From Tetrahymena thermophila SB210 (lineage: Eukaryota > Ciliophora > Oligohymenophorea > Hymenostomatida > Tetrahymenidae), in NCBI RefSeq assembly GCF_000189635.1, contig NW_002476413.1:124001-188000 (forward strand): 64,000 nucleotides of DNA, given 5' to 3'. The stretch's first letter is position 1. Each line of letters starts with the position of its first letter. The notes under the pieces are model-generated. The model worked only from the letters and a program-made list of their open reading frames with translations, had not been told where the DNA came from and ran no database searches. The position numbers were made by a program, and so were the translations under genes. Positions 1-64,000 of this stretch are shown piece by piece.

Positions 1-1594
1 TTTAAATCTATTTGCTACTTTCTTACTTTTAAGCATTATAAAAATCTTCCTTTGATATATTCAAGCAATTATTAAAAGAATTTTATTTTTGCTAATCATT
101 TTATTTTTATTCATCTTCTTTTGATTATCTTTAAATTTCTTTTTAATTTTTAAGATTAAATTTAATTGTCTCACTTTATTATGGTAAATTTGAATATTCT
201 TTGTTGATGATATTTTGTCTTAAATTATTTTTAAGGTTGAAATGGTTGAGAGAGCTATTAATACTACTCTATTGTAAGCTTGCAAAACGTTACAAAATTT
301 GATGATGACCATTATTTTATTTAGAATGCTAGTTATCGTCTAAATTAAAATTATTTAATTCTAAATTAGATTGGTTTTCAAACGATATGAGATTTGTTAT
401 ATTTTTATCTGAGCCTGGTAAAAAATTGGTAGCAGTGTTTGTATTAGAATTAGTAAAAATATTAAAACTTTTGCCTTCATTTTTCTATGAATTGTTGTTG
501 CAATTAAAATGAATATCATCTAGAGAAGGCTATTTATTTATTTTATTAAAGCCAGTATTGTTGGCATTGCTTATGGGGATATTTGTAATTGATGAACAAT
601 TTGAAAAATCATTATTGTTGCTGTTTGCGTTATCATTTCGATTTATTTAACTCTCCTTCTAGTGTATTAGCTATTATTTTTGTGGCTATGGTTTTGTTTG
701 AGCTGTATTAGTTTAAGAATTCAAGCAAATATTTTAGCAAGAATTTATAGCTAATTGGATATATGAATTCTAAGGCAAAAAGTTAAGACTGTTTGTTTTT
801 TAATGCTTTATTTTTTCAAGTTTTTTGTTCACTTTAGAGAGCTCCAAAATCTATTTCTTTTATAATTTTGTAGCTGCGTTTCTCTTCTACTTATTTATTC
901 TATCTTCTTCGTTTATCTGTTATATTTCTTCCATCAGAGGCATAGAAACTTTTAATTTTGTAGGTGAAACATATTTATTAACATTCTCGCTAGGAAGATT
1001 TCCGTGTGACCTAAGATTTTGAAGTTCGACAGTTGAAGTCCATTGACCATTTTTTAATTTGGTCTTCATTAATTCTTCTTCTCCTCCGCTTTTTATTTAT
1101 ATTTTCAAACTTTTAAAAGGTGATTGAACTCCAAGCTAGCTTACGAAATTATTTTTATTTTAGATCTAGCAAATTTGGTGGTTAAAAAGCATGTTTTTAA
1201 GAGTGAACTTTTAACCTAAATTTTGAGTAGACTGACTTAAAACTTGGACGTCAAGCATGCTCTAGCTCATTTGCTAGGAAGTAATTTTCTTAGATGGACT
1301 ATTTATAAAAATTTTATCTATAATCTTTTAAGCCATAGTTGTATTCATCGTGTTTATATGGTTATTATTCTTATTTTACATACTCTGTTCCTTAATAATT
1401 TATTTCTCATATTTTGCTTTGAGATAGCTCTAAAATTCAGTTTTATCAGTACTCAAAGACAATTGATTCTACTTTATTTGCTATATCTTTTACTGCTTAA
1501 AGTCTTTTACAGGAGAAAAAAAGTAATGTTTGGATTTTGACTCGTTTAAAGCAGGAAGGTTATCGCTTTTTAGTTGATTTCTTTCTCTACTCAT
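1..1594 (-). CDS. N/Q-rich hypothetical protein, 3' end beyond the window
   Basis: Reading the minus strand with TAA/TAG as Gln gives one open frame from an ATG at 1594 to the window edge, more than 530 codons without TGA. The start lies in an A-rich context (TTAAATG) and begins MSRERNQLKSDNLPAL. The protein is hydrophilic, rich in Asn, Gln, Ser and Lys, with no signal peptide or membrane segment. A lysine/glutamate-rich stretch near residues 210-280 may form a short coiled coil. I recognise no domain. Asn-rich low-complexity proteins like this are common in ciliates and often regulatory or cytoskeletal, but no function can be assigned. The C-terminus is missing because the gene runs off the left edge. 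No intron is required in the visible part. Confidence 0.8.
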
Positions 1595-2202
1595 TTAATA
1601 GTAATCTACACGCAAAAGAAAGAAGATTTATGCTTTTAATAATTTCAAAATTAATTAATTTATGTTACACCCGTAATTATATAAAAAATATCATTAATCG
1701 TATGCAAAGATTATATTTTGGATTTTTATGCTGGCAACAAATTATATTTTTCCTTAATATCCATACATATATATATACATCCATTCATTCATCAATAATT
1801 TAAGAGTTAAAAATTTACTATTAAAAGATATAGTATTATAATACATATTTAATAAGCTTTAAAATGATGTAAAAAAATGTAACAAGTTAAACAACTAGTT
1901 ATATTAATATAAAATTATTTTAAATAGTAGCTATTACATCAATTAACCTAATATTTTCCAATTGATAAAACTCAAATTAAAAAGCTATAAATATTAATTA
2001 TTATAAATTTTACTATCATTACAACAAAATTCAAGTAGAACATGTAATAGGATGAATTTTATTATTATTTGTATTATATTTTATTAAACATCAAATATTT
2101 TAAGTTAAAATGTATAAGTTAAGAATATAAAGATAAATTTACTATTAATTATTTTTTTATTACTATTAACAAATCTTAGAGATTTATGTATACTCTCCAA
2201 AG
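1595..2202. other. AT-rich spacer, no gene seen
   Basis: This lies between the divergent start of the edge gene and the small remnant at 2203. It is almost pure A/T with scattered TGAs in all frames. It presumably contains the promoter of the minus-strand gene, but no motif can be named. Confidence 0.5.
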
Positions 2203-2592
2203 ATGATAAATCATTTTAAATTAAATAAAAAAATCATTGTTATTGTTGTTATTGTCTTGCTTTCCTTTTTAATCCTTCTTCTCTTGCAAAAGCTAAAAAA
2301 GAGCGATAAGATATTTCTTTAGATACTTAATATAAATTGATACAATTATTAAATGCCTTTAGATCATTTTGGTTCAAATTTTAATCTTCATCATTTTGCT
2401 TTTAAATAATTACAGCTTTATAGCAAGTTAAATATATTTAACGAGCGAACATATCGTTCAAAGCAATTTCCATACTCTACATTTAATTTAAACAGAAGCT
2501 TTTATTTTTTTAATTATTTTATTACTTTGTGTGAAAGATGTTCTTTCTTTATCTATAAAACTTTTTGGTATGTATTTAGATAAATTGTTTGA
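2203..2592 (+). pseudogene. Possible broken secreted/membrane protein, weak S28-peptidase-like start
   Basis: ATG 2203 opens a 45-codon frame with a strong hydrophobic segment (residues 11-29) that ends at TGA 2338-2340. The same frame then continues open to TGA 2590-2592. Right after the internal TGA it reads PLDHFGSNFNLHHFAFKQ. This loosely resembles the PLDHF...FxQRY motif near the N-terminus of family S28 serine carboxypeptidases (Pro-X carboxypeptidase type). After about 40 more residues the similarity fades and no catalytic motif follows. I read it as a decayed 5' fragment of a peptidase gene. Alternatives are a short membrane peptide ending at 2340, or chance openness in AT-rich DNA. 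Confidence 0.3.
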
Positions 2593-2724
2593 AGCAATAC
2601 TAAATAATAACAAAAAAATAAATTTGTGTGTTTATGTGAATGTATGTATCTTATTGCTTATTAATTTATTTAAAACTTTTCTATCAAATAGAAATTTCTT
2701 ATAAAGGCAATTTTATTATTCAAT

Positions 2725-2727
2725 TAC

Positions 2728-2768
<41 letters not shown>
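2725..2768. repeat. (AAAT)n microsatellite
   Basis: About ten consecutive AAAT/AATA units lie in the spacer between the small remnant and the 3' end of the next minus-strand gene. Confidence 0.9.
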
Positions 2769-2885
2769 CTATAATTAATTAATTAATGAATAGAACTCAA
2801 AAATTAAAAAATTTTGTAAAAAAATAAAAATTTGATGCAGTAAAATTATTTTAATTTTTTGTATTTTAATATATTTTTTATTTAT

Positions 2886-5157
2886 TCATTGATAGTTTGA
2901 TATGTAATTTAATTCTTATTCTATTAAAAACTGAGTCTGATGATTTAGTTTTAGCTTCGCTATTGAGGTCTTTAAAATACGAAACCAGATCCCTATTTAC
3001 CAAGAGGTTACTTACAGTAATTATACACTCCCAAACCAATCTTTTATGCATGTGCAATTATATGGTGAATTAAGCTGTTCTAGATAGCTTTGAATTAAAG
3101 TAGGATTTTCTAATATTTTTAAATCATCGATCATATGTTTTTCCTTTTTTACTCCTTTTTTGATCATGTCAATAAGTTCTTTTATTATATTTTGATTAGA
3201 TATTAGATGAGTCTATAATTCGAGAGAGAGAAGTAATTTTTCTTTTCTGATTGAAATTTCATGAATCGATTCATCAAAACCTTCTTTCTTTAGCAAAAAC
3301 TAAGTAATAGCTTAGCAAATCTATTCTATCAAAAAGACTTGTAAATTCTACTCGTTAACTAAAGCTTTGATATGCCTCCTAATGATTTGTATTTCAGGAT
3401 AGAAAATCAAATTCTTAGTAAAGACAGATGCAAACCCTAATAATTATTCAGCCTTTTATATTTTTTTATTTTTAAAATGACAAAAATTATCTTAAAATAT
3501 TTCAATGATGAAAAAAAGCAATATTAAACTTTTTTTTAATTTAAAACATAAATAATTTATGCTTTAAGCTAAATATTTTAGATAAAATAAAAAATTAAAC
3601 TTTTGGTAAATAAAAAATACTCAAAAATAAATGCTTATTTATTCAAATAAATTGAATAAAATAATTAAACAATTTTACTTAAAGTTAAGCAAAAATTGGT
3701 ATCTTTTATGTTATGTGGCTCTGCTAGATGGTTTGAAAGACTATTTTTTCTATTTCAGATTTAAATGATAGACATTCATGATCTTCTACTATTAAGTACC
3801 TATAAAATGTATTAGTTGATTTTTATAAAGATTAATAATTAATTAATTGTCTTTACCTCAAACTTTCGATCTTCTCTAATATTTTGAATATTAATATTTT
3901 AGGAATTTATTGCTTTTTGAGAGCATTATTAATCTAGTTTTTGAAGAAGTAGAAGTAAGTGTGTGTGAATTTATTTTTTCCAAAGACTGTATTGACTAAT
4001 GATTAGAGTTCATTTACATTTCCAACAAAAGCATCTTCTAAGATTTGTATAGCACTTTCAGTATTTATCATTTTATCGTAAGTAAAATATTCACTCATAA
4101 AAGTGGAATTCTTTGCTTCTTCATATACCTTTTGTATTATTTATTTTAGTAAATCTCTTGTGCAAATCTATTCCATGAGAGTCTGAGGTAGAATTTTATG
4201 CTTTTTACAAAAATAAGTTTAATGAATTAATAAATATTTTAATTAATTTGGATATTCGTACTAGATTAATTCTATTTTTCATTTTATTTGTAAATTTAAT
4301 ATTAAATTTTTCTTTTTATGCAAAGCAAACCACACAAATTAAATTAAAATCATTCTGGATCAGAATTTTATTTTATATACCTTATTAAATTCTAACTTTT
4401 CTAAAATAGGTGCGAAGTTGGCGTTTGTTTAGAGCAGACTAACTGTCTTGTAGTAAATCATGTCATTTATTTTAAAGAATATCTAAGAGTTGCCGTCTTT
4501 TCCACAAGAATTTTCCAAAAAGCGGTTTAGATAAAATGTAAAAATTTCTCCTGACATCCCATAAGCATGTAAATATTGCTTTAACTCAGAATGATGAGAG
4601 TCAAGTTCATTACTTACTAAAGATAGTATTTCTCTAATATAAAGTTCATTATTTTTGAAGAATTCTGATTGTTTGCTTTACTTAGGGCTAGATTGAACTG
4701 ATTTACTCTTCATTTCACTGGTAAGTGATAAAGTAGAAGTATTTGGACTTGATGCTCTAGAGTTAGTAGAAGCACCATATTAGGAAAGAGAGTCAGAAAA
4801 ATTTGATATTTTGCTTACCTTTGTAATTATCCTAGAGCTATCTGAAAAAACTAGCGGCTAAGTTCCAAAAGACTTCGCACTGCTCGGTGAAAATGCTTAA
4901 GAATTATTTAATAATTTCTCATTATTATTATTATTACTTCCAATCACTTTTGATACAATAATGCTTTTATTTATTTATCGAGGAGATGGAGAGTAGTTGG
5001 CATAAAACTATTCTTTAGATATTTCTATTTTCTAGTGAGTAGTTCCATATTTTGAAGGCTTCTGCATCTTTTAAAATCCATTCTAATTTTTAATAGTTTC
5101 TAAATTTAAATCTGGAATCTACTTAGATTTGTAAAACTGAGAAGAAGAAGACTTCAT
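2886..5157 (-). CDS. Hypothetical 622-residue protein, four exons
   Basis: The proposed structure is join(5157..4381, 4260..3857, 3799..3679, 3452..2886) on the minus strand, 623 codons including TGA at 2888-2886. All three introns begin GT, end AG and are AT-rich, and without them TGA interrupts the frame. The first 150 residues are Ser/Asn/Gln-rich and low in complexity. The remainder looks globular and mostly helical, with regularly spaced Leu/Ile/Phe and Trp (e.g. KDWFGSV, YFYFFKNQ), which suggests an alpha-helical repeat fold. There is no signal peptide, membrane segment or catalytic motif. I do not recognise the family. Exon 2's acceptor was chosen at ..TCTAG before TACGAATAT because the earlier AG leads into a TGA. 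Confidence 0.8.
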
Positions 5158-5957
5158 TGCTTTTATTTAATTATTAAATTCTTATAAGAAATTATAAATT
5201 TTCAGAATAAGATTAATAAATTTTTTTGTGTTTTCTGTTTTTAATGGTTAAAATTAAAAAGGATATTAAATTTCATTATTAATTAAAAAAATATGTTTTC
5301 TTTTCATAAACTAATAACACAAAATAAATTGCGTGTTAAAATTAAGATTTTTGTAAAGCATGAAACCAATGAAAAGACTCTTAATTTTTTTTTTTTCATA
5401 ATTATCTATTGTTTTTCCAATTAAATCCCTACAACCTAAAAGAATTCAATTGTGAAATAGTTTCATTCATATTTTTTTTTCTTTTAAAATTGCAAAATTT
5501 CTCCAAATATTTAAAAATAGCTTTTAAATAAACGTGAAATAAATTTTATAATACTTTTTCTATTAAGAAAAAGGAAGTAGTTAAAGATCTTTTTTGGAGT
5601 TTATAAGGAGGAATAAATTAGTAAATATTACTTTTTATTCTATTTTATTCTAAGGAAATGTTTGATAATAAGATAATTAGTGTTGGAAATAGCTATTAAA
5701 AGTAAGATAACATATTTAATATAGACAGTTTATCTCAAAAAAGACTATTTATTTATTTTTTTTTGGGGTTATAATGAAATTATATATGAAAAAGTCTTTT
5801 GATACTTTTAAATATTAGTTGTTAATTTATATATAAATAGATAAATTTCTCTCGAATGGTTGTATTTCTTTTTTATTAAATTTGAATGATAATTTAGCGA
5901 TACAAATTTTATAAATAATCAAACATATTTTTTAATAAAATTTTTAGTAAAGAAGAA
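5158..5957. other. AT-rich intergenic spacer between divergent genes
   Basis: This separates two genes transcribed away from each other, so it should hold both promoters. I see T-runs and A-runs and a G/A-rich patch near 5565-5620, but no coding frame, RNA gene or nameable motif. Confidence 0.5.
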
Positions 5958-6992
5958 ATGATAAGTATAAATTTTAATAACAGCATAATAGCTGGAATAG
6001 TTAATACAATAAAGAGCATCTTTAACATTTTACTGAGTTGGTCGATATTTATATTAGCACTTAGATTAATAGTAACTCAATATAAAGCAAAAAACTCTTT
6101 ATTTAGGAGTATTTTTAGCAAAATTGAAATCAATATAATAAAATTCTATTCAGATTATAAACAAAAAACTTTTAGCAAATAGTCTTGCCAAAGTAGCAAT
6201 CATGCAATAGAAAATAGGTTTAATTAAATAAAAGATACCCTAAATTTTAACTTATGCTCCTAGTCAGATCTAGTAAAAATAATCAAAGATATTTAATAAT
6301 TGAAAACTCGACATCTGAATAAGCAAAAGTGTTCACTTTATTATGATAAAATGATGTTTAAGACTATTTTGTAAGAGCAAGAAAATGGACAATATCATCA
6401 ATTATTTAGCGAATTCGAATATTTAAATGAGATTCTAGATAAAGAACAAATTATATTAAATATCTAGCATCTTGAAATTGATTATTTGTTTGATGAGAGA
6501 TTAGAAACATATTATACTTTTCAGAATAACTATGATTAATTTGTAAAAACAGACAATAACAATTAATAATATTAAATATAATAGCAATAAATATAATAAA
6601 TATCTGCAGAAGATGAGTAGACTTAAAATGAGCAAAAGGAAAAGTTAACTAAACACAAATTACCAGCAATTTACATTCACTAATAGCTTTTTGTGCAATT
6701 TATATAACTTTATAATTATAACTTTTAGGCATTTGAATTTGAAAAAAGCTCTAACTTAAAATACACACAAGCATTAATGGTATAAAATCAATCCTATATA
6801 ATAAATTCTAATAATCTTAATTTGTAAATGCCAGATAATATTTTAATTTTTAATTCATAAAATGAATTTTAAAATTACACTAGATCATTTCTAACTCTAA
6901 TACTTTATATAAAAATCTTCAATTAAAACATACACCCTTACATAAACTACCTCAAAGAATACACTCTAATGGATATACTCTTAGAAGACTGA
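5958..6992 (+). CDS. Single-pass membrane protein with Gln-rich tail, 344 aa
   Basis: One intronless frame runs from ATG 5958 to TGA 6990-6992 (345 codons). It appears only when TAA/TAG encode Gln; the standard code stops it after 74 codons. Residues about 17-38 form a hydrophobic helix (IFNILLSWSIFILALRLIV), so the N-terminus is probably a signal anchor. The following about 300 residues are hydrophilic, with a poly-Gln/Ile-Gln patch near residues 200-215 and alternating Leu/Ile and charged residues that could be helical. I recognise no family. It is flanked by spacers of about 800 and 600 bp and shows no frame damage. Confidence 0.75.
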
Positions 6993-7600
6993 ATAAATCA
7001 CAATCTTTTTGAAATCATTGCTCATGTAACTAACCAAAAAAAATATAAAAAAACTTTTACTATAAAAGTTAGCTTATTCAATCAATAAATCTTTCTACTT
7101 CTATACATAATATTAAATAATTTAAATTATCTAATACTAATCTATTGTAAAAAACATATAAATTTTTATATAAATTTATTAACTTTAGAGTTTTTCAAAC
7201 TAAATTATTCAAAACAATTATTTTAATTTAAATCAAGAAATTTAAAATTTTATCTATTTATTTTGTCCTTCTTTAAATGATATTTAACTAATAAATAAAT
7301 CAACCATATCAGTTTTCTACTCTGAAGAATGATTTTTCTTAAAATTATATTTTTAATTTAAATGTTTCTAAAATAATATAAAAACAAAAAACAAAAATCA
7401 AATTAAGAAAATACTTTGAATATTAATCTGCAAATGTATGTAAATATGTATGAATGACTGAGCTTTAAAAATAATTGTTGGTTGATTTAGAATTATTTGA
7501 TAATTATTAAAATTACTTATAATTTGATTGAATATTATTTGTGTAAAGGTAAACATTAGAAGGTAAATTGAATAAGGTATAATTTAAAGAGTAAATAAAA
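6993..7600. other. AT-rich spacer, no gene seen
   Basis: The spacer lies between two plus-strand genes. It has runs of A and T and no frame with coding composition. It should contain the polyadenylation region of the upstream gene and the promoter of the CPBP gene. Confidence 0.5.
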
Positions 7601-8344
7601 ATGGAACTTAAGAATTTGGCTTTAAAAATGCCTCAGTAAAGCGAAGAATTTTTACGTCTATCTGATGTAATCGACATAAGATGGTACCATATTGTTTTAC
7701 TTGAAATTGTTATGCTGAGTCCTACAGTTATCATCTTACTCTCTAATTTCTATAATTTAAATATTTTGGTCACTTTGTTAATCTAGCTGGGTGTAGTTTT
7801 GATTGGTCTTCCTTGGCTAGCAATGAAAATACTTAACTGTCCTTTAATTTATTTTCTTTATAATGAGCTAGAGCATGTTACAAAGCAAATTCATAATGGA
7901 TTCATCTTTTTTCTTTCTATTTTTTTCAGCATTATCCTTGGATATCTCTTCCTATCTCAAAATTACTAAAAGCTTCTCAAAGTCCAAAATGACAAAAGTG
8001 AGTTATTTATAATGACTTCGTGTATGGTTTACAGTTTAGTGAACCCCATTTTTGAGGAATGGTTTTGGAGAATATTTGTGAGAAAGATATGGAATAGACA
8101 AGAAAGAGAATACAAAAATTTATATATTTCTCTGCATTATGCTGCAGCATATGGAGTTTTGATTTATTCATTATCATCATCACAAATTATTACTTATTGT
8201 TTAACTTTGTTTTTCTTCTTAGCTAATGAAGTTTTTTAAATTATTGGTGAAAAAAGCGGTATAATTAGCTCTATGTTAGCTTAAATGGGTATGCATATAG
8301 CAGTTTCTATTATTATGATAGATATTATAAATAGAAAAAAGTGA
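7601..8344 (+). CDS. CPBP-family (CAAX protease/bacteriocin-processing type) membrane protein, 247 aa
   Basis: A single exon runs from ATG 7601 (AAAAATGG context) to TGA 8342-8344. The protein has about seven hydrophobic segments. The diagnostic CPBP motif 1, EExxxR, is present as FEEWFWR (Glu152, Glu153, Arg157). A second histidine motif follows at His179 (ISLHYAAAYG) and a third at His232 (GMHIAVS), in the order expected for these glutamate/histidine intramembrane metalloproteases (Rce1 relatives, Pfam Rce1-like/ABI). The usual HxxxN/B motif is atypical: HIAVS lacks the Asn at +4. Family members cleave prenylated or membrane substrates, or act as non-proteolytic scaffolds. Substrate and organelle cannot be inferred. 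Length is typical of the family, and the motif order argues against chance. Confidence 0.75.
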
Positions 8345-9677
8345 ATAATCATTCAAATCTAATTAAAACAAACTATTTAATTTTGATTTTTCGGTAATGG
8401 AATGTATTGATTGATACTTATAAGGGTAAAAAATTCAATATTTTCAAATCTATAATTAGACCTAAATGAATGAATGACCTTTTATTTTATTATAAATATT
8501 AAAGTAAATTAGGAAGCAATTTTTTGAGTATCTTTATTTACATTTATATGGTAATGACTGTATTCAGATGGTGTATTATTTCATTTGTCATCATAATTAA
8601 GAATTAAATAAATTTCTATAAATTACTTACTATTCATTCATTTTTTTCTTCTTTTAATAAATCATTCTGATTATTAAATATTTTTGTATTTAATCATTTT
8701 TTTAGATATTCTTTTTTGAATTGACTTTGTTTATTATTTAAGTGACTTAAAGTTTATAAAATTAAGTTACTAGGATTTAATTATGACTCTATTTTTCTAA
8801 TAATCAAAAATAAATTCAATAGCCAATAAATATGATTAAAGATTAATAGAATTGATTCTTCTATTTTTTAGCTTTATTGGCAAAAAAGATTTTATCTAAG
8901 CATGATTTTAAATTGTAAGTATAAATGGGTAATTTTTTTATGGTTAAAATTATTTTTTCTTTTCTTAAAATAAATCAAATTTTATATAATGATAAATCTT
9001 GATATCATTCAAGGAAGCACAAATAAATATAATTCAATAAATATCTTTAAATAATTATAAAAAAAATTAGCTTTATAAGAACACATGATAAAACTTTAGC
9101 TAATTTTTTTAATAAATTCTATAATTTAAATTTAAAGCAGAAAATAGAATATTAAATGATATTCTAATTAGTTCATTTGAAAAGCATTTCACACAAATAA
9201 TCAAAAAACATAAAAATAAAAATATTTATAACAATTGCAAAGCTTGTTTAAACTTGTTAAAAATTTAAAAATTTTATCTTTTTGTTTTAAAATGTTTTTA
9301 GTAAAAAAATATAATCAGCTTTTTATCTTTAAAGAGGAAAACATCGTGTTCGTTCTGATAAAATATTATGGTTTTTATATTTAAATTGATTTAAAAATTT
9401 TTTTATTTACTGACAATTTTACTATTTTAAAAATCCTTTTCATGAAAATAAAAGTTTAGTTTATTTTAATTTATTCTATTACTTGCATGTGCTGTTTGTT
9501 TTATAATTAATTCTGTTGGAAGATAGATATTTCAAATAAATAATTATCTTTAGATTTTTGATATAAATTGTATATATTTTCTGAATAATTAATTGACATA
9601 AATAAAGTAGATTCATATCATTCATTTTTAAAATTAATATTTGAAAAAAGACAAATTCAGTATTCATATTTAAGCAA
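8345..9677. other. 1.3 kb AT-rich spacer, no gene seen
   Basis: Both strands were read with TGA as the only stop. Short open stretches exist (e.g. 9479-9667 minus), but they are homopolymer-driven, low in complexity and lack splice-consistent extension. I see no RNA gene. Confidence 0.5.
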
Positions 9678-11413
9678 ATGAACGCTACCTAGATTTTAGA
9701 TGCCACTACTTAATCAGCTCAGTTTAATTTGGGCAAATGCAGAGTAGAAATACAATTTAAATGATATTAATCATCAATTTTTATTTAATATCATAATATG
9801 AACCTATTTATTTCTAATAAAGTCCAAGCATATTATTGCGCATCCTTGCACTACAAGAAATTTATTTTATGCCAGTACTTGCTCATTAAAGGGGCAAAAT
9901 AAGGTAAATTTAATTCTTTTTACTATCTGTTTGTTTGTTTGATTATTTACTTCATTTATCAATTAGACCCATTTGATTGAATTCAAAGAAGACGAAAATA
10001 AGATATATAATTTAGAGTCATATGAAAACGAAGGTATTATTAGATAAGTAGTACCAGATTCGCGTAATGAAGAAAGATTTTACACCATTTACTCTACATG
10101 TAAGTATTTAGTTAGACAATAATTATTATAAAATACCATTTGTAAATTAATTTAATTATTATTTAAATCAAATAAATTAGTTGATTAAGCAGGAAACGAA
10201 AAAACTGGATTTAATTTAAAGGGCTCGTCAGTAAAAGGAAGCGGAGAGGATATTAATAGCGTTTAGTAACCTATATTTAGCTAAAATTTTGATACATATA
10301 TTCATAGGTAAAATAACGATTTGAAAAATACCGTCTTTATCTTACTTATTTTTTTATAGCTTAGTTAATAGACTTAAAGATTAAAATAAATTGTATTTTG
10401 GTGAAACTCATCATTTAAATGTTTTTGATATTTAGAAGTAATAAGTCTCTCTTAAGTTAAATGAAGGTGAATCTGGTTCTAATCTTTGTGATGTAGACCC
10501 TCACCACAACGATTATGTTGCAAGTGCTTAAAACAATGGATCAATTTTAATTCATGATATAAGAACTTAAAAGTAAATAAATATTGGTTTTATTATTATA
10601 AAATATTTATTATAAGGTATTTTTATATAAAATAGGCCTGAATATGTAATAAAAAATGCACATAGATTAAGAGTTCATGATCTTGACTTTAACCCTCTTA
10701 AATTATATTACTTCTAAAGTGTTGGCGAAGATAACACTATTAAATTCTGGGAGTTAAGAAAACCTAACTTACCTATGAAAGTTATTGATAAATTAAACAA
10801 TATGTAATTATATACATTGAATTAATATCTAAAATAAATAGTTTTAATTTAACTCATTTAATTTATTCCAATAAATAGTCCTCTTTCATGCAAGTATAAC
10901 AAAGTCCACGACTAACTTTTGATAACTGCCTGTAAAATAAACTTTTAATTTACAAATCTTAGTTTAAATTTATTATTTAATTTAATTTAAGTTAATGATG
11001 GAACTCTTGGACTTTACAGAGTTATGTCAATGAGCTCATATCCTGACTAAACTGCTTAAAAGTAAAAATAAATTCAAAGTTTTTTCTTTACTTTTTATGA
11101 TATATTCTCTAGAAAAAAATGTTTATTCACAAAAGACTAAAAAAGTTTAATTTTATAAAATTTAGATTTTTAAATTAGTTTGTTTTAATTAATAATTTTG
11201 ATATTTTTATAATTAAATTTTAATTTATTCAATAATTGTAAATTAATTAGGGAGCCTGATGGACTTATTAAAACATATGATCAACATGAAAATACAGTAT
11301 ACAGTGTTTCATGGTCCAATCTATCCTCTTGGATATTTGCTTCAATTTCCTACTAAGGAGATATTGTAGTTAATATGGTGCCTAGTAGTATTAAGCATAG
11401 AATTTTGTATTGA
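9678..11413 (+). CDS. EIPR1: WD40-repeat protein, EARP/GARP-interacting protein 1 (TSSC1) homologue
   Basis: Nine exons: 9678..9743, 9823..9903, 9967..10099, 10190..10307, 10360..10572, 10636..10803, 10879..10931, 10992..11061, 11251..11413, giving 354 residues and TGA 11411-11413. All introns are GT..AG, 50-190 nt, and phases match throughout. WD signatures include DVDPHHNDYVASA, SILIHDIRT, DNTIKFWELR and YNKVHDQLLITA. The C-terminal WSNLSSWIFASISYQGDIVVNMVP is close to the EIPR1/TSSC1 ending (pattern W..ADPW.FASLSYDGR..IN.VP). In animals EIPR1 binds the EARP and GARP tethering complexes and acts in endosomal recycling and dense-core-vesicle sorting; a similar endosomal role is inferred here. 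Animal proteins are about 390 residues, so the length fits. The 3' end is tandemly duplicated downstream. Confidence 0.9.
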
Positions 11414-11998
11414 ATTTATTATTTAAAACTTAAAAAGTTAAAACTTCAAAAAATAAATGAATGAATGTATTAATTATTTTATTTGTAATTAAATGTTTAA
11501 TCTTTATAAATATTTTAAGACTGATTAGTCAATTATTCACCAAATAATAATTTTTATTAAAAATTATATCAATTTTCAATAAATATTTAATATTTATTTT
11601 TATATATTTAATTTATCATTTTTTAATTATTTAAAATGTGTTACATAAACCTAAACTTTTTTTATTTTTTTTCAATTTCTTACTAAGGAGATATTGTAGT
11701 TAATATGGTGCTTAGTAGTATTAAGCATAGATTTTTGTATTGGAATTATTATTTAAAACTTAAAAAGTTAAATTTTCAAAAAATGAATGAATGTATTCAT
11801 TATTTTATTTGCAATTAAATGTTAAATCTTTTTAAATATTTTAAGACCAACTAGCCAATCATTTACCACATAATAATTTTTATAAAAAATTATATAAATT
11901 TTCAATAAATATTTAATATTTATTTTTATATATTTAATTTATCTTTAATTATATAAAATTTGTTACATAAACCTAAACTTTTTTTTCTTTTTTTTTAG
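11341..11998. repeat. Tandem duplication, 330-bp period, covering the EIPR1 3' end
   Basis: Copy 1 (11341-11670) starts inside the last EIPR1 exon at TTCAATTTCCTACTAAGG and includes the stop and 3' flank. Copy 2 (11671-about 11998) repeats it with a few per cent substitutions and small gaps. Both end in the same CATAAACCTAAACTTTTTTT block. In copy 2 the stop region TATTGA has become TATTGG, so the duplicated terminal exon has lost its stop and probably decays as non-coding DNA. Confidence 0.9.
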
Positions 11999-12056
11999 AA
12001 TAATTTTTGAAATGAATACTAAATTCATTATTTTTTTAGGATTCTAAATTCTATTT

Positions 12057-13794
12057 TCACTGCTTCATCTTTCTGTAATCATCAGAAGTATTGCTTTCTC
12101 TACTTTGTCCTTTATTTTTATATCTTCTGTATTGATAGATACCTCCACAAACTTTCAAAACAATGATTGCTACTAAGTACAGATAGTAGTACCAAGGCTA
12201 TTTATTTAAAAAAAGAATTATTTGAATTTTACTTTCATTTTAATAAATAATTACGAAAGTCCAATCACCATTTTTAATTTGTTAAGAAACTGTGAGCTCA
12301 TTTGGAAATCCACCTATATATTTAGTTTTATTAAAATTGATTTGGATTTTGTTTTAAAAATAAATTCTAACCTGGATAAAGAGAAATTCCTCTTACTATC
12401 ATATATGCTCCGACCAAAGAAGAGGCTAAAATCAAGATATAACTAATAATTTAATTTAATAATAAATAAATTGTTTTCATTTACACAAAAATGAATTAAT
12501 TATTTTACCTTTTAATATAAACGCATAAGCAGCCAAAAATGAATGAACACAATCCTACTTCTAACCATAATACAAGCTAGTGTTATAATTATTAGATGTT
12601 TATAATATATGCATAGATTTATAATTATTTAATGATTTGTCTCTTTAATTTTAAGTTGGTTACTTTATTTGAACTAGCAAAGTGGAATGCGTTAAAAATA
12701 ATAAAAGCTAAAAATGTTCCTGCAAGAGCTCCAAGACAGAAGAGTCCAGCCTTTTCAACTTTAAATGCAAGAATAGCACCTACTATACCTACGAGAACGC
12801 TAACAATAATTGCAGTCCAATTTAAGCCAGTTGATGAATCTGGCTTCATAAGTGCTTCAAATATGAACTTTTATTTTTATTTAAAATGAAATATTTATTA
12901 TCAATTTGAAATTATAAAAAATATCTATTACAAAGGACAACAAAAATCCTAATGTGAACCCGGTCAGAAATAGAGTTAACTTAATTAACTTAAGACCAAA
13001 GAAGCATAAGAAAAAGCCTACAACTATTAAAAATATTGTTCCTACCCATTTATTATCATTCATGAAATTCCATATGCTAGATAAATCTATAGAAGGGCAA
13101 CCTTTAACAAAATATAAATTTTAACAAAATAATAACAGCTAAAATTAAATTTAACCTGCTTTTGAAGAAATACTTAAGGTATAAACTCCATTTTGTATTT
13201 CTAAACTTTAGGTATTATAAGTATTGATAGAATCATCACATAAAACTTTCAAAACAAATTGCTATTGAACATTATTCACTTGCTACCCACCTTGAAATTT
13301 AACGATTATACCTTTAGAATGATTATCATCATCTATTAATTATTAAATTGTTTTTAATGATAATCCTAATTATAGAGAATCTCTATCATTTTAAGATCAA
13401 ATATTTTGCCATAATTAATTGTTTAATTAAATATTTACCTATAAAATCAAATTCAGAGGTGTTAAATTCATCACTTCCTGTCAAATAAGAGCATCCCTAC
13501 TAAACATAGAAGGTTGCGTATGTTTTGCTTTAACTACATTATTGAGAACTTAAATAGTTATCATTGCAGATACTCCAGTAAATAGTACCTTTGCTACTAC
13601 CATCTTAATATTAGTTTGGTCTATCATTAAAAGAAAATTAAAATTTGTTTTATTGATAAATTTTACTATGAGTTTTAAAGCGGAGAGAAATCATATAAAG
13701 ATCCTTCATTAAGTTTAGTGCATGATGAGGCTAAAGTGATTTATAATAAAATCAAAATACTTAATGAAATAATGAAATATTTTCTGGTTTGCAT
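12057..13794 (-). CDS. Multi-pass membrane protein with signal peptide and Cys-rich lumenal domain (DUF4203/TMEM198-like), 429 aa
   Basis: Eight exons on the minus strand: 13794..13667, 13620..13439, 13365..13156, 13101..12932, 12867..12664, 12576..12509, 12442..12372, 12313..12057; stop TGA 12059-12057. Residues 1-22 are a classic signal peptide (FIISLSILILLQITLAS). About 190 lumenal residues follow with Cys pairs (SICNDN, SSQQCSQ, QQGCSY, VLCDD) resembling mannose-6-phosphate-receptor-homology (MRH) folds. Then come seven or so hydrophobic helices with Gly-rich turns (GLKLIKLTLFLTGFTLGF, VGAYMIVRGISLYPG, GFPNE), the pattern of the DUF4203/TMEM198 family. The tail is short and basic (YRRYKNKG). 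Its role is unknown; the lumenal part suggests cargo or glycan binding in the endomembrane system. The acceptor of exon 7 was set at ..TTATTAG because only that one keeps the conserved VGAYMIVRG frame. Confidence 0.8.
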
Positions 13795-16104
13795 TTATTA
13801 ATTTGTTTGTTTGTATAATACACTAACTAACTAACTTCTATAGTATTTACTTTAATTAAATTCATTATGTACCAAATAAATATATAAATGTATATATATG
13901 TATGGTATCTAAATCAATCTAAAAGTGAACACTATTGATATGCTAAATAATTAAATAATCAATTATAATATTTTTTGATTATCAAATTTTACTTATTTTT
14001 AATTACTATTTGTTAAATTCTAACTTATTAAAAATAATACTCTTTAAGTATTTAATGTTTCGAAATCTTTATTGAAATAATTTGATATTAAATTCATAAC
14101 AAAATTATTTAATATATTACAATAATTAGAATTACAAGAAAGCTAAATAAAATAAATAAGCAAAATTACTTTAAAATAAAATAAATATAATTAAATTTTC
14201 TTTAAATATTGATAATAATTATATAAGTTAGCAATTTATTCATATCAAAATAAAAATTTTATTCTTAATAATAGGGAAAAAATCAAATTTTAAGTTTTAA
14301 TTGGAATATAAAATCAACAATTGGTAAATTATTTAATTTAAAATCTTTAAAGAATATTATTATTTCAAAATAAGAATAGCCTGACTAATTTCCTTTAATT
14401 TGATGTGAGAGGGTTTTAATATGATTTTGTATTTACTAAATAAAATACTAAAAATTTTATGTAACTTTATATTTTTTAAATTTTAATTATATAATTTTTA
14501 TAAAATAAACCCAGGAAGAGAGATTTAACACTTTTAAAATAAGATATATATCCAGTGGAAGTGGATGTTAGGTCAAATAATTTTTATTTTTATGATTCAG
14601 CTTTTAATTTACTGCTAATTTATATTTCAGTATTTGGAGAAAAGAAAAAATGGTACATTTTCGGCTCCCAAGTAATTAGTAAATCATAGATATAAAAAAT
14701 ACTTTTATAACTTATATTTTTATATTTATCTTTAAAGTTCTAAGATAAATCACATAAAATAATACCATGTGAGAATATGAATAATTTTTATTTATAAATA
14801 ATTTTGATAAGTTAAATAAAACTAAATGTAATTATCAAAAAATAAAAATTATAATTTGCTAATTATAAATATTGATTTTATTTTAAATACTTTATAAAAA
14901 TTAAACCAATAGACAAACAACTTTGTTTGATAAAATCTCTAATAAATTATTTCTAAATTAATATTAAAGTTTGTTTTAATAATTTTTATTATTCAGTAAG
15001 CAAATAAAAATAAGTTCATTAGTTGTTTATCCATAAGATGAATAATTAATTAATTATACCATTAAAAAATAAATACTTTTTAATTTATCTCAATAAATGT
15101 CAATCTTAGCAGATTTGATAAACTATTTAGATTATTTAATTAAAAAGATTTATTATAATTGTGATTAAAAAATTTAAGCATTTTGAATTATCTTTTCCTT
15201 TATTATAAATAAAAAACTATTGAGATTTTTAATTTGAAGTAGATTCATTAATTTTGCTTGCTTTCTTGTTGGAGAAAAAATAAATTAATTCTTCTACAAA
15301 TTGAAATATTTATTTGTTAAAATTGAATGACAAATAAAAATAAATTATTCTTCATTTTTATTTTTTCTTTTCTTTGTTATTCTGAAAGATAATTAGATAA
15401 ATAAATAAATACTTAGTTATTAGAAAATGAAAATCAATCTTTTAAAAATCTGATTTTCAAAAAAAGAGGTGAAATGTTTTGAATGATTTATATAGAAATA
15501 AACTATTAAGATAATCTCTTTGGGAAAATACGAATAGAAAAAAGATATTTACTATATTTATTATTTGGATATTTAATAAAATTAAACTAATTTGAAGAAA
15601 TGTATTTTTCAGTGTAAATGATTGTTTTTTGATTGAACAACTGTTTAAATAAATTCGGGCTGTTTTTTAAAGCAAAAAGGAAAATTGATGGAAGTTTGAT
15701 TTTTAAAGAAATATTTCGAAAGAAAAAATATAGAAAAAGAAGCTAATTAATGTTATTTAGCTGAAGATTAATTCATGTGTAAGCAGATATACATTTACTT
15801 AATAGATCAAATAGATCAAAAATTTAATTTATCCTTCAGATTATTTATTTTTCTAAGTGCTCGATTGAGCTTTTTAGGGTAGCAAATCTAATCTATTCAG
15901 CTTTTTTATACTTTGAAAAGCTATTTTACAATATTTTTGAGTGTGTTTGTTTGTTTAATGTATGATTGATTGATTGATTGATAGCTAGTGCTTGAATGAA
16001 TTTTTTTTAATTAATAACTATTTATTTATTTATAATTGATATTTATTTAATTATAAACAAAAGTAAAGCAAAAATTTATTATTTATTTCTTTTAAAAAGT
16101 AAAA
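13795..16104. other. 2.3 kb AT-rich spacer between divergent genes
   Basis: No frame with coding composition was found on either strand. A slightly less AT-rich patch at about 14510-14690 and a (TGAT)n run at 15961-15983 are the only irregularities. Promoters of both flanking genes should lie here. I see no tRNA or snRNA signature. Confidence 0.45.
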
Positions 16105-18988
16105 ATGAATTTGAATTAAAATTCTGATATAATGAACAGCGGCTCTGTGAAAAAACAGATGTAGAAAGTAAAAAAAATAAATGGATTTACCCAAAAAATA
16201 AATATCCAATAAATTCTGTCATATGTCGTGCTGGCATGTCTCTTTTTTGTGTTCACATTTTGCATTTTACCCACTCTTTCTTTAGCTGTTTAGGTAAGTT
16301 TTTAAGTTCTTTCTTAATTAACAAAGTGAATAATCTAATTATCTACAAGACTATTACGTATTGTTTATTAACTAAGTTTTAAAAAATTTAATATCAAATA
16401 ATTAATTTATTATTTGACCTTAATATGCCTTTTTTCATTACTTGCTTTGACTGCTATCCATTAAAAAGATATTGATTGCTCTTCATACACTCGAATTAAA
16501 GTTTTAATTTAATTAATATTTAGATTATTTCAGGAATTCTATATTATGGATCATTTGTAATCATGTTTATTTTAGGATATATCTGCACAGACTTTGATCC
16601 TACTGACTAAAATGTTATAAAAGAAAAGACTGCAAGACTCAATAAGTAATTAATTACTATTCTATTAATTTATTTCTCGTCTTTAAATAACTAATTAGAT
16701 TAATTTAATTTTAGAAAATTCAAGTTTATTTATTAATATTTTTCTTGCAAATTTATTTGATAGCTCTCAAATTATTTATTTATCAAATATTCTTTTAAAT
16801 ATACTGCAAAAATAATCTTATTAGTATATTAACTAACTTTTTTTCTTTGTATAAAGCATTGACTATGATGTTTCCGCTTTAGATTTTTATTGTGTTAACT
16901 GCAACACACATGTTTCTAGTAATAGCAAACACTGCAAAGCTTGTAATAGGTAGATAAATTGCTTTAAAATATTTCCATATTTCAAAAAAATTTAAAAAAA
17001 TAAAGAGTTAGAACTATTTGTTTTTTATTCAGCTAATTAAAGCAATATAAAATAATATATATTTATTGATTTACGCATATATAATTCTATTTGTTTATAA
17101 AAGATGCGTAGAAAATTTTGATCATCACTGCAAGTGGCTAAATAATTGTGTTGGATAAGTTAATTACTCCCTTTTCTTTAAGCTTATAACAAGTGTGCTA
17201 ATTCATATCATAATCTTCACTGTATTTGCTTGCATTTCTTTATTCATATATTATTTTGGAAATGATGATGATAATTAAATTTAAGCAGAACTCTTCTTTT
17301 TATTTTCAAATGATTCCTATATAACTGTGAATATATTTGAAATTTTGTTATGGATCTTTGTAGTTGTAGGAATATTAGTTGGATTTTTTGATGGCAATTT
17401 AGTTTTTTTCCATATTTACCTCCAAAAAATGAATCTATCTACTTATTAATACATATTATCCTCTCGTGAAAAGGTAATTTAAATATTTAGAAAGCGAAAA
17501 CATATATTTATTTTGATAAAATTTTGTTAAAATAAAATGGTTTACAATTATATATTAACAAATATTTAACTTTTAATAGAAATAAATGGAGGAAAACAGA
17601 AAGAAAGACCTTTTAGAATTGAGATAAAGAGAGAAAGAAGAGTAAAAAAAGCTTAAAGAAGAAAAGAAATAAAAGGATTAGTTAAACTAAAATAATAATT
17701 TACCTATTTAATAAACACAAACAAATAATAATAATTAAAAAAATTTACAATCAGCAAACCAAAAATAAGTTACTCAATCATCTTACATTTATACTCCATA
17801 GTACAACACTAACAATAACAATAACAGTATTAACTTCTAGAATTAAAACTAAAATATTAATGTTAACGAAGATAAAAATCTAAATGCTGCAGTAAGTAGA
17901 TAAGACAGTATGGAAACTCATTCTTAGAGAACAAATCCATTTGAATTTGCAGATTAAAAAAGAGGATTTAACCTCAAAGGAAATACTATTAACTCATAAT
18001 TCAGCTAAAAAAAGCTAAATAAATAAGGATTTTGGTAAGCATTTTATTATTTATTGCTTATAATTTAAATATTATTTGGCTAAAAGGGCTTAAATTTGTT
18101 GCTGCTTTAAATCTCAAAAAAATGAAGCTAAAATTGGAGCAATTGGATTAACAAAAATTGATGAGTAATCAGAATTTATGGAAGAAAAAGAAGATTAAAA
18201 AAATGAAAATTTTGCAATTATTGATGTAATTTAATTAATAAATCTTTGTTTTTATTAATTAACATTTTTATTAGGAAATGCATCAAAGGGGAATTTGTCA
18301 AACAGTAGATATCATGGATGACATATAAAAAATGAAAAATTAATATTCAGAAAGACAAATGCATTTTGAAATCAATAATAATGAATTGTATTTAAATAAA
18401 GCAGCTCATGTCCTTCAAAGTAATACAAAGATAGTTAACAAAAGCATTAACATTAATGAAAATGCCTTAAATAACGAAAATTAATACTAAATTAATAAAA
18501 TATAATTGGAAAGAGTTGCTACTGAAGAGTTAAGCTTGAAGTAATTGCCTCAGGAAGAAGGTAATTAATCTAATCCTGACTTTGAAAATAATAGCAATAG
18601 CAGTACCACTAATAACAAGAATAAGAAATTTAACTTTAACAAAAAAAACAATTTAAAGCAATCTAAATCAGGTTTAGACATAATAAGTGTAAACTTAACT
18701 TAAAAATCTGATTCTCCTGATAAGCAAAGCAATACTAATAAAAATAGTACTGATAATTTAGCACAAAAAAAATAACATATGCCACCAAAAATACTTTACC
18801 TAAGATCTGCCTCTAAAAGCAGTATGAAAAGCAATTAGCAAAGCAGTAACGGTGAAGTTCATGAAATAAAAACTGAAGATAAACACAACTCAATACCTCC
18901 AAGCTAAATTCAGACATCAAATATAATAAATATGTAACCCATACAAATAAAATAAAACTAATAGTCGATAAATGAAATCAATTAATGA
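16105..18988 (+). CDS. DHHC-type protein S-acyltransferase (palmitoyltransferase), 693 aa
   Basis: Seven exons: 16105..16293, 16524..16645, 16857..16949, 17104..17473, 17580..18034, 18087..18225, 18275..18988; TGA 18986-18988. The Cys-rich domain starts [23 protein letters not shown] and the catalytic DHHC is at residues 141-144 ([14 protein letters not shown]), immediately after the exon 3/4 junction. Cys144 should carry the acyl intermediate. Two TM helices precede it (about 40-63 and 64-84) and two follow (about 160-182 and 205-237), the standard four-TM topology; a DPTD motif precedes the domain. A Q/N/K-rich cytosolic tail of about 430 residues contains a short Cys triplet (CCCF, about 515) that could itself be palmitoylated. 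It transfers palmitate to protein cysteines at endomembranes. The next gene, tail-to-tail, is an ABHD17-like hydrolase. Confidence 0.92.
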
Positions 18989-19689
18989 ATCAATCACCTT
19001 CAAAAAATAAATAAACTATATTTTGTAATCATTTATTTTAATTCACTCATTATTAATAATAATAAATATATATTTATATATTGTTTAATTATAATTATCA
19101 TTAATTCTTTTATTATTTATATTAAATAAATCTAATTATTTATTAATATAAAAAATTCATACTTTTTTATTGTTTTATTTATTTTAGTCATTTAAAAAAA
19201 AAATAAATTACAATTTATTCAACTATTAAGTAATTAAAAAGGAGTATTATTTGAATAAAAAAATTATAAATCTCAGTTTTTTATACATTTACTTTGAAAA
19301 AATGTTTAAATTTATTTATATTATTCAACTCAACTAAATCAAATTTATATTTGTATTAAAATATGTAAAAGTAAATTGTTAGAAAATTTATTTTAATTTG
19401 CAATTATGTTTTGAATAAATTACAAAATATTTAAATTTTGTTTTAAATTATTATTTGTGAAAATAAGTTTACAAGAAAATTTAAGAAGAGTTAAAACTTG
19501 CAATTTTATATAGAAAAAAATTGATATTATTAAAGTAATAAAACTATTATTATACATACAATTTTATATAAATCTATAATTAAAATTTTTAATATATGAA
19601 AGTAATAAATTAAATTTTATTGAGTAAAATGTAAAAACTCCTACCAGATAAATTATTTTGGTAAATATTGATTGAGTATATTTATTTAT
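18989..19689. other. Convergent 3' spacer between DHHC and ABHD17-like genes
   Basis: About 700 bp of nearly pure A/T lie between two 3' ends. It presumably carries both polyadenylation regions. No gene is seen. Confidence 0.5.
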
Positions 19690-21580
19690 TCATTATCTAA
19701 TTTTTGTAATTGAAGCAGCAGAGATGTTTGATTATTTTTGTTATGATTATTATGGTTGCTCGTTAGGAGCATTGAAAAACTAAGGAGGAATAACTAATTT
19801 TTACTTTTAAATAGTCAATTTTGCTTAACAAAAAAATGTTTTAATAGGAAGTATTAGGTCATTTGACATGCTAAATTCGTTATGTGTCATTTGTGGAGAT
19901 AAATGAATCAAAGCTCTATCTTTTACTTATTCCATAAGTTCTAACGAATGTGTATAAGGAATTAATTTATCCATTTTTCCATGAATGAACAATATTGGAC
20001 ATTTAGAGTGTTTTATATAATCGATATTTCTAAATCTTTCAGCTACCAAGTATTAAATTAAGTTACCAGCTAGATGCTTAACTACATTCCTAATTGAAGT
20101 GTAAGGGCACATTAATATTAATCCACCTATTATTATTATTATTTAATTAAGAAAATATTCAATTTTATATCAAAAATATCTAAAAAAATCATATCAATTT
20201 AGCAAATATTTTATTTGAAATAAATTTATTTATTTATTAATATTTTAATTTAAAAACAAATAAAAAATAATTTATTTAGCTAATTTTGTTTTTTGGGTTT
20301 TTAAAAATAAATGAATGAAAGCATAAGTATACTCTTTTTGTTAAATATATTTTCTTTCAGATTTATCTATTTTTTTAAAATTCAACAACTAAAAATATAT
20401 TTTTTCATTCATTCATTCATTTATTTATTTTCTCATTCATTTAATTTTGAGGAAGGTTAAAATTTTAATTTGATGTTGTTAGCTACTCGTTTGTTTGAAT
20501 AAGATTTAGTATTAATTTTGAAATTTATGTATGATATTAATTTGATGGTGAAACAAACAATAATGTTAAATAGAAAATAAGAATTTGGTTTGTTTTTAAA
20601 TAAAAAGTTAGTTATTTACCTATGTTTCTAGTACCTGCTAAATAGCATGCAGGTCCGCTACCAATTGATCTACCAAATATAATGATATTTTAGCTTTAAA
20701 CTTTTAAATGAGTTCTAACGAATTCATAAATAGAATCAGCATCTTATAAGATTTAGTCTGAATTAGGACTACCTTTGTAAAGGCCGTAACCTGGATATTC
20801 AACAGCAAGGACATTAACTCTAATATATCTTCTTAAATTAGAAACAAAATCATAGCTATAGCCTAAATCCTCAGCATTTCCATGAAAATATATCAATAAT
20901 TTATCACTGCCTTCGAAATAAGGCAAATAAAGACATGGAATGCTAGTAGAAGTCGCGTTTTTTAAAGTAGGTCCAAATTCAGCTGCCTTACGCAGTGGCG
21001 AGCTTATGTACATTTCTTTCATAGAACTATGTTTCTTGTTATTTCTAATTGGTGAATTTAAATGAATTACTCCTTCATCAAATTTTTATTTAGATTCTCT
21101 GGCCGTTTATGGAAATTGTTGATACTAAGGTTTGTTTTCTTACTCATTAAAATTATCACTAAAATATTAAAATTTTTTATTCGAATGTTAATGAGAAGGT
21201 GTAAACTCCTATATAATAGGTGATTGTTAATTCTATTGAGAGTCGCATAAAATATTTCTGTCTGTGAGAGTTTTATGAAATTGTTAGTTTGAGTTTTTTG
21301 ATTCTCCTTAGATGCATGACAGAGAACGATTGGCATTTCTTTGATTCTATAAGACTTCAATCTCATTTTCTTTATCGATTAGGCCAGTCATACAAGAAGA
21401 AAAAGGGCCGCTTCTTTTTGCCTATATTTCGCTTTCATTGCATAAATTTTACTCTTTGTTTATATTTTACTAATGATAAATGGGGGTGTTAATAGCATGA
21501 GATTCTACCCAAATGATATTTCTCGATTCTTTCGTGTATGAACACTTTGGTGCAGGAAAAATGATACTATTTAATTCCAT
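19690..21580 (-). CDS. Alpha/beta hydrolase, ABHD17/FAM108-like (candidate protein depalmitoylase), 465 aa
   Basis: Two exons, join(21580..20620, 20126..19690); stop TGA 19692-19690. The hydrolase core has the oxyanion motif YFHGNAEDLG, the strand/turn VEYPGYGLYKG, the nucleophile elbow GRSIGSG (Ser305), the acid HGKMDKLIP (Asp373) and the base MTHNEF (His402), so a full Ser-Asp-His triad. MCPYTSIRNVVK after the elbow and HGKxDxLIP resemble ABHD17, which removes palmitate from Ras and PSD-95 in animals; ABHD13 is the next-best match. The protein starts at ATG 21580 with MELNSIIFPAPKCSY, an N-terminal pattern seen before the core in ciliate relatives as I recall them. About 200 Q/N-rich residues are inserted between it and the core at IPCLYLPY. 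The start was placed upstream because the frame stays open and coding to that methionine. Confidence 0.82.
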
Positions 21581-23635
21581 TTTGCTATTACCTAATATTT
21601 AGTTTGATTTTTAATTGTTTGATAAAAATTATGAAATTTTTCTAACTAAAATTTAAGTTCAGAATTTCAATAAAATCTATGTAAAATTTTTTCTATTCGT
21701 ATTTTGATAAATATTAACATGAGTAGAATGAAATTATAAATTAAATGAGTTTATTAATCAAAAACTCTTCATCAATCACAAAGATAATTAAATATTTGAT
21801 TGAACGACTAATTTGCCCTTGATGTTATTTTTCAAATCAAATCTAGAGCCATAATAATTTAACAACTACTTTATTTTACTAATTATTTTATTAGTTTTTA
21901 CTTTATTATTTAGTTAATTAGTTAGTTAGTTAGCTAGTTAGTAAGTCTATATTTGAATTTAACTTTTTATGCAAAAAAAATAACAAATTAATAATTATTT
22001 GTATTTCTTTTTGTATTCATTCTCAAAAGCAATTAATTTTTTTCCTTTTAAAACTCATTTCCAAATTTACAATAAATAAATAAATACTTAGGTATTTTAT
22101 TTGACCTAATATTTATTAATTAATTTTATATTTTTCATTAAAAATATTTATTTTTAAAATAATTTTTTTATTAGCTTTATTTTAATTAAAATATATTTTT
22201 AAATTATTAGAGCAAATAATGAGTTACTTTTTAATCTACAAAAGTAAAATATATTACTTTTCCCTAATATTTGCTAATTAATTTTATTTGAGAGTTATAA
22301 ATTAAAATTTATTAATCTACTGTAAAATTAATATTTATAAATTATTTTTTATTTTATATTATTAATTAATTTTATAAGATAGTGAATAATTGATACATTA
22401 AAAATATTTATTATTTGCTTTATTAATATTTAAATATTTCTTTTTATATTTTTAAATTTTTAGAATAACTTTTAAATTTAACCTAAAAAGTAAAAATTTT
22501 GAAAATTATATTAAAATTCTACTTTTTTCATATTATAAATCTGTTTTTTTTAACAAAAATTATGATTTAACATAAAAAAATATTGTTATGAAAATTTTTA
22601 AATTATTTTACATTACTTAATATCTTTGTATTTATTATTCATGTATTTTCTTTTTGTATTTACTTTATAGAATTTTAAACTTGTTACAGCATTAAAAAAA
22701 TTTTTAATAAGAATTAATTTCTATTAATAATTTAAAACGTCATTCTTAACACCTAATGCGTTAAAAATAGAGAAAATTTTAAGGACTAGAAAATGAACTA
22801 CTAAATAAAAAGAAGTAGAAGGATAAAAAGAGAAAGACGAAATTAAAAGAATTAGGTTTGAGTAAGATTTTTAACTTTGAGAGGAAATTAATAATATTAT
22901 TAATCGAAAGAGAGAGGAAAAAACTAAATCTTAACCATAAATTTTTGTCTAAATTGATATTAATTAATTTTCAAAAAATTACTTTGTTTGGTGATGAAAG
23001 TCTTTGCATAGTTCTAATATCAATTCATTAACACAAAATTTGAATCAATTACAATCATAAAAATTTGTTTGCATATTGTGCTAATATTTTTTTTATAATT
23101 TAACAGGAGTAAAGTTTTTATAAATCATTTACAATTTAAATTTCAGTATTTTTTACTTCAAAAACAAAGCAAATGTCTTCATTTCTTAATGATTAAATAG
23201 CAGAAATATTGTTTTTTTTCAATTAATTATTGATACTGATATATTTTTGCAAATAATTGAATTGGAGACGAGACTTTGATTGACTCACTCACTCATTCAC
23301 TTATTATTTGATCATTGAAAGAATCGTTATTCATTCAATTTTTAAGTGTATGAGAGCAAATTAATAAATGAATTGATTACATGGAAAGATAGCAATTGTA
23401 TGATTTTAATAAGAAATACTTATTTTATTTAAAGACACTACATGAAAAACTAATAATTAATTTTAAGATTACTATCAAAAATTAAGGAAATTTACTGTAA
23501 TAAATAAAAAAACAAAGTAAATACAAACAAGTATCATAAATAGACATTCAATCTGAATTAACTACCCAAAGCGTTATATTTAAAAATCAAAACACCTGAA
23601 TTATTAACCAATAATTTTGTAAGTTGAACCAATTA
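21581..23635. other. 2 kb AT-rich spacer between divergent genes
   Basis: No gene was found. It contains a (GTTA)n-like run at 21912-21945 and an A/G-rich patch at 22790-22930 whose best frame ends after about 20 codons. Confidence 0.45.
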
Positions 23636-26600
23636 ATGTCAAGCTAACCTTAAGGATAGTCATCTAACCTACAAAATAATGATGATGACATTTTGACTTT
23701 TTCATCAGGAAACAATCTGAATAATATGGTTTCAAGCAATACACTATCATAATAGATATCTTAGCAAGATAGTAATCAGCAGCAAAACGAAATTAAATAG
23801 AAAATAAAGAGGATACAATAAAATTGGTCAGATAAATGTAGTAGTTTAGAAGGTCTTGTTGAGCTATCAAGAAAGGCATCTAGGAATATTAATAACTACT
23901 TAGGATCCATAGAAAATGAGACTGAATAATTTTCTAAAAATTTATTAAAGAGCTCTAAATCTCTTGTTGGAGGGATAACTTGGAGCTAGGGAAAGGAGTT
24001 TGCAAAAATGACAATTTAGTTTGGAGGCGCAATACAGGAATTAGCAACAAAGAGTTTGGAGATATCACAGTTAAACTAATTAACTCTCAGTAAAAGTTTA
24101 GGAGAATATACAGAATAGATTTCTCAATAGAAGAAGCAAATGTAAGAAAAGTCCTAGCTAATTGTGAAGAACATTTCTTACATGTAAGAAAAATACGTTA
24201 AGTAATACGTGAAATATGTAAAATGCTGCAAAGAAGTAGAAAGTGCTATTTAAGAATAAAAGAATGCCTAAGAAGATATCCGTCTTTATTACAACGTAGC
24301 ATATACAATGAAATAAGACATGAAAATAAAAGAACTTGCAAAAGAAGCAGAAAAAGAAGAGTAAAAAGTGTAGTAAGCTATTGAAGAAGGCAACTTTCAA
24401 ATTGAAAATTTACCCAAGCTTATTTAGGAAAATTACAAATAGGTGAAAGAAATTTTCAAGTAAACTTTACACAAAATCATAGACTCTGTTGTTGCTATAC
24501 ATAGCTAACAAAACAACCTTTTTTAGACATTTAATTAGTACATTGTTGATAAAAAGCTGAATGATGATCTAATTGCTATAGTTGATGATGATTAAAAGGT
24601 AATCCAGGAGAGGCTATTTAAAAAGAGTAATTAGAATTTTTTTTTAATGTTAGTATTTTACGTAAGAATATTTATGCATGATAAAGTTGATCGAATGAAT
24701 GAATGTATGAATATCTTTCTAAAAAATAAAAGTGATTATTTGTTCGAAAAGCAAATTTGTCGAATATTGATCATATATGATGAAAAATTTTGATAAAGAA
24801 TAGATTACAACTAATTTGTGAAACAAAGGTGTTTTAACACGTCATTTAGTTTTATATAATATTATTTAAATGAATTTTACATCAGAATTCTTTCGAAATA
24901 TTAAATTTATTACTCATTTATTTAATTATTAAATTTCCTTTTTTTTTATTAATTAGATCCTGATACTATCCCCCCAGGAGTCAACTTTATGCCAATCCAG
25001 TCAGCTCTTGCTCGTAAGGAAGATGTAATTAACATAATTACTTTCTTATTTACTATGGATTTATCTCAAATAACCATTTTCATTAACATTTTCCATCAAG
25101 AAACAATTTCCCTCTTCAAATTAATTAATTTTTTCTATTTTTACCTTATTCTTTTTGCAAGTTTATCTTATAAAGTTACTTACCAAATTTACTGTTTACA
25201 TTTTTAAAAATCATTGCTTAATTTCAACAATTATTTTTTTGAATTTCCTTTAAATTCTTTATGAATAAACACAAAATAAAAATATTTTTTTATCAAAATG
25301 ACTTTTATTTAGCTTTAATTTAAAATATTCAAAATTGAAGGATTTACAAATAAAATATTTTGATAAATCAAGAAAAGAAAATCCCTATTAATTAAATTCA
25401 CTAATTATTCAAATAATTCAAAAAGGTAAATGAAAATTCAATTAGAGCTTATCCAGAAGCTGCCTTTTAGTATTTAGAAGTTTTTGAAGTAATGATGTAA
25501 GAAAGAAAAGATTTAATGAAGCAAGTTAAGGACTTCTTTGGAGATATGGTTGATTTATATGGAAATTTATATTCATAAATAGAAAATTAGAGCAAGGAAA
25601 TCAAGAAAGTACTTACTGGTTCTAAAGGAGATTCTATTATTGATCTGCTATATGCTATCCTCCAGGATCTAATTGATTAATAGTAGAAGAACTTAGATCA
25701 TATCAAAACTATTTTTAACTTGCTAAAAGCTAGCAATAAGACAATCACTTCATGTATCAGTGATTAACAATCTTAAAGTAATGGATTCTTTAATATGACA
25801 AAGAAGCTTTTTAATGATTTTGGAAAGGCTACCAACAAAAAAAAGTGGGTAGTTGATACTAGCTCGTTTTTAGGTATTTCTCTTGACACCTTAAATTAGC
25901 ATGAGAAAAAGAGAATAGTTCTAATTAAAGAGCAAATCTAATAACTTTTAAAGCAAATTGGTTCTTTCTTAGAAAATAGCACAAAGCAATCCTAAGAGCA
26001 ATAAAATGAGCTTAATTAGAAAAAGGAACACTTGGATGAAGAAATTTTACAAGTGTTTACTTCATATAGTAAGATTTTCGAAAACCCTGTGATAAATTAA
26101 GATGGAATAGTTTATGAATACTAAAAATAATTCAAAATATCAAGTTAGCTACAAAAATAATTAGATGAAATCAGCAACAAATAGTATATTTACAATTAAA
26201 TTGACTAATTAACATCTTCCAATGTTTCTTCATAAGATAAAGAAACTACTCAAAACGGAGGAGACAACTCTCCTAAATCTAGCAAAGGAAGTTCTGATAG
26301 CTAAAATGTAACGAACAGCAATACAAAAGAAGGCAAGGATGATCTTACCAATAGCATGAATGCTAGCGTGAGTGGAAGCTCTAAAAAAGAAACAAAATTC
26401 ACATTATTATTTGGGCTAACAGAAAATGAATAGCCTATTGATACCTTCAACTGCGCATTCTCTCATAAGATTTTACTGCAAGGCAAGATGTATATATTTG
26501 CAGATAGGATTGGTTTCCATTCTTACTTTAACAGTTAGTCATTTGTTGGAGACACAGCACTTTCTATTCCCTATATTGATATTATAAGAATCGATAAGAG

Positions 26601-29205
26601 AAAGAATGCTCTCATTTTCGACAACAGTATTGCTGTTATTACTTAAAGAGGTGAACTTTTCTTTACTTCATATGTCTAGAGAGATAATTGTTACAAGCTC
26701 ATTACTTATCTCATGCAAGCAGTTAAAGAAGGAAGAACTAGTATGGTTCTTTCAGCCAAGAGAGTCCTCGAAAACAGTGGTGCTAGTAATGAGCAAATAG
26801 AAGAAAATAGAAAACTCTCTGATGTTTCTTCAAATGGTGGATAGTAAACTTAAAGCAGTCCTACTCAGTTCACAATAAATAAAGAAGTTGATGAGGTGTA
26901 AGAAATTGTTCTTAATAGCAACCAAAAAGTTATAGAACCAACAGAATTGTCTGCTAATGCTGGTACAATAGAATAATCTAACTTAGAAGAAAATTCTGTT
27001 GAAGATAAAAATGTTGCTGCTGTTGAAAGTAAAGTTACTTCCTAAAATGTTGAAAGAAAGTAAAGTAATACAGAAAAAGAAATATCAGAAGTGAATAAAG
27101 TAGCCTCTCTAGTTGAGCAACCACGCTCTGGAGTTGATAAAATACCCCCAGTTATTGAAAAAGAAATAAGTAATAATTTAAATAAGTCAGCAGCTTCTAA
27201 TAGTAAAGCACCTTCTCTTAATGTAAGCGCTGCTAATTCTCCAAAAAGCCAAAAATCTGTCAGTAATTTTTCACAATAAATAGATCCTCTTTCTTCTGGG
27301 GTAATTAGAGATTTTACATCTCAATAAACTTTAGGATTGCCTATTGTATAATCAACAGTGATTGAGGATGATTCATGGATATAACAAAGAAAAAATATAT
27401 TCAAGTAGCAGAGTATATTTGAAAAGGCATAAAATGTCTCTGAATTCGAAATAAAATTTCCTAATGCTACCCCAAGAGAAATTTTTAACATTTTATTTGG
27501 ACTAAAACCTTACAAGCCATAACCTGAAGGAAGCTAAGAATTTCCTAATTTTAGATTTTACATTTTCTAAGAATTTTAGAAGGATACTGACATACAATTT
27601 CAAACTTTTAATCCTCCTCCTCCAGAATGGTACACCAACTTAGACTGCTCTGACAAAGATACAGTGAAGAGTTCTCCAGAAATTTCTAATTTGGAATTCA
27701 AAGTTGTTCACCCAGTTCGTGAGAAAATTCCCTTTGGTCCTAAAGTCAGTTACTGCTAAAATAAAGAAAAATATTTTTGGATAAGTGCTGAAGAATTTAT
27801 TATTGAAAGAGAAATTTTCCTTAGCAAAATACCTTATTGCGATTATTTCACAATAAGATTCTAATACAACATAAGTTAAGTGTAGGATTAGACAAGGATC
27901 CTTATTAAACTATATGTTCATTTTATGAAGAGCACTACTTTTAAAGGGAGAATAGAAAATGGTTCATTATCTGAGAATACTGAAGTTATAAATACTGTTT
28001 TTACTCCTCAAGCTCAAATCGCTATTCAAAATTATTAAAAGTTTGAGAAAGTTTAACGTTTACAAAGATTAAAGTAAGAAGCTGAGTAGAATTCTTAATA
28101 ATTAACATTTAAATAATCTCAAACATTAACTGCATCTTTTGGAGAATCATAACAAATGGATTTTATAGAAAGATAAAACTCTTAATTAATTTAAAATTAG
28201 TAAAAAATAGAAGAAAGAAGAAAACGCTTTAAAGAACAGAGTCTTTTTACAAATGCTGAGAAAACATCTGACTTTGAATTGCTAGTGCCTGAAGCTCATC
28301 CAAGAGAGATTTTTAACTTGATCTTCTTTGATAGCAAATACAAACCAGAAAACAGTGATAAAACTTATCCTCATTATTTATATTACTTTATGGAAGAGTT
28401 TTAGAAGGATGTTGATATGCATTTCGGTAAATTTTCACCACCACCTCCAGAATGGTATGCAAATTTAGAATCTGTAGATTGTAATTCCGTCTTAAACAGT
28501 GAAGATTATTCCCTCCGTGAATATAAATATGTGCATCCAGTTAGAGAAAAAATACCTTTCGGACCAAAAGTGAGTCACTGCTAAAACAAAGAAAAATATT
28601 ATTGGATAAGTGAAGATGAATTTATAATGGAAAAAGAAGTTTATTTAAGCAAAATTCCTTATTGCGATTACTTTACAGTTAGATTCTAATATTCATTCAC
28701 TAAAAACGAAAATTAAGGTACAAAGATTATATGCAGAATTTATGTTAATTTTATGAAGAGCACCACTTTTAAGGGCAGAATAGAATCAGGTTCCCTTTCT
28801 GAAAACACTGATGTGTGGAAAAATGCTTTTTCACCTTAAATATTACAGGTAATGTAACAATATATCTAAAAAAATGGTGAAAAGAGAAAATAAATATAAG
28901 AGCAACTATTATAATCAATTAGATTATCAGCAGTACAAAGCTTAAAAAGCGAAGATTCATCTATATAAAATCAAAATACCAATAAAAAATCACCTCCAAT
29001 TAAAAAAAGTAAAAGAGATATAATAATAGAATAACAAAATTAAATAACTTCATTATATAAACTTAATGAAGAGCGTTTCAAATCATTAAATAAAAGACTA
29101 CACGACATGCAAGGTATAATAGATCATCAAAATAATCAATTTAAAAACATTCTAATTGTTATAATTATAATTTTGATAATCAATCTAATCCACCTATTTA
29201 AATGA
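23636..29205 (+). CDS. BAR-like / GRAM / tandem VASt protein with C-terminal membrane anchor, 1,612 aa
   Basis: Three exons: 23636..24626, 24957..25024, 25426..29205. Residues about 60-560 are long amphipathic helices (SRKASRNINNYLGSIENE, VKCCKEVESAIQEQKNAQ) typical of a BAR/F-BAR-type dimeric coiled coil. Residues about 690-780 are a GRAM domain (FSHKILLQGKMYIFADRIGFHSY, SIPYIDIIRIDKR). Two VASt (StART-like lipid-transfer) domains follow at about 1024-1200 and 1300-1475. Each begins with xFExxxPxAxPREIFN and shares PPPPEWY, VHPVREKIPFGPKVS, SKIPYCDYFT and MKSTTFKGRIE. The last about 20 residues form a hydrophobic tail anchor (ILIVIIIILIINLIHLF). GRAM-VASt proteins (Aster/GRAMD1, yeast Lam) move sterols at ER contact sites; yeast Sip3/Ysp1 add a BAR domain and Lam2/Lam4 have two StART-like domains. 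Sterol or hopanoid-like lipid transfer is inferred. Confidence 0.88.
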
Positions 29206-30747
29206 AAAAAATTAACTAACTAAATATCAATAAATCCTTAAAAACTAATAAAATCTTTTGTCACTTCACTCATAAATATTATTAATTAGTAAAATTATTA
29301 TCATCTATCCATCATTTTTAAAAAATAATCTCTTAATATCTTATCAGAAATTTATATATTTGCTTCATAACTATTTGTTACATATAAATAAATTTAAATA
29401 AATCTCTAAAAAATTTTTTTAAATTTAATCTTAAAAATGTTTGATAATGGCAAAGCAATAACATAAGGTTTTGCATTAAATTTTAATATAAAATTCTAAA
29501 CTATTTATATAGATAAAGTGTAATGAAATTCAGTAATTTGTTGATCTGTTATTGCTTCTAGAAAAAATTCAAAATAATTTACTCATATTTATAAAATTTT
29601 TGTTTATTTTAAATTATTTGATGAAGAGTATATAATTATAATATTAGGATATAAATTTCTATTAAAAGTAGGTCATCAGGTTATTATCATGAAATTTAAT
29701 TTTTTTTATGGTACTTTTTAATGTAATAATTGTAGTCAAATTATTTTGTTTTTTTTTTTAATCCAAAGGTTTTAAATAAATTTATTTTTTTGTTTGAATA
29801 AACTATAAATAAATAATTTAAATTTTAAGCCTATTTATGGTCTATCTCATTTTCAATATAAATTATGATAATATTTAAATAAAGAATAAATTAGATTTCC
29901 TTTTTTATGCAATTTTTTATTAAATTTATTTAAGGTCATTTATTTGGAAATTATTCTTATTTTACATTTATGATACTTTTTAATGTAATAGCACTATTTG
30001 TAGTGAAATTATTTTCTTTTTTTTTAATTTCTTAATCCAAAGGTTTTAAATAAATAAATTTTTTGTTTGAATTAGCTATAAATAAATAAATAATTTAAAT
30101 TTTAAGCCTATTAATGGTTTACCTCACTTTTAGTGTAAAATTCTGATAATATTTAAATAGATAATACATTAGATTTCATTATTATTTTATTTATGTAATT
30201 TTTTATTAAATAAGTTTCAGATTACTTATTTGGAAATTATTCTAATTTAATATTTATTTTCTTTATCATTCTTCGAAATTTTAAATTTAATCATATTCTC
30301 AAAATTAATTATTTCCAGGGCTTTAAATTTTTTTTTTTAAGTAAATAATATTATCAAAGAACAATAATAAAATTTATAATTGTTTAAATAAAAAAGGAGT
30401 AGTTGATTTAAAATATAAAATTTACATAATTTAATTTTTTTTATAAAATATCTTTTTTTGGGAAATGTATTTTTATGATAAAAAAAAAAAATTATTTATC
30501 TAATTTGTTTTACTTGGTTATAATACTCAATTAAAATATTTGTTTGTATTTTAATAAACGAAAATTTTAAGATTGTATTTGCTATTTAATTAGAAATTCA
30601 TGTATGTATTAATAGATAGATAGATAAATAGAATGACTAAAAGTCCTCAATATATATTTATTTACTTATAGCTTTTATATTAATTATAAAGAATAATAAA
30701 AAGTTAGGTCTTTGAAGTAAAGAAAAATAAGAATAAATTAATTCCTA
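29206..30747. other. 1.5 kb spacer with internal tandem repeat
   Basis: No coding frame is seen. The middle is occupied by the diverged tandem duplication listed separately, followed by AT-rich sequence and a short TAGA run near 30610-30635. Confidence 0.5.
29700..30255. repeat. Diverged tandem duplication, about 270-bp period, non-coding
   Basis: 29700-29965 and 29966-30255 align over their whole length. Shared blocks include TACTTTTTAATGTAATA, AATCCAAAGGTTTTAAATAAAT, TTTAAATTTTAAGCCTAT, TGATAATATTTAAATA and TTATTTGGAAATTATTCT. Substitutions and small gaps are frequent, so the duplication is older than the one at 11.3-12.0 kb. No coding capacity is seen in either copy. Confidence 0.8.
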
Positions 30748-31649
30748 ATGTCTTACTCAGGTTATAGTTTAAATGGTGGTGTCCACCCTTGTTTACCTTT
30801 CTATGAAAGAATGTTATAATGTGCAAAGAGCGAAGCTCTTCCAATTAAAATGTGTACCGCATAAACTGAAGATTATCTTGAATGTCATCACAGAAAGAAA
30901 TAAGTAATTAGATTTATAATTATCATGTATTTTTTACCAAATAGAATTAGAATAGTTTGAAAATGTTTAAAATTTTTAGTTTAAAGAAATTATTTAGAAA
31001 CAATAAAAAAGCATAATATATAAATGTATCAGATAATTTCATTTAAGAGTAGGGAATATTGTTTTTAATATATGTTGCAATAGAGAAAATTATAAAAATG
31101 TTTTTATCATGATAATCACATTTAAGATTATTTATAGCTACATCAATCAATAAGAATGTTTAAAATTTGAGAAAATTTACTGAAAAAGTCTCTGTTACTT
31201 AGCTAAAGCTGAAAAATATGGTGATAATATTCATTTGAAAACATATTATTTAAATAGGTTTTAGTTAAAAATTAAAATAACCTATTTATTTCTTGTTTTG
31301 GATTTGACTCTATCACTCTTTTCTGAACCCAAATTATCAAAGATATTGTCATAACTAATAATAAAAGCAAAAAACAAGAAATAAATCAAAGAAAATATTC
31401 CTTATATCTTCAGTTGTCAATCATAATTAGCTATAAAATAAAATAATTACTATTTATTAAAATATTTTCTATCGCATTAAATACATTTTAACTCACTGAT
31501 AATTTTAAATAAATCAATAGTATGCTTTGAATTATGCAATCAAAAAAGAATTAAACAATATTAGAATTGTTGCTTTGCCTAGATACGATGAAGAAAACGA
31601 TACCTTCGTTCCTTTCTCACAAGCAACTGCTGACCATATCTTTTAGTGA
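30748..31649 (+). CDS. Twin CX9C protein, NDUFS5-like complex I subunit, 94 aa
   Basis: Two exons, 30748..30903 and 31521..31649, separated by a 617-nt intron; stop TGA 31647-31649. The protein has two perfect CX9C motifs, CLPFYERMLQC and CTAQTEDYLEC, with little between them (AKSEALPIKM), followed by HHRKK. This twin CX9C arrangement marks small intermembrane-space proteins imported by Mia40 and folded with two disulfides. The order HPCLPFYERMLQCAKSE..C...EDYLEC resembles NDUFS5, a supernumerary subunit of respiratory complex I. Other twin CX9C families (COX6B, CHCHD) are possible but fit less well. It has no cleavable presequence, as expected. The C-terminal 40 residues are conserved-looking and hydrophilic. 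Confidence 0.7.
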
Positions 31650-33850
31650 GTTATCAGAAATAAATTAACTTCTTTGATTGTTAATTTGAATGCTTATTTC
31701 AAAAACTTAATAAATCAGTTAAGCAATCTAAAATATGTGTTGCACTGTATTTTTCTTGTTAAGATTTTACATTTATCTTACCCATAATTTCTCATTTATC
31801 TTAATAGTTACTATAAAATCAATTTGATATTCAATTTTAATATTTTAAAATATCAAAAAATTCTGTTTATAAAATGATTTTAGGATTAAATAAATAAATT
31901 CCTTTCATAATTGTGTTAGTGTTTTATTAATAAAAGAGTTGTTTATATATTTGAAAATAATTTATTTAAAAAAATTAAACCTTCATGCTTGTTTTTGTGC
32001 AATCCTAATGATTGAAATGTCGTATTTTATTTGTAATTATTATGTAAAAAAAAAGTTGATAAAATTTTTAAATTAATTAATTAAAAATAAGAAATGCATC
32101 AAAAATAATATTTTTAAAAAATTATATTTTAATAAACTTAGAGATTAATATTAAATTAAATTATTAATTTGCTAATTGTTTTTTGGATATAGTTTTTAAA
32201 AGTTATTTAAAAATTGATTGTATTTCTAGAAGAAATAATTAAAATAATTAATCTACTTTAAAAAAATAAATTTTTTAATTTTTCACTTGAACTTAAATTA
32301 TTTTGTAGCCGTATTAATCTCTATTGATTTTATAATTTATATTTTTTTATTGCAAAAGTTTCTATCTCATGTTATCAAAAAAATTAACTGAAATATTAAT
32401 AATGACTTCTGATAATTCAAATTTAAATGATTTTTGGGTTTTTTATGATTAATATTATAAAAAATAAATTATTTCATTAAATTTTTTTTTCGCTTTAAAT
32501 TTTGATTTTATTAAAAGTAAATTTGTGAATTATTTACATTTAATTTCTTTGTCCTGCAAGAAGAATTTTTAAAATAAAACAAATATCCAAATAATTACTA
32601 TTTAATTATTAAGATTAAGACAAGTAATAAGGTTACTTATATTAGACTTGGTTTATTATCAAACTGCATTTCTTAACTCTGGTTGAAAACTAAAGCTTTA
32701 GAAAAATAGATTCATTAGTTTATTAATTTACTCATTAATAGATTCATATTTTAATTAATTTCTTTTATGAATGACGTAATCTATTTTTTATTGAAAGATG
32801 CAATTTTATTATTGTATATTGATTACATTTCGAAAGAACAAAATGTATGAGTAAACATCTAATTTATATTTTAAATTAGAATCTTCAAATAAGTAAAATT
32901 TAATTTATGGGTAAAATAAGCTGATAAAAATATACCTAATTGGTAAAGATATGATTGATAAACCACTTTAGGTTAATTTAACACCTAAAAATGATCAAAT
33001 TAAATTAAAATTACAAATGAAAAAGTGCGGAAAAAACACATAAAAATAAAATTGTAAATTGTAAGCTTTAAATAAAAAAAATGTTAAACGAAGATTGTGA
33101 AAGGTGTGGTGTCTAAGTTAAAAATTCTTCGCTCTTTATCAAATTTTAGAAAAATAAAGCAAATAAAAAGAATTTTTTTGATAGTTATCTCTTGTATTTT
33201 ACTAAAGGAGTTTAATTTTATTTTTCTCAAAACGAAGAAAATTTAAAAATTGATAACAAAATAAAATCAGTGATAATAAGGATTTTATTTTATTGTTCGC
33301 AAATTAATTCTTTATTAATTAAATAAAATTCATATTCATTTAAACTTGAATTATGTATGATTGCTCACTATCACGCATTCATTACTTTTGAAATGTGATA
33401 TAAGTAATTAATTATTAAAATTTGTATTCTTCTTTTATTAATAATAAATATATAAGCTGAAATCTATTATACTCTTGTAAAATTTTAAATTTTTATTGTT
33501 TGCTAAATCATTGATGAACTATTGATAATAAATAAATATATTCATTCTTTTAAAAAGTTTATAATAACTTAAATTTTCTGTCTCTCAACTCATCAAATAG
33601 CTCTTTGATTCTCATGAATTTTAATATTTAGCAATTAAATTGCATTAAATTTAATTAAAATCTGCAAGTTTTTGTGTCTTTCTTTATGTCTGTCTCTCTC
33701 TCTCTCGCTCGCTTAATATATTTTTTAATTTTTTTTTTCTTAAATTGCTGTTTATCTAAATTACTAATAGATTGAAATATCAAAAATATAACACACTGAA
33801 AAATCTATACATTCAAAAATAAGATTTTGTAATAAATAAATAAAGAAAGA
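31650..33850. other. 2.2 kb AT-rich spacer
   Basis: Both strands were read and no gene was recognised. There is a (TC)n tract near 33690-33712 and long A/T runs. Confidence 0.45.
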
Positions 33851-36800
33851 ATGAGTTAGGATAATTATTACAATCAATCTACTTCATAGCATAATTAATT
33901 AGCATCTAATATTAATCATAGCAGAAATAATCTTAGCTAGGACTATCCCATCAGCAACCAATATTAAGAGGGTATGGATCATCACAGTTCGAGTTCATAG
34001 CCTCCTGCTACTCAACCTTAGCATTACAATTCTTAAATTCACAGTTATCATTCTGGTTAAAACAATGCACCTGCAAATCAAAATATGCAAAATTCTTAGG
34101 GTTCTTAGGGAGCACCCTAAACTGTTATGAATTCTTCAGGTCATATGAGTGGAATGCCGTCTTCAAATCAAAGCGGTGGCTATTAAGGTATGTATGGCCC
34201 ATCATCTGGGTAGTAACCTCAACCTAACGGTTAGCCTTAGTCACAAACACCATAATTAAATCATAGTGGATCTTAACAAGATTAATCGGGAATGAATTAT
34301 CGTCCATAATAGCACTAATATTCTCATTAGCAAGCCAATTCAAACTAAAATATTCCAGGAAACGCTCCTCCTCCCTCCAATAATTAAGTTTATGGTATGA
34401 ATCACTAATCTTAACAACAGGGTCAGGTTTAACAATAGTAACAACAATAGTCTTAGCATTAAATGGGACATTTACCACCAGGCGGATAATACTAAAAAAA
34501 TCTTTAGCAAGGAAATATCCCATACAACAATACAAATGTAATTAAACACATTAACACAAAAAAAATTGATAACTCGCACTTTATTTAATGATAATTTTAT
34601 CAATAAATATTTTAAATTTCATAATATTCTGAATTTTTTGTACATTTTTCAATTTAAACGCGAGTTGGTATTAAATATTGAATAAATGAAAATTTTGTTT
34701 TTATTGCGAAAAATTTAGTAATAATAGGGTTAAGCAAAGGGATAAGTTTAGGGTTATTAGTAAATGTAAATGGGAGGTAATAATTTATCAGCTTCGCAAC
34801 AATTAGCTTAATAATAGGGATATAATTAAAATGTAAATTTTTTGAAAAGAATTATTTTCCAATATCTTTTTATTAGTTCTATCCTATTACTATCCACTAA
34901 TTACTTCTTCTTTTGAGATAGCAGTAATAAATAACTAACTCTATATATTTTATCAATAAAATCATATACTTTCATTCAAAAATCAAAACAATCAAAAATT
35001 TTCTTTTTTTACTTTTTTCTCTATCTTTTCAATATAAATTTTTCATCAGCTACTTAAACTTTGTTTGCGCCTAAAAAAATTAGCTGATTGCATTCAAATA
35101 TTATTAATTATTACTTATTTTCTTATAATAGATGAAGCAACCTCCATAAGGACCTCCTCCTCAACCTATAAATCCATAATATAATCTGAAACCTTAATAA
35201 TAAGGATAAATGCTATCTAACTCGTAGTAGCTCCAGTAGCAAAGCTAAGCATAGCAACCCCCTTAAAATATCTAATAGTAAACACCTCCTCTAGGTCCAA
35301 ACCCTCAACAGCCATAAGCCCCTCCAAACTAATAGTATATACCGAGGTAAGCTTCTTAGCCATCTCATTAGATCCCTTCATAGCCTACTTCGAACACTAG
35401 CATATAAGGTCCCCCTTATCCTTCCAACTAACGTCCATAAGCATAAGGTTATTATCAAAATTAGTAGTAACCCTAATAACTACCAGCAGGGTAAGCAAAT
35501 ACAACAGCCCCTCCTCCAATCACTCCTCATGGAAGCGGATAATATCCTAATCCTCCTCATAGTGGAGGATAATTTAATTAAAATCAATAAGGACACTACC
35601 CAAATTAACCTATAAATTAAACTCCATAGACTAATTAACCTCCTTAACAAAACGGATAAAACCCTCAAGCACCATTCAATCCACAAAACAATAATTATGG
35701 CTAGAAACCCCCTTACCCTTAAAATTTACCTCCTCAACAACCTGGTCAAAAGAATATTCCCTAATAGCCTTAATAGCAATAACCAGGTTAACCTCCAATT
35801 AATCCATAACTAAATCCAAGCACCCATCACAATATGTAAAACTAACCCTAATATTAGGGACCTCCTAACTAAGCAGGATATAATAAACCTATGATGGGAT
35901 AGAATTAAGGAGCTCCTTCAAATATTCCCCTCTAATAACCTAAACCTCAAGGCCAATAACCACCTCCACCAAATCAAATGCCTTACAAAGCTCAAGGCAA
36001 TTATCCTCCTAACCAAAATCCTCAACAAGGAGGAGCTTAAATTCCAGGATAATAATAGCATAATCCTCAATTAAAGCCATAGTAGGTACCTATTTAAAAT
36101 ATGCCTCCACACAATAATGGAAGATCATCATCTTAATAAAATCCTTAAACATAAAACCCTCCTTATAATTAGATGGGACCTTAATAAATTCCTCCTAATG
36201 TATAAAATCAAAATTAGAAAAAACCTTATATGAATCCCCCAATGAATGGACCTTAGTCAAGTGGTTAAATTGGACATCCAAATCACCCTCCTCCTCTTCA
36301 CCACCCTCACCATTAATCTTAAAAATAAGAAATGGATAAGTACGACAGTTAAATTAAGGCTTCCAATTTATTGTAAGATGATGATAAATGGTTTAAATTG
36401 GACCATGATGAAACATACCTGCTTAAACAGGAAAGTCTGAAGAAATCTTTCAACAAAATTGTTTAAAAGTTGTAGTAAGAAAGACATTTTTCTGATAAAA
36501 GGAAATGCCCCTTTTCAAATTTAGAAACTACTTTGGATAAAAAGTAAAAACTTGACACTTAAAGTCTTAAAGATGAGTTGGGAAGTTTAAAGAACTCTTT
36601 TTCAATAATAAGCTGTTTTGATATGTTTGAAGAAAAAAAGAAAAAGAAATAGTAAGAAAGCGTGAGTAAAACCACTTCAGAAATAAAATTAACAAATACT
36701 AAATAAGTGAAAGAGTTCGATATTTTGAAGCTGATTTACTATGAATTCCATTTAGCTAAATAGTAAACATCTTCTACTTCTAATTAGTAAAATAATTAGC

Positions 36801-37753
36801 AAAACCTTCAACAATAGCAACCACCAAGAATTTATTCAAGTGATCATACTAACCAGAATAAACCAAATGCAATTAATCAACAGTAAATGCCACCAAACTC
36901 ACAGAATCCTTAAAATAGGCCAAACATGCCCCCTTATATTTAGTAATAGCAACTAAATTAACCCTAGTAGTAAACCAACAACCCTCCTATACCAAACTAG
37001 GGCCATTAAAACTATCAAGGAAGCAATCCTTAGAACCCACACCCTAGACCTATGTAATAAATGCCACCAATAAATAATTAAAACCCAAATAGCTAAATCA
37101 ACCAAGGAGGTCACCCAAATATGCAATAGTAAAACCCTTAGATGATGGGCATGAAATAAAATCCAAATTAAGCTCCTTTGGCTCCTCCTCCAAATCCAAA
37201 CTAACAGTAATAAATTCCATAGCAACAACCTCTTTAAGCAGGCGGACAACAGCCATAAAATTAATAGAGACCTTAATAATATATAGGATAATTGCCTCAA
37301 AATAGATAATACAGCGGATAACCAAATAGTGCTGGAGGTATGTAGCCTTAGTAACAAGGTCCTTTACCAGTAAAATAACCTATGCCTCCTTAATAAGGAT
37401 AGCATCATCCTTAACAATAGTAGTAATAGTAGCATATTAACTAAGGCTAAAATCCCAATTATCCTATTAATAAGTAAATAAATGCTCCACCTATAGGTTA
37501 GTAAGGTGGAATGGGAGGAAATCCAAATTAAAATATGTAGTAGCATCCTAACTACATCAATCAGCAATAGAATTAACAAAATTCATAAAAGCCTCTTTAG
37601 CAATAATAATAATAACAACAACAACAACAACCACCATCAGGAAATCCTCCAAATTAATAATACCCTGGAGGTATGAATCAGAGATAAAATCCAAGTAATC
37701 AAGCCTAGGTTAACTAATAATAGCAACCTTAGTAACAGTAACCTAACTACTGA
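33851..37753 (+). CDS. Pro/Gln/Asn-rich low-complexity protein with a central charged island, 1,137 aa
   Basis: Three exons, 33851..34537, 34728..34832 and 35132..37753, all phase 0; TGA 37751-37753. More than 85% of the chain is P/Q/N/G with recurring PPN, QQP, PPQ, MPP and NQNPQ units, and poly-Gln and poly-Asn/Gln stretches near the end (TAA/CAA runs at 37600-37630). The exception is a charged, globular-looking island at about 36330-36770 (MDKYDSQIKASNLLQDDDKWF, HFSDKRKCPFSNLETTLDKK, KEFDILKLIYYEFHLAK) of about 145 residues. I do not recognise it; its helical character suggests an interaction module. Such proteins often act in transcription or RNP condensates, which is inference only. The long standard-code frames on the opposite strand are shadows of this composition. 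Confidence 0.82.
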
Positions 37754-38421
37754 AATAAAATATTTTAAGGAAAAATTATCAATATGTCCACAGAAATTTT
37801 ATTTTTTTTGATTTACTTATTAAATAATAAAAAGAATATTATTTAATTTAATCTTAAATTAATTATGATTAAACCATAAAATGTATCTACCATCAAATTT
37901 ATCTATGTATTTTTATTTGTATCTTATTTCTTATTTTAATTTAAACAAATTAACAAATTTTAGTTTAGTTTAATTTTCTTAACATACCACACAATAAACT
38001 AAATAAATTAAAATTATTTAATTATCTTGATTGATTTTTTTTTTTCTCATAAAAATTTTTATGTTAAAAATTAGTTAGTCTAAATTAGAATATTCTTCAT
38101 ATAATGATGCTATTATATAAAAATTTAGTTAAGGTCTAAAAAAGGTAAAAATTTTTATATTTTATGAAAATTTAACAAATACAAATGTTTAAATTTTTAA
38201 ATTTCAATAAACCATGAAAACTCAAAAATTTGAATTAATGAATTATAATAAATTTTTTATTTTCATTTATTTTAAGTTTCATTTAAAAATAATTATTTTA
38301 ATTAAAATAGAGAAATTTTATTTAAAAAAACTTAACATAAAATATAGACCATAATTATTTTTTTTCCTTTGATTTAATGTTTGTTTGTTTTTATATGCTC
38401 TTTGGTTTTATATTTTTAATA
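37754..38421. other. Convergent spacer between two 3' ends
   Basis: About 670 bp of A/T-rich DNA lie between the stop of the P/Q/N-rich gene and the stop of the large minus-strand gene. No gene is seen. Confidence 0.5.
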
Positions 38422-41400
38422 TCATTTTTATTTTAGTTAAAACTCATTAGTTTTAATTAAATTTATAATAGGTGAATCTTGATGATCTTTTAAATTAACT
38501 TTTGAAGTAATATTTTCATAGTAGTATCCTGCTTATACTAATACATTTGATTACGGAGTGTTCTCTATGTTCATAGAACTAAAAGATGATACTTGATTTT
38601 AAATAGTTCTTTAACTTCTTTATATTTCTGATTTTTATTCAGTTAAGTATAATACGTCATGCAAAACTCTCTTCTTTTCAGAAGTAAATTCTTCTTATTC
38701 ATCTAGATTTTCTAGTTTACACAATGTTTTAGGAAAAGGTTCAATTGGTTTTGATATTTCTACCTCAAATTATCTTATGATAAAATTGGTGTTATCGTAA
38801 ATTCTAATGATAAAGGTCTCTACATCTTGTAATTTTGGAGTTCCATATAAAAGTATAGCATTAGACTTTAGAGTAAATTTCATCCAAGATGGAAGTTGTT
38901 GGTTCACAGAAGATCCATAGTTCATAACATCCAAATTAAAAAATCTTCTTATGAGCGAGCATTAAAGATTCTCAACTTTTTTAAAAGCTTGAACTGAATG
39001 AATGTCAAAAAAGTTCTAATGTATTGATTCTCCTAAACTTGGGTTAAAAATAGAAGGTGCTGATTCAGCAATTCCATAACAATCTGCGATTAAAACATTA
39101 AAAATTAATCTATATGGAAATGTATTCTAATTCAAAACTTAGAGCTAATTTTTTTCCAATTTAGAAAAATTTTAAAGCAGCTTTTTCATCAATTTGATTT
39201 AAGATTTTATATTTTCAGTTTAAATTTGAATGCTAGGAAAGCTAAGAAGTTTTTAATCGTTTTCATGTTCTTCAGGTACAGTTTTTAAATACTTGAGATA
39301 CCAGCCATTTTTTACTTCTTAACTAAATTATGTTTCGATTATAGCAGATTGCTTAAGGAATTAATAAATTTTGTCAAGTAGAGGATGGTTCTTTATTAAA
39401 GCTCTTGAAAACAGACCTTTGAGGCATTGATATAATCTTGAACTAGAATCAACTAATTCAGGTATTACAGACTTTATAGAAATAACCTTATTTAAATGTT
39501 TTATAGTAATATCCATATCAATCATCAGTTTAATAATAAATTTCATTTTTATTTATCCTTGTTCATTAATAAAATTTTAATTTATAAAATTACTTTAAAT
39601 AAAAATTTATTTTTATTGTTTTCTGTTTTAACTTTTTTAATTTTTTGAAATTGAACTTTGTTATTCTAGATCTGTCTGTTTTACTAAATTTTTCTAGATT
39701 ATAGTTTTATCTTCTTTGGCTTTGTGATTTAATATAATTTTTTTGATGCTTTTTAGGATTTAAATGATTTTTTAATCCTTTAAAAGTAATATTTTTTAGA
39801 TAGAATTAGGTTCGTTTTCTCCATCTTTCTATAAGTGATTTTATGTGAATATTGAGCTAATAGAATCCTCTTTGAATAAATCTTCTTTTGATTAGCCATT
39901 TAAGATACTTTCTTAAATTTATGAAGTTATATTTTTCTGCTATTAAGCTTTTTATTATGAATTTTCTGAGTTTAAATCCATTTAATTTAACAAATTATCT
40001 TATATTCTTTCTTTAAGTTTTTTATCTGAATTAATTTTTTTAAATAATTCTTTGTAAAAAAGAATAGCCTTAATATTTTCATCAGACATTATGGTAATTT
40101 TTTTGTAATACTATTGAAGAACTTCTACTTTTTCTCTTGAATATAGGTTATTCTTATTCAGTATAAAGTTAAAGAAGTAACTGCGATATTTATACAAACC
40201 AAAAATAGTCAAAATAGGTCCGAATACTTTAATGAGCAAGCTTAGAACAAATTCAAAAGGAATATTGTAGACATAGATTTTGAATGTATCAGATACAGAA
40301 GTATAGCCATCTGTTGCTTCTATTTTTATAATGATTACTTATCTGTACTCACCCACTGGAACACTGCCAAAAAATCTTAGAGAGTTGCTTGATTGCTAAA
40401 TCCAAGCTCCAGAAATTGAATCACAATAATCATCTCCACATTTAAATTTTGCAGAATATTTAATTATATTAGTATCAGGATTAATAAATGTATCTTAACT
40501 AAATTCAAATGCTAAATTATCAGAAATTCCAACATTTCCATATTGATACATTTAATTAAATTACTATTGCAAAGTATTATTTTAGTTCAATTTTATAGGT
40601 TATTTTAGAACAATAAACGATTAAGCCTCACTTAGTAAAAATGAGGTTTGGATATCGTAATTTACACCATCACTTATTGTTACCTAAAACTCTATCTGAT
40701 CATCTTTTACATTATTGTTTTATTTAAAAAATAAAATGCGATTCTAAAGAGCGTTATTTAAGTTTTTGACATCTCCTTCTAGCTTTAATCTAGTTTAAAA
40801 ATTAGATATTTAAGCTATAACTCCTTCGTAGTATATATCTACAAATTAACCGTATTCTTTTGCTACTTCAAAATAGATTTGAATATAGTTTTAAATAGAA
40901 AATACAAAATATTTCTACTTTTATACATTCTAATTTTATTATGAGTATTCTGGAACTTCTTAAGGAGTTTTAAAGAACCTCAAAGAATTAGCAACATTAA
41001 ATAAAATAGGATTATAGCACACTGATTATTTTAGTATTCTCTTTACTTTGTCTAAAATAGCCTAATTATCATTCATGGTGTTATCTTAAAATCTAAAATC
41101 TTAATTGCTATCAAAATTACTTGTCACCAAAAAGTTTTGATAATTTATGATACCCATCACACGCAGCTGTTTATAAATTTTTAAGCTCATATCTGAAGAA
41201 ATCTAAATATTGTCATCTTATGTTTATGTAGAAAAGGAACTGCTTGTAATTGGAGTTTAGTATTATAAAATGATTGTATTTTATTAGGGAATTGTAACAT
41301 CGTTACCAAGAGCATCTTTTACAGCTTAGATATTAACAGTAGCTAATTAGGAGTTAAAACTTATCCAAAAAGGCATAACGACTATTTCATAATTTTAATA

Positions 41401-43599
41401 ATAGAAGACATTGGTCAATTTTGCACCATTCTTAGGATATATTTGATAAAATTAAAGTTAAAAAGTCTAACCTATCAAAAACGTTTAGTTATATTACTGT
41501 TTTAAGTAAGAAATTTAATTTGTTTATTATCCCTAGACCAAAAATATTTCTGTATGCACTTAAATCTAATTGCTAATAGGAATACTAGTTACACCCACTG
41601 TATTTACCAGCATAGCGAATTGCTCATTTTAATTAACGCAGCTAGCCAACCCATTTTAGTCTCCAATCATAAATTTAGAAATTATTTTTAAATTCTTTAG
41701 GTCTCTAATATCTACTAATGTTAAAAAACCTACAACATTACTAGAAACTAGTAAAAATTTATCAGATTATAAGGGTGTTATTTGCATTGTTGTTCCATCT
41801 AACTGAATTCTACTTATGAATTTTATTTCTGGCAAATAACTCAAATCGATTATACCTATGCCTTTAGGTCCTTCACAAACAAATGCATATTTTAAATCTT
41901 TGGATTGTATGATACAAAATCCACCATTTGTTTTTAGATACTTAACAATCTATAATTCATATTTATTTCCTATTGAAAGAGTTAAAAACCCATCATTTCT
42001 TGATGCGCACAAAATAAACTTGTTGTCTTATGAAAAGATAAGCTCTACAACTTAATTGCTTATTTGAAGACTAGAAAGGACTTATAAATTTAGAAGACCA
42101 TTTGAAGAATCAACTAAAAAAACAGTTGTGTAGGCTGCGATTCCTATTAATTTTTTATTGTGATTATATCTGATCCCTTCCATTACAATATTTGGATTAT
42201 TTCCATTGAGAGAAAACACTGGTTATAATTATTAACTTGAAGAAATCTAATTCATTTAATATACAAAAAGTAGGATTCCTGTATTATCTCCAGGCGTAAT
42301 AATATATCCGCTCTCTTCATCTATAATTGCTGATTCTGTATAATAGATGTTTTGTGGTACTACCTATTATAAAAGTTACATATTATTTGGATTACCTTTC
42401 AAATCAAAAATAAACAATCCATCTTTATCAAAACTTCCAATAAAGAATTTATCATTCTGAGTTATGTAACAGCGCCAACGATAGATGGCTGTTCCTATTA
42501 CAGTTTAATTTGCTTGAATAGTGTTAAATAGATTAGGATATTCGTTGTTTAAATTTGGAGTAACTTTTTAATAGATTTACAATTAAATTCCATTTATATA
42601 GTACAAATAACCCTCATCCTTTGATAATCTGATAGAAAAAGAGTAACCAGATGATCTTATCCACTAAAATAAATTAGGATATATACTTTGACTTCTTTTG
42701 CTGATGTCGAAAATAAATATTCCTAATTATTAAGCTCCAATCAAGATAAAATTTTAATCATTAGTAACTCTTATTTCATTTAAAGTAGGAGATTGATTTA
42801 ACGGCCACCAAGCTTTAACATCAAAGTTAAATTACGAAATTGTTGTGCCATCTTTTATAGAATCTAAGTTGATGAATTTTCCAAAATATAGGCCACCCCA
42901 TGAGTCTATCGCATAAATATATTAATCATTTGTTAAAACAAGATTAGAAAACCCATAATCTGCAGGAGTTGTAAAAACAATTTCAAGACTTAGCATATTA
43001 TTCTATTAGAGTTAAAATCTAACAACAATTAAGTTTATGTTTGCTAAAAATAAATAGGAATTTTTAGCATTTACAATATAAAAAGGAACCATTTACACAT
43101 CAATCTATCCTATAATTTTCATTTATCTTCTAGAGGATACATCATAGACAACTAAGATACTATTGGAAGTACCAGCTGCCCATTTATCATTGTTAAATAA
43201 GAAAAGAGAGTTTATACTTTAGCCAAAATTAGAATTGTCAGAGCAAATATAGCTGATAGCATAACTTGGAAAAGTGTTTAACTAAAACATAGAAATCAAA
43301 CCTTAGTATTAGAAAAATAAATATTGTCCATCGCTAGTGACAGATAATAAATCGACTTCGCCTTTATCCTTAACTTAAAGTAGAAGCTTAAAGGAAGTTT
43401 GATCAATAATAGAGATACCATCTTAACCATTAGCTAAAAAGAGTAAACCTAGTTAATCACAAACAACAAGCTACTGGATTGTATTTTCAATAGATTAAAT
43501 ACTACTAACATAGTAGGGTGAAGGTGAGAAAATTTAGTTTATATTTTAGCTCAAATACAAACAAGGAAAAAATAGAAAAACAAAGCTGATTAATTTCAT
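38422..43599 (-). CDS. Receptor-like type I membrane protein: beta-propeller-like repeats, cadherin-like (CADG) domain, one TM, long cytosolic tail; 1,725 aa
   Basis: A single exon runs from ATG 43599 to TGA 38424-38422, 1,726 codons, the longest intronless frame here. It has a signal peptide (residues 1-17, FVFLFFPCLYLSQ). Residues about 20-830 are repeated beta-strand units (e.g. LLFLANGQDGISIIDQ, KFFIGSFDKDGLFIFD, KYAFVCEGPKGIGIIDL), the style of LVIVD/propeller repeats. Residues about 850-1230 include a dystroglycan-type cadherin-like domain (DQIEFQVTISDG, NIIKYSAKFKCGD, IEATDGYTSVSDTFKIYVYN). A TM helix (FVLSLLIKVFGPILTIFGLY) precedes a cytosolic tail of about 470 residues, part Gln/Lys-rich, with a C-terminal globular region (SWMKFTLKSNAILLYGTP). 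It is likely a surface adhesion or sensing protein; the ligand is unknown. Fragments of this gene recur at 45-48 kb and 63.6-64 kb. Confidence 0.85.
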
Positions 43600-45170
43600 T
43601 TGTTTGTTTCTTTCTTTCTAGTATATATTTATGATCTTTCTTTTTGATAATTTTTGTTCCTATTAAAAATTAACAAATAGATTTTAGATCATCTATAGCC
43701 TAATTGAAAGCACAAAAATCTTACAGTAAAGCATAAAAATAATTTAAAATATAAAATTTTTTAAAGGTCTAAAACAAAATAAATATTAATTTTTTAGTTT
43801 ATTTTATGTTTTTGATTGATCACTTGTTTTGTAAAAGAAGTAAAAGAAAGATTATTTGCTTTTTATAAATAAACTCATTTTTAATTTTATCTATTTAGCA
43901 TTAAGATTAATAAGGTATTTTTATTATTTGTTTTGATAGAAATATAAAATTTTCAATAAGTTAATAGTCATTGAACTATTTTTTTCATCAGTAAAATCAT
44001 CAATTAGTAAACTATAAGTGTTTGTTTTTTTTCATGTATTTTTTATTATGTTTAATAGTTAACTTATTTTGATTTTGATTACTTTTAACTTCAGTAATCA
44101 ATGGCTAACTTTTTAAATTATTATTCTAGAACATAAAATTACTAATGATATTTGCTGTTATCAATAATTAAATTATTTATACTTAGGCTCATATGATTTT
44201 ATTTGCTAAATTCAAATTATTTAGCCATAGAAAATAAAATGTTCTTTGAAAGAAATAAAGATATAAAATTAAATACATTAAAGATAACAAGTAATGCTTC
44301 AGACGTTAAGCAAAAACTTGTTAATATTTACAAATATTAATTATGTAATAATTTATAGAAAAACGTAATTTTTGATTTATTACTATATTTTTACTTTTTT
44401 TAACTTGTAATTTAAATTATTTTTTTATATTATATTGATATATATTAAATATTTAATCACACAATTATTTTGCTTATTGCTAGATTTTTTTTGAAGTTGA
44501 ACATAATATACTTGATTTTGATAGGAATTAGTAAGCTATGCTAATTATCTTATAAAAAAGCAGGTGAATAAATATTAGCCAGGTTTTAATTAAACATTTT
44601 TTAAAGAATACTTAATATGATTTCAATGATTTTTTAAAAAAATTAGATTTTGGATTTTTTTGTCATTTATAAATTACAAATAATACTCTATTTCACAAAA
44701 TTCCCCACTAAAAGGTAAAAATAAGAAAGATTTTAATTCTATTCCTGTCTTAAGATCCTCTAAAAATTTGTAACCAGATAAACCTTGAAAAATTAAATAA
44801 AATTAAGGATACATAAAATGAAGAATATAACAAATGTAATCTTTAATACATACTTTAAAATTTTAGGAAAAATCTTACTTAATATTTTTAAAGAATATAA
44901 ATTTTTAGTAATTTTTAGCAGAAATAAAAAATTAAGTACTTTCTTTATTTTTATTCAATTTGTTTCATTCATTTTTTAAATTTTTTAACAAATTTATAAT
45001 TTGTTTCATTATTAATTAATATTTTATGATAGTTTTTCGCTCCGCCTATTTTATAAACTGGTAATCTATAAAAAAAATACAATTTTTATTTTAAATTATC
45101 TCTTATTTGTTATAATTATAAAAAATATTAGTAAATAAAACAAAATAAAAATGATCTATAATATATATGT
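43600..45170. other. AT-rich spacer upstream of the receptor-like gene
   Basis: No gene is seen; it likely holds the promoter of the minus-strand receptor-like gene. A few G/C-richer patches (44695-44770) may be degraded coding DNA, but no product can be read. Confidence 0.4.
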
Positions 45171-45174
45171 AACT

Positions 45175-45530
45175 AGGATAGGTATTAAACTAAGCATAGA
45201 ATTTCAACCTTGATATTATAAAAATAAATATTATTCATCATTGGCAATTGATAATAAATCAATTTCACCTTTATCCTAAACATATAGTAGAAGCTTAAAG
45301 GAAATTTAATCAAAAATAGAGATACCATGTTAACTATAAGCTAAAAAAGTAGACCAAATTAAATACAAATAACAAGCTACTGATTGTGTTTTCAATAGAG
45401 TATATACTAATAGTATAATAAATTGAAAGTAAATATATTTAGTTTTTTAATTAGTTCATATAAATTAAGAAAAAGCAAAAATATAAAAGTAATTTCTTTC
45501 GTTTATATTGTAATATTTTGTTTCTTCTTG
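45175..45530 (-). pseudogene. Degraded copy of the 5' end of the 38.4-43.6 kb gene
   Basis: The sequence matches 43255-43615 along its length, including blocks like TTTCACCTTTATCC, AGTAGAAGCTTAAAGGAA, AGAGATACCAT and AACAAGCTACTG. Small deletions shift the frame repeatedly and the start codon region is lost. It is non-functional. Confidence 0.8.
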
Positions 45531-45879
45531 AAATTTGAATAACATAATAAGGTATTATCATTGATAAATTAAAAATAAAAATGAGTTAAGTACTTAAAAA
45601 ACATTATAAGCAACTAATATCTTTAATTTATTTTACTAAGATTACACTGAAATTCAGTATAATTTAGATTAAACATTTAAAAAATTTATAAATATATATA
45701 AAAAACTGTTAAGAGAAATACAAACAATATTATTTAATTTTTTAATATGAATTAAAAAATATACTATGCTTAAATCATGAGGTGATTAAAAATTTTTAAC
45801 TACCAAAATATATCTTGTCATGTTTAAGTAGTATTAAGTATCTTTTTTTTTAAGTAACCATAATAATAATAATATATTA

Positions 45880-46565
45880 TGTTATTTTTATTGAATAAAT
45901 AAATAAATAAATAATCAAAATAGTATTTAAATTGAGTAGACAATTTTTTCTTCCAATCAAATTATAAATAAATAACATAATTTTATGAATAAATAAAATT
46001 ATTTTTAAACAAAATTAATGTTAAAAAAATATTTATGCCCTTTCTATTAATGAAAATATCACCATTTTTAATTTAATAGCTAATGTTAGACTAAAATTAA
46101 AATTGATAAAAATTAACTAATAAAAAAACTTACAAAATTAACATAATTTAAGAATATGGTAAAAAATAAAATCAGGTTTTTCATTCTTTTTCATATCATA
46201 AAATGCAAACTTTAAAATAAAAATATTTCAATTTAAAAAATATATTAAATGAAAATAGTATTGAACTATGTTAGAACGAATCTTTAAACAGATTACTAAT
46301 AACTTTTTAGCCTCTAAGCCAATTATTTGCAGCAATAAAGCTACATAAACTCAGTATCCTATTTAAATACATTTTTTTATGTAAGAAATGAATGCTTAAT
46401 AAATTAAGGTAGTAAAGAAGTCTGTCAAACAACAATGCAGAATTTAACCAGTATTTGTAGGTTATTTAAAGAAACAAATTTTACAGTTGCAAAATAAATT
46501 GTATACAACTCAAAGAGTCAAATAATACTTTCAACTGATTTGCAATTTTAAAATAGTTTTTAATA
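45880..46565. repeat. Dispersed repeat, copy 1 (5'-flank type)
   Basis: This shares with 49040-49560 and 62430-62965 the blocks GACAATTTTTTCTTCCAATCAA, TTTTTCATTCTTTTTC, AGTATTGAACTATGTTAGAA, GAATGCTTAATAAATTAAGG, TTTGTAGG.TATTTAAAGAAACAA and CAACTCAAAGAGTCAAATA. It is preceded by an AAT/AAAT microsatellite. In copy 2 the repeat sits immediately upstream of the polycystin-like gene, so it probably derives from that gene family's 5' flank. Confidence 0.8.
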
Positions 46566-46589
46566 CATTTTTTTAAAATCCTTCATCTT

Positions 46590-47235
46590 TTAGGTTTTAA
46601 AATTTACATAATGATTAAGGAAAAGGTTCATTTGATTTTAGTATTTCTACTTCAAATTATCTAATAATAAAATTTGTGTTATCATAAATTCTAAATATAA
46701 AGGTTTCCAAATCTTGTAATTTAGGGTTCTATATAAAATCATTGCATTTTATTTTAGAGTATATTTTATTCTATAAGAATCTTCCTAGTACACAGAAGAT
46801 CCATAGTTCATCACATTTAAGTTATAAATTTTTCTTAAAAGTGAACATTAAAGATTCTCAACTTTTTTAAAAGCTTGTTCTTAATAAATTTCAAAAAATT
46901 CTAATGAATATATTCTTCAAAACTAGGATATAAAAATATATGGTGTTGATTAAACAATTACTTAAAAATCAGAGATTAGCCCATTAAAAATTAGTCTCGA
47001 TGGAAATTATTTTAACTTAAAACAAGAATTGGCTTTTTTTGGATTTAAAGAAGCAAGAAATTTTTGGTTTTTTCATTTTCTTTTGGAACAGTTTTTAAGC
47101 AATTGAAGTTCCAACCATTTTTATATCTTAACTAAATTTAGGATTCGATTATTGCATATAGTTTAAGGAATTAATAAGTTAGTCAGATAAGAATTGTCTT
47201 TAATTAAGCTAATGAAATATGCCCTTTGGGGAATA
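46590..47235 (-). pseudogene. Degraded copy of the 3' end of the 38.4-43.6 kb gene
   Basis: This aligns with 38695-39420: GGAAAAGGTTCA, TTTCTACTTCAAATTATCT, AAGGTTTCCAAATCTTGTAAT, CACAGAAGATCCATAGTTCAT and AAAGATTCTCAACTTTTTTAAAAGCTTG. Many indels destroy the frame, and an internal segment of several dozen bases is missing near 47030. Confidence 0.85.
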
Positions 47236-47254
47236 AGTTAAATAGAATAGATAT

Positions 47255-47400
47255 TTCGTTTTTTAAGTTTGGATTAACTTTTAATAAATTTATAATTTTA
47301 TTCCATTTATATAGTACAAATAACCCTTATACTTTGATAATTTGATTGCGAAAGTGTAATCAGTTAATCTAATCCACTATATAACCCGAACCAAATTAAG
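47255..47400 (-). pseudogene. Degraded copy of a middle segment of the 38.4-43.6 kb gene
   Basis: GGATTAACTTTTAATAAATTTA, ATTCCATTTATATAGTACAAATAACCC and TTTGATAATTTGAT match 42545-42665. It is fused directly to the 3'-end copy to its left, so the order of parts differs from the parent gene. Confidence 0.8.
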
Positions 47401-47718
47401 TTTTTCCTATTATTGTAAATAACAGTTTATGAAAATAGTTATGCTATTTCTATCATTTAGTCTCTCACATTGCCTTTCTTTACCTATTTCAAACAAAAAT
47501 GTAAATAAACTTATTTATTGATTGGCTGATAGATTGAATGCAAACTCAAAAGAAAAAAAAATATATATAAATCCTTTGATTAAGGTATATCTATTTACTT
47601 ATTTATTTATTTTTCTATCTTATTTCTTTCTAAAAATTATTTGTAAATTTATGATTAATAATACTCCCCAAAATTAACTAGAAGAGGAGTTAATAAATAC
47701 ATGGTAAATATAAATTAC

Positions 47719-47895
47719 CTTCATCAAAATACCTAAAATTCTCATGGATGTTGCTTTATTGATCGAAGGTGATGTTATTCCAGAAAGCTTAACAAATTCG
47801 TCATTTATATTCTTTTCATATTTTTAGTAGTTTATGTTGCTTAGAAAATTTTCGAAGACTTAAATCCACTCGTCTATGTTAGGTACTTGTTAATT
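47719..47895 (-). pseudogene. Orphan coding fragment of an unknown gene
   Basis: On the minus strand a 55-60 codon stretch has normal protein composition (VPNIDEWIQVFENFLSN, DEFVKLSGITSPSINKATS) and ends ATG AAG followed by a GT donor. It has no start, stop or neighbouring exon that I can find. The gene of origin is not recognised. It lies between two copied pieces of the receptor-like gene. Confidence 0.4.
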
Positions 47896-48130
47896 TATAA
47901 GTTAGTCAGGTAAGAAATTGTCTTTAATTAAGCTAATGAAATATGGCCTTTGGGGAATAAGTTAAATAGAATAGATATTTCTTTATTTAAATTTGGATTA
48001 ACTTTTAATAAATTTATAATTTTATTCCATTTATATAGTACAAATAACCCTCATACTTTGATAATTTGATTGCGAAAGAGTAATCAGGTAATCTTATCCA
48101 CTATATAACCCGAACCAAATTAAGTTTTTC
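47890..48130 (-). repeat. Second copy of the 47.16-47.40 kb mosaic
   Basis: It is nearly identical to 47160-47405: TAAGTTAGTCAG, GAATTGTCTTTAATTAAGCTAATGAAATATG, CTTTGGGGAATAAGTTAAATAGAATAGATATTTC and ATATAACCCGAACCAAATTAAGTTTTTCC. The mosaic therefore formed first and was then duplicated locally. A shorter CCAAATTAAGTTTTTCCTAT..TTGAAATAAAGG unit recurs at 48113-48152 and 48243-48279. Confidence 0.9.
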
Positions 48131-48510
48131 CTATTATTGAAATAAAGGTATTTTCTGTTTCTTTCATCGCTAGTTTTAATTTCGCTTTATTTTGACTTGA
48201 GTTAGCTTTGATCCTTTATGCTTACAAGCCTTTTATTTTCGTACCAAATTAAGTTTTTCCTATCATTGAAATAAAGGTATTAATTAAATTAGTAAAAGCA
48301 TTTGAAGGTAAATAACATAAAATATAATGACAAGAAAAACATTGATTTTAGAAAACATACAAAAGTGTATAATTAATAATTGAAGAACAAATATAGAGAC
48401 TATAGTTTGTCAATTTATTTAGAGGTTGGGCCAAGAAGTGGAGAAAATGTTTTTTTTTAACTAAGATTTTACAAAATTTTAAAAAACAAATATTTTAAAA
48501 ATACCTTAAA

Positions 48511-48668
48511 TACCAGGGACATCAATATGAATTATTTACTGTTTAAATGGATGGGGCTTGTTCTATTTATTTTATCTCAAAAGACTTCAATTTTCTCTTA
48601 TCTATATTAAAAGAAAATGTTTTCAAAAGTCCATAAACTTGAATTTGGCCTCCCTTTGTATATACAAA
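48511..48668 (-). pseudogene. Orphan coding fragment, weakly kelch-like
   Basis: The minus-strand frame reads VYTKGGQIQVYG, then FNIDKRKLKSFEI, then EQAPSIQTVNNSY before TGA and CPWY. The spacing of GG, FxIDxxK and AP is reminiscent of a kelch repeat, but one in-frame TGA and the lack of neighbouring exons argue for a decayed fragment. Similarity is weak. Confidence 0.3.
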
Positions 48669-49039
48669 CATATATTTTTATCTTAAAGTTAATTTAACTA
48701 CATGTCAATAAACTTATGCTTATTCAATTACATTATTTACCTATTCGCTATTTTACAAAAATACACTAAATAGTCATAAATAACATTTAGGTGTTTTAAA
48801 GGTATTTTTTATTTCTTTTACAATATTTTTAAAAATTGGTCAGAGTTAATTGATAGATTTGCATACAGTTACCTTAAAATGATCATATATTTCACTCAAA
48901 TTTAACAAAAGCAAATAATTAAGATGTTTATACTGCTTTTTCTATCAATTTAATTGAATTTTTTGTCACTATTTTTATTTAAATGACTAATGTTAGTTAT
49001 AAACTAAAATTGATAAAAAATAAAAAATCAAATAATTTA

Positions 49040-49560
49040 GAAAATTAGATAATCTGAAATTAAGAATATGGTAAAAGATAAAATCCCATTTTTCATACTT
49101 CTTCTCCTCTTAAAACGTAAAATTAAAAATAAAAATATTTTAAATTTAAGAATAAATAAATAAAATAGTATTAAGTTACGTTATAACTAAAACTTTTTAA
49201 GATTGTTCTACTTTTTAATCCTTACATTCATTTGATCCTAGCAGTAAAACTTAAAAAGCGTAGTTTTATTATTTAAAATATGTTTTTTTTTTTTAATTCA
49301 GGAAGTGAATGCCTAATAAATTAAGGTAATCCAAGCAGTCTATCAAACAATGATGTAGAATTTGCATAGAATTTGTAGGGTCTCTTAAATAAAAATTGCG
49401 TAGGAACAAAATAAATAGAATGCAACTCATTCTTTAGCTTTACAGCACTTTCAACTGATAATTGCAAATCAGATACTATTTTTGTGATAAAAAAAACATC
49501 GTAATAAATTTGTTAAAAATTAATGAAAACAATAAAATTTTTTGAAATAAGACTCCTACT
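49040..49560. repeat. Dispersed repeat, copy 2, immediately upstream of the polycystin-like gene
   Basis: It shares the blocks listed for copy 1 (GAATATGGTAAAAGATAAAATC, GAAGTGAATGCCTAATAAATTAAGG, TGATGTAGAATTTGCAT). Its 3' end runs into the presumed start of the gene at 49523, so it most likely represents that gene's own promoter and leader, copied elsewhere. Confidence 0.75.
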
Positions 49561-52500
49561 CTTTTAGAATTTTATGAATTTATTTATTTTAAAATTAAAA
49601 GGAGCAAGATAATACAAAAGTTTTATCTAGCAACACAGTATTTGATAGAATATGATAAATTAGATGGCAGTGCTATTTATAATATTAACTCTCTTGAATA
49701 CAAAATTAAGGCCAATGTTTATTAATAATGTAATTAATATTACTTCTAAAGTTCATATATATATTAAGTTGTTGGCGAATATAGTATTGACATTTCATTT
49801 TAGCCTTACCCAAGCGGCAGTTATGGAACTTCCATTATTGGCATTATTCTTGTAATATAATATGTAATAATCATTTAAAAAAACTATTATTTAATTTAAT
49901 GCTTTTAATTAATTGATTAAAGGGGAATCTCATAAAAAATGAACCTTTTAATTAAATTGATAGTTTTTAAAAATAATAAATACCTTCCCCATCTATTAAA
50001 TAAATTAAAGAATAAATAAGCATACTTAAATTAAATTTATTTAAATAGATGTTTATGATTTTCTTAGTATAAACTTTTATCCTCACTTTCTTTAATATTT
50101 TACATTAAAAGATTTTAATATATTTATAAAATAAATTATACTTCTAATAGCAAATAAGTTTTTAATTATTCTAATCATATTTTTATATTTTAAAGTGTCC
50201 TGATTTTTGTGATTCATGCGATAATAACGGATGCTTTAAATGCTCATCAGGCTATTATTTATCTAATGCTATTTGTAATGCCTGTGATGGTACTTGTTTA
50301 ACTTGCTCAGGATCTGGAAAAAATTAATGTATTACATGTAAAAATAATTATTATATATCTGATAAAAATAATTATTGTGTTTAATCCTGTGATTCAGATT
50401 AATATGTTAATTCAATTTCTCCACAAAAATATTGTAGATCTTGCATAAGTAATTGTTAAACTTGCATCAAATCAAATAGCTGTTAAAAATGCTTAACTAG
50501 CTACTACTATACTGGTCGTTTTTGTTTCCCTTGCGATAACACTTGCTATAGCTGCTCAGGTCCTGCAAAAAACTAATGCATTAAATGCTAAAATAATTAT
50601 TATATTTCTGAGAAATTAAATAATTATTGTGACCCAAATTGCGACTTAACTTCAGGCTAATTTATAGATTATTCAAACCCTGATCAAAAATATTGTAAAA
50701 ATTGTATTAGTAATTGTAAGAGTTGTAATAATAATACTAGCTGTACGACATGTATAGATAATTATTATGTTTCTGAAAATACTTGCTCTCCTTGTGACAA
50801 TTCTTGTAAGTAGTGTTTAGGGCCTGGGGTTAATTAATGTACTATCTGTAGATAATCTGGATATTTTATTTAACCTGATAATAACAATACATGTGTTCAA
50901 TCTTGTGATCAAAATAATGGCTATTATATTGATAAATTAACTAATCCTTCACAGTAGTACTGTAGAAAGTGCCTCTTATCATGCAAAACTTGCTCAAATG
51001 GAAATAGTTGCAGTACATGCTTTGACAAAAACTTTTTAGATTCTTCTAACTAATGTTAGCCTTGTGACTCATCATGCCAAACTTGTAGTGGTCCATAAAA
51101 TACAAAATGTATAATTTGTAGATCTGGTTTACACTGGTAACTCAGTACAAGTTTATGTGTTGAAGCATGTGATTCAAATGAATTTTTGAATGCACTATCG
51201 TAATGCTAAAAATGTGATAACTCTTGTAAAACTTGTGATAGCTCCTCATCAAGCAATTGCAAAAGTTGCTATTCAAATTTTTACCTTTATAATAAAAGCT
51301 GTGTTCCTGTATGTCCAAACGGCTACTCGCAAAATACTAACACTCTTGCTTGTGAACCTTGCTAAGATAAATTAAGCTGTAATAACTGCTATAACACTTG
51401 CTAATTATGTACTTTAGCATAAATTTAAACTCAGAAATGCAACACATGTTATACCGAAACAAGAAGATTAGATCCAAATAATAACTGCGCTTGCTTAAAT
51501 CCAAAAGACAAAAGAAATTTATTTTACTAATGCAGTTATTAAAATATAGCCGTCTTATATGCCAGTTTAAGTGAAAGTATTCCTTAGTTAATTATTGATT
51601 TTGGCTCACCATTAAAGTCAATAATAAGTTCACCAAATTAACTCTGCAAGTAGGTGTTTGAAGATTAAACATTTGCTTTGTTAGGATCAGATTGTACATG
51701 CTCAATTACTGATAGCTAATTTATTGTTACTTTGAGTAATTATTTATATATTTTTCCAAAATAAATTTTAATGTATTTATTTAATTTAAAATATTTAGCC
51801 AACTCTTCTAGTATTATGGAGAATAATCTTATAAATTTCAAATCTGGAATCTTGCAGTTTTAGGATTATAATGTTTTTATAGACACATTTTATAGAAATA
51901 TAGTTTACTAAAATAAGACTGATAATCCAATACTATAATTTCAAAGTAATTTTATAGAAAACACATGTAATCCTGTAATGGTTACTCTAAGTGATTTAAA
52001 GAATGATGCGGGTAGAGGTTTTTTTAATTTAACATGGTCATTGGAGGAAATAACTGGAATTACAAAAGATGAGTAGATCTAAAGCATCAATTAAATAATG
52101 AAAACAGCAAGTTAAAATTTGAATAGAACATTAATCATAGACCCCTCAAACTTACCTCCTAATCAAAATATTACTATAAAATTTAGCTTTTTACTAAAAG
52201 TGAACAGAACTGGCTAACAGACGTTTAAAATATTTTACAGAAAAGAAAAAATCATCAGGATAAATTATCAGCAATCGATTTATCCACCTATATATAGGTA
52301 TCGTATTTATTATTAGTATAATTCTAAGGTTATTTTTATAAATTAGGTACAAGAGCTTGAGTTTCTACTTTTAGTTTTACATTGAAGAATGTGAGTTTGG
52401 AAATAGTACATATTTTAATGAGCCAACTGATCTTAAAATAGTTTCTCCTCATCTAACTTAAATAGAGCAAAATATTAAAAACTATAATTAATCTAGTTTT

Positions 52501-55500
52501 TAATTAGACATACCTCCTTACACATTATCGTCAAATTAAACATTTAATATCAGTGTAATTCATTTTTTATTTTAATTTAAATTAAAAAGAGATTTTCATA
52601 CTAAATTAAGTTTATTTTAGAATATGAATGAACTTTTTATTTATACCAAATTATTCTTATTTTTAATTTTTACTAATTCTAAAATACTTTCTTATTGTAG
52701 GTTCTTTTTTATTAAAACCAAAATTTTTTTTTCCGAAAATTTACATAAAATGGAAAATCTAAAAAAATTAAAAAATTTGAAATGTTTATAATTTAAATTT
52801 AATAAAATATTCAATTTATTTAAAATATATTTTAAATTCCACATCCTTTTTAAAATAAATTTTAATTTTAATTTTCAAACAATAAAAATGATTTTAAAAT
52901 TCGTATTATTTGATTTGGGAAATTATTATTTTTCTTATAAAATTAAAAATTAATTAAGAATTTTAATAAAAATTTAGATGATTTTAAATCTTACATCTGT
53001 TAACAGGATAAGTTCTATAAAAAATATATCCATTGATGTACTCATTTCTAACTTATATTTGTCTATAGTTGGAGGATCTAATTTTATTGTTAGTTATTAA
53101 AAATAATTTGATTTGGTATCAGAATTTAGAGATTATGAAATTCAAGATCAAACTTCCATTTTAGGTGTTTCTTTTACCTGGTAGTGCAAGAGTTTATCAA
53201 GTGAAGATCGCATTTGCTATGACTACAATCATCAAATAGTTTAAATAAATCAAGGGATAAGCTCAATCTCTTTCCCTGAAAGAAACTTCCAGCCCTATAG
53301 CATCATAGTTTTAACAATAGAGGGATAAAAAGAAAAAAGGTCAGCTAATTTTACAGCCACTTGTATTTTTACAGAATTAGATATTCCTCCATTAACTGTT
53401 TTATAACCTCCACAGCAGTAAAATCAGAAAATAAATTTAAATTAAGATCTTAACTTTGTTATTCAATACGGTTCCAATATTTCTTCGGATATTTTATCAT
53501 ATGCTGGAGCTTTGTTGTATAAAAATAAAATAGTTGGAGCCATAAAATTTGATTACTACTAGGTAAAATTTAGAATATGGAGCTATTTTTAAAATATAGA
53601 TCCTACTGTTCCAACAGTTTAAGTACGTTTTTCAGTTTACAATCCATCTTATGTCATGCCAAGTTTAGCAACAATTACCCTTTTAATTAACATTCCTCCT
53701 AAAAATTGCATTCTTTCTATAAGTCCAAACCAAGGAGTAGCTCTCTAAACAATTTTTTCTATCAAGTTCTCAAATTGTGTTGATGAAGACTCTCCTTTAA
53801 CTTACTAGTTCTTTTACTATAATAACCAAGCTGATTATGAACAAGAACTAGATTCACCTTGGAATATTTCAAGAAGATTAATAAAAGATTAAACAACTAG
53901 CTATGTGATGAACACTACTCTACCTTAAGGAAGCTTAATTATAATGAGCCAAGCTATGGACTCTTAACTTGGAATTTCTAATAGCACTTTAACTGTTCAA
54001 GTTAATGGACAAAATGAAACAGAAGATAATTATTATTAACTTGTGTACTAACTTATAAAATAAGCTTAGTAAAATTATCAATCATTTAATGACTAAGTAG
54101 TTTCTTTGAGTATTATTGGAGAAGATTTAAGCAAAAACAAATAACTTTTTACATCTTAGAAAATCAATGATCTGAAAGCTTAACTCATATCGAATTTGTA
54201 GGAAAAATCATTTTAATTACCCTAATTTTCTCTTTTATCAACTTATGCAAATAAAGTAATTGCATAACTGCAGTAAACTCTCATAGATTCAAAAGAAAAT
54301 TAGAAAGAAACAATTTACAACCAACTACAAAAAATCATATAACATACATAATCAAGTATATAAAATAACAATGCAAGCCAACTTTAATAAAATAATGATA
54401 TTTATATGCAAAATCTGATTGATTCTTTTAAAATTTTAAATTCCACTGTCAATTTAAGTAGCTCAATGCTGGATTTTGAACATTATAACAATATATCTTT
54501 CCAGATAGGAAGTATACTTTCTAACATCACACTCCCTAATCAAGGGTCACTCATATTAGAAGGTAATCTATCTTCTTTACTGTCTGACACAATAACTCAA
54601 AAAAATATTTATAGATATGCACTACCATTTAATAACTCAGATTCTTAAAATTCTACATTCAACATAGTTAGAAACACATATGCATTAAATATTTATGAAA
54701 ACGCAACTAACTTTCAAGAATATGTGAAGTAATATGAGAATATTAGTTCGAATTTTTAATATTCAAAGAACAAAGTAATAACTACTACAATAAACAGCAC
54801 AGATTCTTAAAATTTTATGAATAATTCCAGAGTAGCATATTAATTTAATAATGCAATTTCTAGCAAAAAATATAACATGACTTGTTTATAATAAAATGAT
54901 GTCAAATGGTCTAAGAATGATTGCAGTATCTTAAAATAAAATTATAATAACTTCATGTGCTTGTGTTAATCTTAATCTCCTACAACAATTATTGAAGACA
55001 TAGATGACATGTTTTAAAAAAATAAAAACCTAGATACAGTATTAGGAGAATAAGGAATATAAAACATACAGAAATTTAAAGAGTTCTACTTGTATGCATC
55101 CTTTTGGGTTATCTCAACTTTTACTGCACTTGAAATTTTTTTGCTTATTTTAGGAAAAAACTTAGATCGTAAAACAAGATAAAAAATTATCTCATAGGTT
55201 TTTCCAGAAAAGTTAATTAGTCAATAGTCGAAAGATTAAGAATTTTAAGATTAAGCTGACATATAAACTTTCCCGAAAATATAATTAGTGAATGAAGACT
55301 AGCAACCTAAGGTAGAGCCATCTACTCCACCTTAAATTAATAAACATTTCCCAAGTTTAATTCTATAGAATGGTCAGTCTTAAAAATCTCCAAAACAAAT
55401 ATAGTCTACTTAGCCAAGTGAAAGAAATTAAATGATGCCTAATGCAAGATGTAAAAAGACTAAGTTTTTGAATTTATAAACATAAGAAAAATTACCAGAG

Positions 55501-56214
55501 ATTAGTTCAAATAACTTATCTTAAAACCGAATATAGGATAATTAACTTTAAATTTCTAAATAGCGAAGTACCTTAAATTAAGATGAAAATCCATAATAGT
55601 CTATTTAAACAACTTCATAAAATGAAACAAAAAAAATTTAATATTTCGATTTAAAAGAAAAATAATAAATTGCTTTTGAAAAAGCTTCTTTCTTCAAAAA
55701 GATAGCAATTTTTCATTAATTCTTGAGTATTTTTTATCTTTATGATGAAATAATTTCAAGACCTACTCGATTCACTCTGTTTTATATAAAGAATATTCAT
55801 ACTTTATCAATTTCCTTACTATTTTCCTAATACAAGCATATTAGTTAGTAAGTAATAATTGCCTTAATTAACAGCTTTGTTCTAGGTTTAAGTACTTTTT
55901 TTATTTAATTCACATACAAAAGAGGTAAGTTTGGAAAAATAATATCTGTCATTTTTTAAATTGGACTCTGTTTTGTTTATCTTTACATAATATTGGCAAT
56001 ATCTAGTGGAAACTCTGTGAGTGAGTCAAATGAATTCATGATGATTTTCATCTTATCAATGTCAGCAGATTTAATATTTATGTAAGTAATCACATCTTCT
56101 TTCATGAGTCTATTAGTCAAGAAACACTTTAAAAATGTATTATAAAATAGCTTTTATGAAAAATTATTTAATCTTTTTCAACTAAAGTAAGTAATTGAAA
56201 TGATAGATATATGA
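49523..56214 (+). CDS. Polycystin-1-like surface protein: furin-like Cys repeats, REJ-like region, GPS motif, multiple TMs; about 1,928 aa
   Basis: Proposed exons: 49523..49637, 49664..49851, 50196..51735, 51799..52297, 52347..52554, 52978..56214; TGA 56212-56214. From 49664 on the frame is well supported. Residues about 105-520 hold about a dozen CxxC furin-like units (CDGTCLTCSGSGKNQC, CPNGYSQN). About 560-1350 resembles the receptor-for-egg-jelly region (NTCNPVMVTLSDL, GRGFFNLTWSLEE). A GPS-type motif lies at about 1485-1525 (MTCLQQNDVKWSKNDC, MCLCQSQS). TM1 is about 1553-1578; a Gln-rich cytosolic loop of about 200 residues and four or five further TMs follow. No PLAT or channel pore is seen. 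Homologues sense external or ciliary cues. The N-terminus is uncertain: the signal-like ATG at 49523 joins only through a 26-nt intron or a frameshift. Confidence 0.8.
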
Positions 56215-56284
56215 TTGAATTTTAAATTCAATATTATAAATTTAACTCTTCATTTAAACTTGTAATCTTTATTATGTTTTGGTA

Positions 56285-57911
56285 TCAGTTTAAATTTAAC
56301 TTTAATTTCTATTTAAAATGTTTAAAATAATTTATACTATAAAATAAACAAATAAAAATCAAATTTTTTTATACTAAATGTTTAAATTTGATATAAAATA
56401 AATATTATAAATTTTTAGAGATAAATAAACACATATATTTTTTAAGAAAACTATAGTATTTTATTCTATTTTCGAATTTTTATTTGGTATCTTCTAGTTC
56501 TTTTTGATCTATTTCTATGGTTTGCTTGATAAATTAATTATGTACTGTAAAAAATTCTTTACTTAAACTTTCAAAGATCTTAAAATATTTTTAAATTTAC
56601 TCTCTAAGTAATTATGTTTCACTTGAATTTTCTTACTTTAGCTTTCACTTTTATAAAGTAATTATAAAGTTAATAAGTTTATCCTACAAATTGCCTTACA
56701 TAAAATATGAACTTGATTTTCACCATCAACTTTTTTTATTTTAACTATTCTTTATCTTTAATTCTATTAGAAACTGGTATATTTATGTTCTTATAAAAAT
56801 AAAAAGTAGAGAGTAAAAGGTGATATTCAAAAATTTCTTCTTAATTTATTTAAATTTCTTTATTAATTGTTTTCTCTTTATCTTTAACTTATTATTTAAT
56901 TAGACTATCTACTTTGTCAATGGTTAACGTTTCCTTGATCTATTATAAACAATATTTTAATTTATTGTTAAAGTAAAGATGAAATAATAATCAAATTTTT
57001 TTGTAAAAAAATTTATTTATTTAAATTCTACATAATAAAATGTTGATAATTAAATTATTAAAAATAAAAAAAATATTATAAATATAAAATTAAAACGTAA
57101 AATTTTTTACTAAATATTCATTTCTAATTATTTACAAGGACTACAAAAAATAAAAGCTAACAAATATTTTAAAAGATTAATATTTTTGTTATTCTATTTG
57201 AGTTTATTTATTTCTTTGCTTGTTTATTAATTTAAATAATATTTTATTATAAAATTTAATTTAATACATTATTCTTTTCAAATCTTTTCCTTTTTTCTAC
57301 CTTTTTCTTTATCAAAGCTATAAATATAATATTTTTAATTTTTTTTAATCTTCATATTGTCAAATACTTCATTTGGAATTTTATTTGAGTGGTGTAATTT
57401 CAAATACATTATTTAATCTATGTTATTTTAAAATAAATAAAATATTTATAATTTACTAATATTTATTAATAAATTTTGGATAACTAAATATTTACCATAT
57501 TCGAAAAAGTTGTAGTATTTACAACCTTTTGATTAAGAAGGATAAAATAATGGACAAGAATAGTACAAAAATTTCAAGCTCGGATCTATTTTAATTATGC
57601 ATTTTGTATTTTTGCATTTGCAATATTTTGGTGCAAAGTCAGGTATTATGATTTCAAATTTTTTCTTTTTAAAAACTAGTTACCATGTGTCTTAGTCTAG
57701 CTTATTTTATTAATCTAATTCTTATTTATTTTATAGTTAATAAATAAATAAAAATACATAAATTAAAAATACCAAATGACTAATTTTCAGCGTATATTTA
57801 AGTAATAGTGAAATTAGAGTTTTCATTATCTTCTTTTATGTTGTATGATACACGAATTGGAGATAATATTTATTCGTTTAAATAATTATCTTCACTAATT
57901 TTTTGCTTCAT
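56285..57911 (-). CDS. GRF-type zinc-finger protein, six exons, 378 aa
   Basis: Exons on the minus strand: 57911..57773, 57696..57496, 57417..57301, 57193..57111, 56939..56700, 56641..56285, all GT..AG with matching phases. Residues about 65-110 read YCKCKNTKCIIKIDPSLKF then YYSCPLF...GCKYYNFFEY, the CxC...F.xC...C.FF.W layout of GRF zinc fingers, which bind single-stranded nucleic acid in proteins such as TTF2, NEIL3 and APEX2. The rest is helical and charged (IKETLTIDKVDSLIKQQ, FIKQTIEIDQKELEDTK), probably a coiled coil. The last 40 codons before TGA are low in complexity, so the true C-terminus may lie in another exon. It lies just upstream of the 3' end of the retrotransposon, on the same strand. 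Confidence 0.7.
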
Positions 57912-57984
57912 ATTGCTATGTCGAATCGATTAATTTTATGCGCACCTTTGGGAACAAAATATTTATTGCGAAAAGTAATTTTTT

Positions 57985-57994
57985 TTAAATAATA

Positions 57995-58030
<36 letters not shown>

Positions 58031-58031
58031 A
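57985..58031. repeat. (TAGA)n microsatellite at the 3' boundary of the retrotransposon
   Basis: About ten TAGA units lie between the start of the GRF gene and the end of the retrotransposon's ORF2. A simple repeat at the 3' terminus is typical of many non-LTR elements. Confidence 0.85.
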
Positions 58032-58104
58032 TCGAATTTTACGTACATAATATATTATTTAATTTTTTGTATATAATGTTTTATTATATTGGGTATTCAT
58101 ACAT

Positions 58105-61020
58105 TCATCTTATTAATTTAATATTTTCCAGCAATTCATTTATAAATTCATAGTTTCTTTATACTTTATTTTCAATTTGCTAATTATTTAATTTTGGTTT
58201 ACTCTCATCATATTTAAACATATTCAAAATATTATTTACTTCCACTTTTTTATGCTTTAACACTTATAAAAAATGAAGATTTTTGTTGCAGCATTTGCAT
58301 TAATAACCGTACTGGTAAAATAAATTTTTAAAATTTTCAGGTATCAATTTGATATCAATTTAACCAGCTAAATTCTAAATCTGATTTTATACTGAGTATA
58401 TTTATTCTCCTGCTCTTAGATTGATCTTATATTTAATTGAATTTTCTGAGTTTTAAGCCAAAATTTATAAATCACCGAAGATCTAATCTATTATTTAGTT
58501 AGATGTAGATTATGGTAATTTAAGTATCTTTTTGATACTACTTCTCCAATTGCTAAAAAATTATTTTTTAATATTTTACTTCTATGTGTTTATTATACAT
58601 AAACTATATTAAAAATAGGGCTTGACAAAGGTGCTCCACATTAAAGCCTAGTTTTTAAATGTTAAGTCTCTTATAAAGTATAAAGCTTTTTATAAATATT
58701 TCCATCTTTGTTCTATGAACTTAAGGTGAGGAGCTATTGTTCCGTTACCATCTATATTGATTCCAAGATATTTGTACTGATTAACAATAGGTATACCTTC
58801 AATAGAATTACTATCAATTTGATAGTTTTTTAATGGTAAAACAGCAGATTTATTATTGTTAATTATAAGCTTATATTCTAAACAAATTTATCTAAGCTAT
58901 TGAATAACCCTTTTTAAATGTTAAATCTAAGTTATTATCACCAAATCATCTGCGTATACCTTATACCAAATTGGTGATTATACTTAAGAGATTAAGGTCT
59001 TCATTACATCCTCCATATAAATATTAAATAGTCCAGGACTCAAGGAAGAGCCTTAAATCACACCATCTCTTAAATATACCTTCTAAGATTTAGTTTAATA
59101 AAACAAGTTATTTTACAGATATCTTAGAAATTAACTTTCTTCTAAATTAAGAATGTCTTTGTCTTATAAGATCTTAAATAGTCTATCTCTGCAAATTGTG
59201 TTATAAGCTGATTTGAAATCTATGAAGAGAGCTCCTACTGCATCTTTTTTTCTCATTTGTTAAATTTTATTTATCAACATAAATATATTTAAACCTGTTC
59301 CGCATCCTTCTATAAATCCAGTTTGATTTCTGTCTAACCTTTCTTTTAAATACTACTAAATCTTGGTACTGAACCTATTTTCTAACCATTTATAGGCTGG
59401 AGAAGTCACTGTAATAGGTCTGAAGTCTCCAGCACTTGGTATATTTGGGAAGACCTTATTTAAGGGTATCAACCTTGCAGCAAAAATCGCTTCCCCTAAT
59501 TTATTTACCACATCTTGACACCACCAATCATTTAATACATTTACATTATTGTTACTTCTAAAAAACTATAAGCTATATCCATCCAAGGTTATTGCTTTAT
59601 TATCATTTATTTTTAATTAGAGTAATTTAATTTCTTCGTCATTTAAAGGTGAGAGGTTAGGTAAAGGCAGTTTAAGATTTTAAGTGTTACACATTTATCC
59701 TGATAACTCAGTCAGTTTACTTAAACAATTATTTATTATATTTTCATGCCCTACAGTTAATTTACCTTCGTCGTTCAGAAAGCTCGTCATTAAACCTCCG
59801 TCTCTCTTTTATGGATGCGTTACTGATAATCTTTATACAATTTTCCACCCATGTTTAGACTTAGAAGTTCTTATGTAAGATTCACATTATTAAATGAAAT
59901 GTTACCAAGTGAACTTTTATTCCTACCTTTTCCTAATGGTTAATCTTATGCTTTTTTTATGCTTAATAAATTTGCGGAGTTTGTTAATTCTTTCAATGAA
60001 GCTTAATGAATTATTGCTCTACTTACTTGCTATGAAACATAAATTAAATGATCCTTATTTAAAAGGAATTAAAAATTTCTGCTAGACTTTTGGTTAAAAT
60101 GGTAACATGCATTCAGTTTCAATAATAGAGTGATCAGATGCCTCAAGGTAAAAGCTTGTTTTTGAGTTCCATCTAAATTACTAATTAGACCAAATCCAAT
60201 CAGACTTAAAAAATTTCTAATTTCTACTTGCTATTAAAGTAGGTTATTGAGGATCGACTAATTGATTGAGTTAAGGAAATAAATTAGTTTTTTGATTTAA
60301 GTCTCCGCTTATTATGAATAAACTATCTTTTGATTCTAATAGTTAAGTTATCCATTGTTAAAGTTAATTTAAGGCTCCTTTCTTTAGTTGTTTAGGGTAA
60401 GGAATATACAAATTTATTAAGTATAACTCACATATAGCATGTGAAGCCTAAGCTAATATCATTTCAATTTGATTTTCTTAGTTTAGATCATTTGGTATAA
60501 GGTGAGTCAAATCTCTAAGTGTAAATTATTTATCCACACCTATTACTAGACCACCTCCATTCTAACAATCTCTTTTTTTTTAAATAAAATTATAGCCTTA
60601 TGTAAGAGGCCAATCAAATTGTCTAGTTTCCTGAAGCATAAATATATGTGGTTAGTGCTATCTCAATAATCTAAATGTCAGATCTTTTACTGATCTCACA
60701 TTCCAGTTTATAATTTTAAATTTATTTTCAATTGTTTTATTATTTGCATCTTATATATTAATGTTTATATTTTCAAATCTATTACTAATGTTATAATTAT
60801 TACTATAAAAACTATATTATGGTTCAATTTATTATTAAAATATTTAAGTCTGTATCAATTGCTATGAATTTTGACTTAAATCATCATGAATGATTTGATT
60901 ATCAATTTATTTGTTCAGCGTTAACTCCAGGTTTTAGAAATGACTGATCAGTAGGTTTTTCTTACTTGTTGTGAAAAGAAAATCTGCTTAAAGAAAGAGA
61001 TTATTTTCTTTTTCTATCAC
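58105..61020 (-). CDS. Retrotransposon ORF2: AP-type endonuclease and reverse transcriptase, about 970 codons
   Basis: Open from 61020 (after an in-frame TGA at 61023-61021) to TGA 58107-58105. Endonuclease motifs in order: INWNVRSVK, QETRQFD, ISGDLN and SDHS (60127-60138), matching the exonuclease-endonuclease-phosphatase fold that nicks target DNA. Reverse transcriptase motifs: LGEAIFAARLIPL, DFRPITVTSPAYKWLE, FIDFKSAYNT, RDGVIQGSSLSPGLFNIY, the catalytic YADD (58945-58956), then LEYKLIINNNKSAV and YLGINIDGNG. The C-terminal region includes CKCCNKNLHFL. No RNase H is seen. There is no in-frame ATG upstream of the endonuclease core, and the frame is +1 to ORF1, overlapping it by about 119 nt, so translation by frameshift or re-initiation is likely. 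Confidence 0.9.
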
Positions 61021-62305
61021 TCATAATCTTACCATTTCTTTATCTGATTGATTTAATACCTGATACTTCTTCCTCTTGATCCTACTTTAGTAACTAATTA
61101 TAAGCTTATTATTTTATAGAATTACCCCATTTATCATGAGAAGACCCAGGATAGATATCTTTTTCATGCTTCAAATAAAAATGGGATCTATAGGATTCAA
61201 AGTTGGAATAACCTTTATGAGTAGTTGGCTAGCAACCGCATTTGAATATAACGTGCTCTTGATCTTTTTCGAAATTAGCCATCTAATTTTTGAGTTGGCT
61301 CGAACCTTGACTTTCTTGAGTTTTGAATGATAACTTGCGTTGTAATTTTTATTTTGGAGTAGATTTAGTATTAGAAGTAATATTATCTAAATTACCATTC
61401 TAAATTTCTGTTTCTTTCTAATTTTTCTACTCCTAAAACAAGCCTTCATCATTTGCTATTTTTTAATTCTTCATCTATTACTAGCTTTAAGAATTATCAA
61501 TCTTATCGTTTACTGCATTTATTGTGCTAATATTAGTTTTTACCTTTTCTTATGTCTCAATAACTGCTTTTTGTTTCTCATCTTTTTATCCATGAAATTA
61601 CTTAAAAAGAGTTACGAATTCTTCTTATTTCTAATTTTTAAATTCTTAATCTTGGCGGATAAAAATTTCAAATTCCTAAGTTATATCCTAAAATAATATT
61701 CGATTAAAAAATTCATTTGCCAGTTAAATATTATTCGAATCGAAAACGACTTTCTGAATAATAAGGAATTCAGATTACTACTAGCCATCGAAATTATTCT
61801 TTTTATCTATATTCTGATAATTGAATAGCTAGGGATAATCTCTATGGGAGTATCTGCAGCTTTCCTTATATTTGCAAATTCCTTTCTTATGGTACCTACA
61901 ACTAATTCTATAAGATTCTTTTATTATACTGCTATGCTAGATTTTTCTATTTTTAACATCAGCTGGGATATAATATGACTTATTCTATTAAAATTACTTT
62001 TTTGGTAGCTTTCTATGTTATTAATTCACAATTACAGCATCAAAATGCCCTCCATCTATTTTACCTGTAAAAAGCAATCTAATTTGCTAAGAAGTTGAAT
62101 TATAAAACTTCTTACCTTCATGCTTAAAAACTTCACTAGGTTTTTCTAAGTCTACACAGTCACGGTAAAGAGTAATAGATTGCTTAAGATATTCTGCCGT
62201 TATTTTTATGATTGGATATGTTGCAAATTGGCCATTCGTCTTAATTAATTTGCTAATTTCTTATTATTGATCTATTGGAATAAATTGGAATTATTTTTTT
62301 GACAT
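60902..62305 (-). CDS. Retrotransposon ORF1: CCCH zinc finger, C2H2-like segment, OTU-like remnant, 467 codons
   Basis: The frame runs from ATG 62305 to TGA 60904-60902 with no interruption. Near residue 100 the GKIDGGHFDAVI segment resembles the C-terminal histidine block of OTU cysteine proteases; the catalytic Cys half would lie upstream and is missing. A clean CCCH finger follows (CRYHKKGICKYKESCRYSH, spacing C7C5C3H), an RNA-binding type. A glutamine- and lysine-rich coiled coil (EKVKTNISTINAVNDKID) comes next, then a CxC...H...H segment (FKCGCQPTTHKGY, YRSHFYLKHEK). ORF1 proteins of non-LTR elements coat the element RNA; that role is inferred. The frame stays open upstream of ATG 62305 into the (AAT)n tract, consistent with 5' truncation. 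Confidence 0.8.
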
Positions 62306-62385
62306 AAACTAACAAAAATTTATGTCACTTTATGTCTTCGCACTTTTATGTTTATGTTAAAATTATGTCACATATTCGAAACCCC

Positions 62386-62424
<39 letters not shown>
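62386..62424. repeat. (AAT)n microsatellite
   Basis: About thirteen AAT units lie at the 5' edge of the retrotransposon and just before dispersed-repeat copy 3. Copy 1 of that repeat is also preceded by an AAT/AAAT run, so the microsatellite belongs to the repeat and may mark the insertion point. Confidence 0.9.
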
Positions 62425-62425
<1 letters not shown>

Positions 62426-62429
62426 GTAG

Positions 62430-62965
62430 ATAATGTGATTTTTATTGAATAAATAACTAATAAAAACAGTAAATTTAATCATAGAAAAAAATAATTAAAT
62501 TGAGGAGACAATTCTTTCTTCCAATCAAATTACACCTTAATTACTTTCAGGTTTTTTATTCTTTTTCTTCTCATAAAATGTAAAATTTAAAATAATAATA
62601 TTTCAATTTAAAAAATATATTAAATGAAAATAGTATTGAGCTATGTTAGAACAAATCTTTAAACATATTACTAATAACTTTTTGCCTCTAATCCAATTCT
62701 TTGCAGCAGTAAAACTACATAAATTTAGTTATCCTATTTGAAAACATTTTTAATGTACGAAGTGAATACTTAATAAATTAAGGAAGTTAAAGCAGTCTGT
62801 CAAAAAATGATGTAGAATTTAACAAGTATTTGTAGGGTCTTTAAAGAAACAATTATACAGTGCAAAATAAATTGAATGCAACTCAAAGAGTCAAATAGTA
62901 TTTTGAACTTATAAATGCAAATCAGTAACTTATTTTGTGATAGAAAAGAGTTCGTAATACATTTT
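62430..62965. repeat. Dispersed repeat, copy 3
   Basis: Closely related to copy 1 (45880-46565): TTTTTATTGAATAAATAA, GGAGACAATTCTTTCTTCCAATCAAATTA, GTATTGAGCTATGTTAGAACAAATC, AATACTTAATAAATTAAGG and AACTCAAAGAGTCAAATAGTA. It continues into a copy of the polycystin-like gene's first exons. Confidence 0.85.
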
Positions 62966-63089
62966 TTAAAAATTAATTAAAACAATAAAATGAAATTTTG
63001 CTATTAAAATTATAAAAAATTTTCAAAATATCATTTTAAAAATTGCCTATTTTATAAAAAAAACTCTTCTTTACTAAATTTTATGAAAT

Positions 63090-63480
63090 TAAAATTCTAG
63101 TTTTTTTTATTTTATTTTATTATTTTATTTATTTTAAAATTAAAAGGAGGGAGCAGGATAATAGAAAAGATCATCTAGAAATTAATTTTTTGAAATAAAA
63201 TAATTATTGGTGCCAAAGTATTATTTATTTTAATCAACTATTAATAATTCTATCCTACTTAATGGTGTAGTAATACTTCTAAACTTTGTTATCATCTTAC
63301 ACTAATAAATGCAGATTTAAATAAATTCTCTTAATATTTATTTTTAACCTTACGCTAGTGCCAGTTATGATACTATCGTTTATAGTTTTATTCTTACAAT
63401 TAAATATGTAATAGTAATCATTTAAAAACTATCAAAATATTTAATTTAATATTTTCAATTAATCGATTAGAGGGAATCAC
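63090..63480 (+). pseudogene. Degraded copy of the first exons of the polycystin-like gene
   Basis: This parallels 49585-49960: TTATTTTAAAATTAAAAGGAG, then a diverged exon body, CCTTACGC.AGTGCCAGTTATG against CCTTACCCAAGCGGCAGTTATG, and a common intron start AATATGTAATA.TCATTTAAAAAC and TAATTGATTAAAGGGGAATC-like end. Frame and start are lost. Confidence 0.7.
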
Positions 63481-63639
63481 AAATAAAAAAATGTTCACTG
63501 TTATCATTATTATATCAGTATAAAGATGAAATATGAATTTAGTAAATTTATTTTTTGTTAGTTAAAGAGTTCTATTATCTCAACAATGGTCAGATGTTAT
63601 TTAAAATTTTGCTTTGTTTTATAAAAATCCTTTATCTTC

Positions 63640-64000
63640 TAGGTTTTCTAGTTTACACTATTTTTAAAGAAAAGGTTTATTTCTACCTTATATTATCTTA
63701 CCATAAAATTTGTGTTATCATAAATTCAAATTATAAAGGTTTCCAAATCTTGTAATTTAGGGTTCTATACAAAACTATTACATTTGATTTTAAAGTAAAT
63801 TTCATTCAATAAGGAAGTTAGTTCACAGAAGATCATAGTTTATCACATTCAAGTTAAAAAATCTTCTTAAAAGTGAGCATTAAACATTCTCAATTTTTTT
63901 AAAAGCTTGTTCCAAATGAATATCAAAAACTATAATTAATTGATTCTCCTAAATTTGGTTTAAAAATAAAAGGTGTTGATTCAGCAATTACATAAAAATC
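63640..64000 (-). pseudogene. Degraded copy of the 3' end of the 38.4-43.6 kb gene, running off the window
   Basis: Aligns with 38700-39080: TTTTCTAGTTTACAC, AAATTTGTGTTATCATAAATTC, AAGGTTTCCAAATCTTGTAATTT, TTCACAGAAGATC, AAAAAATCTTCTTA and TTGATTCTCCTAAATTTGG. It resembles the copy at 46590 more closely than the intact gene in several places (e.g. AATTTAGGGTTCTATA), so the two copies share ancestry. Frame is broken by indels. Confidence 0.85.

Follow-up and report, generated by a model that had tools for sequence, protein, structure and literature searches.

A probable GRAM–VASt lipid carrier of Tetrahymena thermophila with a predicted helical N-terminal domain common to paralogues with one and three VASt domains

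What is the function of a ciliate protein in which a long, predicted helical front end precedes a GRAM domain, two closely similar VASt domains and a hydrophobic C-terminus, and does this front end belong to the BAR superfamily? The question is raised by one gene in the window, i.e. the whole 64,000-nucleotide stretch of Tetrahymena thermophila DNA that was analysed. In this genome a telomerase protein is identical over about 100 residues to PDB 2r4g, a T. thermophila entry, which fits this species or a very close relative. An earlier note had placed the gene at 23636–29205, and these limits are right: under the ciliate code (table 6) position 23636 opens an ATG and 29205 is the final base of a TGA, which define a single gene on the plus strand encoding 1612 amino acids with two predicted introns (Table 1). 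Intron 2 would end in an AAAAG acceptor, and the same acceptor is predicted in the paralogue C221. Exon 2 has a counterpart in the paralogue C35, SPEIIPPP at the matching position, with the C35 splice picked by eye.

Table 1. Layout of the gene in window coordinates, with the basis of each assignment.
Feature	Position	Strand	Basis
Exon 1	23636..24626	+	ATG to donor GTAATT; table 6 open frame and splice model
Exon 1 content: Q/N-rich start, then predicted helical region 1 at about 23780–24550		+	
Intron 1 (predicted)	24627..24956	+	GT-AG, 330 nt; boundaries from sequence
Exon 2 (predicted), PDTIPPG linker	24957..25024	+	frame and splice sites
Intron 2 (predicted)	25025..25425	+	GT-AG, 401 nt; boundaries from sequence
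Exon 3: region 2, GRAM, VASt 1, VASt 2, hydrophobic end, TGA	25426..29205	+	single table 6 open frame
Region 2, probably helical	25429..26223	+	first ~45 aa like C221
GRAM (PH-like)	26395..26724	+	Pfam PF02893 2.2e-16; PDB 4tyz 5.7e-6; LAM6 (5yqr) 0.017
VASt 1 (StART-like)	27445..28032	+	PF16016 1.5e-11 by itself; genome search 7.5e-9
VASt 2 (StART-like)	28273..28851	+	best stretch of the 6e-27 PF16016 match; genome search 1.2e-15
C-terminal hydrophobic segment, probable tail anchor	29140..29202	+	hydropathy

For the conserved part of the chain, the domains named in the earlier note were recovered. Hmmscan against Pfam identified GRAM and, behind it, VASt in two stretches, and a whole-genome search with PF16016 gave VASt matches at 27622–27975 and 28387–28803 of the window, so that the copies expected at residues 1024–1200 and 1300–1475 were found by both routes. 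The two copies, described before as near-duplicates, are 55% identical, and the blocks PPPPEWY (residues 1083 and 1358), VHPVREKIPFGPKVS (1114 and 1389) and FMKSTTFKGRIE (1186 and 1462) occur in each of them without a single exchange. On a tree they group together with a support of 87/94, which is under the star mark of the tool. PF16016 matched all eight copies in the VASt alignment of this genome, and when a profile of these eight was compared with the PDB, the best match was StARkin 2 of yeast Lam2/Ysp2 (3.5e-10), followed by human GRAMD1C (1.6e-7) and GRAMD1A (3.1e-7), the human GRAMD1 matches spanning 1.6e-7 to 3.9e-7, and by Lam4 (1e-5). In a further gene, C324, VASt was missed by Pfam and found by the genome's own VASt profile built without C324 (6.7e-27 and 2.6e-14, in two frames). 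StART-like cavities were not seen, since the structure model of VASt 2, for which VASt 1 supplied the second row, is of low confidence (pLDDT 47.2, pTM 0.46). With this poor model Foldseek ranked Lam2 StARkin 2 first, but at E 0.01 and TM 0.2, and nothing passed an E cut-off of 0.001. A transmembrane segment had also been claimed for the C-terminus, and the most hydrophobic 19-residue spans are indeed the last of the chain, their mean Kyte-Doolittle value of 2.56 being the chain maximum. The last ~20 residues probably form a tail anchor, and this hydrophobic end could serve a membrane other than the ER.

The N-terminal ~300 residues are predicted by AF2 from the single sequence to be all-helical, with low confidence; the model of exon 1 (pLDDT 55.6, pTM 0.23) has an unusable fold. 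The helical part is split between exon 1, which contains region 1, and the beginning of exon 3, which contains region 2. This N-terminal domain has homologues in two paralogues, C221 with one VASt and C35 with three. When one sequence was compared against one by blastp, region 1 aligned with C221 over 204 residues (26%, E 3e-9) and with C35 over 175 residues (26%, E 5e-9), and it is collinear in both comparisons. In C221 a single exon, open over 1978 nt (659 codons), spans region 1, region 2 and the beginning of GRAM; this paralogue has the same order of parts as the window gene, with one VASt, and a similar C-terminus (...INFLSLFK). Its VASt was recognised by the whole-genome PF16016 search and by the Pfam match of the alignment copies, and at E up to 0.01 the Pfam scan of the whole protein lists GRAM without VASt. 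C35 has the N-terminal region first, then GRAM and then three VASt, all on one strand. The first ~45 residues of region 2 align with C221 at an hhalign probability of only 2.8%, and region 2 matched nothing in Pfam or the PDB. That regions 1 and 2 are tandem copies of one domain was rejected, as no similarity is detectable between them (hhalign 0.6%), and so were MreB, Vac_Fusion and MCPsignal in exon 1, whose Pfam E values of 0.07–0.54 fall short of the cut-off. A search of viral contigs yielded no relative.

With a probability of roughly 0.68, we regard the window protein as a tail-anchored lipid carrier of the LAM/Ltc/GRAMD1 (Aster) family, the cargo of which is possibly tetrahymanol or a scavenged sterol. 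It is the combination of GRAM, two VASt domains and a hydrophobic C-terminus that makes a contact-site lipid carrier likely, and to this extent the earlier proposal of sterol-like lipid transfer at contacts stands, without its BAR part. In such a carrier the last ~20 residues would insert in the ER as a tail anchor, GRAM would bind a partner membrane that is anionic or carries phosphoinositides, and the two VASt domains, on long linkers, would each load one sterol-like molecule and move to and fro between the two membranes that face each other. The N-terminal domain may dimerise the protein and help to select the partner membrane, perhaps as an F-BAR. What we propose as cargo is based on family membership and on searches for two genes: the genome contains a squalene-cyclase-type gene (1.3e-9), and squalene epoxidase was not found there by a search that was positive in two control genomes. 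The cell seems unable to make sterols itself. On this basis the protein would naturally carry tetrahymanol, which is a hopanoid-like sterol substitute, or sterol scavenged from food, not home-made sterol. Among CC-licensed PMC papers we found none that joins tetrahymanol, Tetrahymena and a lipid transfer protein; the window gene and its paralogues would be concrete candidates for a carrier step outside vesicles.

Of the BAR-like helical front end claimed before, the helical prediction holds, and the BAR identity is not established. An even bet, in our view, is an ordinary coiled-coil or helical-bundle domain for dimerisation and spacing, without a BAR fold. Hmmscan of the N-terminal region matched no BAR, BAR_3 or FCH model of Pfam, and a PDB profile search with it retrieved no BAR protein at E up to 10. 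Genome searches gave four FCH and one BAR_3 matches, all at genes other than the front-end carriers, so that the window gene, C221 and C35 are without an FCH match, and Foldseek with the exon 1 model found nothing. A BAR family search was likewise silent in this genome, but it matched in no genome at all and thus had no working control, so its silence proves little. The collinearity of the region between the window gene, C221 and C35 speaks against a plain coiled coil, as does an F-BAR profile score above that of permuted controls.

This score also speaks for a more tentative alternative, a genuine F-BAR at the front by which curvature sensing is joined to tandem VASt lipid transfer. A profile of the three paralogues aligned with four ciliate F-BARs over 147 columns with an hhalign score of 35.8 (probability 43%, E 2.5e-4), a score that none of the 80 block-permuted controls and neither of the two reversed ones reached. 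The F-BAR HMM scores of region 1 were −0.4 (window gene), 1.4 (C221) and 7.6 bits (C35), each exceeding all 200 letter shuffles; that of the window gene, however, is barely above −0.8, the best among the 8 decoys listed of 15. Long helices (72, 135, 50 and 21 residues) are predicted in the front end by the low-confidence AF2 model, and FCH-GRAM-VASt proteins have been reported in stramenopiles (PMC4082322). On the other hand, true F-BARs, each left out in turn, scored 99.1–99.6% as compared with 43%, and true ciliate F-BARs matched F-BARs in the PDB at 1.4e-13. The match depends mostly on one of the four F-BARs (L025), without which the score drops to 21.4; among 15 coiled-coil decoys the top score was 21.0, and the window sequence alone reached 14.9, under the decoy mean of 16.3. 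Region 2 was rejected as an F-BAR, since permuted controls attained its hhalign score of 26.3 in 6 of 80 cases; with the F-BAR HMM, the region 2 score of the window gene was reached by 24 of 200 shuffles and that of C221 by none of 200.

Unlikely is a role as lipid sensor or tether instead of carrier, with VASt domains that gate GRAM binding. GRAMD2A is presumably without a carrier domain. Some GRAM proteins are known as markers of ER-PM contacts (PMC5823543), but long identical core blocks are kept in both VASt copies, and isolated StARkin domains of the yeast LAM family are reported to bind sterol, namely cholesterol sulfate (PMC12493155). Quite improbable is the broader view of a Tetrahymena set of F-BAR-GRAM-VASt(1,2,3)-tail-anchor proteins, with one divergent F-BAR front end common to three genes, that moves tetrahymanol between the ER and curved membranes, e.g. 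parasomal sacs, cortical alveoli or phagosomes. If true, this would be the first known sterol-surrogate carrier, as we know of none described before, together with a natural dose series of carrier domains. That exon 1 is a separate transcript and the true protein begins in exon 3 can be dismissed as very improbable: although the link between exons 1 and 3 depends on two introns predicted from sequence, C221 carries the same parts within one exon, in line with the one-chain claim of the earlier note, and in C35 region 1 and an IPP stretch lie ~2 kb upstream of GRAM on the same strand.

As a probable lipid carrier, the window protein resembles human GRAMD1A–C (Aster-A–C) in its GRAM and VASt/StART-like domain, and its hydrophobic end may correspond to their ER anchor; we take these human proteins to carry a single VASt each and to lack a long helical front end. 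Yeast Sip3/Lam3 and Ysp1/Lam1, to which the BAR among the yeast members presumably belongs, are alike in StART-like domain and probably in membrane anchor and differ in having one StART-like domain, so that their layout of BAR, PH, one StART-like domain and anchor is not that of the window gene with its two VASt. Ysp2/Lam2 and Lam4 are, we assume, without an N-terminal BAR-type part. They share GRAM, two StART-like domains and probably a C-terminal membrane anchor with the window protein, and among the six yeast LAM members BAR and PH domains have been described (PMC12493155); the two tandem VASt of the Ysp2/Lam4 layout are present here in one chain and one exon. Since a BAR front end is not established, the earlier suggestion that one chain combines the Sip3/Ysp1 and Lam2/Lam4 layouts is unproven. 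The GRAM/VASt part is already known in ciliates: Khafif et al. 2014 (PMC4082322) described ciliate proteins in which GRAM is joined by one, two or three VASt copies, in Group 7 and part of Group 4, and also mention adjacent VASt duplications in mammals. T. thermophila is the ciliate used in that study, the VASt counts of Group 7 equal those found here, and the window gene is likely to be included. The main text of that paper is without the word BAR and gives FCH for stramenopiles only. These stramenopile FCH-GRAM-VASt proteins are alike in joining an FCH/F-BAR part to GRAM-VASt and differ, by their description, in that their FCH is recognised whereas the window gene has no FCH match; among the matches listed from CC-licensed PMC papers, none dealt with a BAR part of ciliate VASt proteins. 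Compared with these systems, the homologous N-terminal domain in genes with one, two and three VASt appears to be the new part of the finding, and the different VASt numbers behind the same front end would allow one to ask what purpose the extra carrier domains serve.

The gene starts with the ATG at 23636 and closes with a TGA ending at 29205, exactly as the earlier note had placed it. With TAA and TAG read as glutamine, as in the genes of this genome, a three-exon model yields a product of 1612 aa, the introns being those suggested by GT-AG sites, reading frame and paralogues. The GRAM and two VASt domains named in that note were recovered by Pfam in exon 3 (2.2e-16 for GRAM, 6e-27 for the two VASt stretches together), and a PF16016 search of the 101-Mb genome found both VASt copies independently. 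These share 55% identity in protein and 70% in DNA (620 aligned bases). The C-terminal end is a strongly hydrophobic segment.

Features of the window and of two paralogue contigs
Feature	Position	Strand	Match or remark
Exon 1 (model)	23636-24626	+	
Exon 2 (model)	24957-25024	+	
Exon 3 (model)	25426-29205	+	
DHHC palmitoyltransferase	16607-17944	+	4.2e-16
Frame of ~1000 aa	34682-37753	+	very proline/glutamine-rich; unusual GC skew
Cysteine-rich repeat protein	49917-52385	+	Giardia VSP model, 2.1e-22
REJ-domain protein	52204-56214	+	1e-47
Long open frame	58105-62524	-	reverse transcriptase, 1.4e-29; endonuclease/exonuclease/phosphatase, 4.8e-5 (weak, just under cut-off)
Second frame beside it	60902-62524		
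L015/L022 (G000:C35)	about 148400-155030	-	GRAM + three VASt; region-1-like stretch upstream
L023 (G000:C324)	4097-6212		sixth GRAM-VASt gene; VASt split between two frames

Elsewhere in the window, the reverse-transcriptase element looks like a non-LTR retrotransposon, and the Giardia VSP match perhaps reflects just a general cysteine-rich surface repeat. The genome's telomerase reverse transcriptase exon agrees with PDB 2r4g with zero differences over about 100 residues (LYEFVQ to TIVK). We take 2r4g to be the T. thermophila protein, and the telomerase RNA found in the genome is presumably also that of T. thermophila. The DNA therefore comes from T. thermophila or from a species very close to it.

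The PF16016 search located seven stretches at five genes, and a GRAM search five places, C324 among them. The GRAM of C221, which is interrupted by introns, was missed by this genome-wide search and scores 2.2e-14 in a joined model. Pfam detected no VASt in C324, where a custom profile built without C324 matched one in two frames. Together, these matches give at least six GRAM/VASt genes and at least nine VASt domains (three in C35, two in the window gene, one each in C221, C176, C91 and C324). Eight copies, three of them joins across introns chosen by eye, were used for alignment, profile and tree, and PF16016 matches all eight. Their profile reaches yeast Lam2/Ysp2 StARkin 2 in the PDB (3.5e-10), as well as Lam4, human GRAMD1C and GRAMD1A. 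In the tree, the window pair groups together (87/94), as do the three C35 copies (87/88; copies 2 and 3, 100/99); one branch only reached the star mark of the tree tool. Because pair and trio each form their own group, the VASt copies probably multiplied separately within each gene.

The helical part of exon 1 (region 1) is shared with paralogues. In one-against-one blastp it matches the N-terminal parts of C221 (204 aa, 26%, E 3e-9) and C35 (175 aa, 26%, E 5e-9); the same comparison of C221 with C35 gave no significant match (E 0.54). Against C35 the observed score is 31.6 vs at most 21.3 in 60 permutations. When the whole helical part was searched against the genome, the one match besides the window gene itself was C221 (2.4e-4). 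The GRAM exons of C176 and C324 show no region-1-like stretch. Between the window gene and C221, region 2, at the start of exon 3, shows a weak similarity confined to the first ~45 residues; no counterpart was recognised in C35. That the front end and GRAM belong to one protein is best supported by C221, where a single open exon of 1978 nt holds regions 1 and 2 and the beginning of GRAM. The region-1 stretch of C35 is on the same strand as its GRAM, ~2 kb upstream.

The label 'BAR-like' in the earlier note is not borne out by the sequence profile. No BAR-superfamily Pfam model matches the scanned stretches of the window gene, C221 and C35, and the FCH (4) and BAR_3 (1) matches in this genome are all at other genes. 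Up to E 10, a three-row front-end profile hit none of the BAR proteins in the PDB, whereas the four ordinary FCH/F-BAR genes of this genome (L025-L028; G000:C198, C167, C442, C172) find PDB F-BARs at 1.4e-13 by the same method. Profile against profile, front end and ciliate F-BARs align with a score of 35.8 (43%, E 2.5e-4), compared with at most 27.7 for 80 permuted and 16.9 and 17.2 for two reversed controls; true F-BARs, each left out in turn, score 122.9-161.3. The front-end score becomes 21.4 without L025, 25.4 without L028 and 26.2 without L026, and stays at 35.9 without L027. As single rows against the F-BAR profile, C35 (24.0) and C221 (21.5) barely exceed the best of 15 decoy segments (21.0) taken from EKQ-rich frames at SMC loci, and the window gene (14.9) falls below the decoy mean (16.3). 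With an F-BAR HMM, region 1 of the window gene, C221 and C35 scores -0.4, 1.4 and 7.6 bits, each above 200/200 shuffles; the best decoy among 8 listed of 15 has -0.8 bits. The fold model is all helix (pLDDT 55.6), and Foldseek returned no match for it. We put the chance that the front end is an F-BAR at about one in three.

If the protein works like Lam and Aster proteins, its C-terminal end would anchor it in a membrane, GRAM would dock on the partner membrane, the VASt domains would shuttle a sterol-like lipid, and the front end might serve dimerisation or choice of membrane. A squalene/hopene-cyclase-type gene occurs at C404 (1.3e-9), with a DTDD motif within its frames that we take to be of the cyclase type. 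Squalene epoxidase had no match in the genome, the same search being positive in two bacterial controls. Published work describes tetrahymanol synthesis or sterol uptake in T. thermophila and calls the trafficking details unknown. On these grounds, the cargo is likely to be tetrahymanol or scavenged sterol.

The BAR-bearing members of the yeast family are presumably Sip3 and Ysp1. Gatta et al. 2015 report BAR among yeast family members. The main text of Khafif et al. 2014 (PMC4082322), in which the word 'BAR' is absent, surveys 17 species including T. thermophila and describes FCH-GRAM-VASt in stramenopiles and a group confined to ciliates, whose members have either VASt alone or GRAM together with one to three copies of VASt. 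As the counts of one, two and three in that group are those of C221, the window gene and C35, the VASt part of the window gene is very probably already in that data set. What is new is the common N-terminal domain and its occurrence in genes that carry one, two and three copies of VASt.
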